Source: Thunnus maccoyii
Taxonomy: Eukaryota; Chordata; Actinopteri; Scombriformes; Scombridae
Direction of reading: 5' to 3'
Assembly: GCF_910596095.1 (NCBI RefSeq)
Contig: NC_056539.1
Span: 7,700,501 to 7,764,500, forward strand
Length of the DNA: 64,000 nucleotides
Of this stretch, positions 1 through 64,000 are shown one piece after another; position 1 is the stretch's first letter, and each line of letters opens with the position of its first letter. The translations under genes and the position numbers were made by a program. The notes beneath the pieces are model-generated. The model did not search any database and was not told the origin of the DNA. It worked only from the letters and a program-made list of their open reading frames with translations.

Positions 1-29
1 ATGATTGTATTGATCTTCTCTCCACTCAG

Positions 30-2393
30 GCAGCCACAATGCGATTACTTACTGTCTGGATATGAATGACAGATCCCCTGTTGACCTCACCCAGCCAGAC
101 ATGCTTCAAAAGCTGGATAAATACATGAAGCCCCTTATTCGCCCCTTTGTGTACAAATGGGCAAAAACCCAGGTAATAAATCACAAAAAAAGCCATACAA
201 GTTACTCTTTGTTAATAAAAATGGATTCAATAATATTTTATGCTGTGTCTTGTAATGTATTCTGCATTCTGTGTCTCGCAGGACTACTCTATAAAGCAGC
301 AGCTGGACTGTGGGGTCAGATACTGTGACCTGAGAATTGCACACAGACCCAATGACAGCTCCACAGATCTGTACTTCTACCACGGTGTTTACACCACACT
401 CACTGTGGAGGTGAAGTAATGGCACACAGACACAAATGTCCACAAGATGTTTCCACACTGAGAGTTATGCTCCTGTAAAGACCCATCTGCACTGAGAACA
501 ATAACCAGAAAGATAAACTTAAAGAACAACAACACACTCATTCTCCAGTGAGATATTAAATCCTCCTGTCTCTGCTCTTTATTGTGCTCAAAAAATCAGC
601 ATTATGGTCGCAATTGTGGATGTTTATATTTTATTGTAGTGGGAATACAGCCATTTTATTTAGAGTCCTGTTCTTCAGCCCTTTTCTTAAACACACCTTA
701 ACACATCAATTCTTTGGCAAGTATGAAAGAGTATTAGATGCTCTAGAAAATTATCCGCTTAGGAATTCATCAGATTTCTGTAAATCTTTCACCACGCTTG
801 ATGCTTTTCACCTAAGCAACGTTATCTGTGATGCTACAAAGAAATAATGCAGAAAATATAAAGCATTTCTAAGACACTTCTGTTGTACTCAACATATCTG
901 CAAGAAGAATAAGAATGCTCTTCACTCACCTCTACTCTCCAGCAGAGCTGCCAGGTGGTGAGTGGGAAAAAAAACTTCTTTATCCAGAGCAGATCTGGCA
1001 GATCGAACACACTTGACACGCTCCATTAGTAAACCCATGTATGAAAGCCAAAAATCACGTCCTACCACCTAATGGATCCTGGCATTATATGTCGCCAGTT
1101 ATCATTTGTGCAAAGCTGTAAATTTTTTACTAGATGGCGTCCTGCTGTAAACTGAATGGCATCTTGTGTTTTCCTTTATAGACTGTTCTTATTGAGATAA
1201 GAGAGTGGCTGGACGCTCATCCCAGAGAAGTGGTCATCCTCTCCTTCAGCCACTTCCTCGGCCTGAGCCAGGAGCTCCACATGAGGCTGCTCAGAACCAT
1301 ACGCAACATATTCACCTCCAAGCTCTGTCCCAAAATGGTATGGCTTCTCTTGGCGATGTTCTATATTTTTCATATTGTCAATAAATCCCATGAAAAGACT
1401 TAAATAAACAATAAATTTATCCTAACAAGTATTGTATGTATAGCCAAAGACTGATATATCCTGTTCCACTGTGCCATAGAGCTCCATTGTTGTCCAACAA
1501 ATGAAACACACTGTAAATTCTAGTTTATTTTAGCTAATCTATCAAATGTGTATTAATCCGCAGCTGAAAATAGTCCCCAACAAATGCACTATTTACTTCT
1601 GTTTGAGTAATATTTGCCAAAAACTACAATGCCCAACTGAAACTACTATGATAATGACCCATTTTTAAAGATTTACATCACAAGATTTCATCCTACTTCA
1701 ATAGGAACAAACATAGTCTGGAGAAGTCTGAAAGCATTGAGAGACAGAGACGGTTTATGTCTTTTCATGGGGTTTTTTGACAGTAAGAATAACACAAGCC
1801 TCGTCCTTTAAATTATAATAAAAAAATCATCAAAAAATGCAACTCAGCCCATTATTCTTTTGATTTCAGGAAGTGTTAAGTCTTCGAAACCTCTGGGCTT
1901 TAGGCTACCAAGTGATTGTGTCCTATGAACACAACATTGTCAGCTATCACAGTGACCTGTGGCCACATATTCCTTACTGGTGGGCCAACAAATGCAAAGC
2001 TGAGGCTCTTATTGAGGAGTTTGAACACAGGAAACAACGCGGCAGACCAGGTAATGTACCAACGACACAGGCTAGGGACAAAATTATTATTACTTTATTA
2101 CTTACTACTGTCACTTGTACAATCCCATGTGTGTACTTTGTGTTTCAGGAGGTTTCTTCGTCACAGGAATTAATCTGACAGAGGACCTGAAATACATCTG
2201 CACACACCCGACAGAGTCCCTGAAAGACTTGGTGATGTCCACGTACCCGACGCTGCTCAGCTGGGTGAAGGAGCAGACTCCCGGCTCCAAAGTGGACTCT
2301 CTCAATATTATTGCTGGGGACTTTATCACAGAGAGCCAGTTTGTACCAGCTGTTGTTACATTGAATGAGAAACTACTGAAATGGTCCTCATGA
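30..2393 (+). CDS. plcxd1: PI-PLC X domain-containing protein 1-like, upstream tandem copy (5' end outside window)
   Basis: A predicted phosphatidylinositol-specific phospholipase C of the PLCXD group, which has only the catalytic X domain (no PH, EF-hand, Y or C2 domains). Visible coding exons are 30-172, 282-410, 1182-1337, 1870-2050 and 2149-2393, about 284 residues, ending in TGA. The exon carrying the start codon must lie left of base 1, because the first visible exon opens inside a glycine codon (phase 1) just before the catalytic motif SHNAITYCLD. The second catalytic histidine is in DLYFYHGVY, and the substrate-binding arginine motif reads GVRYCDLRIAH. All junctions are GT-AG, and phases and exon lengths nearly equal those of the copy at 6106-9051 (129 and 156 nt exons identical; 181 versus 184 nt). 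Both active-site histidines are kept, so an active enzyme is likely. PLCXD2 or PLCXD3 is possible, but proximity to gtpbp6 favours PLCXD1. Confidence 0.85.
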
Positions 2394-5300
2394 CTTTTAC
2401 CGATATGCATTATTCTACAAAAAAAAAATGTGAATCACAGCATGAAATACACATGAGCTTGTTTTGTTGAGAAAAATACTCAAGTACTTGAATTATTCAT
2501 TTAAATATAAATGCACTTATTGGAGGCAGTGAATTGTATATTTCAGTCTTAAAGCTGCTTGGAAACAGACTTTTGGTATATTGAGCTGCACTTGTTTGTT
2601 TACATTCAGTTCACTATTTATGCAATGTACTGTATCAGTTGTCACACATCAGCAAGGTGGCCAGCTTAATGTTACGGTGACCGAAGCAATAATGATACAA
2701 CTAATGTCACCTTAATGTATGCATTTTAGATGAGTAAGCACAAACAATGTATTCACTGACCACATATGACTTATTGTAGGGCACATGTTTTATAAATACG
2801 ACATGTGGGCAGCAAGTTTAAGAAGTAGCTAAACTGTAAGACGTGTATTTACCCATAGAGAATGTAGAGAAGAAACTTATGCAAAATGCATGGAGAAAAA
2901 AAAGTTATTTGCATGAACCCAACCTTGACTGTTCTATTAAGAATTGACTTTATTCAGCAGGTTAGGCCTTGATTTTAAAATAATGCTGCACCACTGTGCC
3001 TGTGAAGATACGCTTTTCCAATAAACATGAGCATTTTGAAGAAAATAATCTCACTTTATTCACGGACCATTCAGAAGTACAAATACAATTAAAAATGTTT
3101 CCACTTTATGAGCAAAAAATGATTTACTTACTTAAAAGAAGTGACCATGTCTTTGGTATTTTCAGCCACAGAGAATGTCAAACTACTGTACGGTGTCCCT
3201 AAAGGGCCACAGTAGGAAAAAAGCTTGTTCCCCTACGTTCCTTTACAATGCTTGCAATTCCCTCATGATAGAACATCACAATTTGTGTTACCTTGCAAAA
3301 ACTTAATTCTACAATTATTAATTAGCACAGAATGTAATTGACTTTTTTAAACCTTTTAAACGTAAGCTATTAGTTTACTCTAATTCAAATACGTTAATTC
3401 ATTGCTTAAATAGTAGGCTGCTCACTTCAAAGGTTCTGTTAAAGTCACCATAACAGTCAACATGATGACAAACAGGGAAATAAGAGAGTAACATTAGAGC
3501 CACAAAACAGACTTGTTCCTCTTGTTCCTTTTTGTAAAATGTGAAAATGACCTTTAAAAAGGCCTTTGTTCAGATAGTGTACATATGTTTCTACTGTTAG
3601 TTTGGGGTTTAAAGCCTCATACAGGGTAAAGAGGATTCATGAATTGTGCATTTACATTTTGTCCATGCTTGTAGGGAGGATAAAAAATTCCCTACCCGCC
3701 AGTTCAAAGCAGATTCAGGATTTTAAAACGTTTTCTACAACATTCAAGAGCCAGAACTGTAATCATGACACCAACTAGTGTACTTGAGTTTGTGCTATGA
3801 ATGTTTTTTGTTTTGTATTGTTTTATTTGTCTGTTTGTATTTTTGCTGTCATGGATGGTTGTTGTTCTTGTTTTATTATTATATGCACTGATTTTAAACT
3901 ATAATGTAATTTTAATGATAGCTTGAACCATCAATACCCATCAAGGGACTGATGTTGGAAATTAGCTTCGGCTATTTACACATGTACAGTATGTCAGACT
4001 CTGGTCCTGAAACTGTCGCTGTTCTCTGTACTTGTCTCTTAGAAATAAACTAATAAACTAAAAACTAAAGAGTGTGCATGCTTCTTCCATAATCATTTTT
4101 TTCTGTGATTAATTAGAATAATTAACTTAATTGTTGCATTTAGAGACAGTTAATGAATGAGTTACATTTAAATTATGGAATTACAATCTTAAAAAGTTAA
4201 AATGGTGTTGTTGAAAACATTGATTAAATGAAATGAATGATTTAATTATTCTGCCATTAGATTAGTGTGTATTATGTATATATTCTTAAATGTACAGTTT
4301 CTGTTTCACCTACAGGTCAATCTAAAGATCCTCTCTATAATAAACAGAGTAACAAGAGCTCCCATTGGCCAGCACTTGTGTGGCAAAGGCAAAAAGAAGT
4401 GTCTTATGAAGGTGGCCATTATGTTCTGAATGTATCAACTGCAGTAATCAATAATAAATAACCACAGAAAAATCTAGAATTATACCAGCAGCTCTGTCCA
4501 GCCTTAATTAGTTGAAGAAAAGAATGTCAGGATTTTTATTCATACTGTCCTCATTTAATCAGGGACTTTGCTTTGGTCTGCTTCCTTGTTTTGTTGTTTT
4601 CCTACTTCCTGTTGGTTGCTGCCTTCTATGTGAGATGGCTTATTGATATGTTGATGAGTTACATCTAGGAAGGGTTGTCTGCTTATGTAATGGAAAGATA
4701 TGTAAATAAACTTGACATGAACACTTTGTCCTGACTCATTTTGTTCTTTTAAAAGACAGTAGTAATATTTCTCTTTTTTAAACTCAGAAATTGATGATCC
4801 AATAAAAAAATATAGATTTAGTAGTTATGAGGTAGATTTAAAAACAAACCAGACCATTCATGACAAATAAGCCTCAAAAACTTTAAATGTTTTGCAAGTA
4901 AAAAGAAAATGGAAGCACCATTATCACTGATAACAAGTTCCTCAGCACATGATGAAACATTTGGTGATACAAAGATTTTATAAATGAAATAAAATCACAT
5001 GACGATAACAGTAGAAAATAAGCCAGTACATAACTGAGGGAACAATAAACCCTTCTGACCTCTCAATCTCATTTCTAAAATATAACTTTTTAAATTATTT
5101 CTGTGAAGAGCATACATCATTTACATAATTACATTGCAAGTTGATGAAATAATTCATCTTAGCTCAATGTTTTTATATGCAATTCTATAAAATGTTGGAG
5201 TTTTCTGCAGGAATTTATTTATTTATTTTAATGATTTCACGAACATTTCAGCACCAACATATAGGCATTACATCTCTTTTGCATCAAACATACAAGAAAT

Positions 5301-6105
5301 AATCCAAGCAGCAGTAACCTATCATAAATATAACGTAAAAAGATAACAAACAATAAAAGCAAAATAGAGTAAAAAATGAATACATAAAACACACACAAAA
5401 AAATTAAATAAATAAAAATAATGCAGGTTGCAAAATGTATTGAAGATGGTCATGTCTAGACAGTTACCCTAGATTTGCGGAACTCTCGCGAGATATGTAC
5501 GCGTTGTTTCTTCATTTTGCGCGTTGTACAAAGTAATGATGTTTCATGATGTGACAGCGCTGTGGTTAAGGTCTGGTTATGTTTAGGCACAAAAAAACCC
5601 CACTTGGTTAGGGTTAGGGAAAGACCATTGTTTGGGTTAAAACGATCACTCTCGCGAGATCTTTCTCACCTTCTTGTTTGACACTTGCTTGCCCCGCCTC
5701 CTCCGACACGTCACAGCAACGAAGCACCGGGCTGTTGTGAAAAAGCAGTTTGTCTTCTTTGAGGAGAAATGTGTCAAGTGTGAATGAAGTGTGACATCAC
5801 TTGCCTTGGCATTTTTCAGACATAGGACACTGTTGCCTTTTACGTCGCAGGGCGTGAACGCGAACTTATAAGTCCTTAAAAATGCAGTTGTTGTTATTAG
5901 GACGGAGCCAACAACGCAGATGAATCAGGAAACACAAAGTTTAGTCTCCCCCCTCCTCCTTTGTTCAATTTGTGGTCGATCATTTAAAGGAATTGGATAA
6001 AGGAAGTGGTATTGATCATATGATGACTTGCGCGAACAGGATTCTCAGATCCATAAGTTCAGTTTTCAGTGAGTCTCCTGAAGGTCTGTGACTGACTTGT
6101 CCGAC
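2394..6105. other. Intergenic stretch between the two plcxd1-like genes
   Basis: No supportable gene. The 3' untranslated region of the upstream gene starts here; plausible plus-strand poly(A) signals (AATAAA) are at 3020-3025 and 4044-4049, with another near 4694. The rest is AT-rich. A CpG-richer segment from about 5465 to 5900 contains a probable interspersed repeat and presumably the promoter of the next gene. Confidence 0.6.
5484..5659. repeat. Probable interspersed repeat bounded by two TCTCGCGAGA palindromes
   Basis: Identical 10-bp palindromes TCTCGCGAGA lie at 5484-5493 and 5650-5659, inside a 13-bp shared word ACTCTCGCGAGAT. The DNA between them, including the telomere-like words at 5606-5619, resembles a short repeat I recall from perch-like fish, but I cannot verify the family. 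TCTCGCGAGA is also a known vertebrate promoter element, and the segment ends about 450 bp upstream of the start codon at 6106, so it may also act in transcription. Confidence 0.45.
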
Positions 6106-9051
6106 ATGGATTACAGCTGCCAGGACTGGATGTCATCTCTACCCGAGGAGCTGTGGGACGTTCCTCTGACAGACCTGGCCATACCTGGTACAGATAACTC
6201 CTCTTCTCTTCCCGTGTGTTTGCACCGTACCTTTGTAAAATGAATCAACCTGCGCAGAATATTCATCCTATACAGCACAGAGGAGCACAGATCAGCCAGT
6301 ATAGACATTCAAGTACTACAGGACAGTCAGACTAATGATATATATACGGTTGAATTATGTTAATTATAGCTGAAACAACTGATAAACTGGTTAGTTGATC
6401 GACAGATTCAGTTTTTTCAGCAAAAATGTCAAAATTCACTGATTCGAGCTTCTTAAATGTGAATATTTGCTGCTTTTACGATAGTAAACTGAATATCTCT
6501 GTGTTTAGACTATTTACATTCTTTACAAGCAATTTGAATAAAAAGTGGACTTTGGCTCTGGAGAAAAATAATTTTAGTGAATACAACAATAAAGACTCAG
6601 TCTCTGACTTCAATTGGTTTTGCATTTTAGTCTTGTAGAAAGGTAAACCAGTTTCCCCAGTTCAGAGTTCTGAAGAACATGTAAAGCTTTAATTTGCTTT
6701 TTCATCCAGGGAGCCATGATGCCATGAGCTACTGTCTGGATATAAACTCCCCCTTGGTCAGGTCTGAATCAGACTGCTTCAGGCTCCTGGATGGAGTTTT
6801 CTACTGCTTTACAAGACCTGCCATTTTTAAATGGGCTACAACACAGGTATGTATGGTGGAAGAGTATAAATAGCATCAGCTGGACAACTTGTTCTGATTA
6901 TAATGTAGTTGACAAAGTGGTTTGAGGACCCCTATGGGACTGAGACGTTATTGCTGTGGGGGGTTTTGCACACACCACTTCCCAGACATCACCTGGAAGT
7001 GAAGCTACAAGATTGTCCAGTCATACCCCCCCCCCCTCTATCTGTTTTGGGTGGGAGAACTAACATGTCTATTATTCTAATTGGTACATGGAGTTTGCTG
7101 ATCTCACATAATTCCCATTTGGATCAAATGTAAGTAAATTAAATTAGTAAAACAAGGAACCAACGAACCAATGATTTTCTGCAGTAACTGATTTATTTTG
7201 GCCACTGGAAGACAGCAGACATAAGCTGTAAAGCCAAACATATTATCATATTGACATATGACAAACTTGTTAGCAAAAGTTGCTTATTTACACATCCAGC
7301 AGTTACAAAGCAACATTATAATTCATTTGGAGTCGTGTTTCTGTTCACCTGACACATGTAAGTCCAATATTCACTCTCCTTTTAGCTCTGTTTTAGTCTC
7401 CTCCTGCAACTCCTGAGGGAAATATCTGGCTCTTCAGCTGTTAAATGCTTCACTATGTTCACCAGCTAGTTGCTAACTGTGTCTGTCTGCGGTTTGGTGC
7501 AGAGCAGGTAGTGTACAGTCAGTTTTCATTTTTACTGATAACAGCTTCCTGCTGCGTCTGGAAACGGTGCCGATGAGAACAGTGAGAGCCAAAACAGTAA
7601 AGTTGTGAGCTGGAAAACAAAAACAATGAGCTGAAAGTTACTGAAAGGCACCATAGAGCTGCAGAACTGCAGGGTCAGGTGATAATTATCTGTGGGTTTT
7701 CGTCACTACGAGCGATTCCTGTTACATATGCAGAGTCATTTGATCCATTTTTAACAAAAAAATATTGATTATAGCAGCTTTAAGTAATGGAAAAGCATTT
7801 TTTATATGCTACATGAGAAAGACAGGTGCAAGTGCAGGGACCAATCACATTTCTTGGCTTTGTGAATGGAGGTTTTCTGACTATTGATACATTTTTTTAT
7901 CAATAACTGTAACATAATATATCTAATTTTCATATAACATACTTGCATATGTAGTATCCAAACATGTATTATGTCAGTATTGTGATAACATGGCTCCTCC
8001 CCTCAGGACAAAAGCATTGAGGAGCAACTTTCGATGGGCATTCGGTTCTTTGATCTCCGCATTGCACACAAGCCTGACGACATCTCCAATGACCTGTATT
8101 TCACACACGTCATATACACACATTTAACAGTCTTGGTTAGTATAACCATCTTAATTAAACTGCCCTTAGTTTGGGCTTTTGGGGAATATGTATGTATTGT
8201 TTATGCATCAATCCCTCCTTTACAGGAAACACTGTCATCTGTTGCCACGTGGCTGAAGTCTCACCCAAAGGAGATTGTTATCCTTGCTTGCAGCCATTTT
8301 GAGGGAATCAGCGACGGACTCCACGAATCATTCATTTTATCCCTGAAGAAGCTGTTCGGCTCAAAACTTTGCCCCCGAAAGGTTAGTTTTCTCCTCATAC
8401 AGCTGATTGACTGTATAAAAACCACCCTGTGCCTGACAAAGCCTAACCTGCCTCACACAGGAGTCAGTCCTGACCTTGCGCAGTCTGTGGGCATCTGGTT
8501 ACCAGGTCCTGCTGTCCTATGAATCCCAAACTGCAGTGAGACATCAGGAGCTGTGGCCTGCCATCCCCTACTTGTGGGCCAATAAGCGCACAGCTCAAGG
8601 AGTGATCAGTTACCTGGAGTGGAACAAAGACCTCGGGCGTCCAGGTGAGTTTCAGTTACTCTCTTCTTTCCTGACATTCACTACACTGACTTGGGAGCAC
8701 AAAGAGTAGAGTTCATGACATTAGAGACTTCTTTGAAGACTAAATTGACAAGTGTGTACTAATTATTAATGTTTTTTTTTCTCAGATGGCTTCTTCATCT
8801 CTGGCCTGAACCTGACAGCTGATAGGAATTACATCACCATGAACCCAAAGCAGTCCCTGCGGACGCTGACCTTCAGTAATTGGGAGTATTTGAGGAAATG
8901 GCTGGAGGAGCAGATACCTGGGTCGGACCCCAAGAGCCTCAACATCATTGCAGGAGACTTTGTGGGTCCACTTCCACTCTGTTCTCTGGTCATTGCACTG
9001 AACCAAAAACTTCTACGAAAGAACAGCAGTCAGAATAAAAAGTGTTATTAG
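6106..9051 (+). CDS. plcxd1: PI-PLC X domain-containing protein 1, complete copy
   Basis: Complete 317-residue PLCXD protein (human PLCXD1 is about 323). Exons: 6106-6187, 6710-6846, 8007-8135, 8226-8381, 8461-8644, 8786-9051; all GT-AG, total 954 nt. The start is the only ATG that leads in frame into the typical N-terminus (MDYSCQDWMSSLPEELWDVP). The first catalytic histidine is His30 in IPGSHDAMSYCLD, the arginine motif is GIRFFDLRIAH (residues 84-94), and the second histidine is His107 in DLYFTHVIY. The family is predicted to hydrolyse phosphatidylinositol; there is no signal peptide or membrane segment, so a cytosolic enzyme is expected. It is a tandem duplicate of the gene at 30-2393 and is convergent with gtpbp6 (382 bp between stop codons). 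Introns 1 and 2 carry interspersed repeats. Confidence 0.9.
6365..6610. repeat. Fragment of teleost interspersed repeat (GCTGCAAC-ended family) in plcxd1 intron 1
   Basis: Starts with AGCTGAAACAACTGATAAAC and continues with text shared with the repeat at 16249-16576 (the words for fibrils of 'AAATGTGAATATTTGCTGC' and 'AGTAAACTGAATAT', in opposite orientation). It is a diverged fragment of the same non-autonomous family. Confidence 0.5.
7150..7790. repeat. Interspersed teleost repeat in plcxd1 intron 2
   Basis: A block of about 600 bp in the longest intron of the gene. It contains words (for example GAGCAGGTAGTGTACAGT and GCTGATAACAGCTTCC-like text) that I recognise as high-copy in perch-like fish genomes. 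No coding capacity or clear terminal repeats are seen; class unknown. Confidence 0.45.
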
Positions 9052-9433
9052 CTGCTGTGGATGTGTAATTCCATGGGGACTGATCCCAAGATAGCTACTG
9101 AAACATATACCTCATTGCCACTTTTCTATATTTCTGTCAATTTAAATGTCTACTTTGTGAGTTTTAACTGAAAGAGATGGTTTGAAAGAAATCTATATCT
9201 ACCAATCTGAGTTTCTGTATTTCTTACACTAACTTAAGGTTGTTTTTTTACCCAGAAACCTTTATATATGTTTACAAGAATGCACATCGTTCCGTTTGTA
9301 AACTGTATTTTCTAATATTTTAATATACTCTTTGTTACATACAATCTTTTTTTTTACAACGATTGTGGTGCAGTCTATCTGTCCCACGGCTGCTGTCGTG
9401 CAGCAGAAAAGGATTTCTCTCCTCCCAGCGTTG
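9052..9433. other. Convergent intergenic gap between plcxd1 and gtpbp6
   Basis: 382 bp separate the two stop codons of these tail-to-tail genes, so both 3' untranslated regions must lie or overlap here. No unambiguous AATAAA was seen on either strand. No other feature is visible. Confidence 0.6.
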
Positions 9434-12394
9434 TTATCTGCCTGTGAACAGTTTCTTGTAGCGTCCATAAGCAGCCGTGCTGATGATGACCTTGACAACA
9501 GCCGAGCCCTCATCTGCATTCACGTGCACGTCCTGAACGGCGGCCTCTTTGTACAGCCAACTGTGGATGAAGATGCACATTTACTACGGATGCTCTGTTA
9601 TTTCTAAATATAACACAGTGGGAAAAAACAGCTCACCTTAACTGAGGAGTGCTGAGGTCTACTTTGAGATTCAGAATTTGTTTTCCTGTAGAGTTCACGA
9701 TCTCTTCCTCCACTGCTTTCTTCAGCACATCCAGGCCTCGCTCTTCCAAAGCAGATATGGGCAGTGTGTTGGGCTCTGCAGACTGATAGCTGAGAGGGAC
9801 GATGAAAGATTGTTAAGATTCATTTCTTCTTAAGACTGAATCCTGGAAAAATATTATAATGTCTGCAATCCTTTTATCTAAATCCAAATCATTATATTGC
9901 TTTGGGTACAGTTAAATATGCTATTTTATGACATAAATTCAGTTGTATAAGTAAAATTGTGTGTTTCTGTGATGCAAGGTCTTGTTTGGAGAGATGCAAC
10001 CTGTCATAAAATCTTCCAGATCTTGTACAGTAGTCAACAGATGCCTGTATTTTCCTTTTTTTCCTCTAGGGATAAACATGGTCTTATTTTTAGTCTAAAT
10101 AGACTTTAAAAGATCTTTCAAACAAGCAGGTAACCTACAGTATATCAGGATGTTTGCTCTTACTTGTCAACAAGGTCTATTTTATTGTGGACCTCAATCA
10201 TGGAGCTCATCAGCCTGTCGGGGATTTGTAGGTTCTTCAAAACACTGAGTACGTTCACCTTCTGATTCACCGTCTCTGGATGGCTGATGTCTCTGACATG
10301 AATCAGCAGATCCTGGAAGTGCAAGAAAGACAACACACTTTACTCTGATGTATTCTTTTTCAAAAACCAGTTACATCAGAACTTTGAAACCAAACACACC
10401 ACATTTACACTCTGTGTGAAAGCAAAAGAATTTCTGATAATCTTTGATATGAGCGGAAGGTACGTACAGAGTGTTTAATATCTTCCAGGGTGGCAGAAAA
10501 GGAGTCGATGAGCTGGTGGGGCAGCTGGGACAGGAAGCCGATGGTGTCCACGTACAGCACAGTCATGCGACTGGGCAACTGGCCGGCGTGGACGGTGACG
10601 TCCAGGGTGGCGAAGAGCTGGTTTCTGGGCTGGAGACCGCTGTCACCAGTCAGTGCTTTGATCAGAGTCGTTTTTCCTGATGAGGGAAATAAATGAATAA
10701 AGTCACTGTCATCGAACTGAAACTCTGAATATTGCAAATATCAAGACTGGTGTTGTGTGTTTCCAGTCTCTCACCACAGTTTGTATATCCCAGCACAGAG
10801 ACGATGGGGAACTCCTTGTGTTTGCGCTGAGATCGCAGCAGATTCCTCTTTTTACGCAGCTTCTCCAGCGCTGAGCGAATCTTCATCTCCCGCTCCTTCA
10901 ACAGTCTCTGCTGGACCTCCATCAGCGTCTCACCTGTAAGGACCAAGCTGAAGCTAGAGTCCATCAGGGAAGCTTAAAGGACGGGTTCACCATTTTTCAA
11001 GTCTGTCTTAAATCTCTTAATCTTTTAACAGCCAGTATGAACAGGAGGATTGATTACAGCGAGGAAAACCTTTTTCAATGTTCGTATGGACACCTGACTG
11101 TTGTTTTAAGACAGACTTGAAAAACTGTGGACCTATCCTCAAACATCCATGCAGACATGTGTACACTGTGGTCGACCACTCAGGTGTAATGGTGTTACCT
11201 GAACCTCCGATGTATCTCGCCCCTCCACCCTGCTGATCCAAGTTTGCGATTTCATTTTTCAGACGAGACCTGAAACCAGCATTAAAAAAAGTATTGTACA
11301 TCAGTAGGAATTCATCTTGGTATCAGACTTATTCAAAATCCCAGAGGGTAGAAATGTGACCAAAAACAAAGGCTGAAATTGCAAAATGTTTTCAATGATG
11401 CAACCTTAACAAGGGAATCTCTGCCAGAGAGATCTGTAACTTGGCCTCTTTAGTTCTGGCATTGCAGCGGAAGATGTGGAGGACCACAGAGTATCTGTCA
11501 AACACTTTCACCGCCCAGGCTTCCTCAAGCTCCCTCTGAAAAGATTTTTTTTTTAAAGTCTCAGTGCATGAAACATTTCTATACATGAACAGAAAGCGAC
11601 TGTCAGACAATCTCACCTCAGACAAAGGGGACAGACGCTCCACATTGACAAAAACAGCTGTGATTCCTGCTGTTCGCCTGATTTTCTCTGGAGTGGAAAC
11701 AGCACAGATGAGTCATATTACAACATACATGTGCAGATTCACAGGTGGGAACTGAAAGAGGATCATACCTGTGAGAGACTGGAAATTGCCTTTTCCAAAT
11801 ATCCTCTTCTTTTCTGGCGTCTTGGTCGAGAGGATGATCTTGTCCACCACTCTCCAGTTATCTAAGGTGTTTACAAGCCCTTCAGCCTCGGCCATCATCA
11901 GCTCAGCTGCAAAGGAAGCCATTAAAAGAGTGAAATAACACCTCTAAGCATCACTCACACGCTCATATCTTAATGATTGTGTTGTTACCGGTGGTCAGAT
12001 ACTGCTTCCTGCTTCCCCACTTGACATCAGGGTGAACGATGAAGACCCTGTGATGGCCCTCGATGCCTGTAGGAACCTGCTGCTGGAACAGCTCCTCCAC
12101 CTCGCTGTCCTCGATGAAATCTTCACCCTCATCATCCTCCAGTGTGGAATCAAAGTGCTGCTGTCCACCTTTGAGGTCATCTGTGCTCTTGAAAGTGCGT
12201 GTAGAGAGTGCAAAGGCTCTGGACTGCAGGGTGGAGACAGCTCTCAGCCAGTGTTGGTGACAGTATATCACTGCAGCTGCATGGTGAGAGGTGAGGAGGG
12301 GTCTGCAGGTTGTTGAGGCTGCTCTCTGCCCGCTGTGTGTGCAGGGTCGCTGCAGCAGGGGGAACCATGAGTGAATCCTCCTCAGTGCTGTCAT
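9434..12394 (-). CDS. gtpbp6: GTP-binding protein 6, HflX-family GTPase
   Basis: Predicted mitochondrial HflX-type GTPase; GTPBP6 acts in mitochondrial ribosome assembly and recycling. Ten exons in minus-strand order: 12394-11989, 11906-11769, 11687-11617, 11535-11405, 11269-11199, 10933-10775, 10676-10468, 10312-10164, 9789-9637, 9560-9434; total 1614 nt, 537 residues (human 516). The N-terminus is basic and serine-rich, consistent with a mitochondrial presequence. The HflX N-terminal domain follows, with glycine-rich GGGARYIGGSGE. G domain: G1 GYTNCGKTT (321-329), G3 DTIGF (369-373), G4 NKID (438-441). The C-terminal tail ends TAAYGRYKKLFTGR. Phases agree at every junction. The donor at 11404 is GTTGCA, a weak but GT-type site. 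The adjacent PLCXD1 gene supports orthology. Confidence 0.94.
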
Positions 12395-12982
12395 GTTGTT
12401 TCAGGAAGCTGTCTTACTGGTGGCATCGGGACCGCAGTTAGATGTCACTCTCACCTCTGATCAGACAGTATAAACTGTCTCACATGTGACAGAACCTGCA
12501 GGTCACCCACCAGCACTGTGTACGTCTTCTTCTTCTTCTTCTTCTTGCTCACTGAAGCATCACAAACCAGCCTGAGACTCTCACGCTGCCACTGTCTTTA
12601 TTTCAAACTATAAATATATTCAGAAATAGAGTCTAACTGTTTGAAAGAAGGTATATTATCTAATAACACATGCGCTATCAGGGTTGTGAGCTTCAGATTT
12701 AGAGGTGTAGTTTTTTTCGCCCCGAGTTTGGTCTTCCAGGCAGCGTTTTTTTTTTTTTTCCGTGCTGTGTACTTTGGTAAAACACTGAGGGTTCAGTACC
12801 TGTCACATGCTGTCAGATACAGGCTCTCAGTGTATGAGATTCAGCCCTGAGTGGAGTTTGTGTTTGCATGTGAATTCTATTGTCCAAATTGTACCCAATT
12901 TGGACGGAAGAATCTGCCTGCAAGTCCAAACTCAGGGACTAAAATTAGCTACGTGCATGCCGTTGTTGTGTTCGTTCCTGTT

Positions 12983-12995
12983 TACGTCACTTCCG
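12983..12995 (-). promoter_or_regulatory. ETS/CRE composite element
   Basis: Read on the minus strand this is CGGAAGTGACGTA, the joined ETS (CGGAAG) and CRE-like (TGACGTA) words known from vertebrate housekeeping promoters. It lies about 590 bp upstream of the gtpbp6 start codon in matching orientation. Function is inferred from the motif only. Confidence 0.45.
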
Positions 12996-13714
12996 CTGTA
13001 GTTTCGCAGATTTATAAAAAAAACCAAACAAACAAAAAAGCACTACTGAAAAATTAACGAGAAACACTGAAACTAGTGTAAAGCACATTACATTTTCTGA
13101 CACAAACGTACAAAACAGAGTTTAAAATGTTTCATTTGTTCTGCTTTTACTTTTTAATGTAATTTTATTGAGTTAATGTTCAAACTGCTTGATATTCTGG
13201 TTTACAGTATCCTGATAGCTCAGAATTTGTATTTATATGAATTTTGACAGGAATACATTTTAATGCTTTGGGTCCATTTTAGATTCATTTTCATTACAGC
13301 TGGTTAAATATTAAGCAATTAGTGGGAACTAGTTTTAGCAGTTTTAGTTTCAGTATGAGTATTAAAGCCATCATCTTGTTGTACAGAGTATTATGAATCC
13401 CAGAGTTAATTTATTTATTTGTTGAATACAAAGTTCAAAGACTCACACCAACTGAGAAAATGACTAAATATGACAAATAAACTGAATCATATGATTAATA
13501 TGAAGTGAACTTTGAAGTGAAGTAAGTGAATATTAAGCAAATAATAATAAGATTATATAAATTAATAGGCTAAAAACTGGAATGAGGTTAAGTGTCATTT
13601 CTGTCTGAGAGTTACTTTACTTAAAATTAATAAACAGGAAAAGTTTAATATTTGGTTCCTCTTTTGACAACATCACTTTTAGAGTACCGCTGCCATTTGC
13701 CTACATCACTGTGT

Positions 13715-13722
<8 letters not shown>

Positions 13723-13795
<73 letters not shown>
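13723..13795. repeat. (TG)n microsatellite
   Basis: About 73 bp of uninterrupted TG dinucleotides in the divergent region between gtpbp6 and the B7-like gene. A likely polymorphic locus with Z-DNA potential. Confidence 0.97.
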
Positions 13796-13796
<1 letters not shown>

Positions 13797-14191
13797 TGAT
13801 GGGTGGGTGGGTGTGTTTGACATATAGTAAAAAGAAGTCAAACAGGTCGCACCACTCTGCACACAGACGGGATATAGTCAGATGGAAACTCAGTAGCAGC
13901 TATTAATCCTGCGTGTTAATGTTTTATTTTAACAACCATCGACGTTGGAAAAGATAAGAGAGAGAGAGAGACCAGGTAGCACAACAAGCCGCAACATGAC
14001 TGACAATGAATTCCTTCAGAGTGAATAAAGGTGTGCTGTGACAAGGAGTTGTTAAAGGAAACGAGTCGAGGGGAGGATTTAAACCGGCATATAAATCAGT
14101 GGTGGACCTGTCTTCGTTTCCCAGATTAAAGAGTGAAATATCTTTGGATTATTTTTGCGTCTTGCGTGCGCAAACTTGCCCTCAGCGGGCG

Positions 14192-17100
14192 ATGCCGGTG
14201 TCACTGTGGCGGACAGGACTGCTGCTCAGCTTCCTCACTTTGTGCGCCAGTGTGGGTGAGATAACTCTGTCTGTTCATGTAGCTAGATTACATACTGAGA
14301 TAACTCTTTACACTGAACCCTACTGATGATTTACCTGTGCTGTTTCACTTCTTTCCTTACAGAGGAAGAGTGCGTCCTTGGCATAGTCGGACGGCCTGTC
14401 TCACTGCCTTGCTTTTACCCGGAATTAATAACCTTTGTGAATATTTCCATTGAGTGGAGGAGAGACAGTGAAGTGGTGCTCAGATCAGTGTGGGCAGAGG
14501 ATGGAAATGTGGAGATATGCAGTAAGAACAGCGTCACAATCTCAGCTGATGCTCCAATGACTGGAAACTTGTCTCTGAAGCTGCCCAATGTTGATGTCAA
14601 AGAGGACAAAACCTATTATAGTCTGTTCCTCATATCACCAGGAAATCAAAGTGCTCCGCTGTGCACCGTGTGCCTCAGGACAGCAGGTCAGTGTCAAACA
14701 CATAGGCTGTTATCAGAAGAATAAGATCCCCTTGATTAACAATTTGTGTCTGATTTGTTTTTTTTCCACAAAAAAGTATAATTACCTCGTTAAAATCCTT
14801 AAAATGACATCTACTACCTTCTCCCCCATTAAATATTACGGAATCTGGAAATATGCAATAAATTTCATTTCAGCAGGTAGTGAAGATGGCTCAGTGGATT
14901 GTTTTCCTGAGCTAATTGGATCACTTCCAAAACTGACAGACATCCACTCGAGCTGTCTTCACAGATGTGCAGACAACATCAGGAGAGACCCTTCACTCCC
15001 TGGTCACTGCATGTTCACCACCCTCCCCTCAGACAAGGTCATAAGGGTCATGAGGGCACTGGCCAACTGTCTGAAAAACAGCTTTTTCCCTAGAGCTGTG
15101 GACAAGCTGTTGACTCCCCCCCTTGCAATAACTGCAATAACTTCTCTTACAGTTGCAGTTAGATATTTGTATATGTATAATATTATTGTACTGACTGTAA
15201 AGGAACTAACTCCTCTCATTGTTGGTTGTTCACAGCAAGTTACAGTTCCCCGTTGCTGCTGAGGGAGGAAGCAGCGCAGGGTGATGAGACATTCTTCTTG
15301 TGTCAGTCCAGCGGCGGCTTTCCTGAACCTGCTGTTTACTGGCTCATCAACGACACACAGGAGCCCCCCGAAGGCTCAGTGAGGACCCTGGCGGCATCAC
15401 TCCCAGACTCCCGTCTCTACAACGTCACAAGCCACCTGACGGCCAACATTTCCAAAGATTCCAGCGTGTCGTGCATCATAGAGAACCCGTCCATGAAGGA
15501 AACCTTGTCGTCCACAAGCTGTGAGTGATTCATTCAGTTTATCAGGCCTCAAACACACCAGCAGGTCACCACTTGGTCACTAATGTCTGGTTCTTGTTGG
15601 AGCTCAGATGGAGATCAGGGAGGCCCGGTGGTGAGTCGAGCATCACAGGCCATGTGGATGTTCAGCACGGCTCTCTGTGTGGTGGTTGGGGTCATGGTGG
15701 CGGCAGGAGTGGCCTATCAGATCCACCTGGACAGGATGAGTAAGAAGAAGAAGGAACAATACCAACACAGCCGTCCAGGCAGAGGTAGGCATCTGCTGCT
15801 GGAGACGTTTTATTTTTAATAACATTACAAGAGAGATCAGTAGTCACAGTGTGAGAAAGAAATTCAAGAATCTGTTTAGAACTGATCAAACAATACAGAA
15901 ACTCACCTTCTCTAAAATAAACGACACAAATCTGTGTGGAGGTTTCTCACCTGTGACAACTTTAAAACACAGATTTTCAATCTGTTATAAAATTCAAGCC
16001 TTTTGGTCTGACGTTTTAGACATGATGCTTTACTGATCATCCTCAGCTCCTCTGAATCAACAGTGAACCTTTTTCCTTCTTATTCCTGAAACAAAAATTA
16101 CTGTCTCGACCATCAACATCTGACATTTAAAGAAGATAAAACAAACTCTCTGGATTTGATAAAAGTTGGCAGCATCTTTTTAAGTAACTTGAAACTTGAA
16201 ATTTAGAATCTAAATTTTATACTTCATCAATATTTCATAGTATCATCAGGCTGCAACTAATGGTTATTTTCATTGTCGATTAATCTGTCCATTATTTTCT
16301 TGATTAATCGATTAGTTGTTTGGTTGTTTAAATGTCAGAAAATGGTGAAAAATGTTGATCACTTTTTTCCAAAACCCAAAATGCAACCTCAGCACAGTCC
16401 ACAACTCAAACATATTCAGTTTACTGTCATTAAAGACTGAAGAAACCAGAAAATATTCACATTTGAGAGACTGGAATGAGAGAATTTTAGTATTTTTTCT
16501 ATAATAAATGACTCAAAACAATTATCTAAATAGTTACCGATTAATTTTCTGTCAATTGACTAATTGTTGCAGCTCTAGTAGGGACACAAGGTGAAATTGT
16601 CTAGGCTCTTTGTTGCATTTACTCCCTTTTTTCCCCTTTTATTTATTTTTTATCATCTGTATGTGAAGAAACTGTTCAATAAATATATGTGTGGCTGAAA
16701 GAGCAAGCCGAGTTTGAAAGTTTCAGTCCAAATACAATCAGTGCAGCAGCAGGTTTCTGTGTAGATTATTGTTTAAACTGAAACATCTGGATTCTTCTGA
16801 ATGTCATTTTTACAAAGATTTTCTGATGTACTGGTAGGTGGCAGGTGAAGGAAACAGGGAGGAATATACAGGATGATAAATAACATCATGACACGGACTC
16901 ATTAGTGCAGTGGTTGTGAAACTCTGAATAAAGTTATGTGTACTTGTGATGCCTCACTTTAGACGTGTTCAACCAGGAGACACAAAAAGGTGGTATTCCG
17001 TATTTCACAAGAAGAAAAGCGAAAATGAGAGAAAAATCTGAAAACCTACATATATTTTGTGTAACCACAGTATCTGGTGACCCCTGACTTTTTAGAACCC

Positions 17101-17649
17101 CCCTTCAAAATCAAGACCAGTTTTTCCATCTGGTCGAATTATTGGACATCTACTTGTCACACCCTTTTGTAGAATTTATTATCATGTTGTCTAAAGCACA
17201 ATTTGAACCAACTGCACAAACTATACTGACACTCGGTGTGATCAGACTAGTGGCTCATTAATAATATTAAACAAGTCACCTCAAATAATCTGTTTTATTT
17301 AAAACGAGTTGGAAATCAAATGTATTTACTATTTAAGTAACTATTTACTGGAGAAATCAAACAACCTGCAGTGAAGGAAATGTCACAGAGATGTTTCTTA
17401 AGCTTTATTCATTTGCAGGAACTGGAACTCAAATGCTTCACTTCAGTAGAAAGTATTAATTGTCTCAATTCAGGTGTTGAAATGACATAAAATGTATCCT
17501 ATCAAGAAGACCTGGTAGACCTTGTAATGTGCTTTTGGTTTTGTTCTAACTGAAATGACTGTTTGTCATCATCAGGATACAGAAGGCGAAATCTGTACAT
17601 GGAGGAAACGGAGGCGATGAAGTCGGAACCAAAGGAGACTGATGTGTAA
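14192..17649 (+). CDS. icoslg: B7-family immunoglobulin membrane protein, ICOS ligand-like
   Basis: A type I membrane protein of the B7 family, expected to costimulate T cells. Exons: 14192-14255, 14363-14686, 15236-15520, 15608-15784, 17576-17649; 924 nt, 307 residues (human ICOSLG 302). Exons map to domains: signal peptide (MPVSLWRTGLLLSFLTLCAS), V-type Ig, C-type Ig, membrane segment (core MFSTALCVVVGVMVAAGVAY) with a basic stop-transfer, and a short tail ending KETDV. All introns are phase 1, the hallmark of Ig-domain shuffling. Domain 2 reads SSGGFPEPAVYW and later SCIIENP, closest in my memory to ICOSLG (VYWINKTD, CIENV), although SGGFPEP also recalls CD80. Several N-glycosylation sites are present. 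The V domain has serine where the second canonical cysteine is expected (KTYYSLFL). CD80/86 is the main alternative. Confidence 0.72.
14890..15120 (+). mobile_element. LINE 3'-end fragment in intron 2 of the B7-like gene
   Basis: In the intronic frame the translation includes DPSLPGHCMFTTLPS and later NCLKNSFFPRAVDKLL. This matches the C-terminal tail of fish non-LTR retrotransposon ORF2 proteins, which typically read 'DP.HP.H.LF..LPSGRR...R..NSFFP.AV.LLN'. Only the last roughly 75 codons are present, so it is a 5'-truncated copy, probably of the L2/CR1 group or a relative. Confidence 0.6.
16249..16576. repeat. Non-autonomous repeat with GCTGCAAC terminal inverted repeats
   Basis: Begins GGCTGCAACTAATG and ends ATTGTTGCAGCTC, so its ends are imperfect inverted repeats; the interior is rich in GATTAAT words. 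Related copies or fragments lie at 6365-6610, 35165-35496, 35620-35886, 44968-45180 and 45265-45410. It sits in the last intron of the B7-like gene. It looks like a MITE-type element; class not proven. Confidence 0.65.
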
Positions 17650-17900
17650 TTTTTTAACTGGCGGGTTTCAATCTGACACAACAGAGCACTGATTTGTAAA
17701 TATATATATATATATATTTGTTGTGGTTCACTACTTAAGTATTCCGTCTTGAGCTTTGGCTTTTTAAACAGAACCTGCCGATAATAAGTATAGTCACTGT
17801 AAATTAAACTGTTGACATGTTTCATCTCATCCCCTATCTTCATTGTTTACTGGAAACTCCCTTCCATTTCTCAGAGTGGAGTCTTTGTGTTTCAAGGTTT

Positions 17901-17906
17901 AATAAA
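17901..17906 (+). terminator. Poly(A) signal of the B7-like gene
   Basis: AATAAA about 250 bp after the stop codon of the ICOSLG-like gene, the first canonical signal downstream. Confidence 0.55.
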
Positions 17907-17934
17907 AGACACTCAAAACAAGTCTTGCAACTGT

Positions 17935-17957
17935 TTTATTTCACTTTCTGTTTTATT
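17935..17957 (-). terminator. Paired poly(A) signals of nit2
   Basis: TTTATT occurs twice on the plus strand (17935-17940, 17952-17957), giving two AATAAA signals on the minus strand about 600 bp past the nit2 stop codon. Confidence 0.5.
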
Positions 17958-18547
17958 TCACTTTGTGCAGATCTGTTAGAGTTTTTCCATCAGGACAGAA
18001 AATGTGACATAGATGGATAGAATTTTTTTGAATATTTGAAATAAATTAAATCTTCAATGAGATAAAAAAAATGGATGACAGACCAAAAAAAGACAAAATA
18101 ATTATTAGTCTTTACTGCAATGAATATGATTTCAATAAGAACAGTTTTGCTTTTTTGATATTAGCATCTTTTTTTGGCAAAGCAAAGGTTCATTTACCAA
18201 TAATCTGAAACAGACTAAATAAAACGTACATTTTCACATTAGACAAGCTGTAACCAGAAATGACTAAACAGTTCATTCTTCACCAAAACTGTCTGCAATT
18301 TTCTATTGATCGACTAATCGTTTCAGCACCAGACATTACACAGATGCAATCACTGTTCCATTCTCCGCATGAAGTGAGCAGTTAGTGCTCCATGCATGTT
18401 GGCATCAGTCATTTAGTGACTTCTGACTCTCGTTTCCACAATTAAGAGTCTGGTGCTTCTGGTGCAGGAAGAGAAGACGACGTCGTATCAGAAGGATGTT
18501 CTGACGTGTTCGTATCGACACCTCGTCTCTCTCTCAGTAAACAGAGT

Positions 18548-20161
18548 TCAGCTTGATCCTCCCTGCACAGACGTCACCGTGTAGAGGTCGTCCCGACGCT
18601 GAACTGTGATCGGAATCTGCTGCCGGATGTCGGCTAAGTACTGCAAGTCTGGTGACAGGAGGATACAGAGAAGTGATTAACCAGAGTGATGTGAGCGTGT
18701 AGTGCAAAATATACAGAGGATGGACACAATAACAGCAATATGTGTGTGATTAACCTTTGTGAAGCAGACTCTCAGAGAAATGCTTCTATTTTAGTCATTT
18801 TTGTTGCACTGTATTGTACCACAGAGGAGAAATCAACTTTGCACAGTCTCTATAAAAACTGAATATTATGATCTTCACAAACGTAGCATCATCATCAAAA
18901 ACACGTCATAAAACTTGAGTGTATGTTTGTCAGTTTTAGTCTGAACAGAAATCACTGATTGATACAGTCTGCAGAGACAAGCTACTCACCAATATCAGCG
19001 TAAATAATGGCCTCCTCTGCTCCAGCCTTGGAGATAACTTCACCCCTGCATCCACAGAATGAAAAAAAAACAAACTGAAATCTGCACAATTTAAGATTAA
19101 AAGTATCCACAGACAGACAATTCAAGATGCAGTTGGTTATTATTGGATAACTTAGGAGAAGAAGAGACATCACTGATTTTAGTGGTAGAAAGTAACAAAG
19201 TACATTAACTCAACTACTAGTACAATGTTGAGGTACTTTTACTTCAGTATTTCCATTTTATGCATTTTATATTTCACCACATTTTAGAGGGAAATATTGT
19301 ACTTTTCACTTCACTACAAGTACGTGGCAGCTGGTTACTTTGCATATTAAAATTCTGCAAATAAAATGTGATAAATGTGATGCAGAGTTATAGATACATA
19401 TGTAACACTCAACAGTGAATGACTTCTACATTATGAAAACCATGACTTTTTATACCTAAAAGTACATTTTGCAGGTGATACTTCTGTACTTTTGCATACA
19501 GAACGCATTTTAACGGTAATGAAGTATTTTTACTTTGTTGTATTCCTGCTTTCTGATCTGATCTAAAGGTCTGAATAATTCTTTCACTTACTTACTTCCT
19601 GTACAAATTAATCCCTTCCTCTGTCGCTGTCACTCAACTTCATCTTCACCTTTCCTTCCTCAACCTCATTTTCTCTCACCTCTTAATTCATTTATTGGAC
19701 AATCACATGCAGCCGTTCTCTCTTGTTCACCTTCAGGGTAGTTTCACTCACTACTGCCTCCCTCTCTTCTTGTTGACTGCACGTCAAACAGTCACACATA
19801 CACACATATGATTCCTGGTTCTTACCATGGGTTTACAACAGTGCTGTGACCCCAGGCCACATAAGAGGCAGTTTCATCTCTGGCAGGTGATGCTGTGGCC
19901 ACGTATACTTGGTTATCAATCGCCCTGCATAAGAGAAGGGAAAGTACAGACACTGATGATTTATGCCAAATTATAGAACATTTAATTACAGCCTAAAAAT
20001 CACTGGTTCAAAATTCCCATAAAACACTTCTAGTTGATTGTAAAAAAAACAATTGCTCAGTAACAACAACAACAACGTATTTTTTTGTCATTTAGCTATA
20101 AACATAATCAAAATTAATTCAGGATTTAAAAATGATTGAATGTTATTTATGTCAACCTTGG

Positions 20162-20204
<43 letters not shown>

Positions 20205-23200
20205 TTTATTTACATTACAAACTGCATCACATTGGGCAGCAAATTAAAAAAATATTAATTAAATTATGAAAACATGACATTTGACACTAAAGAAAATAAC
20301 TAAATAAATACATAAAACAGGTTCAAAGAAAATAAAAACTCAAGTAAAATCAGGAAAGATTCTCTGATAAAAGTATGTTTCAAGAAGAGATCTGAGAGTT
20401 GTGCCTCTGATTTTCTTACATATAACAAGATTGATCTTGTTGTTATGTACACTCTTCTATACAGTATGTAATGTCTCTGTATAAACAAAAAAAGCTAAAT
20501 GAGACATGTATTATATAGTGATGCTGTTATGAGCATTTGAGTAAGATAATATCAGCAGTTTATATGATAGAATAGTTTAACTTTCAGCTATAGTTAAAAT
20601 GATTTAGTCACTTTGTTACACTCAGTCATATTTCATGATGAAGGAAGATCTCAGTTAAATAGTTTCAAACTACAAGTGAGACGAGTCAACCCTGTCAGGA
20701 GATACAGGGTTTAAATATTTTTCAACAGAACATGGAGTCAGTCTGACCTCCCCCTCTGCAGCAGCTCCCAGTGGGCCGGACCAGTGGTCATGTTGAAGGC
20801 TCCGGGGTAAACCAGCAGCTGACAGCCTGAGAACAAAAAGGACGACGTCATCAACTGTCCTACATGCCATTTAAAAACAGCCCAGCTGATACAAACAGTC
20901 ACTTCAGCTGCTTACCTTTCCTGCTGTAGAGCTGTGCGAGCTCTGCAAACCTCATATCGTAGCAAATCCCCACACCCACTTTACAGAACGCTGTAAGACA
21001 GAGAGAGAAAACAAGTCAACGTGATGCTCGTCCAGCCGCAGGGAAACAAAGCATGACTCAGGAAACGTCACTTACGTGTTTCAAACACTGACAGACTGTT
21101 GCCTGGGCTCAGCGTCTCCGACTCTTGGAAGCGGATTTTCCCGGGAACGTCGATGTCAAAGAGGTGAATCTTGAAGAAAGACAAACACATTGATGTTGGT
21201 ATAATGATTAACGTATATAAAATATTCAACAAAACTGGTTTCACTAATGAGGTGATGCGTACGTACCTTCCTGTGCTTCAGAATCAGCTCTCCATCAGGC
21301 CCGAACACTGTACAGCTGTTATACAACTTCCCACCGTCCTCCTCAGGGATGGATCCTGGTGAACAAGAAGTCACATGGTGAACTTCCCAACTGCACAAAA
21401 ACATATTAAGATTTTTTTGTGTTTTTTTAGTTCTTTGACATCACTTCCTCTGCTGTGCTCAGCCCCCCAAAACTGCTTCATTAGCACCAGGTGACTGTAA
21501 TCAGTAACAACCAAGCTGAAAAGAGTGTCAATCAGTCCAAGAAAAGCAAAAGATGTAATAAATTAGGTTCAAGTTATAAGAAAAGATATCTGAACAAATA
21601 AGATTCAACTCAGTGTATTCTGTGAGTTCTTCTTTGTTGTGCCAGCTCTCTTTAATTAGCTTCATTTACATGTATTATTGATTTCCCGCACTTCACAAAA
21701 CAATTCTCAACAACCCTCTGAGAACCCTTTATTAATTTTTAACAGTATTATGACGTGTCACAGCAGGAGAAGCAATTAACAACACTTAACGATGTCTGAA
21801 TGTATTTAAGGATTCTGCTGAGAGGCTTCAGTGGAACAGAGATCATTAATGATGTTTGTTACAGCTGCTTTTCCAGTAAACTGTCTGTGGTGAAAAAATG
21901 GGTTTCACACTACCAGAGCAAAGTTTGATTGATAAATGTTGTTAACACTGGTGGTTGTAGATGCTTCATCTTTCAGTTATCACACATGTACTCATTTCTG
22001 TGGTTCATTCATTTATTTAATTGCTATTAAAATACATACAATAAATGACATGGAAGGAAGAGTAGGCTTGTACCCTTGTTTTAAAGCTGTTACTACTAGT
22101 TAAAAAGTGAGAGTTTTTCCACTCACTGAAATCAAAACACATCATGTGGCTGCACTGAGTTGATCTATTAACTCTGCTGTTGGTGGAGAAACGTGTTAGC
22201 CTTTAACTCTGAGGCACAAACACCAAAACCTGATGTACAGGGTTGATATTCTAGACGGGCAGAGGATGGTCTTGACCTGCTCTATGTGAAAAGTGCCCTG
22301 AGATAACTTTGTGATGATTTGGCGCAATATAAATAAAACTGAAATTGAATTGAATTGAATACTGGTGTGATGTGACATGTTTCTACATTTGAACAGTTAT
22401 TAACAGAAAGAAGATAAATATGATCTAAAATTATACTTGAATGTCAAGTTCAAGTTGTTTCCTTCTCTCAAGTCTACTTCCAGTGATCAGCAGCTCACTA
22501 CAACACCTGACGTGTGTTACTCCTCCATTATAACTGGAGGAAACAACCTTATGTTTTCCCAAGATAATGAGCTAATTAACCTGTCACACAGGAAATATAA
22601 TACACCTTTAGTAGTATTAGAACTATTCAACACTCAAGTTAAGGAACAAAAGGTGAAACATCTGTAAAACACGGCCATAAAATAATACTGCTTATGAATA
22701 TATTCAGAAGACTTCCACCTTTCAATATATTGAGTAATCGATTAAAATGTCTATTTACAATGGAGAAAAATACATGGACCTCTTTATGCAGGTCACTACA
22801 GCCACAGAAGCCTCCTTACCTCCCACTAGATACACTTTATTCTCCTTTGCTGCCTCTGACAACACCTGGGTGGATTCTCCTGGGATCCTCTCAGCATACG
22901 TAGAGAAGAAGCCGGTTCCATACGGAGAATTGAAGCATTCCTGTGTTAGAGACAGATGAGAAAACATCAGTTTACAGCAGATGATGAGCTGTGACTTGAA
23001 TCTTGGACTCATCCACCCCTTAACCCCCCCCCCCCCCCCCCCCCCCCCCAGTGGTGGACAGTAACCCCACTCCACTACATTTCAGAGGGAAATATTGTAC
23101 TTTATTGTACTACAGCTCCACCAAATAGTGATTTTTCCCTCTAAACTTCTCACATGGTTTCGTTTCAATAAATGTTGAAATGATCCAAAGTTTCACCAAA

Positions 23201-23974
23201 AATCAAAGATTAGAGAAAAAGTCCAAACACTGAAAACAGATTTGTGTATCAGAACTTTGTTTTTTCTTCTTTTCTCTCCCATTAATCATCTCACAACCCC
23301 TCAGATTCATCTGGTGACCCTTTGGAGGGGCCTGACCCCTAGGTTGGGAACCACTGGACTGAACTAGCTAACCGTATGTAAAGTAGTTAAAACTAGCTCC
23401 ACCTCCAGCAGCTACAACAGTAACATGCTGCTCTAACACTGATGCTTCATTATTAATAATCTAATGATGTCATATATAATAATATATCAGTCAGAGGAAC
23501 CAAACCACTACTTTTACTACATCAAACTGATAATATTTATGTACTTTTACTGTGTTAGGATTTTTCATACAGGACTTTTACATGTAATGGAGTATTTTTA
23601 CACTGCAGTATTGGTACTTGTACTGAAGGAAAGTATCTGAATACTTCCTCACCGGCAGCAGCACCACTTTGCTGCCCTGTCCTGCCGCCTCTTGGACCAG
23701 CCTCCGGGCCCGGCTCAGGTTGTCCGCCTTGACGCTCGTCACCTGTAGCTGCACCACAGCCAGACGGAACTCTGCAGCAAACAGGAGACCCTCAGTGTAA
23801 GTTTGGTTGTAGCTACAACTTAAAAACTGTGCAGTGTCAACAGTAAGAGGAGACAGGCTCGGTACTACAGCTGATATTATTAAACTGTTCATGCACTCAG
23901 TTAGCTGCACCTTCAGTAAAATACATTATACACACAAGAAGCTCACAGAAGACAGCTTTGTACTTACTAGCCAT
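18548..23974 (-). CDS. nit2: Omega-amidase NIT2 (nitrilase family member 2)
   Basis: Hydrolyses alpha-ketoglutaramate and alpha-ketosuccinamate, the products of glutamine and asparagine transamination, to the keto acid and ammonia (known for the family). Ten coding exons in minus-strand order: 23974-23968 (only 7 nt, ATGGCTA), 23771-23653, 22940-22820, 21355-21267, 21169-21076, 20990-20916, 20826-20748, 19924-19826, 19045-18990, 18648-18548; 840 nt, 279 residues (human 276). The nitrilase catalytic triad is intact and falls at the residue numbers known for NIT2: Glu43 ([10 protein letters not shown]), Lys112 (KHRKIHLF) and Cys153 ([11 protein letters not shown]). The enzyme is cytosolic and mitochondrial in mammals. 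It is followed on the same strand by tbc1d23, as in the human 3q12 cluster. Several introns hold interspersed repeats, one touching the exon 2 donor. Confidence 0.96.
19179..19530 (+). repeat. Teleost interspersed repeat (AGTGGTAGAAAGTAAC family), copy 1
   Basis: Starts AGTGGTAGAAAGTAAC and continues with stacked AGTAC/GTACTT words and GAGGGAAATATTGTACTTTT, a text common across perch-like fish. It lies in nit2 intron 8. Related copies are at 23050-23645 and 63165-63530. Confidence 0.65.
20162..20201. repeat. (ATA)n microsatellite
   Basis: About 40 bp of ATA/AAT trinucleotide repeat in nit2 intron 7. Confidence 0.95.
22246..22360 (+). repeat. Retroposon tail ending in TGAAT repeats
   Basis: Text around GTGCCCTGAGATAACTTTGT and ATTTGGCGCAATATAAATAA, followed by (TTGAAT/TGAAT)n, is the recognisable 3' tail of a high-copy fish SINE/LINE. 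It lies in nit2 intron 3. Only the tail is clear. Confidence 0.6.
23024..23049. repeat. Poly(C) tract of 26 bases
   Basis: An uninterrupted run of 26 C at the edge of the repeat that begins at 23050, in nit2 intron 2. Read on the transcribed (minus) strand it is a 26-G run with quadruplex potential. The exact length may be affected by sequencing. Confidence 0.9.
23050..23645 (+). repeat. Teleost interspersed repeat (AGTGGTAGAAAGTAAC family), copy 2
   Basis: Starts AGTGGTGGACAGTAAC next to the poly(C) tract, shares GAGGGAAATATTGTACTTTA with copy 1, and ends GAAAGTATCTGAATACTTCC. The end lies within about 10 bp of the 5' splice site of nit2 exon 2 (exon end 23653, minus strand). A middle part containing CCTAGGTTGGGAACCACTGG may be a second, nested repeat. 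Confidence 0.6.
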
Positions 23975-26940
23975 TGCTTTTGCTAAAGTAGACATGAATG
24001 CAAGACAGTGTTGTTTGGCTGTCACAAAGTGCAAAGCAGACGGCGCGTGATTCCGGTTGGTTGTCCGGTTTTCAGAAGAAAAGCCTACAGTTCTAGTTAA
24101 TAAAGCTAACTCGTCTTTTTTTACTTTAGGAAGGTTGAAGAACTGCAACGATACAATAAAAATGCATGTTTGCAGATGCACATTGATTGTCCTTCTTTCT
24201 TAAAGTGACTCTACTACACGGGTTTGAGCTTATTTAAACTTCACAACATTTAATGTGAAGTTTAGAGACGAAGTGACGTCACAGGGGTGGATGTTTTCCT
24301 GCCAATCCAGTTTCAGTGCGAGATTACACTCCCGTCCTCATTGGGTAAAAGATCAGTAATTTATTAGATGAAATTACATAAAATCAACATACCTGATGCT
24401 TGATGCAGGAGTTAGCCGATATAAACAATTATAGAGTGTATTTATATTGTATATTTGAACTAAATAGAATGATCTCTGCATTAATATTATGAATATGTTG
24501 CCTTTATGACAACTCATATGCATGAAATTGAGAGTAAGGACACACAACTATAAAGGAGACCAAACTTTACATATTGTCACTACTCCTTTGCTTTTAGTAG
24601 GTGTTTGCATAGTCATCTGTCCTTCAATGTGGCCACCACTTGTGAAGAAGCGGGTAAACATAGAAAACATGATATTCTTGTTTCATTGTTTGCAGAAACA
24701 GGACACCAGTGTGTGTATTTCCTCTCTAATATTTGAGCTCTACAAATATGGCACATAGCTACTTTTTTCCTTTTCCAAACGGAGAGAAAAATGCATTAAT
24801 ACTGTGAAAGGCCTCTGTCATTCTGGTGATTTTTTCTCAAGTACACAACAAAAAACAACAGTTTTAATGTACATGTATATCAAATGACAATGCATGAATG
24901 ACTATATTTCCACTGGTGCAGTCGAATAATTTCCATTTATTAAAAACAGAAACGCTTAGAAAATAATAGCAGTACAGTAAGGTGCAAATTACACTTGAGA
25001 CATGTTGCATTTTCGACTAGTGGTGACATCCTTTGCCAGTGATGTTAACAGAGTAATCAAGGATGTTCCAGTCAGTTGAATACTGAAAAATATCACAAAA
25101 TTACAAATTACAACACAATGCATGGGTTACACAGGAATGCTATGAAAGACTGGAGTGAAGAAAGACCAGATTTGTGAGTCTTTAATTCAAGTTTTGGTTT
25201 TTTGTTGCCCATATTATAAATGTGCCTTAATGTTTTAGTCAGGATGAGTTCTCCCTGCATTCAATTTTTTTTTTTTGATGATAAAAGGGATAAACCCCCT
25301 CTGGACTGAAATTTCAACAGGAGCTGTCAGTTCAGAGGCTTCGCTTGACAATTAATACCCAGGCTGCCTACACAACTAGACTTCAACGCAAATGAATAAG
25401 TAAGCGAGGAAAGCGAGGAAAAGTCTGAAATAGAGTTAAAGGTTAGAGGAAGAAGCAGCAATATACTGTGATATGTTGCCACTGCTGGTGCCAATATCAC
25501 ACATCACAGGCATGAGGCCGAAGGCAACAGTGGCAAGCGAACTAAAGCTGCTTAGTTAGATTAATACACTGGACAAGACAGATTTGAAACCATAGATATA
25601 TAATGACTTTGCTTTTTTTTTTTTTTTTTAATCACATTATCTTTTCATTCCTCTCAAAGCTGTATACAGCACAGTCCTTGTTACAGCAATCTTTCAAAAT
25701 AGTTAGCAGTTAGCAGGATGTTGCTTCAATGACAGTGACAGCCTTCCTGATGAGAGGACTCAACAGTCACATATTTCATCTGGACATTTTCATCCATTTA
25801 ACTTGGGAAAAAAAAAAAAAAAAAAAAAAATCAGTGACATACTGTATCTGAATGAAATGAAAAAAAAAATACTGAGGTGCTCAGGCTCTCGATAACTACA
25901 ATCACTGAGCCTCCTTTTGTAATACTAATGTAGTCCAGAGGGGCTTATGAACGATGCTTTTTGAGAGCTACATCACACTGCTATGAGATGAGGTTAATTC
26001 ATTCTTAAATTAGAAACTCTGTAAAAGGCTTATTTACTTACTGCTTGCTCTAGAAAGAAGGGGGAACTTCAAACCATGTGAGCTGGTTTTAGAAGCCACG
26101 TAAAGTTTCACCGCATATTCTAACCACTAGGATATGCTTTCAAAATGACATTGCAAACGTCTGTGCTGATATAGAGCAGTTTACACAATATATACATTAC
26201 ATATTTATAAACATCCTCAAATAATTCCTATTTAAGGCTGTCTGCTGGAAAATAAAAGTTATCAAAACAGTTGTTGCGGTAGGAAACCTGCCTCATGTGC
26301 CAGCACTGCTTTTTTTTTTTTCTTTAAATGGGATGTGCATCTTCTGTTTGAGCTGGCGGTACTTGACTCATGCTCACTTCCTGACCTGAACAATGACCAT
26401 GAAACCAACTGTCGACACGTGAAAAAGGAAATTAAGAGACTGAAATGCAACAGTGTTCGCTACAAAAAAAATGGGGTCAGAACCGTGATGTTTAAGTGAA
26501 AAGAAAAGGTCAGTCATGTGGTTATTGAACAGGTTTGCCATTGGTCAGTTAGTACGCTACGTTAAGGCCAGAGGGAAGTTTCCAAAGTGGAACTGCACTG
26601 TAATGATGTTTTATCAATAGCAAAGAAAAACATACAGTATAACCAATATATATATATTTTTTTTAACTTAGTGTAAGAGGATGGTTGGATGACTGCGGAG
26701 CACCTAAGTATTTCAACACACACAGCCTGTCCCACAGCTCTGCAGTCAGCGGTGTGCCCCCGTGTCCTCAAACGCAGACACACGGGGCTTCACAGTCAAC
26801 ACTGCGCTGGATCTGTCCAGGAAGGAGGACAGCCGAGGGAGAGAGCGGGAGAAGGTTTCACTCTTGGCAGACAGAGACTCTTCTAACAGTTTGTGTTTAC
26901 GGCTGGCCGTCATGATACCCCATCATGACCCCGTCTCCCT
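23975..26940. other. nit2 promoter region and long tbc1d23 3' untranslated region
   Basis: Upstream of the nit2 ATG (to about 24.35 kb) there is a perfect CRE and two CCAAT words. From 26940 downward runs the probable 3' untranslated region of tbc1d23, with a minus-strand AATAAA at 24941-24936, which would give about 2 kb of 3' UTR. A poly(A) run of 23 A lies at 25808-25830. No further gene is seen. Confidence 0.55.
24274..24281. promoter_or_regulatory. CRE palindrome TGACGTCA upstream of nit2
   Basis: TGACGTCA about 300 bp upstream of the nit2 start codon, preceded by GAAG, which gives an ETS/CRE-like composite. CCAAT-type words flank it at about 24303 and 24340. This is consistent with a TATA-less housekeeping promoter. 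Confidence 0.5.
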
Positions 26941-36523
<9,583 letters not shown>

Positions 36524-39452
36524 TGTTGTGTTGACGGAGACACGTCACATGCCGTCAACACGGCCCGTCTGTCGCGCGATGCTGTCATTGATTAATTAGA
36601 TTGTCTGATCAATTATCCTTCAACTAGATTGTAACACTTCAAGCTGTTCGGCGATGAATGAGCTAACAATAATTAAAAGACTTTATAGGCTCTACTTTAG
36701 TATTTGTGAGTGATATTTGTAATTTTAACAGGAGGATATAAAACAGACCTATTTCTTCATGTTATGATCAAGAAGGCTAAATGTCCCCTAAATTTCCCCT
36801 TATTTTTATTTCTCATTTCTCTCCACAGTTTATTGTTTTTTCTCACAGTACTTGTAGCTAATTCTGTTTGCCCAGATTTTGTTTTCTTCTGTTTGTTCTG
36901 TTACTTATTTTTCACTGATTTACTGTAATGTGTTTTTTTGCTTCATTATGTTTTGTATATTTTGAAAAGTTAACAAAAAAAGGCTAAATGCTACATTTTG
37001 ACACACTACGTCATGTAATATCAAATCCTCTTTCTGAATGACCTCTAGCCTCAAGGTGTTAATAGGATTAAAACTAAGTCGCTTTGTTCACTCTTGAATC
37101 ATTGTTCGTGATCAACACCAGTAGTTAGTCCTGGACAGATGACTGTTTCTGCTGATTATGGGCTTTTTTCTAAGCAGACACTTTGCAGTAGTCATGCTAT
37201 GGAAAGCACGTGTTACTAATAACATTAACGATGGTGTCTGTGTACTAGTAAACCATGACAGTGTCAGCCAGCACACACATTATCAGGACCCTGAAACTGA
37301 AGCAGCTGAATGGAATTCAGCAATCATTCATTTTCTTATTTATATCTGTGCTTCTCCCACTTTACCACTGTAACAGGTGATAGTCTTACTTGTCCAAAGG
37401 TCAACCTCCTGATAAATTTTATATTAACCCTGGGTCATTTAGAATTGGAGAGAAATATAACAAAATCTTCAAAAGCTATATCTATTGCAATGTTAAATGT
37501 CCACTTAAGGTTAGTGTGATGTTCCATTTTTACAAATTATTTTATCTGTGAAACCTCAAGAACACACACATAAACAATATCAGATATATAAAAAGACCAT
37601 TATTAATCAAGCAATACTATTAAGCCAACAAGTTAAGTTTCACCAGTTTATGAAAATGCTGCCATGACATCACTTTGGTTACTGAGGAATAATAAACTCC
37701 TTCAATTTGGGGATTTATCTGGTTTCAGCAACATTTCAAAGGACAAACAAATAATGAGGTCTCCAACCATTAAAAGTCAAAGAGTTCTCAGAGCATTAAC
37801 ATAGAGCTAAAGAGTACAAGACTACGTGCACAGACTGGAAGAAAACTTGCAAAGATGAAATTCATTCCAGGAATTATAACTTTATTAGGATTCTTTCACT
37901 TTGGTCACCATACATATTGTTGATGAAGAATGTCAGTGTAGTTTGTCAGTCAGAATTTAGTGGATATCTGAAGCTGAATGTCACATCCATTTCTCTGAGG
38001 TTAACCCATGTTTGAAGATGATTTCTGAGTAATTCCCACCAGCTGCAGCTGGAATGCATGATTTGGTTCTTTCAATGACACACCTTCAATGAAATGTTGC
38101 CAATAATGCTGCTACATGCATGAAAATATCTTTTAGCAGTTGTGGCTCATTTCTTTTTTATAGATGACTGTACAGGTGCTACTTGAGAACCAAATCATAC
38201 ACTGTACCAAGAGATTCTCAGTGCTGCATGTAGGCTGGAAACACTAAGGCCTGTGTTGTGGGAGGATACATTTAAAAGGAGGGCACGTAGAGAAAAAAAA
38301 AAAAAAAAAAAAAATCAAACCACTGTCTTTTTACTCTGTCAAAAGATGAAACCAAATGTAGCATGAAAAATAAACATTTTACAATAGTATAGAAAATAAA
38401 TCATGTTTATCAATTTAAGTGAGCTAGGAAAACAAACACTGAATATCCAATCCCTTGTGACATCTTCTGACACTAGAGGCAGTTCAAAAAATAACATTTT
38501 CAAAAAACTAAAGACATAAAGTTGGTTACATTTTCCTAATCCAAAGTGTTTTGCCCAGTCTCTTATCGTTAGGGTGTTCCTAGTGTTCAAACAGCACGAG
38601 CATTGCATTTACATTTATTTATAAAGTGAACATGCTGCACAAAAAATATATATTTAAAAAAACAAAAAAAGAAAAACAGGCAATCCTGTAATTAAAAAAA
38701 AAAAAAAACAGAACAAAAAAAAAAAACACTTCAGGATCCTAAACTAACTCCTCTGTATGCCCTTATCCCTTATGGGATCAATTCCAGGATTACAAACACA
38801 GACATTACACATGTGACTATAATTTTAATCTTGCATTCGGAACTGATACTGTATGTTACATATGGAAGGTAGCTGGACAAAAACCCTTTTAGATCAGCTT
38901 AAATTAAGAGGTGAACAGTCCATTAGAACTATATAAAGCTCTCACAGTATTTTCTGTAGATCTAAGTGTCACATAAACCGTAGTCAGTAAATGGTTCAGA
39001 CTGAGCACATTTCCATTCTCTTACATTTCACATCATTACTTGTAATTTGGACAAGTATACATGAGCATTCATGTATGATTTTTCCTCTCAAGATGACACA
39101 ATCTTTCTTTACTCTGAGCAAAAAAAAAAAAAAAAATGTTGATGTTATTGTGGTTGAAATAAGTGTCAAAGGGCTGTGTTGTTAAAGACCCCCCCACCCA
39201 AAACAACCTACCAAGTACACCAGAAGCCCCGATCACAGCCTTGGCTTGATTGGGAATAGATATCCATCTTTTCCATGACAGCAAACCCCTTTAATGTGAT
39301 GTAAACACGGTATGTTATTCAGGGTGCTTCCTTTTATCTTTTATGATCCAGTACTCATTTTTATACAAATCAAAGTAAGTCAGACAGTTGCACTTTTAAC
39401 ATAGTTAGGTTCAGCAATGAAGACTGAGATTGGCAATCAATAGGCCGAGAAG
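36524..39452. other. tbc1d23 promoter and tomm70 3' untranslated region
   Basis: CG-containing sequence just upstream of the tbc1d23 ATG (to about 36.6 kb) is the probable promoter. From 39452 downward is the tomm70 3' untranslated region, with minus-strand AATAAA candidates at 38619-38614 and 37886-37881. A run of 22 A is at 38293-38314. The middle, 36.65-37.85 kb, is AT-rich and shows no gene. Confidence 0.5.
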
Positions 39453-41589
39453 TTACAGCGTCGGAGGTTTCAGCCCGTACTTCCTCGCCACTTCTGTCTG
39501 GGCGTATGCGGCATCGCATAACGAGTACAAATGGGCCATCTCCATCTCTGACTTGGCTAGGTTAATCGCCTTGTTGAACATTTCTATCGCCTTGTCCAGA
39601 TTGCCCCTGGAAGGAAAATGCTCGTGTTATTTGAAGCACTTTGAGAAAGACACAATATGAGGTTTGGGTCAAACTTTTAATCTCACCTTTGAACTTCGAT
39701 GGTTCCCATGGTTTCATAAGCAAAGTCACATTTGTTGTCAATCTCAATCGCCTTGCTGATGAGCTCTAGACCCAAATCAAGGTCCTGTTTCCACTGCAGC
39801 TGTAACAAACTGGACATATATTGAAGAATTACCGACTGATATCTAATTTACACTTATGAATCAGATCTTATTTTAACAATATGCATAACTGAAGGGGGAA
39901 AAAAAGCTTACCCCTTGTGGACATATGTGGTAGCATTGTCTGGTTCCAGTTCGATACACTTGTCATACATCTCATCTGCTTTTCCAAACTGCTGCTGATC
40001 AGTCAAAGCCTGAAAAATAAACAAAAACACTTGCGTTGTAAGGTCTGTTGAACATGTCAACAACATCTGAAGCTGACATTTTCTGTCTGAATTTTAATAA
40101 AATATTTTATAAATGCCATTTAAATAAGAAAAAGCAACCACTGATCACTGTTGGAATAGAAATTCACATTTTTGGTTATATACCTGAGCGTAGAGAGCGT
40201 AGCCTTCAGCACACTTTGGGAACCTTCTGATAACATCTTCAAAGCCGTCCATGGCGGTCTGTACTTGTGACGGGTTGTTTCCAGTATATGCTTGTCTATA
40301 CTGAAGTACATAGCAAAAACAAACTCACCAGCTAATCTCAGCAAATAGGATGAAAAGTTAACTCACTCATTAGATAGTGAAGTTAATGTCAGACAATCTC
40401 TCTTTTTAAAGTGTTTAGATGAAAACTTACAAGAGCAAAGCATTTCTGTGCCTGGGCCAGAGCCGAGTCAGGCCTGAGCAGGATGCACTCATCGAAGTCT
40501 CCCACGGCCTCGTCCACCTGGTCCAGCAGAATCTTCAGCTGAGAGGAAATACAGAGGACTTCGTCTTACACTACAGCATATACCAGGATCCATTCACAAA
40601 CTGGCACCTAATGAGCTATGTTAAAGAGACCAGTTCATCCAGACTCCTACCTGACCCCTGTGGTGATACACGTCAGGGTTGCGTGTATCGATGTCAGCTG
40701 CCATGTTGAAGTCTTGTGTCGAGAGCAGAGGCTGCTGCTGCTGCATGTACATGCTTCCACGCTTGATCAAAGCATTGGCTCGTAGCTGTGAAAAATTAGA
40801 CGACACAACAGAGAGAGATCCTGTGATGTTGTAGCCACCAGCTCATCTTTCAAAAGTCTTTATTTATATATAAACATCATAAGGTAAGCTGTGAAAAAAT
40901 GGCATGCATTAAAATAAGATTAAACCTGGAAAACATGTCCGTACCTTCACATTGGCATCATGCATGTTGATTACTCGATCCAGATCAGGTTGAGCAGCAG
41001 TAGCGTTGCCAATCAGCAGGTAGAATGTAGCACGCAGCAGCAGGGCCTCAGCAGTGTATCGTCCGCCTGACTCGATCTCCTTGGTGCATTCGCTGATGAT
41101 TTTGTCATAGTTCTCCTCCTCCATGTACTGCTTTGCCTTCAGGTAGCCAGAGCTAAGGACGTGAAAAAGACCAGATGAGAAAAACTATTAATCTACTAGG
41201 TAATAATTCACAGTTTTGCAAAAAATTATTTCACTTAATACACTTTAAACTGCAAGTAAACATTTGACCTCAGAAGATATCTTCAATGTGCCCCTCTGCA
41301 CTAAAACAGACTTCAATGTATTGTAATGCTGAAACAGATTAACAATGCACTGTTTAGTACTTGATTAATAGGCATATATTGTTGTGCAAACTCAAAATAT
41401 TAGAGGTTTCCATAAAATATCAATGACATGCACATTTTCTTTACTACACAAAAATGTGTTTGATTGTGACCCTCCAGGTTTACTTCTGGATCCACAGCTA
41501 GTACTACATATTTGTTTTGACTTTGTGAATCCCTTTACTTTTCAGTTTGTCAATATTTCTAGTTGTTCAACACCCTCTGCACAAGATAT

Positions 41590-41624
<35 letters not shown>

Positions 41625-44600
41625 TGTCCCAGCAGATGAATCATAATGATTTTAGTCATCCCCTGACATTTACTCTAAACAGTAGGGCAGTAATTCTCAG
41701 GCGTACATCAACATCTAAAGCCATGACATTTTCAGAATACATTCATGTTCTCCTGAGGATGCATCATTTGGATTTTATCTAGTGCAAACCTCAAGTTTTA
41801 ACTAGTAACATTTTGAAATTCTATATGGAAGATAGCGACACTCCCCCGAAAAAACGTTCTGCTTAGTTCCCATTAAGCACATTTACACCCACACTCCTGC
41901 ATCTCATCACTGTCACTGTCACTGATAGTGGAAAGGTCGTAGGATCATAAAAACCAAATGAGTTTCTTCCGTTGGAAGCATGAATATGTTCAGAGCTTTA
42001 ATGGCAACCTCCCCATTTCATTTAAATATTCTTGGAAATTATGTGACTGTTAAGTCAACACAGGGACAAAGATACCTGTAGAACATTTCCAGCATCTTGC
42101 TCTATGCCACCAGCTCGTCCGCAGTGTTGGACAAGTTAACTTGAAATTACTGATGACATATTACTCATTGTAAAAGTAATTACATGACTTTATTTCTCAG
42201 CAGCAGAAGTAATGCGTTTTATTACTCATTACTTTACGTTTTTAATCAGCTGTCAGCTCCAATCCTCCACACCCACATGTAATATGTATTGTATTTGTGT
42301 TTAAGAAGCAGGCAGGATACAATTTTGAAGAATTTACTGACCATCCAACAGCTAGTGTTAGCGTAGCCTCAGTGACTGCACAAAGCACTCCAGAAGTCCC
42401 GACCTCAGCTGCATGATTCATGGATTTAGTTCTCTGAACTGAACCAGCGCCAGGTGATTCCTGAACGCAGGCGTACCCGTGGCTAACGATAGCGAGCCAG
42501 CTAAGCTACGACCCAACTTTGGAATTACTGCGAGTTGCATTTGTCCTCCAGAGAGGTCTGCCAGCTGAACGCAGAGACCACATTGATATCAACCCTCCAT
42601 CAATCCAGTAAGACAGCGAGCACGTTGACCCCCAAGTGTAAAAGTAATGGAGCGTTACTGGGATTAGTAACTGTAATATAATTATTGAATTTCAAACCGT
42701 AATCCATTAAAAGTAATAATATTACACGGTGACTAAGTAATGCGTTACTGCCCAACACTGCTCCTCTGTCCATCCTGGTAAAACCTAAATGAACCAGTTA
42801 AGTTGATAATAAGCAAATGTTCTCTGACCTCTCAGTGACTTCAGCTGCCTCGCCCTCCTTGTCCTTGTCTTCATCTTTCTTCTCCCCCTTCTGCAGGGGC
42901 TGCGAGATGATGTCATCAGTGAATGAACTAAAGTAGGACTTGATGAACTGAGGAGAAGGCATCATGGGTTCACGGTTCTGCAGAGGGAGGGTTAAAAAAT
43001 ATATGTTTACTGTGACAATTCAGGGAAATGAAACTGAAACAAAATGTCTCTAGAAGTGTACAAATACCTTGTATTTCTCTTTGGCCTTCTCTTTTCCCAG
43101 CTGTTTCAGCACCTTGTCTGCTAGCAGCATGCTCTGTTGGTTCTGGAAGGCCTCGAGAATACACACCGCTGTGACATCTGGAGGATTAAAAGGAAACAAT
43201 AGCAAATCAACTTGTCTTTGTCACAACAACAGTTACACATTTTAAAAGACACATTTGTAAAAGGATAATTTTAAAAGAAAAGGGGTCTGGTCTCACCTTC
43301 CAAGCATTCCTTCTTGTTGTCTAGTTTTTCCAGAGCTTTAGCCCTCCTGAACAGAGCCTTGACATAGCGTGGATTAAGTTCCACAGCCTGAGAGCAGTCC
43401 TGCACCACTTCTGTCCATTTCAGCTGAAATTAAAGTTATAAACTTTGACATTTTCCAAAAATATCTGTATGAGAATTCAGTAGAGTCCCAGAGTGTGTCC
43501 ACTATCCAGAGAGGCTTACAAGTGCAGTGGAGATGCAGACCTGTATGTAGCAAACTCTTTCCTTTGTTGAAGTACGTTTTTTATTAACTAGGACACAGAT
43601 TTGCCTGAAAGGTAATAGTTCTCTATGAGTAAATGTCACTTCTGCTCATGCTTTATCTTTGTTAAAAGAGTTTATTTTTTCCCTGTGCATATTGATGTTG
43701 AGACATTTCATAAAGCTTACAGTCCAAACTAAGTCTGTACAAAAATGTCAGTGCAGCAGAACTGAAAAATACTGCAGACTGTTAAAGAGATCATTTCACC
43801 ACAATAAGATCAAGAGATCTATAGTGATCATGACATCTCAAGACCAACATATATGATGACAGTATCTGTAACCAACACAACCAGTTACGCCCGGCAGACT
43901 GCAGCCTAAATTGAAGGGAGTGGTTTACAAACCATTTCTTAAGTGACAAAACTAGTCTACATGATTAGCGTTGTCCAAACACATCAAACATTTAACTGCT
44001 GGCAGCTGGGATGGAATCTTCTTCACTGATTAATCACCTCAACATCACACTTTCAGCCAGAGAGCATATGTGAACAGAATGTAAGATTAATACAACACTC
44101 AGTTTCAGTGTTGATGTTTCACTTGGTGTGTTGCTACACATTGACCAAAGATCTAAAACCTCTGTTCCTCTGGTTTTAAGGTATAAGAAGAGGACAGTAA
44201 CATGCACTGAAGCTCTTTCATGCCTATTTTAAGTTCAAGGAAGAGTCAGGAGTACTGACTTGTATGACTTTCCTTCTACAAGCATCTCAACCCAGTGAAT
44301 ATCTCTGGAGACAAAGTGTACCATACTGCAACATGCAAGACACTCGCCAGGATCTTCTAAAAACAAACTACAATGACTGCATGTTATTGTACGTAATTTC
44401 TTCAAAAGAATGAATGAAGAATTGATGCCAGACAGAGGCAACAGTGTCATTGCAGCAAAAGGTTGACATAACAGTGAGAAATTCACTTTGTCTGGACACA
44501 CTTTCTCATTCAAGTTAATGGGACAGTGTGTTCAAACTTTTGACTGGTACTGTGCGTCACTCATAAGATGTGTTTCTGACACTGTTTCAGCTTTTTTTTT

Positions 44601-47082
44601 TTTTTTTTTACATTGTTGAATATCACAATAATCTCATTAAAATTTACAAGAAGATTGTACCAACCTGCTGTTCGTAGGCTGCTGCTCTGTTCTGGTAAAA
44701 CGTTGACAAATCAGTCTTTTGCTCTGTGGGGCACAGAGCAATGGCTTCTGTGTAGCACTGGATGGCGTTCTCATACTTTCCAGCCTTGAAGTACTTGTTG
44801 CCCTTGTTCTTTGCTGCTTGGGCCCGATCCAAAGGGCTCTAAACGAGACAGAGAAAAGATGGTGTTTATGGGTTGAATGGTGTCTTCTGCATCTCAGTAG
44901 ACTAGATCAAGGACTGAAGAGCCAAAGGGTTATTTAACATAATTAAATATCTCTCAGCAACCCATTAGAGCTGCAACTAGTCGACTGACAGAAAATAAAC
45001 TGGTAACTCCCTTTCATCGTCTTCACATAGGAAAGTGAATATCTAATGTTTAGACTGTGATAAGACAAAGCCAGACATTTGATGACATTGCATTGGGCTC
45101 AGGGAAATCGTGATGGTATTTTTCACAGTTTTCTGGTGTATTATTGGTGATCTAGAAAATAATTGTCAGATTAAAACAATCATAGAAGAGCCAAAATTGC
45201 AAAAGGACCATTTATAACAACTATGCCGACACCAACACTGATTCTAGGATAACAACTGTAATAGTAGGCTGCAAATGATGATTATTTTAATTATTGATTA
45301 ATCTGTCAGCCATTTTCTTACTTAATCGTTTGGTCAATAAAATGTCAGAAAAAAGTGAAAATTGCAGTTTGGCATTTTTTCAAGAGAAAACAACTTAATG
45401 ATTAATGGATTTCATCCTGTGGATACATTTTCTGACCACTGACGAATCGATTAATTGTGCATTAACTCAAAACCCTGCTTTCAGATTTCTATAAATAAAT
45501 AAGCTCAATGATGGATAAGAAAAGCACATTTCACTGACATTAGCAAACACTGCAGGAACAAAGAGACTTAAACCATTTGATGTTTGTGTTTGAAATGTGA
45601 AATGGTTTATAACGGTTGAATGTTTGTCTTAATCCACGTGCATTACTTCGCATTAATATCACACAATACCTTAAATGAATCCTGTCTGTGTCACGTCACA
45701 CATGAACAGAATCTGTTTATTAGCCAAGTATGCAGCACGCAAAGAATGTGTCTGACTAAAAATATAGCAAGATTAAAGTGATAATGATTATGTACTACTA
45801 CAATAAACAAAGTGGTGCTAAAATTAAATGACAAATTTTAAATCTATTTACAGAATGGGATAATAATAGTTTTGAAATGGAATATAAAACTTGAAATGAT
45901 ATATTGACTGTACACAGCTGTGTTATGGCCAAAGAAATTGTGACAAGAGCAAAAATTAAATGTGACATGTGCAATAAATAATTTAATTATGTAACAGTGG
46001 AGGTTGGATGCAATGTACAATGTAAAGTCCAGTTTGATGAAATATATGAAAGTGACCAGAGCAGGGATTGAAAGAGGGATGTGAGATGTAAAGTCCAGTT
46101 TGATATCAGTTCACCTATTTAACAGGGCAACAACTTCTGGAAATAATGACTTAACATTTTACCTTTATCACACTTATTACTCAATGACATCCTATTTATA
46201 GGATCGGTTTCATATTTGCGAGCTAACAATCTCATACTAATGATATTGTATTCTATAATTACACAAAGCTGCTTCATGTAACTTAGCTCATGGACGCCAT
46301 AATATCGATAGCATGACTGAATGAACGATCATGGGGGAAACATGAGTGAGGTGTCCATTACGCATGCATGTTACCACGAAATGAAAGCTATGACAGCCAG
46401 CAACAGCCTGTCACACTGTATAATGAAACCAACGCAGCCTGGTTCAAATGACATTTGCAAAACATAAAAATTACAAAGCTGTGCTTGTGGCTCCAAATAA
46501 AAAGCCTCGTGTCGTTTTGTTCCCACATGTTTTAACTCGTCAGCCGCACTTACATGTTCTGTAAAGTCAATGGTTGCTTTTAAAGGCGTGCAGGCATTTG
46601 CAACCAGGCTAAATTAACCTAGCCGGCATATTAACACGGGCTAATCCAGCGCCGCTGAGCCGGTTGCTAATGGCCTTGCTCTCCTGAAGGTAGCTGCCAC
46701 CGACGCTCGGTAACGTCAGGTGTCCTTGACTGTACTTTCACGGCAATGACGCATGTAGTAAGAAAGGTGTACGCACAGCTCAAAGGCATACACAGCTATC
46801 GTGATAATGGTGAATTAAACGCAGTCTCAGGGCATCAGTTACCATGTCCTCCTGTTCTCGGCTGGCCCGGGCTGCGCCGTCTTGGCCCTGCACCGGACTG
46901 GCGCTGCCTTCCGGTGTTTTCCGCTCCCCGCTCCCTTTCCCTCGCCTTTCCTTCGTCCGGCTGCGATTCCAGAGGTAAACCGCCCCGACCCCCAGCACTA
47001 TGGGAGTCCCGACCAACAGTGCCAGCTGCCAGCGGGGTAGTCCAGTCCCGGACTGCGGCTCGACTGGCTTTGAAGCAGCCAT
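39453..47082 (-). CDS. tomm70: Mitochondrial import receptor subunit TOM70
   Basis: An outer-membrane TPR receptor that accepts Hsp70/Hsp90-bound carrier preproteins and passes them to the TOM channel. Twelve exons, minus-strand order: 47082-46843, 44838-44665, 43423-43297, 43177-43068, 42977-42829, 41152-40945, 40785-40651, 40538-40431, 40300-40184, 40009-39912, 39809-39687, 39606-39453; 1743 nt, 580 residues (human 608). The N-terminal anchor is about residues 16-37 (RWQLALLVGTPIVLGVGAVY). A basic, low-complexity linker rich in Gly/Ser follows. The TPR clamp begins DRAQAAKNKGNKYFKAGKY (about 83), with the clamp arginines in ALFRRAKA (161-168). An acidic/lysine linker (KKDEDKDKEGEAAE) separates clamp and core TPRs. 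The C-terminus KYGLKPPTL matches human. The N-terminus is shorter than in mammals (fewer Gly/Ala repeats). Confidence 0.97.
41591..41621. repeat. Poly(A) run of 31 bases
   Basis: An uninterrupted A run in tomm70 intron 5 with no adjacent retrocopy recognised. Confidence 0.9.
42122..42760. mobile_element. hAT-like non-autonomous DNA transposon in tomm70 intron 5
   Basis: Left end CAGTGTTGGACAAGTTAACT, right end TTACTGCCCAACACTG: inverted termini CAGTGTTGG(G/A)CA. The flanking 8-mers CTCGTCCG and CTCCTCTG match at 6 of 8 bases, as expected for an aged hAT target-site duplication. It is 639 bp, with subterminal AGTAAT/ATTACT words and no transposase frame. Confidence 0.75.
44490..44563 (+). repeat. 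Fragment of fish repeat ending in a GTTCAAACTTTTGACTGGTA word
   Basis: CAAACTTTTGACTGGTACTG near 44535-44555 is a highly repeated terminal word in teleost genomes. Fragment only, in tomm70 intron 2; followed by a T run at about 44592-44609. Confidence 0.5.
44968..45410. repeat. Two fragments of the GCTGCAAC-ended repeat in tomm70 intron 1
   Basis: AGAGCTGCAACTAGTCGACT at 44968 begins one copy and GGCTGCAAATGATGATTATT at about 45267 begins another that breaks off near 45410. Both are diverged from the copy at 16249-16576. Confidence 0.55.
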
Positions 47083-50000
47083 GATCAACAACCGAGCAGT
47101 GGCTAACCAGCAGCGAGTACCTGCGTGCGTCAGACAGCGTGAGCAGGCGCCACTTCTTCTTCCCGTGTGCTGCGAGGTCACAGACACACCGAGGAATCAT
47201 GGGATACTGCGGGACTGTGTGTAGTTGTAGTACGTAGTGACATTTTGTAGTCCAATCATAATCTCAGAGAAACTGTGGAGTTTGAGCCTTTAGAAATAGT
47301 GGCAACAAACCATTTTAGTAGTTCTCCGGAATTGAACCAGTAGTCTGTTGTAGTCTCAGTTATAGTTTGCAGTGAAGGGCAGTGTAAAAAAAAGCCAAAT
47401 AAGCAAACACATTTGAATTTTGCTTCAGTATAATGCACCAGTACACCACCACCATCCACTACGACCTCAATAATAAATATAAAGTAGAATTATCATCATC
47501 AAGCTTCGTAAAAAATAGACTTTATGGCAGAGCTGTTGTATTGGACTGCATTAGACTGCACAGGTGTTCATTACAAAAGTGCTTGGTGAGTGTATATCAG
47601 TACTTTCAGGAAACATGACCCCCACCTGTCACTGTCACAATAACATTATCCACTCTGTGGCCTACTTTATCATGCATGTACTGGACTGAACAGTTTGTAC
47701 AGTATCTGAATCATTGTCATAGGGAAGACATGTTATAATGTTATACATAAGAGACAAATAGGCCTATGCTGGAACACTGTTTGCCACCAGATTTACCATT
47801 TGTCAGTAATTTGAATAAATACCATTTTCATGAGAGATGTGATCCAGAGACTATATGGACCAAGCACAATGTTGGCTGAAATTATAAGGAACTTAAAATC
47901 AGATATGAACATAGTGCTCTCATATAGCACCTATGATTTAACATGTCCAGGACACTGCAGCAGTTCCTTGCTTCACCTGGTCAAAACTCCAGCCTCGGTG
48001 AGAAAGGCACTGATGATATGCTTTCTACCCATCTAGTATTTCTACTTAATCCAAGGTACACTACACAGATAGATAAAGCCACATTACAACTGGGGTGAGT
48101 TTTATTTGTGATGTGGATAATGTAAAAATAAATAAATAAATAAAGTTTTACAACATTTTGGGACATTTTTAAACCATTAACGATTAAAATCTTACCAAAG
48201 TAATGTTTTCATTGTTTACAATCTTGAAAAAATGACTGCAGCCACCAGGCGGCAGTGTTGCTGATTCTCAACAGAAATCCATACTCTCACCTATTCCTCT
48301 ACAGAGATGACCACATCAATTAAAATGTTGCATGATTATCTCTGTATGTGCTTGTATGTTAAAAGAAATTAAAATACTTCTTGCTGTCATAAACCAAGAG
48401 GGCTACAGCATAGCGTATTTTGTTTCCCCAGTAAAGACAATTTTATTTACAAGTACATATTTTTCAGCTGTAACACTCATCAACATATGGATTTATCATA
48501 CGGGTTTGAGTGGGTGTTTCTGGGTTTGTATTTTTGCCAGGTTCTTCTCTGTACCCTTTCAGCGCTGAGTGCTTGTCTGTCTGGACGGTGCTGGAGCCTG
48601 ACTATCAAATTTCGCTCTAGGCCATCTTTCCTCAAACAGTGACCAGCATTGCCCAGTTTTCAAAGTCAACTGTAGCTGGTTAAAGGGAAGCACATGTGAT
48701 AAATAGACCTGTCCTTGCAGCAGCATAAACCTTTGTTAGAGCATCATTCCCTGGAGAGGTCGTGTACAGTTCAAGGACATACTGTACATTATGCTGTTGA
48801 TTAATTCTGTTCCTGAAGTTGTACCGGATTAAAATGAAACGTTCGATATTAGATTAAAAAATGTATTTATAATATATACCAAGTTGAAAATAAAATTAAA
48901 TTTTGTTTTTCCCAGCTGAGTAGCTCAAAACATGTTACTGGCCTAAAAATAATCAATTCTACACTAACACAGTAGCTTGATTTGAAAAGCCACAAAATCA
49001 ATTTTGCCACTAAACTACAACACGTGATGAGACACATAAGTGTGTTTTGCATGTGTGGTGTGTGTTAGCTTCTCCTCACTGACTGAGCATGTAGGTGAAA
49101 AGGGGCTATAGACAGAGGTTACAATAAGGATGTCTGATCTTCTGGCTATTCCTGACTCTGTGTGCCTGCTATTGTTGGCACAGCCTGGCTTAGTTTTTAG
49201 TCGCTGCCACTGGATGTTGGGTAACCAGTGACCAACCTGTTCGTCTGTACTTTGAAAATGTAAATGACACTGAATTATTCTAGTTAGACCATGTAATCTG
49301 ATTAATTTCAGATGTCCAGGCACGTAAAGTTTTATTTATGCAGTTGTTGATCTTGTTCTCTGGCAGACTAGTTTGAGTTCCAGAAAGTACTTTTAAGTAT
49401 AATCTGTATAATCACACACCAGCAGAAGAGACAGTTGGTTCAATCAGTCGATAGCAAACCTCTGAGTTGGATCACAGCCTCTTGTCTCCTCATTCACAGG
49501 CCTCATCCTCTAGTCTTCCAACTAGATTTGAAACAAAGAATTGTGTTGTTTACCTCTATTTGTTGGCACTTTTTTACATTTCAGACTAATTAGTTTATGT
49601 TAATTATCATGTACAACCACTGTAAAGAATTTTAAAATATCTCAAAAGATGTAAATTCAGCCAATCCCCCCAGAAAATATTTTCCAGTATTTGAAAAATA
49701 CATTTTTATATTCTAGTATCACATAGGCATATATAATGTGTTCTTCTTGTTTTTTTCCATTGTTTCTGGTATAATTTCTCTTCAGGTGTGACCTTAATTG
49801 AATCCCATCTCTGGAATAACAACAGATTACTGTAATCTTGTTCTCAGTCATGATCTGAGGTTACATGAGAAAGCAGCATGAATGTCTTAAAACAGTGTCT
49901 GTCTAGATTAGTCGCCTGCGTTGAGACTCGACTCTCTGAGATGATTAGCAGCATTTTAATCTTTTCAGTCTGTGAAGGTGTAAAGGAGGGTTTTGTGGTG

Positions 50001-51486
50001 GTACTTTACTTTGAGCCCCCCTATCTAGCATTTATGCACAGTATATAAACATTTATTAAATGGTTTATAACACACCATAATGTAGTCAACTACTATAACT
50101 CCTCCTGTGGGAACCTATAACTCTATACTGTATGTATGTACAGTATAGTAAAATACGGTTATAATAATATAAAATATGTCTTCATAGGAGAAATTATAAT
50201 TTTTGACAAAAACTGTACAAATTGTACATTAATAGACATTGAAAATGTCCTGCTTACAATTATATTATAATGTGTTAGAAACAATTTATTAACCCTTTAT
50301 CTACCGCTTGTAAATGCTAAATAGGGGTACATAAAGTAAGGTGTATATGTGATTTGGGTAACGATCAAGTTTGAACTTCAGCTCAAACCAGATACCTGAG
50401 GACACCACGATGGCTCTATGACATGTAACATATTTTATGATGGTAATAATATATTCTCTATTGAATTCATTCAAATCATATCATTTAATAAATATCTGTT
50501 TTTTCTCAGACAGATTTTCTCATCCCAAGGTGCTCTACACAATTTAATTCAAAATAGTAAATTCTCTTATATAATCTTATGTGTGATACAGCTGATGTCA
50601 TTTTATAAAGCATGAACTGACCACATATGTGCTGTAGAGAACTTCACCTCACTGTCCAGTACAAAATATGTGTTCATGAATATTTTGGTACCAATTCGTG
50701 CAAATGTTGCTTTTGTAGTTTCTGGATTTGTTCACTGCACAGGTGCATTTCTCTTACAAGAATTGTATCGCACAACTTTGATAAAAAAGTACCTCTGAAA
50801 ACAAAATCAACAAAAATCTCTGCCTCAGTCATATCCACTGTAATATGAAAAGATTTGCTCCCCTGTTGTCCTGTATAACACAAGCCTCAGGCTCACAGCT
50901 CACTGTGGTAGGCACAGTTGCCTGCACTCCATAGTTATTGACAGGTTTGATGTACTCAGCGAGTGGAAAGTATGGGGAAATTGGAGTTTCAGTTGTCTAC
51001 CCCCAGGCCCATGACTGTAATGGAAAGATTAAAAGCACTGGTCACATCACCCACCCAGTGCCAAAATACTAGCCGTTCCTCCCTGACTCCCGCCTCCCTG
51101 TTTATTCCCATCACCTCCATTTTTACTTTCTACCAGGGACGTTAAATAGATTAAAAGGGATTCACTTATTTAAAGACTTGAGCAAAAGCTCTGCTGTTTA
51201 TTTTGGTTCGTCCAAGAATAACACAACTGCAGCAACAGTGCTTGAGGCACCAGAGGGATCTAAATGAAGTAAGTTACCTTTGCCTTGTGGGACAGGGTAA
51301 TGTAGTAGAGCAGCCACACCAACGGCCAGTCAGTCAGAAGCTTAGTAGGTCAGCTCAGTACTGTCTTAACTGTCTGTGCCACTCAGCCGAGATCACACTT
51401 TCACTAGTTGTACTGAGACTTGTCGCACCGAGAGGCTCCTTATACAGGATAGGATCATGTCTCTCAGGCTCCTGCCTGCTATCATT
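47083..51486. other. Divergent region between tomm70 and lnp1
   Basis: The first 200 bp hold the tomm70 promoter, with a CCAAT word near 47253. The rest is AT-rich with no recognisable gene, a short (TAAA)n tract near 48128-48144 and a foldback element at 49999-50343. The lnp1 promoter and any 5' untranslated exon probably lie in 50.9-51.45 kb but cannot be placed. Confidence 0.5.
49999..50343. repeat. Foldback MITE with long inverted arms
   Basis: The left arm begins near 49999 with ACTTTACTTTGAGCCCCC and CTATCTAGCATTTATG. The right arm reverse-complemented reads CACCTTACTTTATGTACCCC then CTATTTAGCATTTAC. Similarity continues about 80 bp into AACACA..ATAATG. The spacer is short and non-coding. 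This is typical of an abundant fish MITE. Confidence 0.65.
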
Positions 51487-54400
51487 ATGGACAATGATGA
51501 AGACGATGATGGCAACTTCACAAAATGGATGAGTAGTTACTGGGGTCATGGAGCAGAATCTGGGCACTCCAGAGACAGAAAACGCAGTTTCAGAAGACCT
51601 GCAAAAACACAAGTCGATCGAAGAGGATCACTCCCAACTGTGGTAAGGACCAGCAGCGTTTAATGGATGCATGGATGTTGTTTATTATTTATTTATATCT
51701 TGTTTATTATTGTTCAATACATATTTGTTCTGACATATAAACAAAACATTTTTCCAGTTTGCCTTTTTTATCAAGCCATGTTTGACCACAGCATAAACAA
51801 ACGGATATTTTTAAACTGGTTGAAGATAAATTAACAAATACTTCTGCATCAAAAATCGTACATGTCTGTGTGGAAGATTTGTAAGTTATGTCCGTTATAC
51901 TTAAAGACTAAGGCTGAAAAAGAAAGGAAGTATGGTCTCATTTATATTTTGGCAGACAATAAGAGTAGACTAATGCATAATGCAACAATACTGTATATAC
52001 TCTGTAGACATGGAAAACTCACACTTGGGTATGAGCACTATGCAGGCGAGGTTGAGGAGTTTAGTAATAGGATGTCCTGACCTGTAATTCACCTTGATTC
52101 ACCAAATTCACATCAATAATGCCTGCTGGTGCACGCACGCATACACACACACACACACAGTCATGCGCAGACAGATATCTATATTTATTAATCTGATTAT
52201 ATAATATAACTTTCTTTACTGTTGTTTTGCTACATGCAAAATTCCAACATAAAAACTTACAAAGAACAGAATTAATAACGCTATGACGTTGGTGTCCAGA
52301 TATTTACTGTCTTCAGTGTTCTGTATTACTTTATGTCAGTCAGTGTGGTCAAAATTATACAGATACTCTGCCACATGTGACTCAGTTCACTGTCACACTG
52401 TCAGTGATAAAAAACTTTTCAAATGAATGCAGACCTGGTTGTAAGTTTGGTCTTTGATATTCATATTCCTGTTATGAATGAGTAATGATGTAAGTTTGGG
52501 AGAAATTACTTTCAAGCTGTAACAAATATACTCTCTTATTCATTTATTGAAATACCTGCTGTTTTTTTAGTCACGGACTGTTGCATGCCAGAGCTCTTAC
52601 ATAGATAGAGGACATGTTGTCAATGGAACAGTGTGCTACTCTGTTCATTGCCATTGTCAAGGGAATTGACTTTTCATTTTCCTCTCTGCACAGCAAGGTC
52701 AGAGGTCACTGCCAGCTACACAGCAGCACACTTGTGGCTCATACAGTAGCTATTTAGGATAATCAAGGACACTTTAGCAAGGTGGATTTTTACCAGAATA
52801 TAGACTTAACACCCTGTAAGTTTAAGATGGACAAGGGACACGCCAAAAATAATGTGCAAGTGTGAGTTTAATTCGTGTTTTTTTCTGGCAGTGAAATCTT
52901 TTTTTTTTAAATTAATTTTACTAACAAAAGCAACATCTGCATAATGAAGATTGTTGATGCCTACAGTAGGTGTTACTCCATGTGATGGCTTTCATTCCAT
53001 GGATTAAGTCCATCTAATAATATGAGGTTTTAAGTATAAGATTAGATTTTATCTATAACGTAAGTGTTGATGACATTTTCTTTGGTTCTATTCCTCAAAG
53101 AAAATCCTCTGAGTGAACTGGCACTGGTTATGTGAAACAAAAACAGCATGTTCTCATATAGACTGGCCTGTGGGGGTTGTCAAACAAAGCACTCATGGCC
53201 TAAATAATGCAGCTTAATTGAAAATTTGGGTTTTCGTCAGTGTGAAAGCCTGCACTTCTGCCAACACAGATCAACTTCTGCGTGTGAGCCAGAGGAGAAA
53301 CAAGCCACACGACCCAACTATTAATCCACAGAAAGATGGATACCAGTCTTCTCAGACCCTGGTTATCAATTCAAACGTGTACAGCAAAGCATAATTTTTC
53401 AGGTTTTTATTTTTATTTTGGAATTGTGCCTTAACACCAAATGATTTGGTTTCATATACAGAAACTGTATCTCTTCATTAAGATAACACAGGTGAACGTT
53501 GATCCCGTACACAATCTCAATTAAGTCTTGCTTTACGGACACTGCAGTCAGGGGGATTGTGTCTTGCTGTGAAGCTCTGAATTGTTGTTTTAATCATCAA
53601 GAGCGCTGAAGTTTACCAATGAGTGATAAGTAAGTGGACCATCAGAATATTCACCTCACACCAGCAAAAATCTACACATTGTGTTTGCTACATTTTGATT
53701 TCACCCTCAATATACCTGTCTTGCAACACGTACTCCAATAAGTGTAATAATCAGATTATTACTGTTGTGTAAATCATCAGTGGTGTCCTTAGTCAAGAGG
53801 CATTACTACTATAATTAGGCGGGTGCTTTGCTAACATGTTACTTAAGAATATTAGTAGTGATTAACCCCATTCACAGACAAAGCTCAGTGGAGTTGTCTG
53901 CATTGGGTTTATTGTTCTCACAGCAGCTCTTTACTCTGCTATAATTGGAAACGTAATTATTACTAGTTATGCTTGAATGATTGTGGACAAGTTTTAACAT
54001 TGTGTAATGACGCTTATCGGCCCTCTCTGTGGTCCACAGTCACAATTAGATGCCATGAAGTTGAACCGGCTCCACGCAGCGACGATGGCGCCCACCCCCA
54101 GCCACCTTAAAACAAGAGAGGAGAAAGGGGAAGTCAGGCCCCACCAGAGAGCTCGTCGTGCCTCTTCAGACGACAACAGCCGTCCCAAGTCAGCCATCCC
54201 GGAGAACCGCATTACCACAATCCCAGAGCTCACAGAGTCCTTTGAGAAGAGACTTTACCTCCGTGATAAGAGGGCAGCGTCTCTGGTAAGCAGGAGTATT
54301 ATAAAGTAAATTACAGTTCAAAGAGTTTTTACAGTTTTCTTTATTAGCCTCCGTTTAACTGCAGGGTCACTGGGTTTTGGTATGCTCTGTCTTTCACTAA

Positions 54401-56691
54401 TACTGTTGGATATTATGAAGTTCTTAAAGATTCAAGGGGTCTTAGAAGGCATTAAAAGATGCATTACCTTAATGGACTAACAGGATCACGGACAGGTTTG
54501 AACTGCATTGCATGTCTCATAAGGTCATATTAGCCATTGATACTATAAGGGCTTCTAGAATAAACTATTCACCTTTTATGCAACAGCTAGATTACCTCTA
54601 TGTTCTGTGTTTTAGTATTAACATGTCATATTTTGTAGTTATAAGTTTTGACTTTAATTTTCCAGTCTTGTAATCTTGGTTTTAGCTTTCTATGATTAGA
54701 ACATTTGTGTTTGCTGTCATTAAGCAACTTTCTCTTCACCACCATCTCAGCACAAGGGTTAGATTAATTGTCATCCACATATATATAGTATATTTACTGT
54801 ATTAACTGTGACTTACAGTAAATTTATCATTTGCTAATGCATCATTCAGATCACTTGGAAGATTCCTGGAGAGGAATTTGTGGTTAAATGTGTATTGCAT
54901 CCAATACACATTTGATTATGTGTTTGATCTTTGTCATGAAATTCAAACCTTTCGCCTTTGTACAGTAAACACTTCATTAAAGTGAGCTGTAGTAAAAAAG
55001 CAAGGCATTAATATTGTAAATATATGACACAAATACTAAAAAAAACTTTGTTACTTTGGTATAACAATTTATTTTGATCAGGATCTGGGCAGTAAATAAA
55101 AAGGCTTAATTTTTTCTTTGGCAGAATGATGATGACAAGCTGTGCCTGATCTGTCATGAGGACATGCGTAAGAATGGAGGTACAGTTCAAGAGCTGCACT
55201 GTACACACCGCTTCCACAAAGAGGTAAAACATCTTTAATAAATCTGATCTATTGCATGTCTCCTCTGAACCGTATTTACACTGCCCCGGTCTTCCCACTG
55301 CAAAGTCTTCATTTGTTCACTCTCAGCATGTGAGATATCATCCACACTGCATGACGGCAGCTCATTCCTAGACATGCATGATGTGAAGTGGAATGAAAAC
55401 AATCTGCCCCCGAACCTCTCTCTTGGCGGAAGCACTCTTAACAGCTTTCCCCATGGTGTGAGGACTTGACACTTACTGCTTATGATATCTCCGTTTGGTG
55501 GGTGTTGAAGGCGGCTCGGAGGTTAGGGCAGTGTCGGCCCCGCAGCAGCAGTGAAGTGGCAGATGGTCAGGTGCCGAGATTCTCAGGTGAGAGGAGGAGG
55601 TCGGTAGATGGACCTATCTCTGTGGAAAAGGAGCAGCACACTCCCCGTCGTCAACTTTCCCTGCGGAGACATCGCTGATATCATTCCATGGAAGGAGGTG
55701 ATTCATTATGGGAAGAGAAGATGGAGGGTTTGCAGCCATGGGCCAAATATGGTGTGAAGTGTTAAAGTCTCAGGGCCTTGAATGTGCCTGACGTGATTCT
55801 GTAAAACTGTTCTGTGGCCCTGTCGCTGTGTCAGCTTTGGTTTCATTACTGCTGTTTCTCTTCAGTGTCAAAAGGAGAATTAATAAATCATAATTATAAA
55901 AAAAACATGTCTGATTCTAGGAAAAAACAAAGTATAAGTTATTTGTTTAAGGAATTACCCGTACTTGAAGTTTCCTGCTTGAATTAGATTGTATTTACCT
56001 GCTGCCATATTGAAATATATGCTACTTTAACAAAGGCAAAGAATATAAAGAATAAGCATAATATTTTCATTGTCATTTCAACAAAACTACATTATAGTTT
56101 TAAAGTGTGAAAAGTAAAGCTGTTGTGATTTGGTTGCATATTTCTCTTAACTGTTTCATGTCACTTTATACACTATAGATTATTGATTGCTTGGAGGTTG
56201 CTTTAATGAAGTTCAAATTATGTGTGTTTTTGTGTTCAATCATTACTTGCGTGTTTGCATTTTGTGTTGTGACACACAAGACAAAAAGTCAATAAATAAC
56301 CAAAGACATAAACTTTAAATTCTATATACTTTTTGCTTTTTAACCAGGGGAATCTGCTTGAACTCTTTTATAACTGGGCTTCTTCAACAAAACAGTTGGT
56401 GTAAAATACAATAAAACATGTGACAGCAGTGTCCTCACAGCTCGGGGTCGGGGTCAGTGCTGCCGCTGTTGTGTATATGCTTATTGCAGGTCACCATGTT
56501 GGAAAATCGATATCTGCAGAAGTCATAAACATTCAGCCCGGGTGGAAAACACATGCAATAATCTCTTTTAAATTGTGTTTCAGTGCATGGAGCAGTGGCT
56601 GTGGAAGAAACAGACGTGTCCCACATGCCGTGTCCACGTGTCCATGCCGAAGCCCCTCTACTGGTCCTCGTCCCGCATCAAAGTCCCATAA
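51487..56691 (+). CDS. lnp1: Leukemia NUP98 fusion partner 1 homologue with C-terminal RING-H2 domain
   Basis: Four exons: 51487-51642, 54040-54285, 55125-55223, 56584-56691; 609 nt, 202 residues; every exon is a multiple of three in phase 0. The N-terminus (MDNDEDDDGNFTKWMSSYWG) and residues near 115-134 (ELTESFEKRLYLRDKRAASL) match human LNP1 (DDDDDDVSFAKWMSSFWGH; KFSESFERQLCFRTKRSASL). Exons 3 and 4 encode a full RING-H2: Cys141, Cys144, Cys160, His162, His165, Cys168, Cys179, Cys182, with WL after Cys168 and CPTC at the end. This predicts an E3 ubiquitin ligase. The RING and tail resemble DZIP3/TTC3 RINGs. Human LNP1 (about 178 residues) has no RING as I recall it. The start was chosen by alignment; an in-frame ATG at 51457 would add ten residues. 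A poly(A) signal is at 57217-57222. Position beside tomm70 supports orthology. Confidence 0.85.
52143..52160. repeat. Short (CA)n tract
   Basis: About nine CA units in lnp1 intron 1. Confidence 0.85.
55270..55700. other. GC-rich block in lnp1 intron 3
   Basis: This part of the intron is clearly richer in G and C than its AT-rich surroundings and contains an open frame of 70 codons (55466-55678) rich in Arg and Ser. No homology was recognised. It may be an enhancer, an alternative exon or chance. Confidence 0.3.
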
Positions 56692-57216
56692 CAGTCCTGC
56701 ACCTCCGCTTGCCACGCCTGCATGACTTCCCGACCCCCTTCACACCTCAGTCTTTCTGCATGAACACCTGCTGGTCCTCAGACAATATGTTGTTTGAGGA
56801 AGCACTTGAAACACTCAATGAGGTGACTTTAATGTAGTTCATCCTCTGTCATAGGAGGGTTCTGGATGCTGTATGAGAGTTAAGGGACCCCAACAGAAGA
56901 GATTTGGTGCTGTTTCTTTTTATAGTATCAGAATGTTCTGTGTACATTATTAGCCCTATTATGAGAGATTTTGTCTTTTTATACAGATTTCATCAGTGTC
57001 AAAAATATTTGAGACATGCTACACGGTGCATTGAACCTGGAATTATATGAACCAAATTTCCTCAAGATTACTTTAATTTTTCTAATTATTGTCTCTTAAA
57101 ATTATTTTTTGCACTTCTCATTCACCTTAAAGCAGATCTAGAGCTCATCAACCACATAATTGGTGCCACATTAATTGACAGCTCGTGGTTACAGAGGGTT
57201 CCCTATAGTTCTGAAA

Positions 57217-57222
57217 AATAAA
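57217..57222 (+). terminator. Probable poly(A) signal of lnp1
   Basis: AATAAA about 525 bp after the stop codon. Confidence 0.5.
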
Positions 57223-58668
57223 CATCCTGAAAACAAGACCTCTCCTTTGTCCTCTCCTTTTGAACAAGGTTACAGACCAACCTCAGTGTAAACAGTATTT
57301 GCATATTCAAACTAATCGGAGCCAGTATTCTTCTTGTACTTTAGACTCTGCCCATGTTAATCACAGAACTAAATGTTAATGTTAATAAAACTTCATGACG
57401 AGGAGCTTTGTTAATCTGAAAGTAAGCACTATTAGTCATCTTTACTCTTAGGTTATGAACTCTCCCCCCTCAAACAGTGAGCCTGTCTGTCATTCCTCAT
57501 TTTCCATCTGCTTCATGTCCCTGCCTTATCTCTGCTATTGTTTTGCATGTGAAATATTTTGCATGTTACGTCTTGTCGACTGTCAACACTACAATGTTGA
57601 GCTTTCAAGCATCTCTGTAACGTTGTGTTTCTTGCACTGCCAAATCAGAGTTTACAGCTTGTGCTAAATGTCCAACAAAATCAGACTGCCTGTATATAAA
57701 TGTATCTTACAAATACAAAAATAGTCATCTTTCCATGTATAGCATGTTAATCACTATATTATTATTATTTCATGTGACTCATACTATATATTTAGCTTAA
57801 TATACTGTAAGTCAGTCACTAACCACTAAATCCTGGTAATCTGCTGTGATCCTTTTGGGTTTATATCCAACCAAAATGAATTTATCTGCTGTACAGATGA
57901 AGTCTGTTAAGATCTGTATAATTATGAGTGGGAAATGACATAGAACTAAACTCTATTTACTGTCCTTACTGTGAGTGGCACATTTGGTTTTTCAATTGTC
58001 TTTCATATGTGAAATATTGAGCATTTTGTTGCTGTCCTACATTTTGAAACAATTTTTACTCATAACCAAAAATACAGGATTGTTGCGTAAAGCCTGCATC
58101 ACACTGCTGAGGCTTTGAAGGCTGAAGTGACACTACGACCAACACACAACCAGCCCGAAGCAGCGCCAGCCTTCAGCTGCCATGTTCACTGTTTTCCTGA
58201 GAGAAGCTGGTGACACACAGCACTGTTATTCTGTGACTGCTGTGGTCGTGCACTCCTCAATAAAAATCCCACTGATGTGACACTCCCTTGCTAAATATGG
58301 TTTGGTTTGCCTCCAACAAACACCCACTTTTCTGTGTCTTAATATATAACTTACAGTAGTCAAGTTATGATGCTTCCATTGTTCAGATTTTAAGACTGCA
58401 GTCCATCAAAGGGAACAATTAAGTATTCAACAGCATTCAAATCCCATAATAGCAATACCTTTCTCAAGGCAGACATCTTTGACCTAGTAGGAAAAACACA
58501 GGCATAACCAGTAATATTAATGATGGCTCTGTTCCATGTAAGTGTTTCAGTAAGTTAGCATGCTAAATACCAGAGAGCTGCTGACACATCAAAACAGACT
58601 GTAGTCGTTATCAGTGTTATTTGTTACACCTCCGTTTAAATATGTCAGTGTGGCTATTGTGTTGTTAA

Positions 58669-59186
58669 CCTCTTAACATCTCCCCATTTCTTTGGAATTT
58701 TCCTATTTGGCATGCGAAATGGAAAAATACCAGAGGAACTGTGAGGCCAAAATGCATATATTAGACTTCATTTGAAAGGTAACATCTTCTAGTTTCTGGA
58801 AATGTGTTTGTTTAGCATGTGGCTAAAACACAACCAAAACTACATCAGTTCAAATATGACAAAAAAGTGTATTTGGTCCTTGTCTATAATGAGTTATATT
58901 TGAATAACAATAACTAGGACATGCTTTATGCCAGAACTATGCAAATCACCATGTGCCTTCCACATCTTGTCAACCACACCTGTATAAAATTCAAAACCTC
59001 TAGACCTAACATTATGGGAGCTAGGGAGTTTTTAGTTTGTGTTGTCACTGGTGTCCCTGAACCTCTCCAAACGTCTCCAGGTGGCCAAATTGTGTCAGTT
59101 CCTTTAAATTTAACATTACTGCGTGATGCTGAGCTGCTTACAACTGGTTTAAGTGGGCTGCCAGCGACCCAGTGGACGTTAAGAGG
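58669..59186. mobile_element. piggyBac-like MITE flanked by TTAA
   Basis: TTAA at 58665-58668 and 59187-59190 flank termini CCTCTTAACATC and, reverse-complemented, CCTCTTAACGTC (11 of 12 identical). A TTAA target duplication with short terminal inverted repeats is the signature of piggyBac-type transposition. 518 bp, no transposase. The small frame inside (58921-59190) is not a gene. Confidence 0.7.
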
Positions 59187-61989
59187 TTAACCCTATGCTT
59201 TACATTGTTTTACATGTAAATTCAGATAATTATAGTGGAGTAATGAGTACTGTATCTCTTCCTATATGTTGAAGAGTGAAAGTCACTAACACTGTAGACC
59301 TACCACATGATTTTACATAGGTACAGCGTTTGACTAAACCTACTTTGTATCTTGAAAAACATCGCTGTAGCTACCGATGGAAAATGGGCTTTTAAAAAAC
59401 CTGGGAGCAGTTTAAATTCTACTATTAAAAACATAAACATGGTGGGTATTTTATGGGCCTATTCCAGTATTTTGTCAGTCAATATGTTCAGGCTTGACTA
59501 CTTTCAGGCTATCAACATCTTCAACATCTCCTCCCGATAATTTTCATTCCTGGAAATGACGAGAAAGCTTCTTGAATCACCACAAAGAGCTTTCATTTTG
59601 TGTTTAGCGGCCCCTGTGGACAAAAGCAATAGTGTTTTCTGGAATGACGACTGCATTTCCCATGAGCACCACTGTCTTGTGTCGTATAGATCTTGGCTAG
59701 CGCGGGCATTTCTTTTGGAAGAACATGAAAGAAAGATGCTACTTATTTTGTTTTTAAAACAGCTGTTTGCAAGATGCATAGCGATGAGGTAATGTATCTG
59801 TTTGTGGCCTTGTAAGATTAACTGCTGTGTTCTCGTTACCGCCGCTCCCTCTCTTCATTTATTCTCTAGCTCCCTCGATGACGGCTGCTCTCTCTTGCTT
59901 GTGCTCTCAGCTCATTCGTGCTCTCTCTTTATCTTGTCTTTCTTAAAATGAGTCAGGAAGCTGACACCAAGTTTTTAACTTTACTTTTGAGATTATCAAA
60001 CGAAGGGAATATCCCCTGCTCGCCCTAGCAACGTCATTGTACTCCCTCATGCTACAATGCTACATGTAATGTGAACATTGGCTCCTCCTGTCTGAGTGCT
60101 GTAAATCGTTTGGTCTGATTTTGTGGGGAGTCCAACCTGGTGGCAGGCTATATAATAACTATATAGAAATAGCCAGTCTTCTCACTAAAACTGTGTAGTC
60201 ACACAGCCAGTATTCACCAGGTTTGACCAGCCTACTGTCTGTTTAACTTGTGACCATCAGTGTGGATATTGCAACGAGATTCAGTGTTTCAACTCAAGTA
60301 AGCATTTAAAAGATCAATTTCAGAAAAATAAGTGAGGAAATGTGAATGCTTCTTGTTGGCAACACCATTTAAATTACATAATATTACACAAAAAGGACCA
60401 GATGAATATATACTGTGTTGAACATACAATAACTTAAGACTTTAGAAGGACACCTACATGTTCTGTTCATGTTCTCAACAGCTACCGTCACCACGATAAC
60501 CACAACACATTCCCCTGAAAGTCACCAGTTAACATGGTCACTGGTTAAAAAGAAACAGGTGTTTTGGTTTAACCACTAACTGTGTCAACTGGCAACTTGA
60601 TAATGAATAACAGTGACTGCTGTGAACTGAAGTTCAAAGGGTTAAACAAGCTCCTTAGAAACTGAAAGAGACGACAGGAAAAGAGCGAAACTAAGATTGT
60701 AAAGGCAACAGCTGTTGATGACAACAAAACAAACACCACACCTCTGGTTTCCTATTAGGAGCAGCAGAGATACTAAACATAAGATGATGTCTCACTTTGC
60801 TCTAAATCGAGACACCACAAATGGACAAAAAATGTGCAAACAAGGCAGGAGTTTTTATTTCCTTTCTGGGATTTTTTTTTTTTTTCCCCTGAGCCTCATG
60901 TGCCCTTTCATGTCGTTGGGCCTGGGGTTTGATCCCTGTAAGCCAAGCATTAAAACGGTGTTGATGCTGATTTCTCCTGGGAGGGCCTGTTCCCCCAGGG
61001 CCCGCCCATAACGCCGGGACTGCTTGTATTTGCTTTAAACAATGTTTACACCTTTAATGTTCATGAAATATAAATAAATAGTTAAATGACTACATATATT
61101 TCTTTTTGAATGAGAATTCTCTTGTTCACTGGTCAAAATCTCATGAGGATGATGGAGGATTTGTTGTGTATGTTGTTGTTAAACTCATTTATTACTATTA
61201 AACTAGTAGTTTAACTATATTTTGCAGTAGCTTGCTAGTAGTTCAACTAAATTCAAATTGGCACAGTCACTGACTGAATCACTGACTCTCCTCTCCTGAG
61301 TGAAGCCCCTTTGACCAACCCACCCCCCTTCCTGTCATATAAAAGAATCAGCTCTGAAAACTATGGTGACAGGTGACCACTGTCATGGTAAAGCTGGGAA
61401 ATGGCTTTAAAGGTGCCATTCAATATAAACAAGTTATATCAATTCATAACATCTGCATAAGAATGCAGTTTTACAAGTTTTCATTTTTGCACTTTTTCTA
61501 TTATTGTGTAAGTGAAAAGTACCCTACACTATGCACTTAGTTTTCACTTTCAAATGAGGTTTGTTTGTTTTACAATCGTTGCTCTTCATTTTGTGTTACC
61601 CCATATGTTATAATTTTGTATTGCATTGCAGATGTTATTACATCTTTTTCCAACTAACTTTAGTTAATCAAACTATATTTGTCTTGAGGGTAACGTTGCT
61701 GTAATTGGTAGCTTGTATGCTCTCAGAGCAGCTTCCCAACACTGCCTGTGCATCACTCAGACTGTCTGAGTTTGGAGTGAATGTGAGTCAAAACTCAGAC
61801 TAAACTCCAACTAAACTGTGAGACCAAACCTCCCGCCTGTCTGTAAGGAGTTTCTTCCAGCTGCAGTGTACGTGCCGGAGCTCTTGTCCCGGCCCGGCCT
61901 GTCCTGACCGGATGGAAAGTAGCAGTTTCCCTCGCACAGGGAGGGACCGAGCCGAGCACGAGCAGGCGGAGTGAAAGTGCACACGTGGA

Positions 61990-62100
61990 CTCCTGAGATT
62001 GACGTGGACTTCAGCCAATTACAGCACGAACCAATGACGCCAGCTCACCTCAGTCATCCAATGGCTTCATTTTTAAGGAAACTAAAAGCCTAAACTGTTT
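61990..62100 (+). promoter_or_regulatory. CCAAT-box promoter at the right edge
   Basis: Three CCAAT words (62015-62019, 62031-62035, 62058-62062) lie within 48 bp, followed by an AT-rich TTTTTAAGG near 62070. Upstream, 61850-61990 is GC-rich. Spacing suits a transcription start near 62.1 kb on the plus strand. Confidence 0.5.
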
Positions 62101-62343
62101 AGAGTCGGAAAAAATTAGGGGGAAAAAAAGGTTGTGAAACGGGTCTGGTTTGGAGGCTGCGGGGAGTCAGGGCCGGATGAGACAGCTGATGTTTACTTCA
62201 TGTCTTGCTGAGAAACAAGAGAAGAAATATCTCTTCTTAGCTACTGGAGAATGGTTTATGTGATGGGAAAATGAGGATGCTTTGATTTTTCTGGTTGAAC
62301 ATACTTCCAGCAACTTTTCATTTCCAGAAACAAATCTGCTTGG
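62100..62343 (+). other. Candidate untranslated first exon of a plus-strand gene continuing past the window
   Basis: A segment with only very short upstream frames ends at a near-perfect splice donor, TGG|GTAAGTAAG (intron from 62344), just downstream of the CCAAT cluster. No coding exon follows within the window, so the gene cannot be named. TMEM45A follows LNP1 in human, but nothing here identifies it. Confidence 0.4.
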
Positions 62344-64000
62344 GTAAGTAAGACCTCCCCGTTTCTTCTTTTTACTATACAGGAATTCAAGGCTACTGCA
62401 TCCTATACAGTATATGTATACAGTCAGGCCTGTACTTCCAAAGACACTCAGTGGCTTTATACTTCATAAAAAGTGTGTTTATAATATAAACTATAAAACT
62501 CTTATGTTGGACAGACTCTATAGTTCACATTTAGGCTCAGTAAACTATCAAACTTTTTTTTAGTTATCTTACACTCATAAGTCTTGGACGATAAAAACTT
62601 GTTGTCATTATCACATGGTAAGATATTTCATGAGCTCTTTATGATTTGCATCTGTTAAGCAGGCTATACATACTATTCACAAACTCTACAGCTTCTGTTT
62701 GCTCGGCCACAGCAAAAAATAAACTGAGCACAAAGTGTCAAATTCCTTAAAATGTTAATTTTTTTAGATGTATATTTGGTTTTAAAAGCCCAGATCCCAT
62801 CAGAAACAGCTAAGGTCTATAATTCCCAGAGCCTCACCTTTTCTATCCCCTTTTAGTCCATGAGGAGAGTGGTTACTAAATAAGGATCCACAGACCTTTA
62901 AGAAAAGGTAGTCATGGTGTTACCAACAAGATACCAAAAAACCATGACTTGACTTCTTTATTACTTCAAAAAAGTACAGTTTATCTCAACATTAACACTG
63001 TCAGCAGGACTGCAAGAATGTCTTTTTACTGAGCAGAGGCAGTTTCATAGTTCAAAGCTAAACAAAACAAACAAGTAAAATAAAGACATTACAGACTGAG
63101 TATAACCAGTGTTTGAAGAAGACTGTACAGCAAATTCATGCAAGTGAAAGTAGCAAAACCACACTAAAGAAATACTTTATTACGAGTAAAAGTCCTGCAT
63201 TCAATATCTGATTCAGTACAGAAATATTTGTAACAGACTGGATGTGAAGTATCAGTTGTATGCAGAATGGCCCCTATCAGTGTCATACTATATTATTGGA
63301 TCATTATTATTAATGTATTAACATGGAATACTTTAATGTTGAATAATGAAGCTAATTTGTGAAATTTCATATGCTTTTGGGTAATTTAATATATAAGATG
63401 ATGTATGATATCTTATAAAGTGATCAAAGGTTTTGTGTGTAAAGTTATAATCTGAAAAGTAATAGCTGTTATTGATTGTAGGAAAGCACAAGTATATAGC
63501 ACGAGTATAGTTACTTTCTACCACTGTACATTATAAAAAAGTGTATTTATTTAATGAAATCCTCGAACCGTTGGGAACCGTTGATGTTGGAAACAAGACA
63601 GCACAGATGTTGTTGATGAATAAATCAGCCCAACAATCAAGAGTCCTCCAGTAGCACTGGAGTGACATGAGGGACTGATTGCCATGGCGACTGAAGTGTT
63701 TTCCTCAGTCTGGAGGTGGCCGTTGGACACAGATGAGCTCAGTTTAATATCTCAAATAATCAGTTTGTGTTGAATGTCCTCCTTCAAAAGGTTCCCTTTG
63801 TTGCCGGGCAGAATGCTGTCGGTCATCTCCATCACAAAAGAGAGTACAGACACGCACCTGATTCCTATTCTCTGCTCAGTATTGATGTCACTGCTGCTTT
63901 GCTCTCTGAGTCTACAAAACATAATTTACAGCTAATGGGGACTGAAATAAAACAGGTTATAAAGCATCGTTATACTCTGTTGAGTCATTTTATATTTACA
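62344..64000. other. Right-edge noncoding DNA
   Basis: Probably first-intron sequence of the gene starting near 62.1 kb. Apart from the repeat at 63165-63530, nothing is recognised. Confidence 0.4.
63165..63530 (-). repeat. Teleost interspersed repeat (AGTGGTAGAAAGTAAC family), copy 3
   Basis: On the minus strand it starts ACAGTGGTAGAAAGTAACTA. The other end contains GAGTAAAAGTCCTGCATTCA. This is the same family as 19179-19530 and 23050-23645, in the opposite direction. Confidence 0.6.

Follow-up and report, generated by a model that had tools for sequence, protein, structure and literature searches.

TTC3 and DZIP3 are RING E3 ligases whose family is marked by Pfam PF19179 (TTC3_DZIP3); the copies of this type in the genome of Thunnus maccoyii have a C-terminal RING-H2 that is split by a phase-0 intron before the sixth zinc ligand. 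In RINGs generally, the contacts with the E2 include a loop isoleucine, a tryptophan after the sixth ligand, a proline after the seventh and the linchpin arginine after the eighth; some RING proteins are inactive alone. Human LNP1 (LOC348801), a member of Pfam PF15419 and a NUP98 fusion partner in leukaemia, has no known function. The presumed human sequence used here ends in a 49-residue charged tail with no known domain, and it gave no RING match at E 0.1. The literature on LNP1 that was searched names no domain, and none of the work listed there deals with a RING in this protein. Judging by the presumed sequence and by this literature, human LNP1 does not seem to have a RING.

The lnp1 gene of Thunnus maccoyii encodes a protein whose C-terminal RING-H2 is likewise split by a phase-0 intron before the sixth ligand. 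Unlike TTC3 and DZIP3, this protein is 202 aa long and has no match to the TTC3_DZIP3 domain up to E 10 (most of the weakest matches are removed by the HMMER filters); the six matches of that domain in the genome fall at two sites of C13. Among solved structures, the best matches of the LNP1 RING are of the synoviolin/HRD1 and RNF111/RNF165 types (synoviolin E 4.4e-10, RNF165 E 6.2e-10, others weaker). The match to these is confined to the RING and a few flanking residues, and their intron is missing at the LNP1 place or has another phase. The presumed human LNP1 is identical to the fish protein at 45 of 125 aligned residues; the alignable part stops at the fish exon 2/3 junction, after which the fish protein ends in the RING-H2 and the human one in the charged tail. 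We believe, with a probability of about 0.75, that the product of fish lnp1 is an E3 ubiquitin ligase, a small one of the RING-H2 class.

The gene in the window and its neighbours

The window is the whole stretch of 64,000 nucleotides that was analysed. It contains lnp1 on the forward strand at 51487-56691, in four exons (Table 1). The introns are GT-AG and all of phase 0, all exon lengths are divisible by 3, and the joined exons give one frame; the gene would presumably be transcribed as modelled. An earlier in-frame ATG at 51457 would lengthen the protein by 10 residues, and the start codon may be either of the two candidates. The spliced protein matches Pfam LNP1 with E 1.3e-42 (146.7 bits against a curated cut-off of 27) and, further on, zf-RING_2 with E 2.4e-11. 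Both matches within one protein exclude chance.

Table 1. Positions in the window of the lnp1 exons and of the neighbouring genes
Feature	Position	Strand	Remarks
lnp1 coding exon 1	51487..51642	+	52 aa; block FTKWMSSYWGH; donor GTAAGG, phase 0; Pfam LNP1
lnp1 coding exon 2	54040..54285	+	82 aa; block SFEKRLYLRDKRAASL; CAG acceptor, GTAAGC donor, phase 0
lnp1 exon 3	55125..55223	+	RING-H2 first half, ligands C1, C2, C3, H4, H5; zf-RING_2
lnp1 exon 4	56584..56691	+	RING-H2 second half (ligands C6, C7, C8), tail PxPxYWxSxRxKVP, stop
candidate polyadenylation signal	57217..57222	+	first AATAAA 3' of the lnp1 stop; consensus only
tomm70 (partial exons)	40624..47196	-	TOM70 chains matched by ORF 40912-41184 (E 1.4e-35 at best); rest by eye
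nit2 (partial exons)	21159..23925	-	piece of ORF 23581-23925 matches nitrilase homolog 2, E 1.6e-9; rest by eye
tbc1d23 exon	31961..32203	-	E 1e-31 to TBC1 domain family member 23

An earlier note on this DNA had assigned exons 1-2 to LNP1, placed the gene beside tomm70 as in human 3q12 and read in exons 3-4 a RING-H2 with all eight ligands. The Pfam match bears out the first claim, and the neighbours agree with it. The second holds for more than tomm70: the order at the locus is nit2-tbc1d23-tomm70-lnp1-TMEM45, and a TMEM45 gene thus also adjoins lnp1. The human 3q12 neighbourhood comprises TBC1D23, NIT2, TOMM70, LNP1 and TMEM45A; against the human order, the nit2-tbc1d23 pair is inverted, and all four neighbours are present. 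As to the third, the ligands follow the exact spacing C-x2-C-x15-C-x-H-x2-H-x2-C-x10-C-x2-C. The sequence together with the neighbours supports the view that the gene is the orthologue of human LNP1.

The copy on C24 and the probable unity of the four exons

Most notable among the new findings is that the same genome holds a second, diverged lnp1 (C24:1185983-1191492, minus strand), which shares the four exons and their order, the phase-0 introns and the RING; the gene in the window is referred to below as the C7 copy. The copies agree most closely in the RING (41 of 68 residues identical against 38 of 124 in the N-terminal half), and the alignments exceed shuffled sequences by 26 SD and 12.6 SD, respectively. 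Exon 4 agrees at 23 of 35 residues, and the tail PxPxYWxSxRxKVP is common to both. The C24 copy scores 22.0-22.7 bits against Pfam LNP1, which is below the curated cut-off; its kinship rests on the exon structure and on the alignment to the C7 gene. The alignment score of its N-terminal half is 129.5 to C7 and 36.5 to the presumed human sequence.

It could be proposed that exons 1-2 are lnp1 while exons 3-4 come from a different short RING gene with its first exon inside intron 2, and the lengths of introns 2 and 3, which the exon borders put at 839 and 1360 bases, speak for such an arrangement. However, exon 3 has no usable start of its own: a stop at 55107, 18 bases upstream, closes its frame, and its sole in-frame ATG is codon 14, past the first two ligands. 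A complete RING therefore cannot come from exons 3-4 by themselves but requires an exon upstream of them. The Pfam LNP1 profile, moreover, passes from exon 2 to exon 3 without losing register, and at the diverged C24 locus all four exons recur with the same order, strand and phases and with the RING. On the strength of this repetition, the four exons very probably form one gene; two separate genes are highly improbable.

The continuation of the profile was probed by keeping the N-terminal half, placing different sequences behind it and comparing the LNP1 profile bits. The true start of exon 3 gave 147.5 bits, the same with changed ligands 144.4-145.5, two other RINGs 138, and four scrambles and a reversal 135.7-141.0; the exon-3 start of the C24 copy gave 140.7, below the best scramble (141.0). 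Since the true start scores highest, the Pfam seed probably includes some RING-bearing LNP1 proteins.

The RING and its proposed function

All eight zinc ligands are kept in both copies, as are the loop isoleucine, the tryptophan four residues after the sixth ligand and the proline after the seventh. In the C7 protein all four of the E2-contact features given above can be read (CLIC, CMEQW, CPTCR). The linchpin position is R in the C7 copy and H in the C24 copy, and the activity of the latter may be weak, as the arginine is not kept.

We infer E2 binding, catalysis and substrate choice for this protein. The C-terminal TTC3/DZIP3-type RING would bind the charged E2, and the N-terminal LNP1 half, which is probably disordered and has two conserved blocks (F-x-K-W-M-S-S-Y-W-G-H and S-F-E-K-R-L...K-R-A-A-S-L), would choose the substrate or partner. 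The RING might instead serve for structure or dimerisation and have no activity as a ligase, with LNP1 as an adaptor; the histidine at the linchpin of the C24 copy, and the existence of RINGs inactive alone, count in favour of this. We consider it unlikely, as the C7 protein keeps the four contact features and the RING is the part best conserved between the copies.

The claim of the earlier note that the RING is most like those of DZIP3 and TTC3 stands for the C7 copy: among the 14 rows compared by blastp, its own copy apart, TTC3/DZIP3-type RINGs are nearest (56 and 53 bits; synoviolin-like 49, others at most 48). For the C24 RING, the synoviolin-like one is slightly ahead (50 bits against 48 for the TTC3/DZIP3 type), and a tree of the 14 rows leaves 9 of its 11 inner branches open. 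The phase-0 intron directly before the sixth ligand is found in both lnp1 copies and in all three TTC3/DZIP3-type copies of C13, and in none of the 21 other RING loci of this genome that are readable across that place. The shared intron makes the putative link to TTC3/DZIP3 stronger than it would be from sequence alone.

Origin of the RING and age of the copies

We favour, with some reservation, the reading in which LNP1 and RING exons came together early in vertebrate history, after which mammals swapped in an unrelated charged tail and kept only the substrate-side half. The fuller version, in which the original LNP1 of early vertebrates was a small RING E3 of TTC3/DZIP3 type, mammals replaced its catalytic half, and human LNP1 is a ligase remnant with the substrate-binding half only, has in our judgement an even chance.

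The opposite course is also conceivable, although we hold it to be the less probable one: TTC3/DZIP3-type exons were inserted behind exon 2 of lnp1 in ray-finned fishes before the fish duplication, and the human protein is the ancestral RING-less form. With all introns in phase 0, exons 3-4 fit behind exon 2 with the frame unchanged; the RING is interrupted by the same intron as in the TTC3/DZIP3-type genes of C13; and the filip1l-type gene on C24 means that the C24 copy may be no older than the teleost genome duplication, being then uninformative on older history. On the other hand, the human tail is short and charged and carries no known domain, and a 3' exon swap would be easier than the acquisition of a working RING. 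A decayed RING exon as the source of the human tail was considered and rejected: in alignment to the RINGs the tail is 0.4 SD (C7) and 1.4 SD (C24) above shuffles, 97 and 31 of 300 of which reach its score, which also counts against a loss in mammals. The tail was not found in window positions 51001-64000 or in the 6 kb that follow, where the best match, on the minus strand of the flank, has E 0.073. Searches for relatives outside the genome, in a virus collection and in a bacterial and archaeal collection, gave 8 and 74 stretches matching a pattern, none of them confirmed, which is not informative on other fishes.

An intact RING in the fish orthologue suggests what the LNP1 family does. The conserved N-terminal blocks may be substrate or partner sites of a ligase. 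The gene would also be a clear example of how an E3 can lose or gain its catalytic half through 3' exon exchange.

The joining of LNP1 and the RING predates the C7/C24 duplication, and the fish copies tell no more than that. The duplication looks old, since the N-terminal half is saturated (different codons at 30 of 42 identical residues). In the RING exons, dN is 0.27, dS 0.69, and another codon is used at 11 of 41 identical residues. By itself, this dS would point to a more recent duplication or to constraint on codons: in 58 FILIP1-family windows of equal length and similar identity, drawn from the pairs C24/C11 and C16/C17, every dS is at least 1.5 or saturated, thus above 0.69, and the codon-change fractions are 0.42-0.71. 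Other RING pairs of the genome, of uncertain age and so a weak control, give 0.30, 0.32, 0.74, 0.82 and one saturated value. We set the sign of a younger copy aside because of the saturated N-terminal half and the low dS in other RING pairs.

The FILIP1-type gene on C24 first suggested an early vertebrate (2R) origin of the C24 copy; this was turned round by the tmem30 neighbours and by the pairing of C24 with C11. The FILIP1-type genes of C16 and C17 adjoin tmem30a-like genes and that of C11 a tmem30c-like gene, and the C24 gene pairs with that of C11, to which it is 49% identical (41-44% for the rest). C24 thus probably carries filip1l, a neighbour in human 3q12. The teleost genome duplication is as likely an origin of the C24 copy as 2R, or a likelier one.

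The lnp1 gene and its second copy

In the 782 Mb genome that holds the window (C7:7700501-7764500), the four exons of lnp1 on chromosome C7 form a single open frame of 202 amino acids. Pfam LNP1 matches residues 5-163 (E 1.3e-42) and zf-RING_2 residues 140-183 (E 2.4e-11); the eight ligands and their spacing are as the earlier note described them for a RING-H2. The observation of a RING-bearing fish lnp1 is confirmed and strengthened. The protein is matched at E <=0.001 by 43 distinct solved-structure sequences, always through the RING or its border, with synoviolin and RNF165 as the best; no LNP1 structure is among them.

Exons of lnp1 (window positions) and the second LNP1-RING gene
Feature	Position	Strand	Remarks
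lnp1 exon 1	51487-51642	+	canonical borders, length divisible by 3
lnp1 exon 2	54040-54285	+	canonical borders, length divisible by 3
lnp1 exon 3	55125-55223	+	canonical borders, length divisible by 3
lnp1 exon 4	56584-56691	+	canonical borders, length divisible by 3
Second LNP1-RING gene	C24:1185983-1191492	minus	locus read out from RING-part matches

A genome search with the 68-residue RING part of this protein gave 89 matches at E <=1. After the C7 gene itself, the top score of 58.7 bits belongs to C24 and covers the RING's second half through the last residue; the first half on C24 ranks sixth with 35.8 bits. Exon 1 of the C24 gene encodes a long acidic N-terminal stretch and then IFSTWIQQY...DRRASLPCP, exon 2 contains MQLSRLHSSTRAP...IPTIPEAMAPERRGLFRRRNVMSM, and exons 3 and 4 are the RING, ending in RVKVP (RIKVP in C7); every exon border is phase 0, as in C7. 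Identity is 38/124 in the N halves (12.6 SD above shuffles) and 41/68 in the RING parts (26 SD above shuffles), and the linchpin arginine is replaced by H in the C24 protein. The latter scores 22.0-22.7 bits with Pfam LNP1 and, being under the cut-off of 27, perhaps lacks a name in annotation. Genome-wide, only the two C7 exons pass this cut-off; four further matches in the list score weakly, and none of the listed ones is the C24 copy.

The possibility that exons 1-2 and 3-4 are separate genes, which the earlier note named as its refutation, is made very unlikely by the same four-exon build on C24 and by C7 exon 3, which a stop precedes by 18 bases and which lacks an ATG ahead of the first ligands. 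We infer from the sequence that exon 2 is joined to exon 3 and that the four exons are very probably one gene.

Kinship of the RING

The proposed likeness to DZIP3/TTC3 gains support. In a blastp comparison of 14 rows, including two RINGs of the TTC3/DZIP3-type genes on C13, the C7 RING scored 101 bits with C24, 56 and 53 with C13, 49 with a synoviolin-like RING and <=48 with the others; the C24 RING is slightly nearer to the synoviolin-like one (50 bits) than to C13 (48), and the tree of these 14 rows branches without resolution. We consider the intron position better evidence on origin than either. The RINGs of three C13 genes carry a phase-0 intron after HKE, directly before the sixth ligand, identical in both lnp1 genes; it is absent in all 21 other RING loci readable there (17 from a set of 18 in which one was unreadable, and four more, a subset of the 150 and 89 listed matches). 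In the synoviolin-like gene an intron falls inside the codon just before that place, in phase 2. Since this intron is common to the C13 genes and occurs at none of the 21 other loci, the lnp1 RING is probably of TTC3/DZIP3 stock.

LNP1 is nonetheless not a member of that family; the TTC3_DZIP3 domain was not found in the C7 protein by the Pfam scan. The domain has six matches in the genome, all in two places on C13. Two of the three C13 RINGs lie downstream of these places on the same strand, at a distance of about 14-18 kb. The tandem family there (C13:9887473-9956407, minus) has three near-identical RING exon pairs and domain matches in two places only, so one copy may be partial.

The human protein and the proposed function

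The human LNP1 sequence used for comparison has 178 amino acids and scores 262.6 bits with Pfam LNP1, which favours its being correct. It has no RING at E 0.1, its fish-alignable stretch stops at the fish exon 2/3 junction, and no kinship of its tail to the RING was detected. We lean, with a probability of about 0.6, to the view that an ancestral RING was lost in mammals; the alternative raised in the earlier note, a RING captured in fish, is less likely but a serious rival.

RING-bearing LNP1 elsewhere was probed indirectly by scoring varied exon-3 starts behind the C7 N half with the Pfam LNP1 profile. The true start gave 147.5 bits, its match reaching profile position 166/167, and the N half without a tail 136.4. 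Changed ligands gave 144.6 (first), 144.4 (second) and 145.5 bits (C3/H4/H5); other RING starts 137.8 (C13) and 138.1 (synoviolin-like); three shuffles 135.7, 137.9 and 141.0, a hand-made scramble 139.7 and a reversal 138.0. The C24 start (140.7) did not exceed the highest-scoring shuffle. When the N half of the human sequence took the place of the C7 one, the gain was 12 bits from the fish start and 53 from the human tail. We read the seed as mostly mammal-type; it probably holds some RING-bearing LNP1, and databases therefore probably include the LNP1-RING build already. In those parts of the LNP1 literature that were available, no paper describing it was found.

The fish product is most likely a small RING-H2 E3, whose RING half would engage the E2 and whose conserved LNP1 blocks would engage the target; judged from sequence, this reading as a ligase is well grounded. 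Both proteins end in PxPxYWxSxRxKVP after the RING, and this tail may contribute to holding E2-ubiquitin or to dimerisation, by analogy with the post-RING tails of RNF4 and MDM2. DZIP3 is a reported H2A ligase (PMC4645096); there is no indication that LNP1 acts on this target. For an orphan protein, the fish LNP1-RING is a good lead that could be tested quickly; it is not a new kind of system.

Age of the second copy and gene neighbourhood

In the N halves, dS is saturated, and the codons differ at 30 of the 42 identical residues. At the DNA level the two genes resemble each other in exons 3 and 4 only, where blastn aligns two stretches with 79% identity over 111 bases and 75% over 115. The RING-part dS of 0.69-0.75 is below all 58 windows from two FILIP1-family pairs, which would suggest a younger copy; five other RING pairs of the genome, of unknown age, have dS of 0.30-0.82 in four cases and are saturated in one. 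Our reading is that the C24 copy is old and its RING codons constrained or homogenised. It may derive from the teleost genome duplication, since C24 carries a filip1l-type gene and FILIP1L lies at human 3q12. C24 pairs with C11, and filip1 lies on C16 and C17; these genes were named by way of TMEM30A and by the pairing. A Brachyury-class T-box gene lies about 15 kb from the C24 copy.

The C7 gene is the LNP1 orthologue. Within the window, short pieces give matches to TBC1D23 (E 1e-31), NIT2 (E 1.6e-9) and TOM70 (E 1.4e-35), and a DUF716 gene (E 1.3e-15) within 6 kb beyond it reads as TMEM45 by eye, giving the order nit2-tbc1d23-tomm70-lnp1-TMEM45. Human 3q12 carries these five genes too, but TBC1D23 and NIT2 stand there in the reverse order, a difference for which one inversion accounts: the fish pair (about 19000-34000, minus) is inverted as a unit relative to the human order and strands.

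Elsewhere in the window, two tandem reading-frame sets (1182-2390 and 7989-9048, +) resemble, on inspection by eye, phosphatidylinositol phospholipase X genes of PLCXD type; the one piece scanned had no Pfam match at 0.01. Near the 3q12 block, a GTP-binding gene (10408-12400, minus; MMR_HSR1, E 6.7e-7) looks by eye like gtpbp6, which is pseudoautosomal in human. An immunoglobulin-domain gene (14317-15525, +; V-set, E 7e-4, under the cut-off) is perhaps B7-like or of HHLA2 type.
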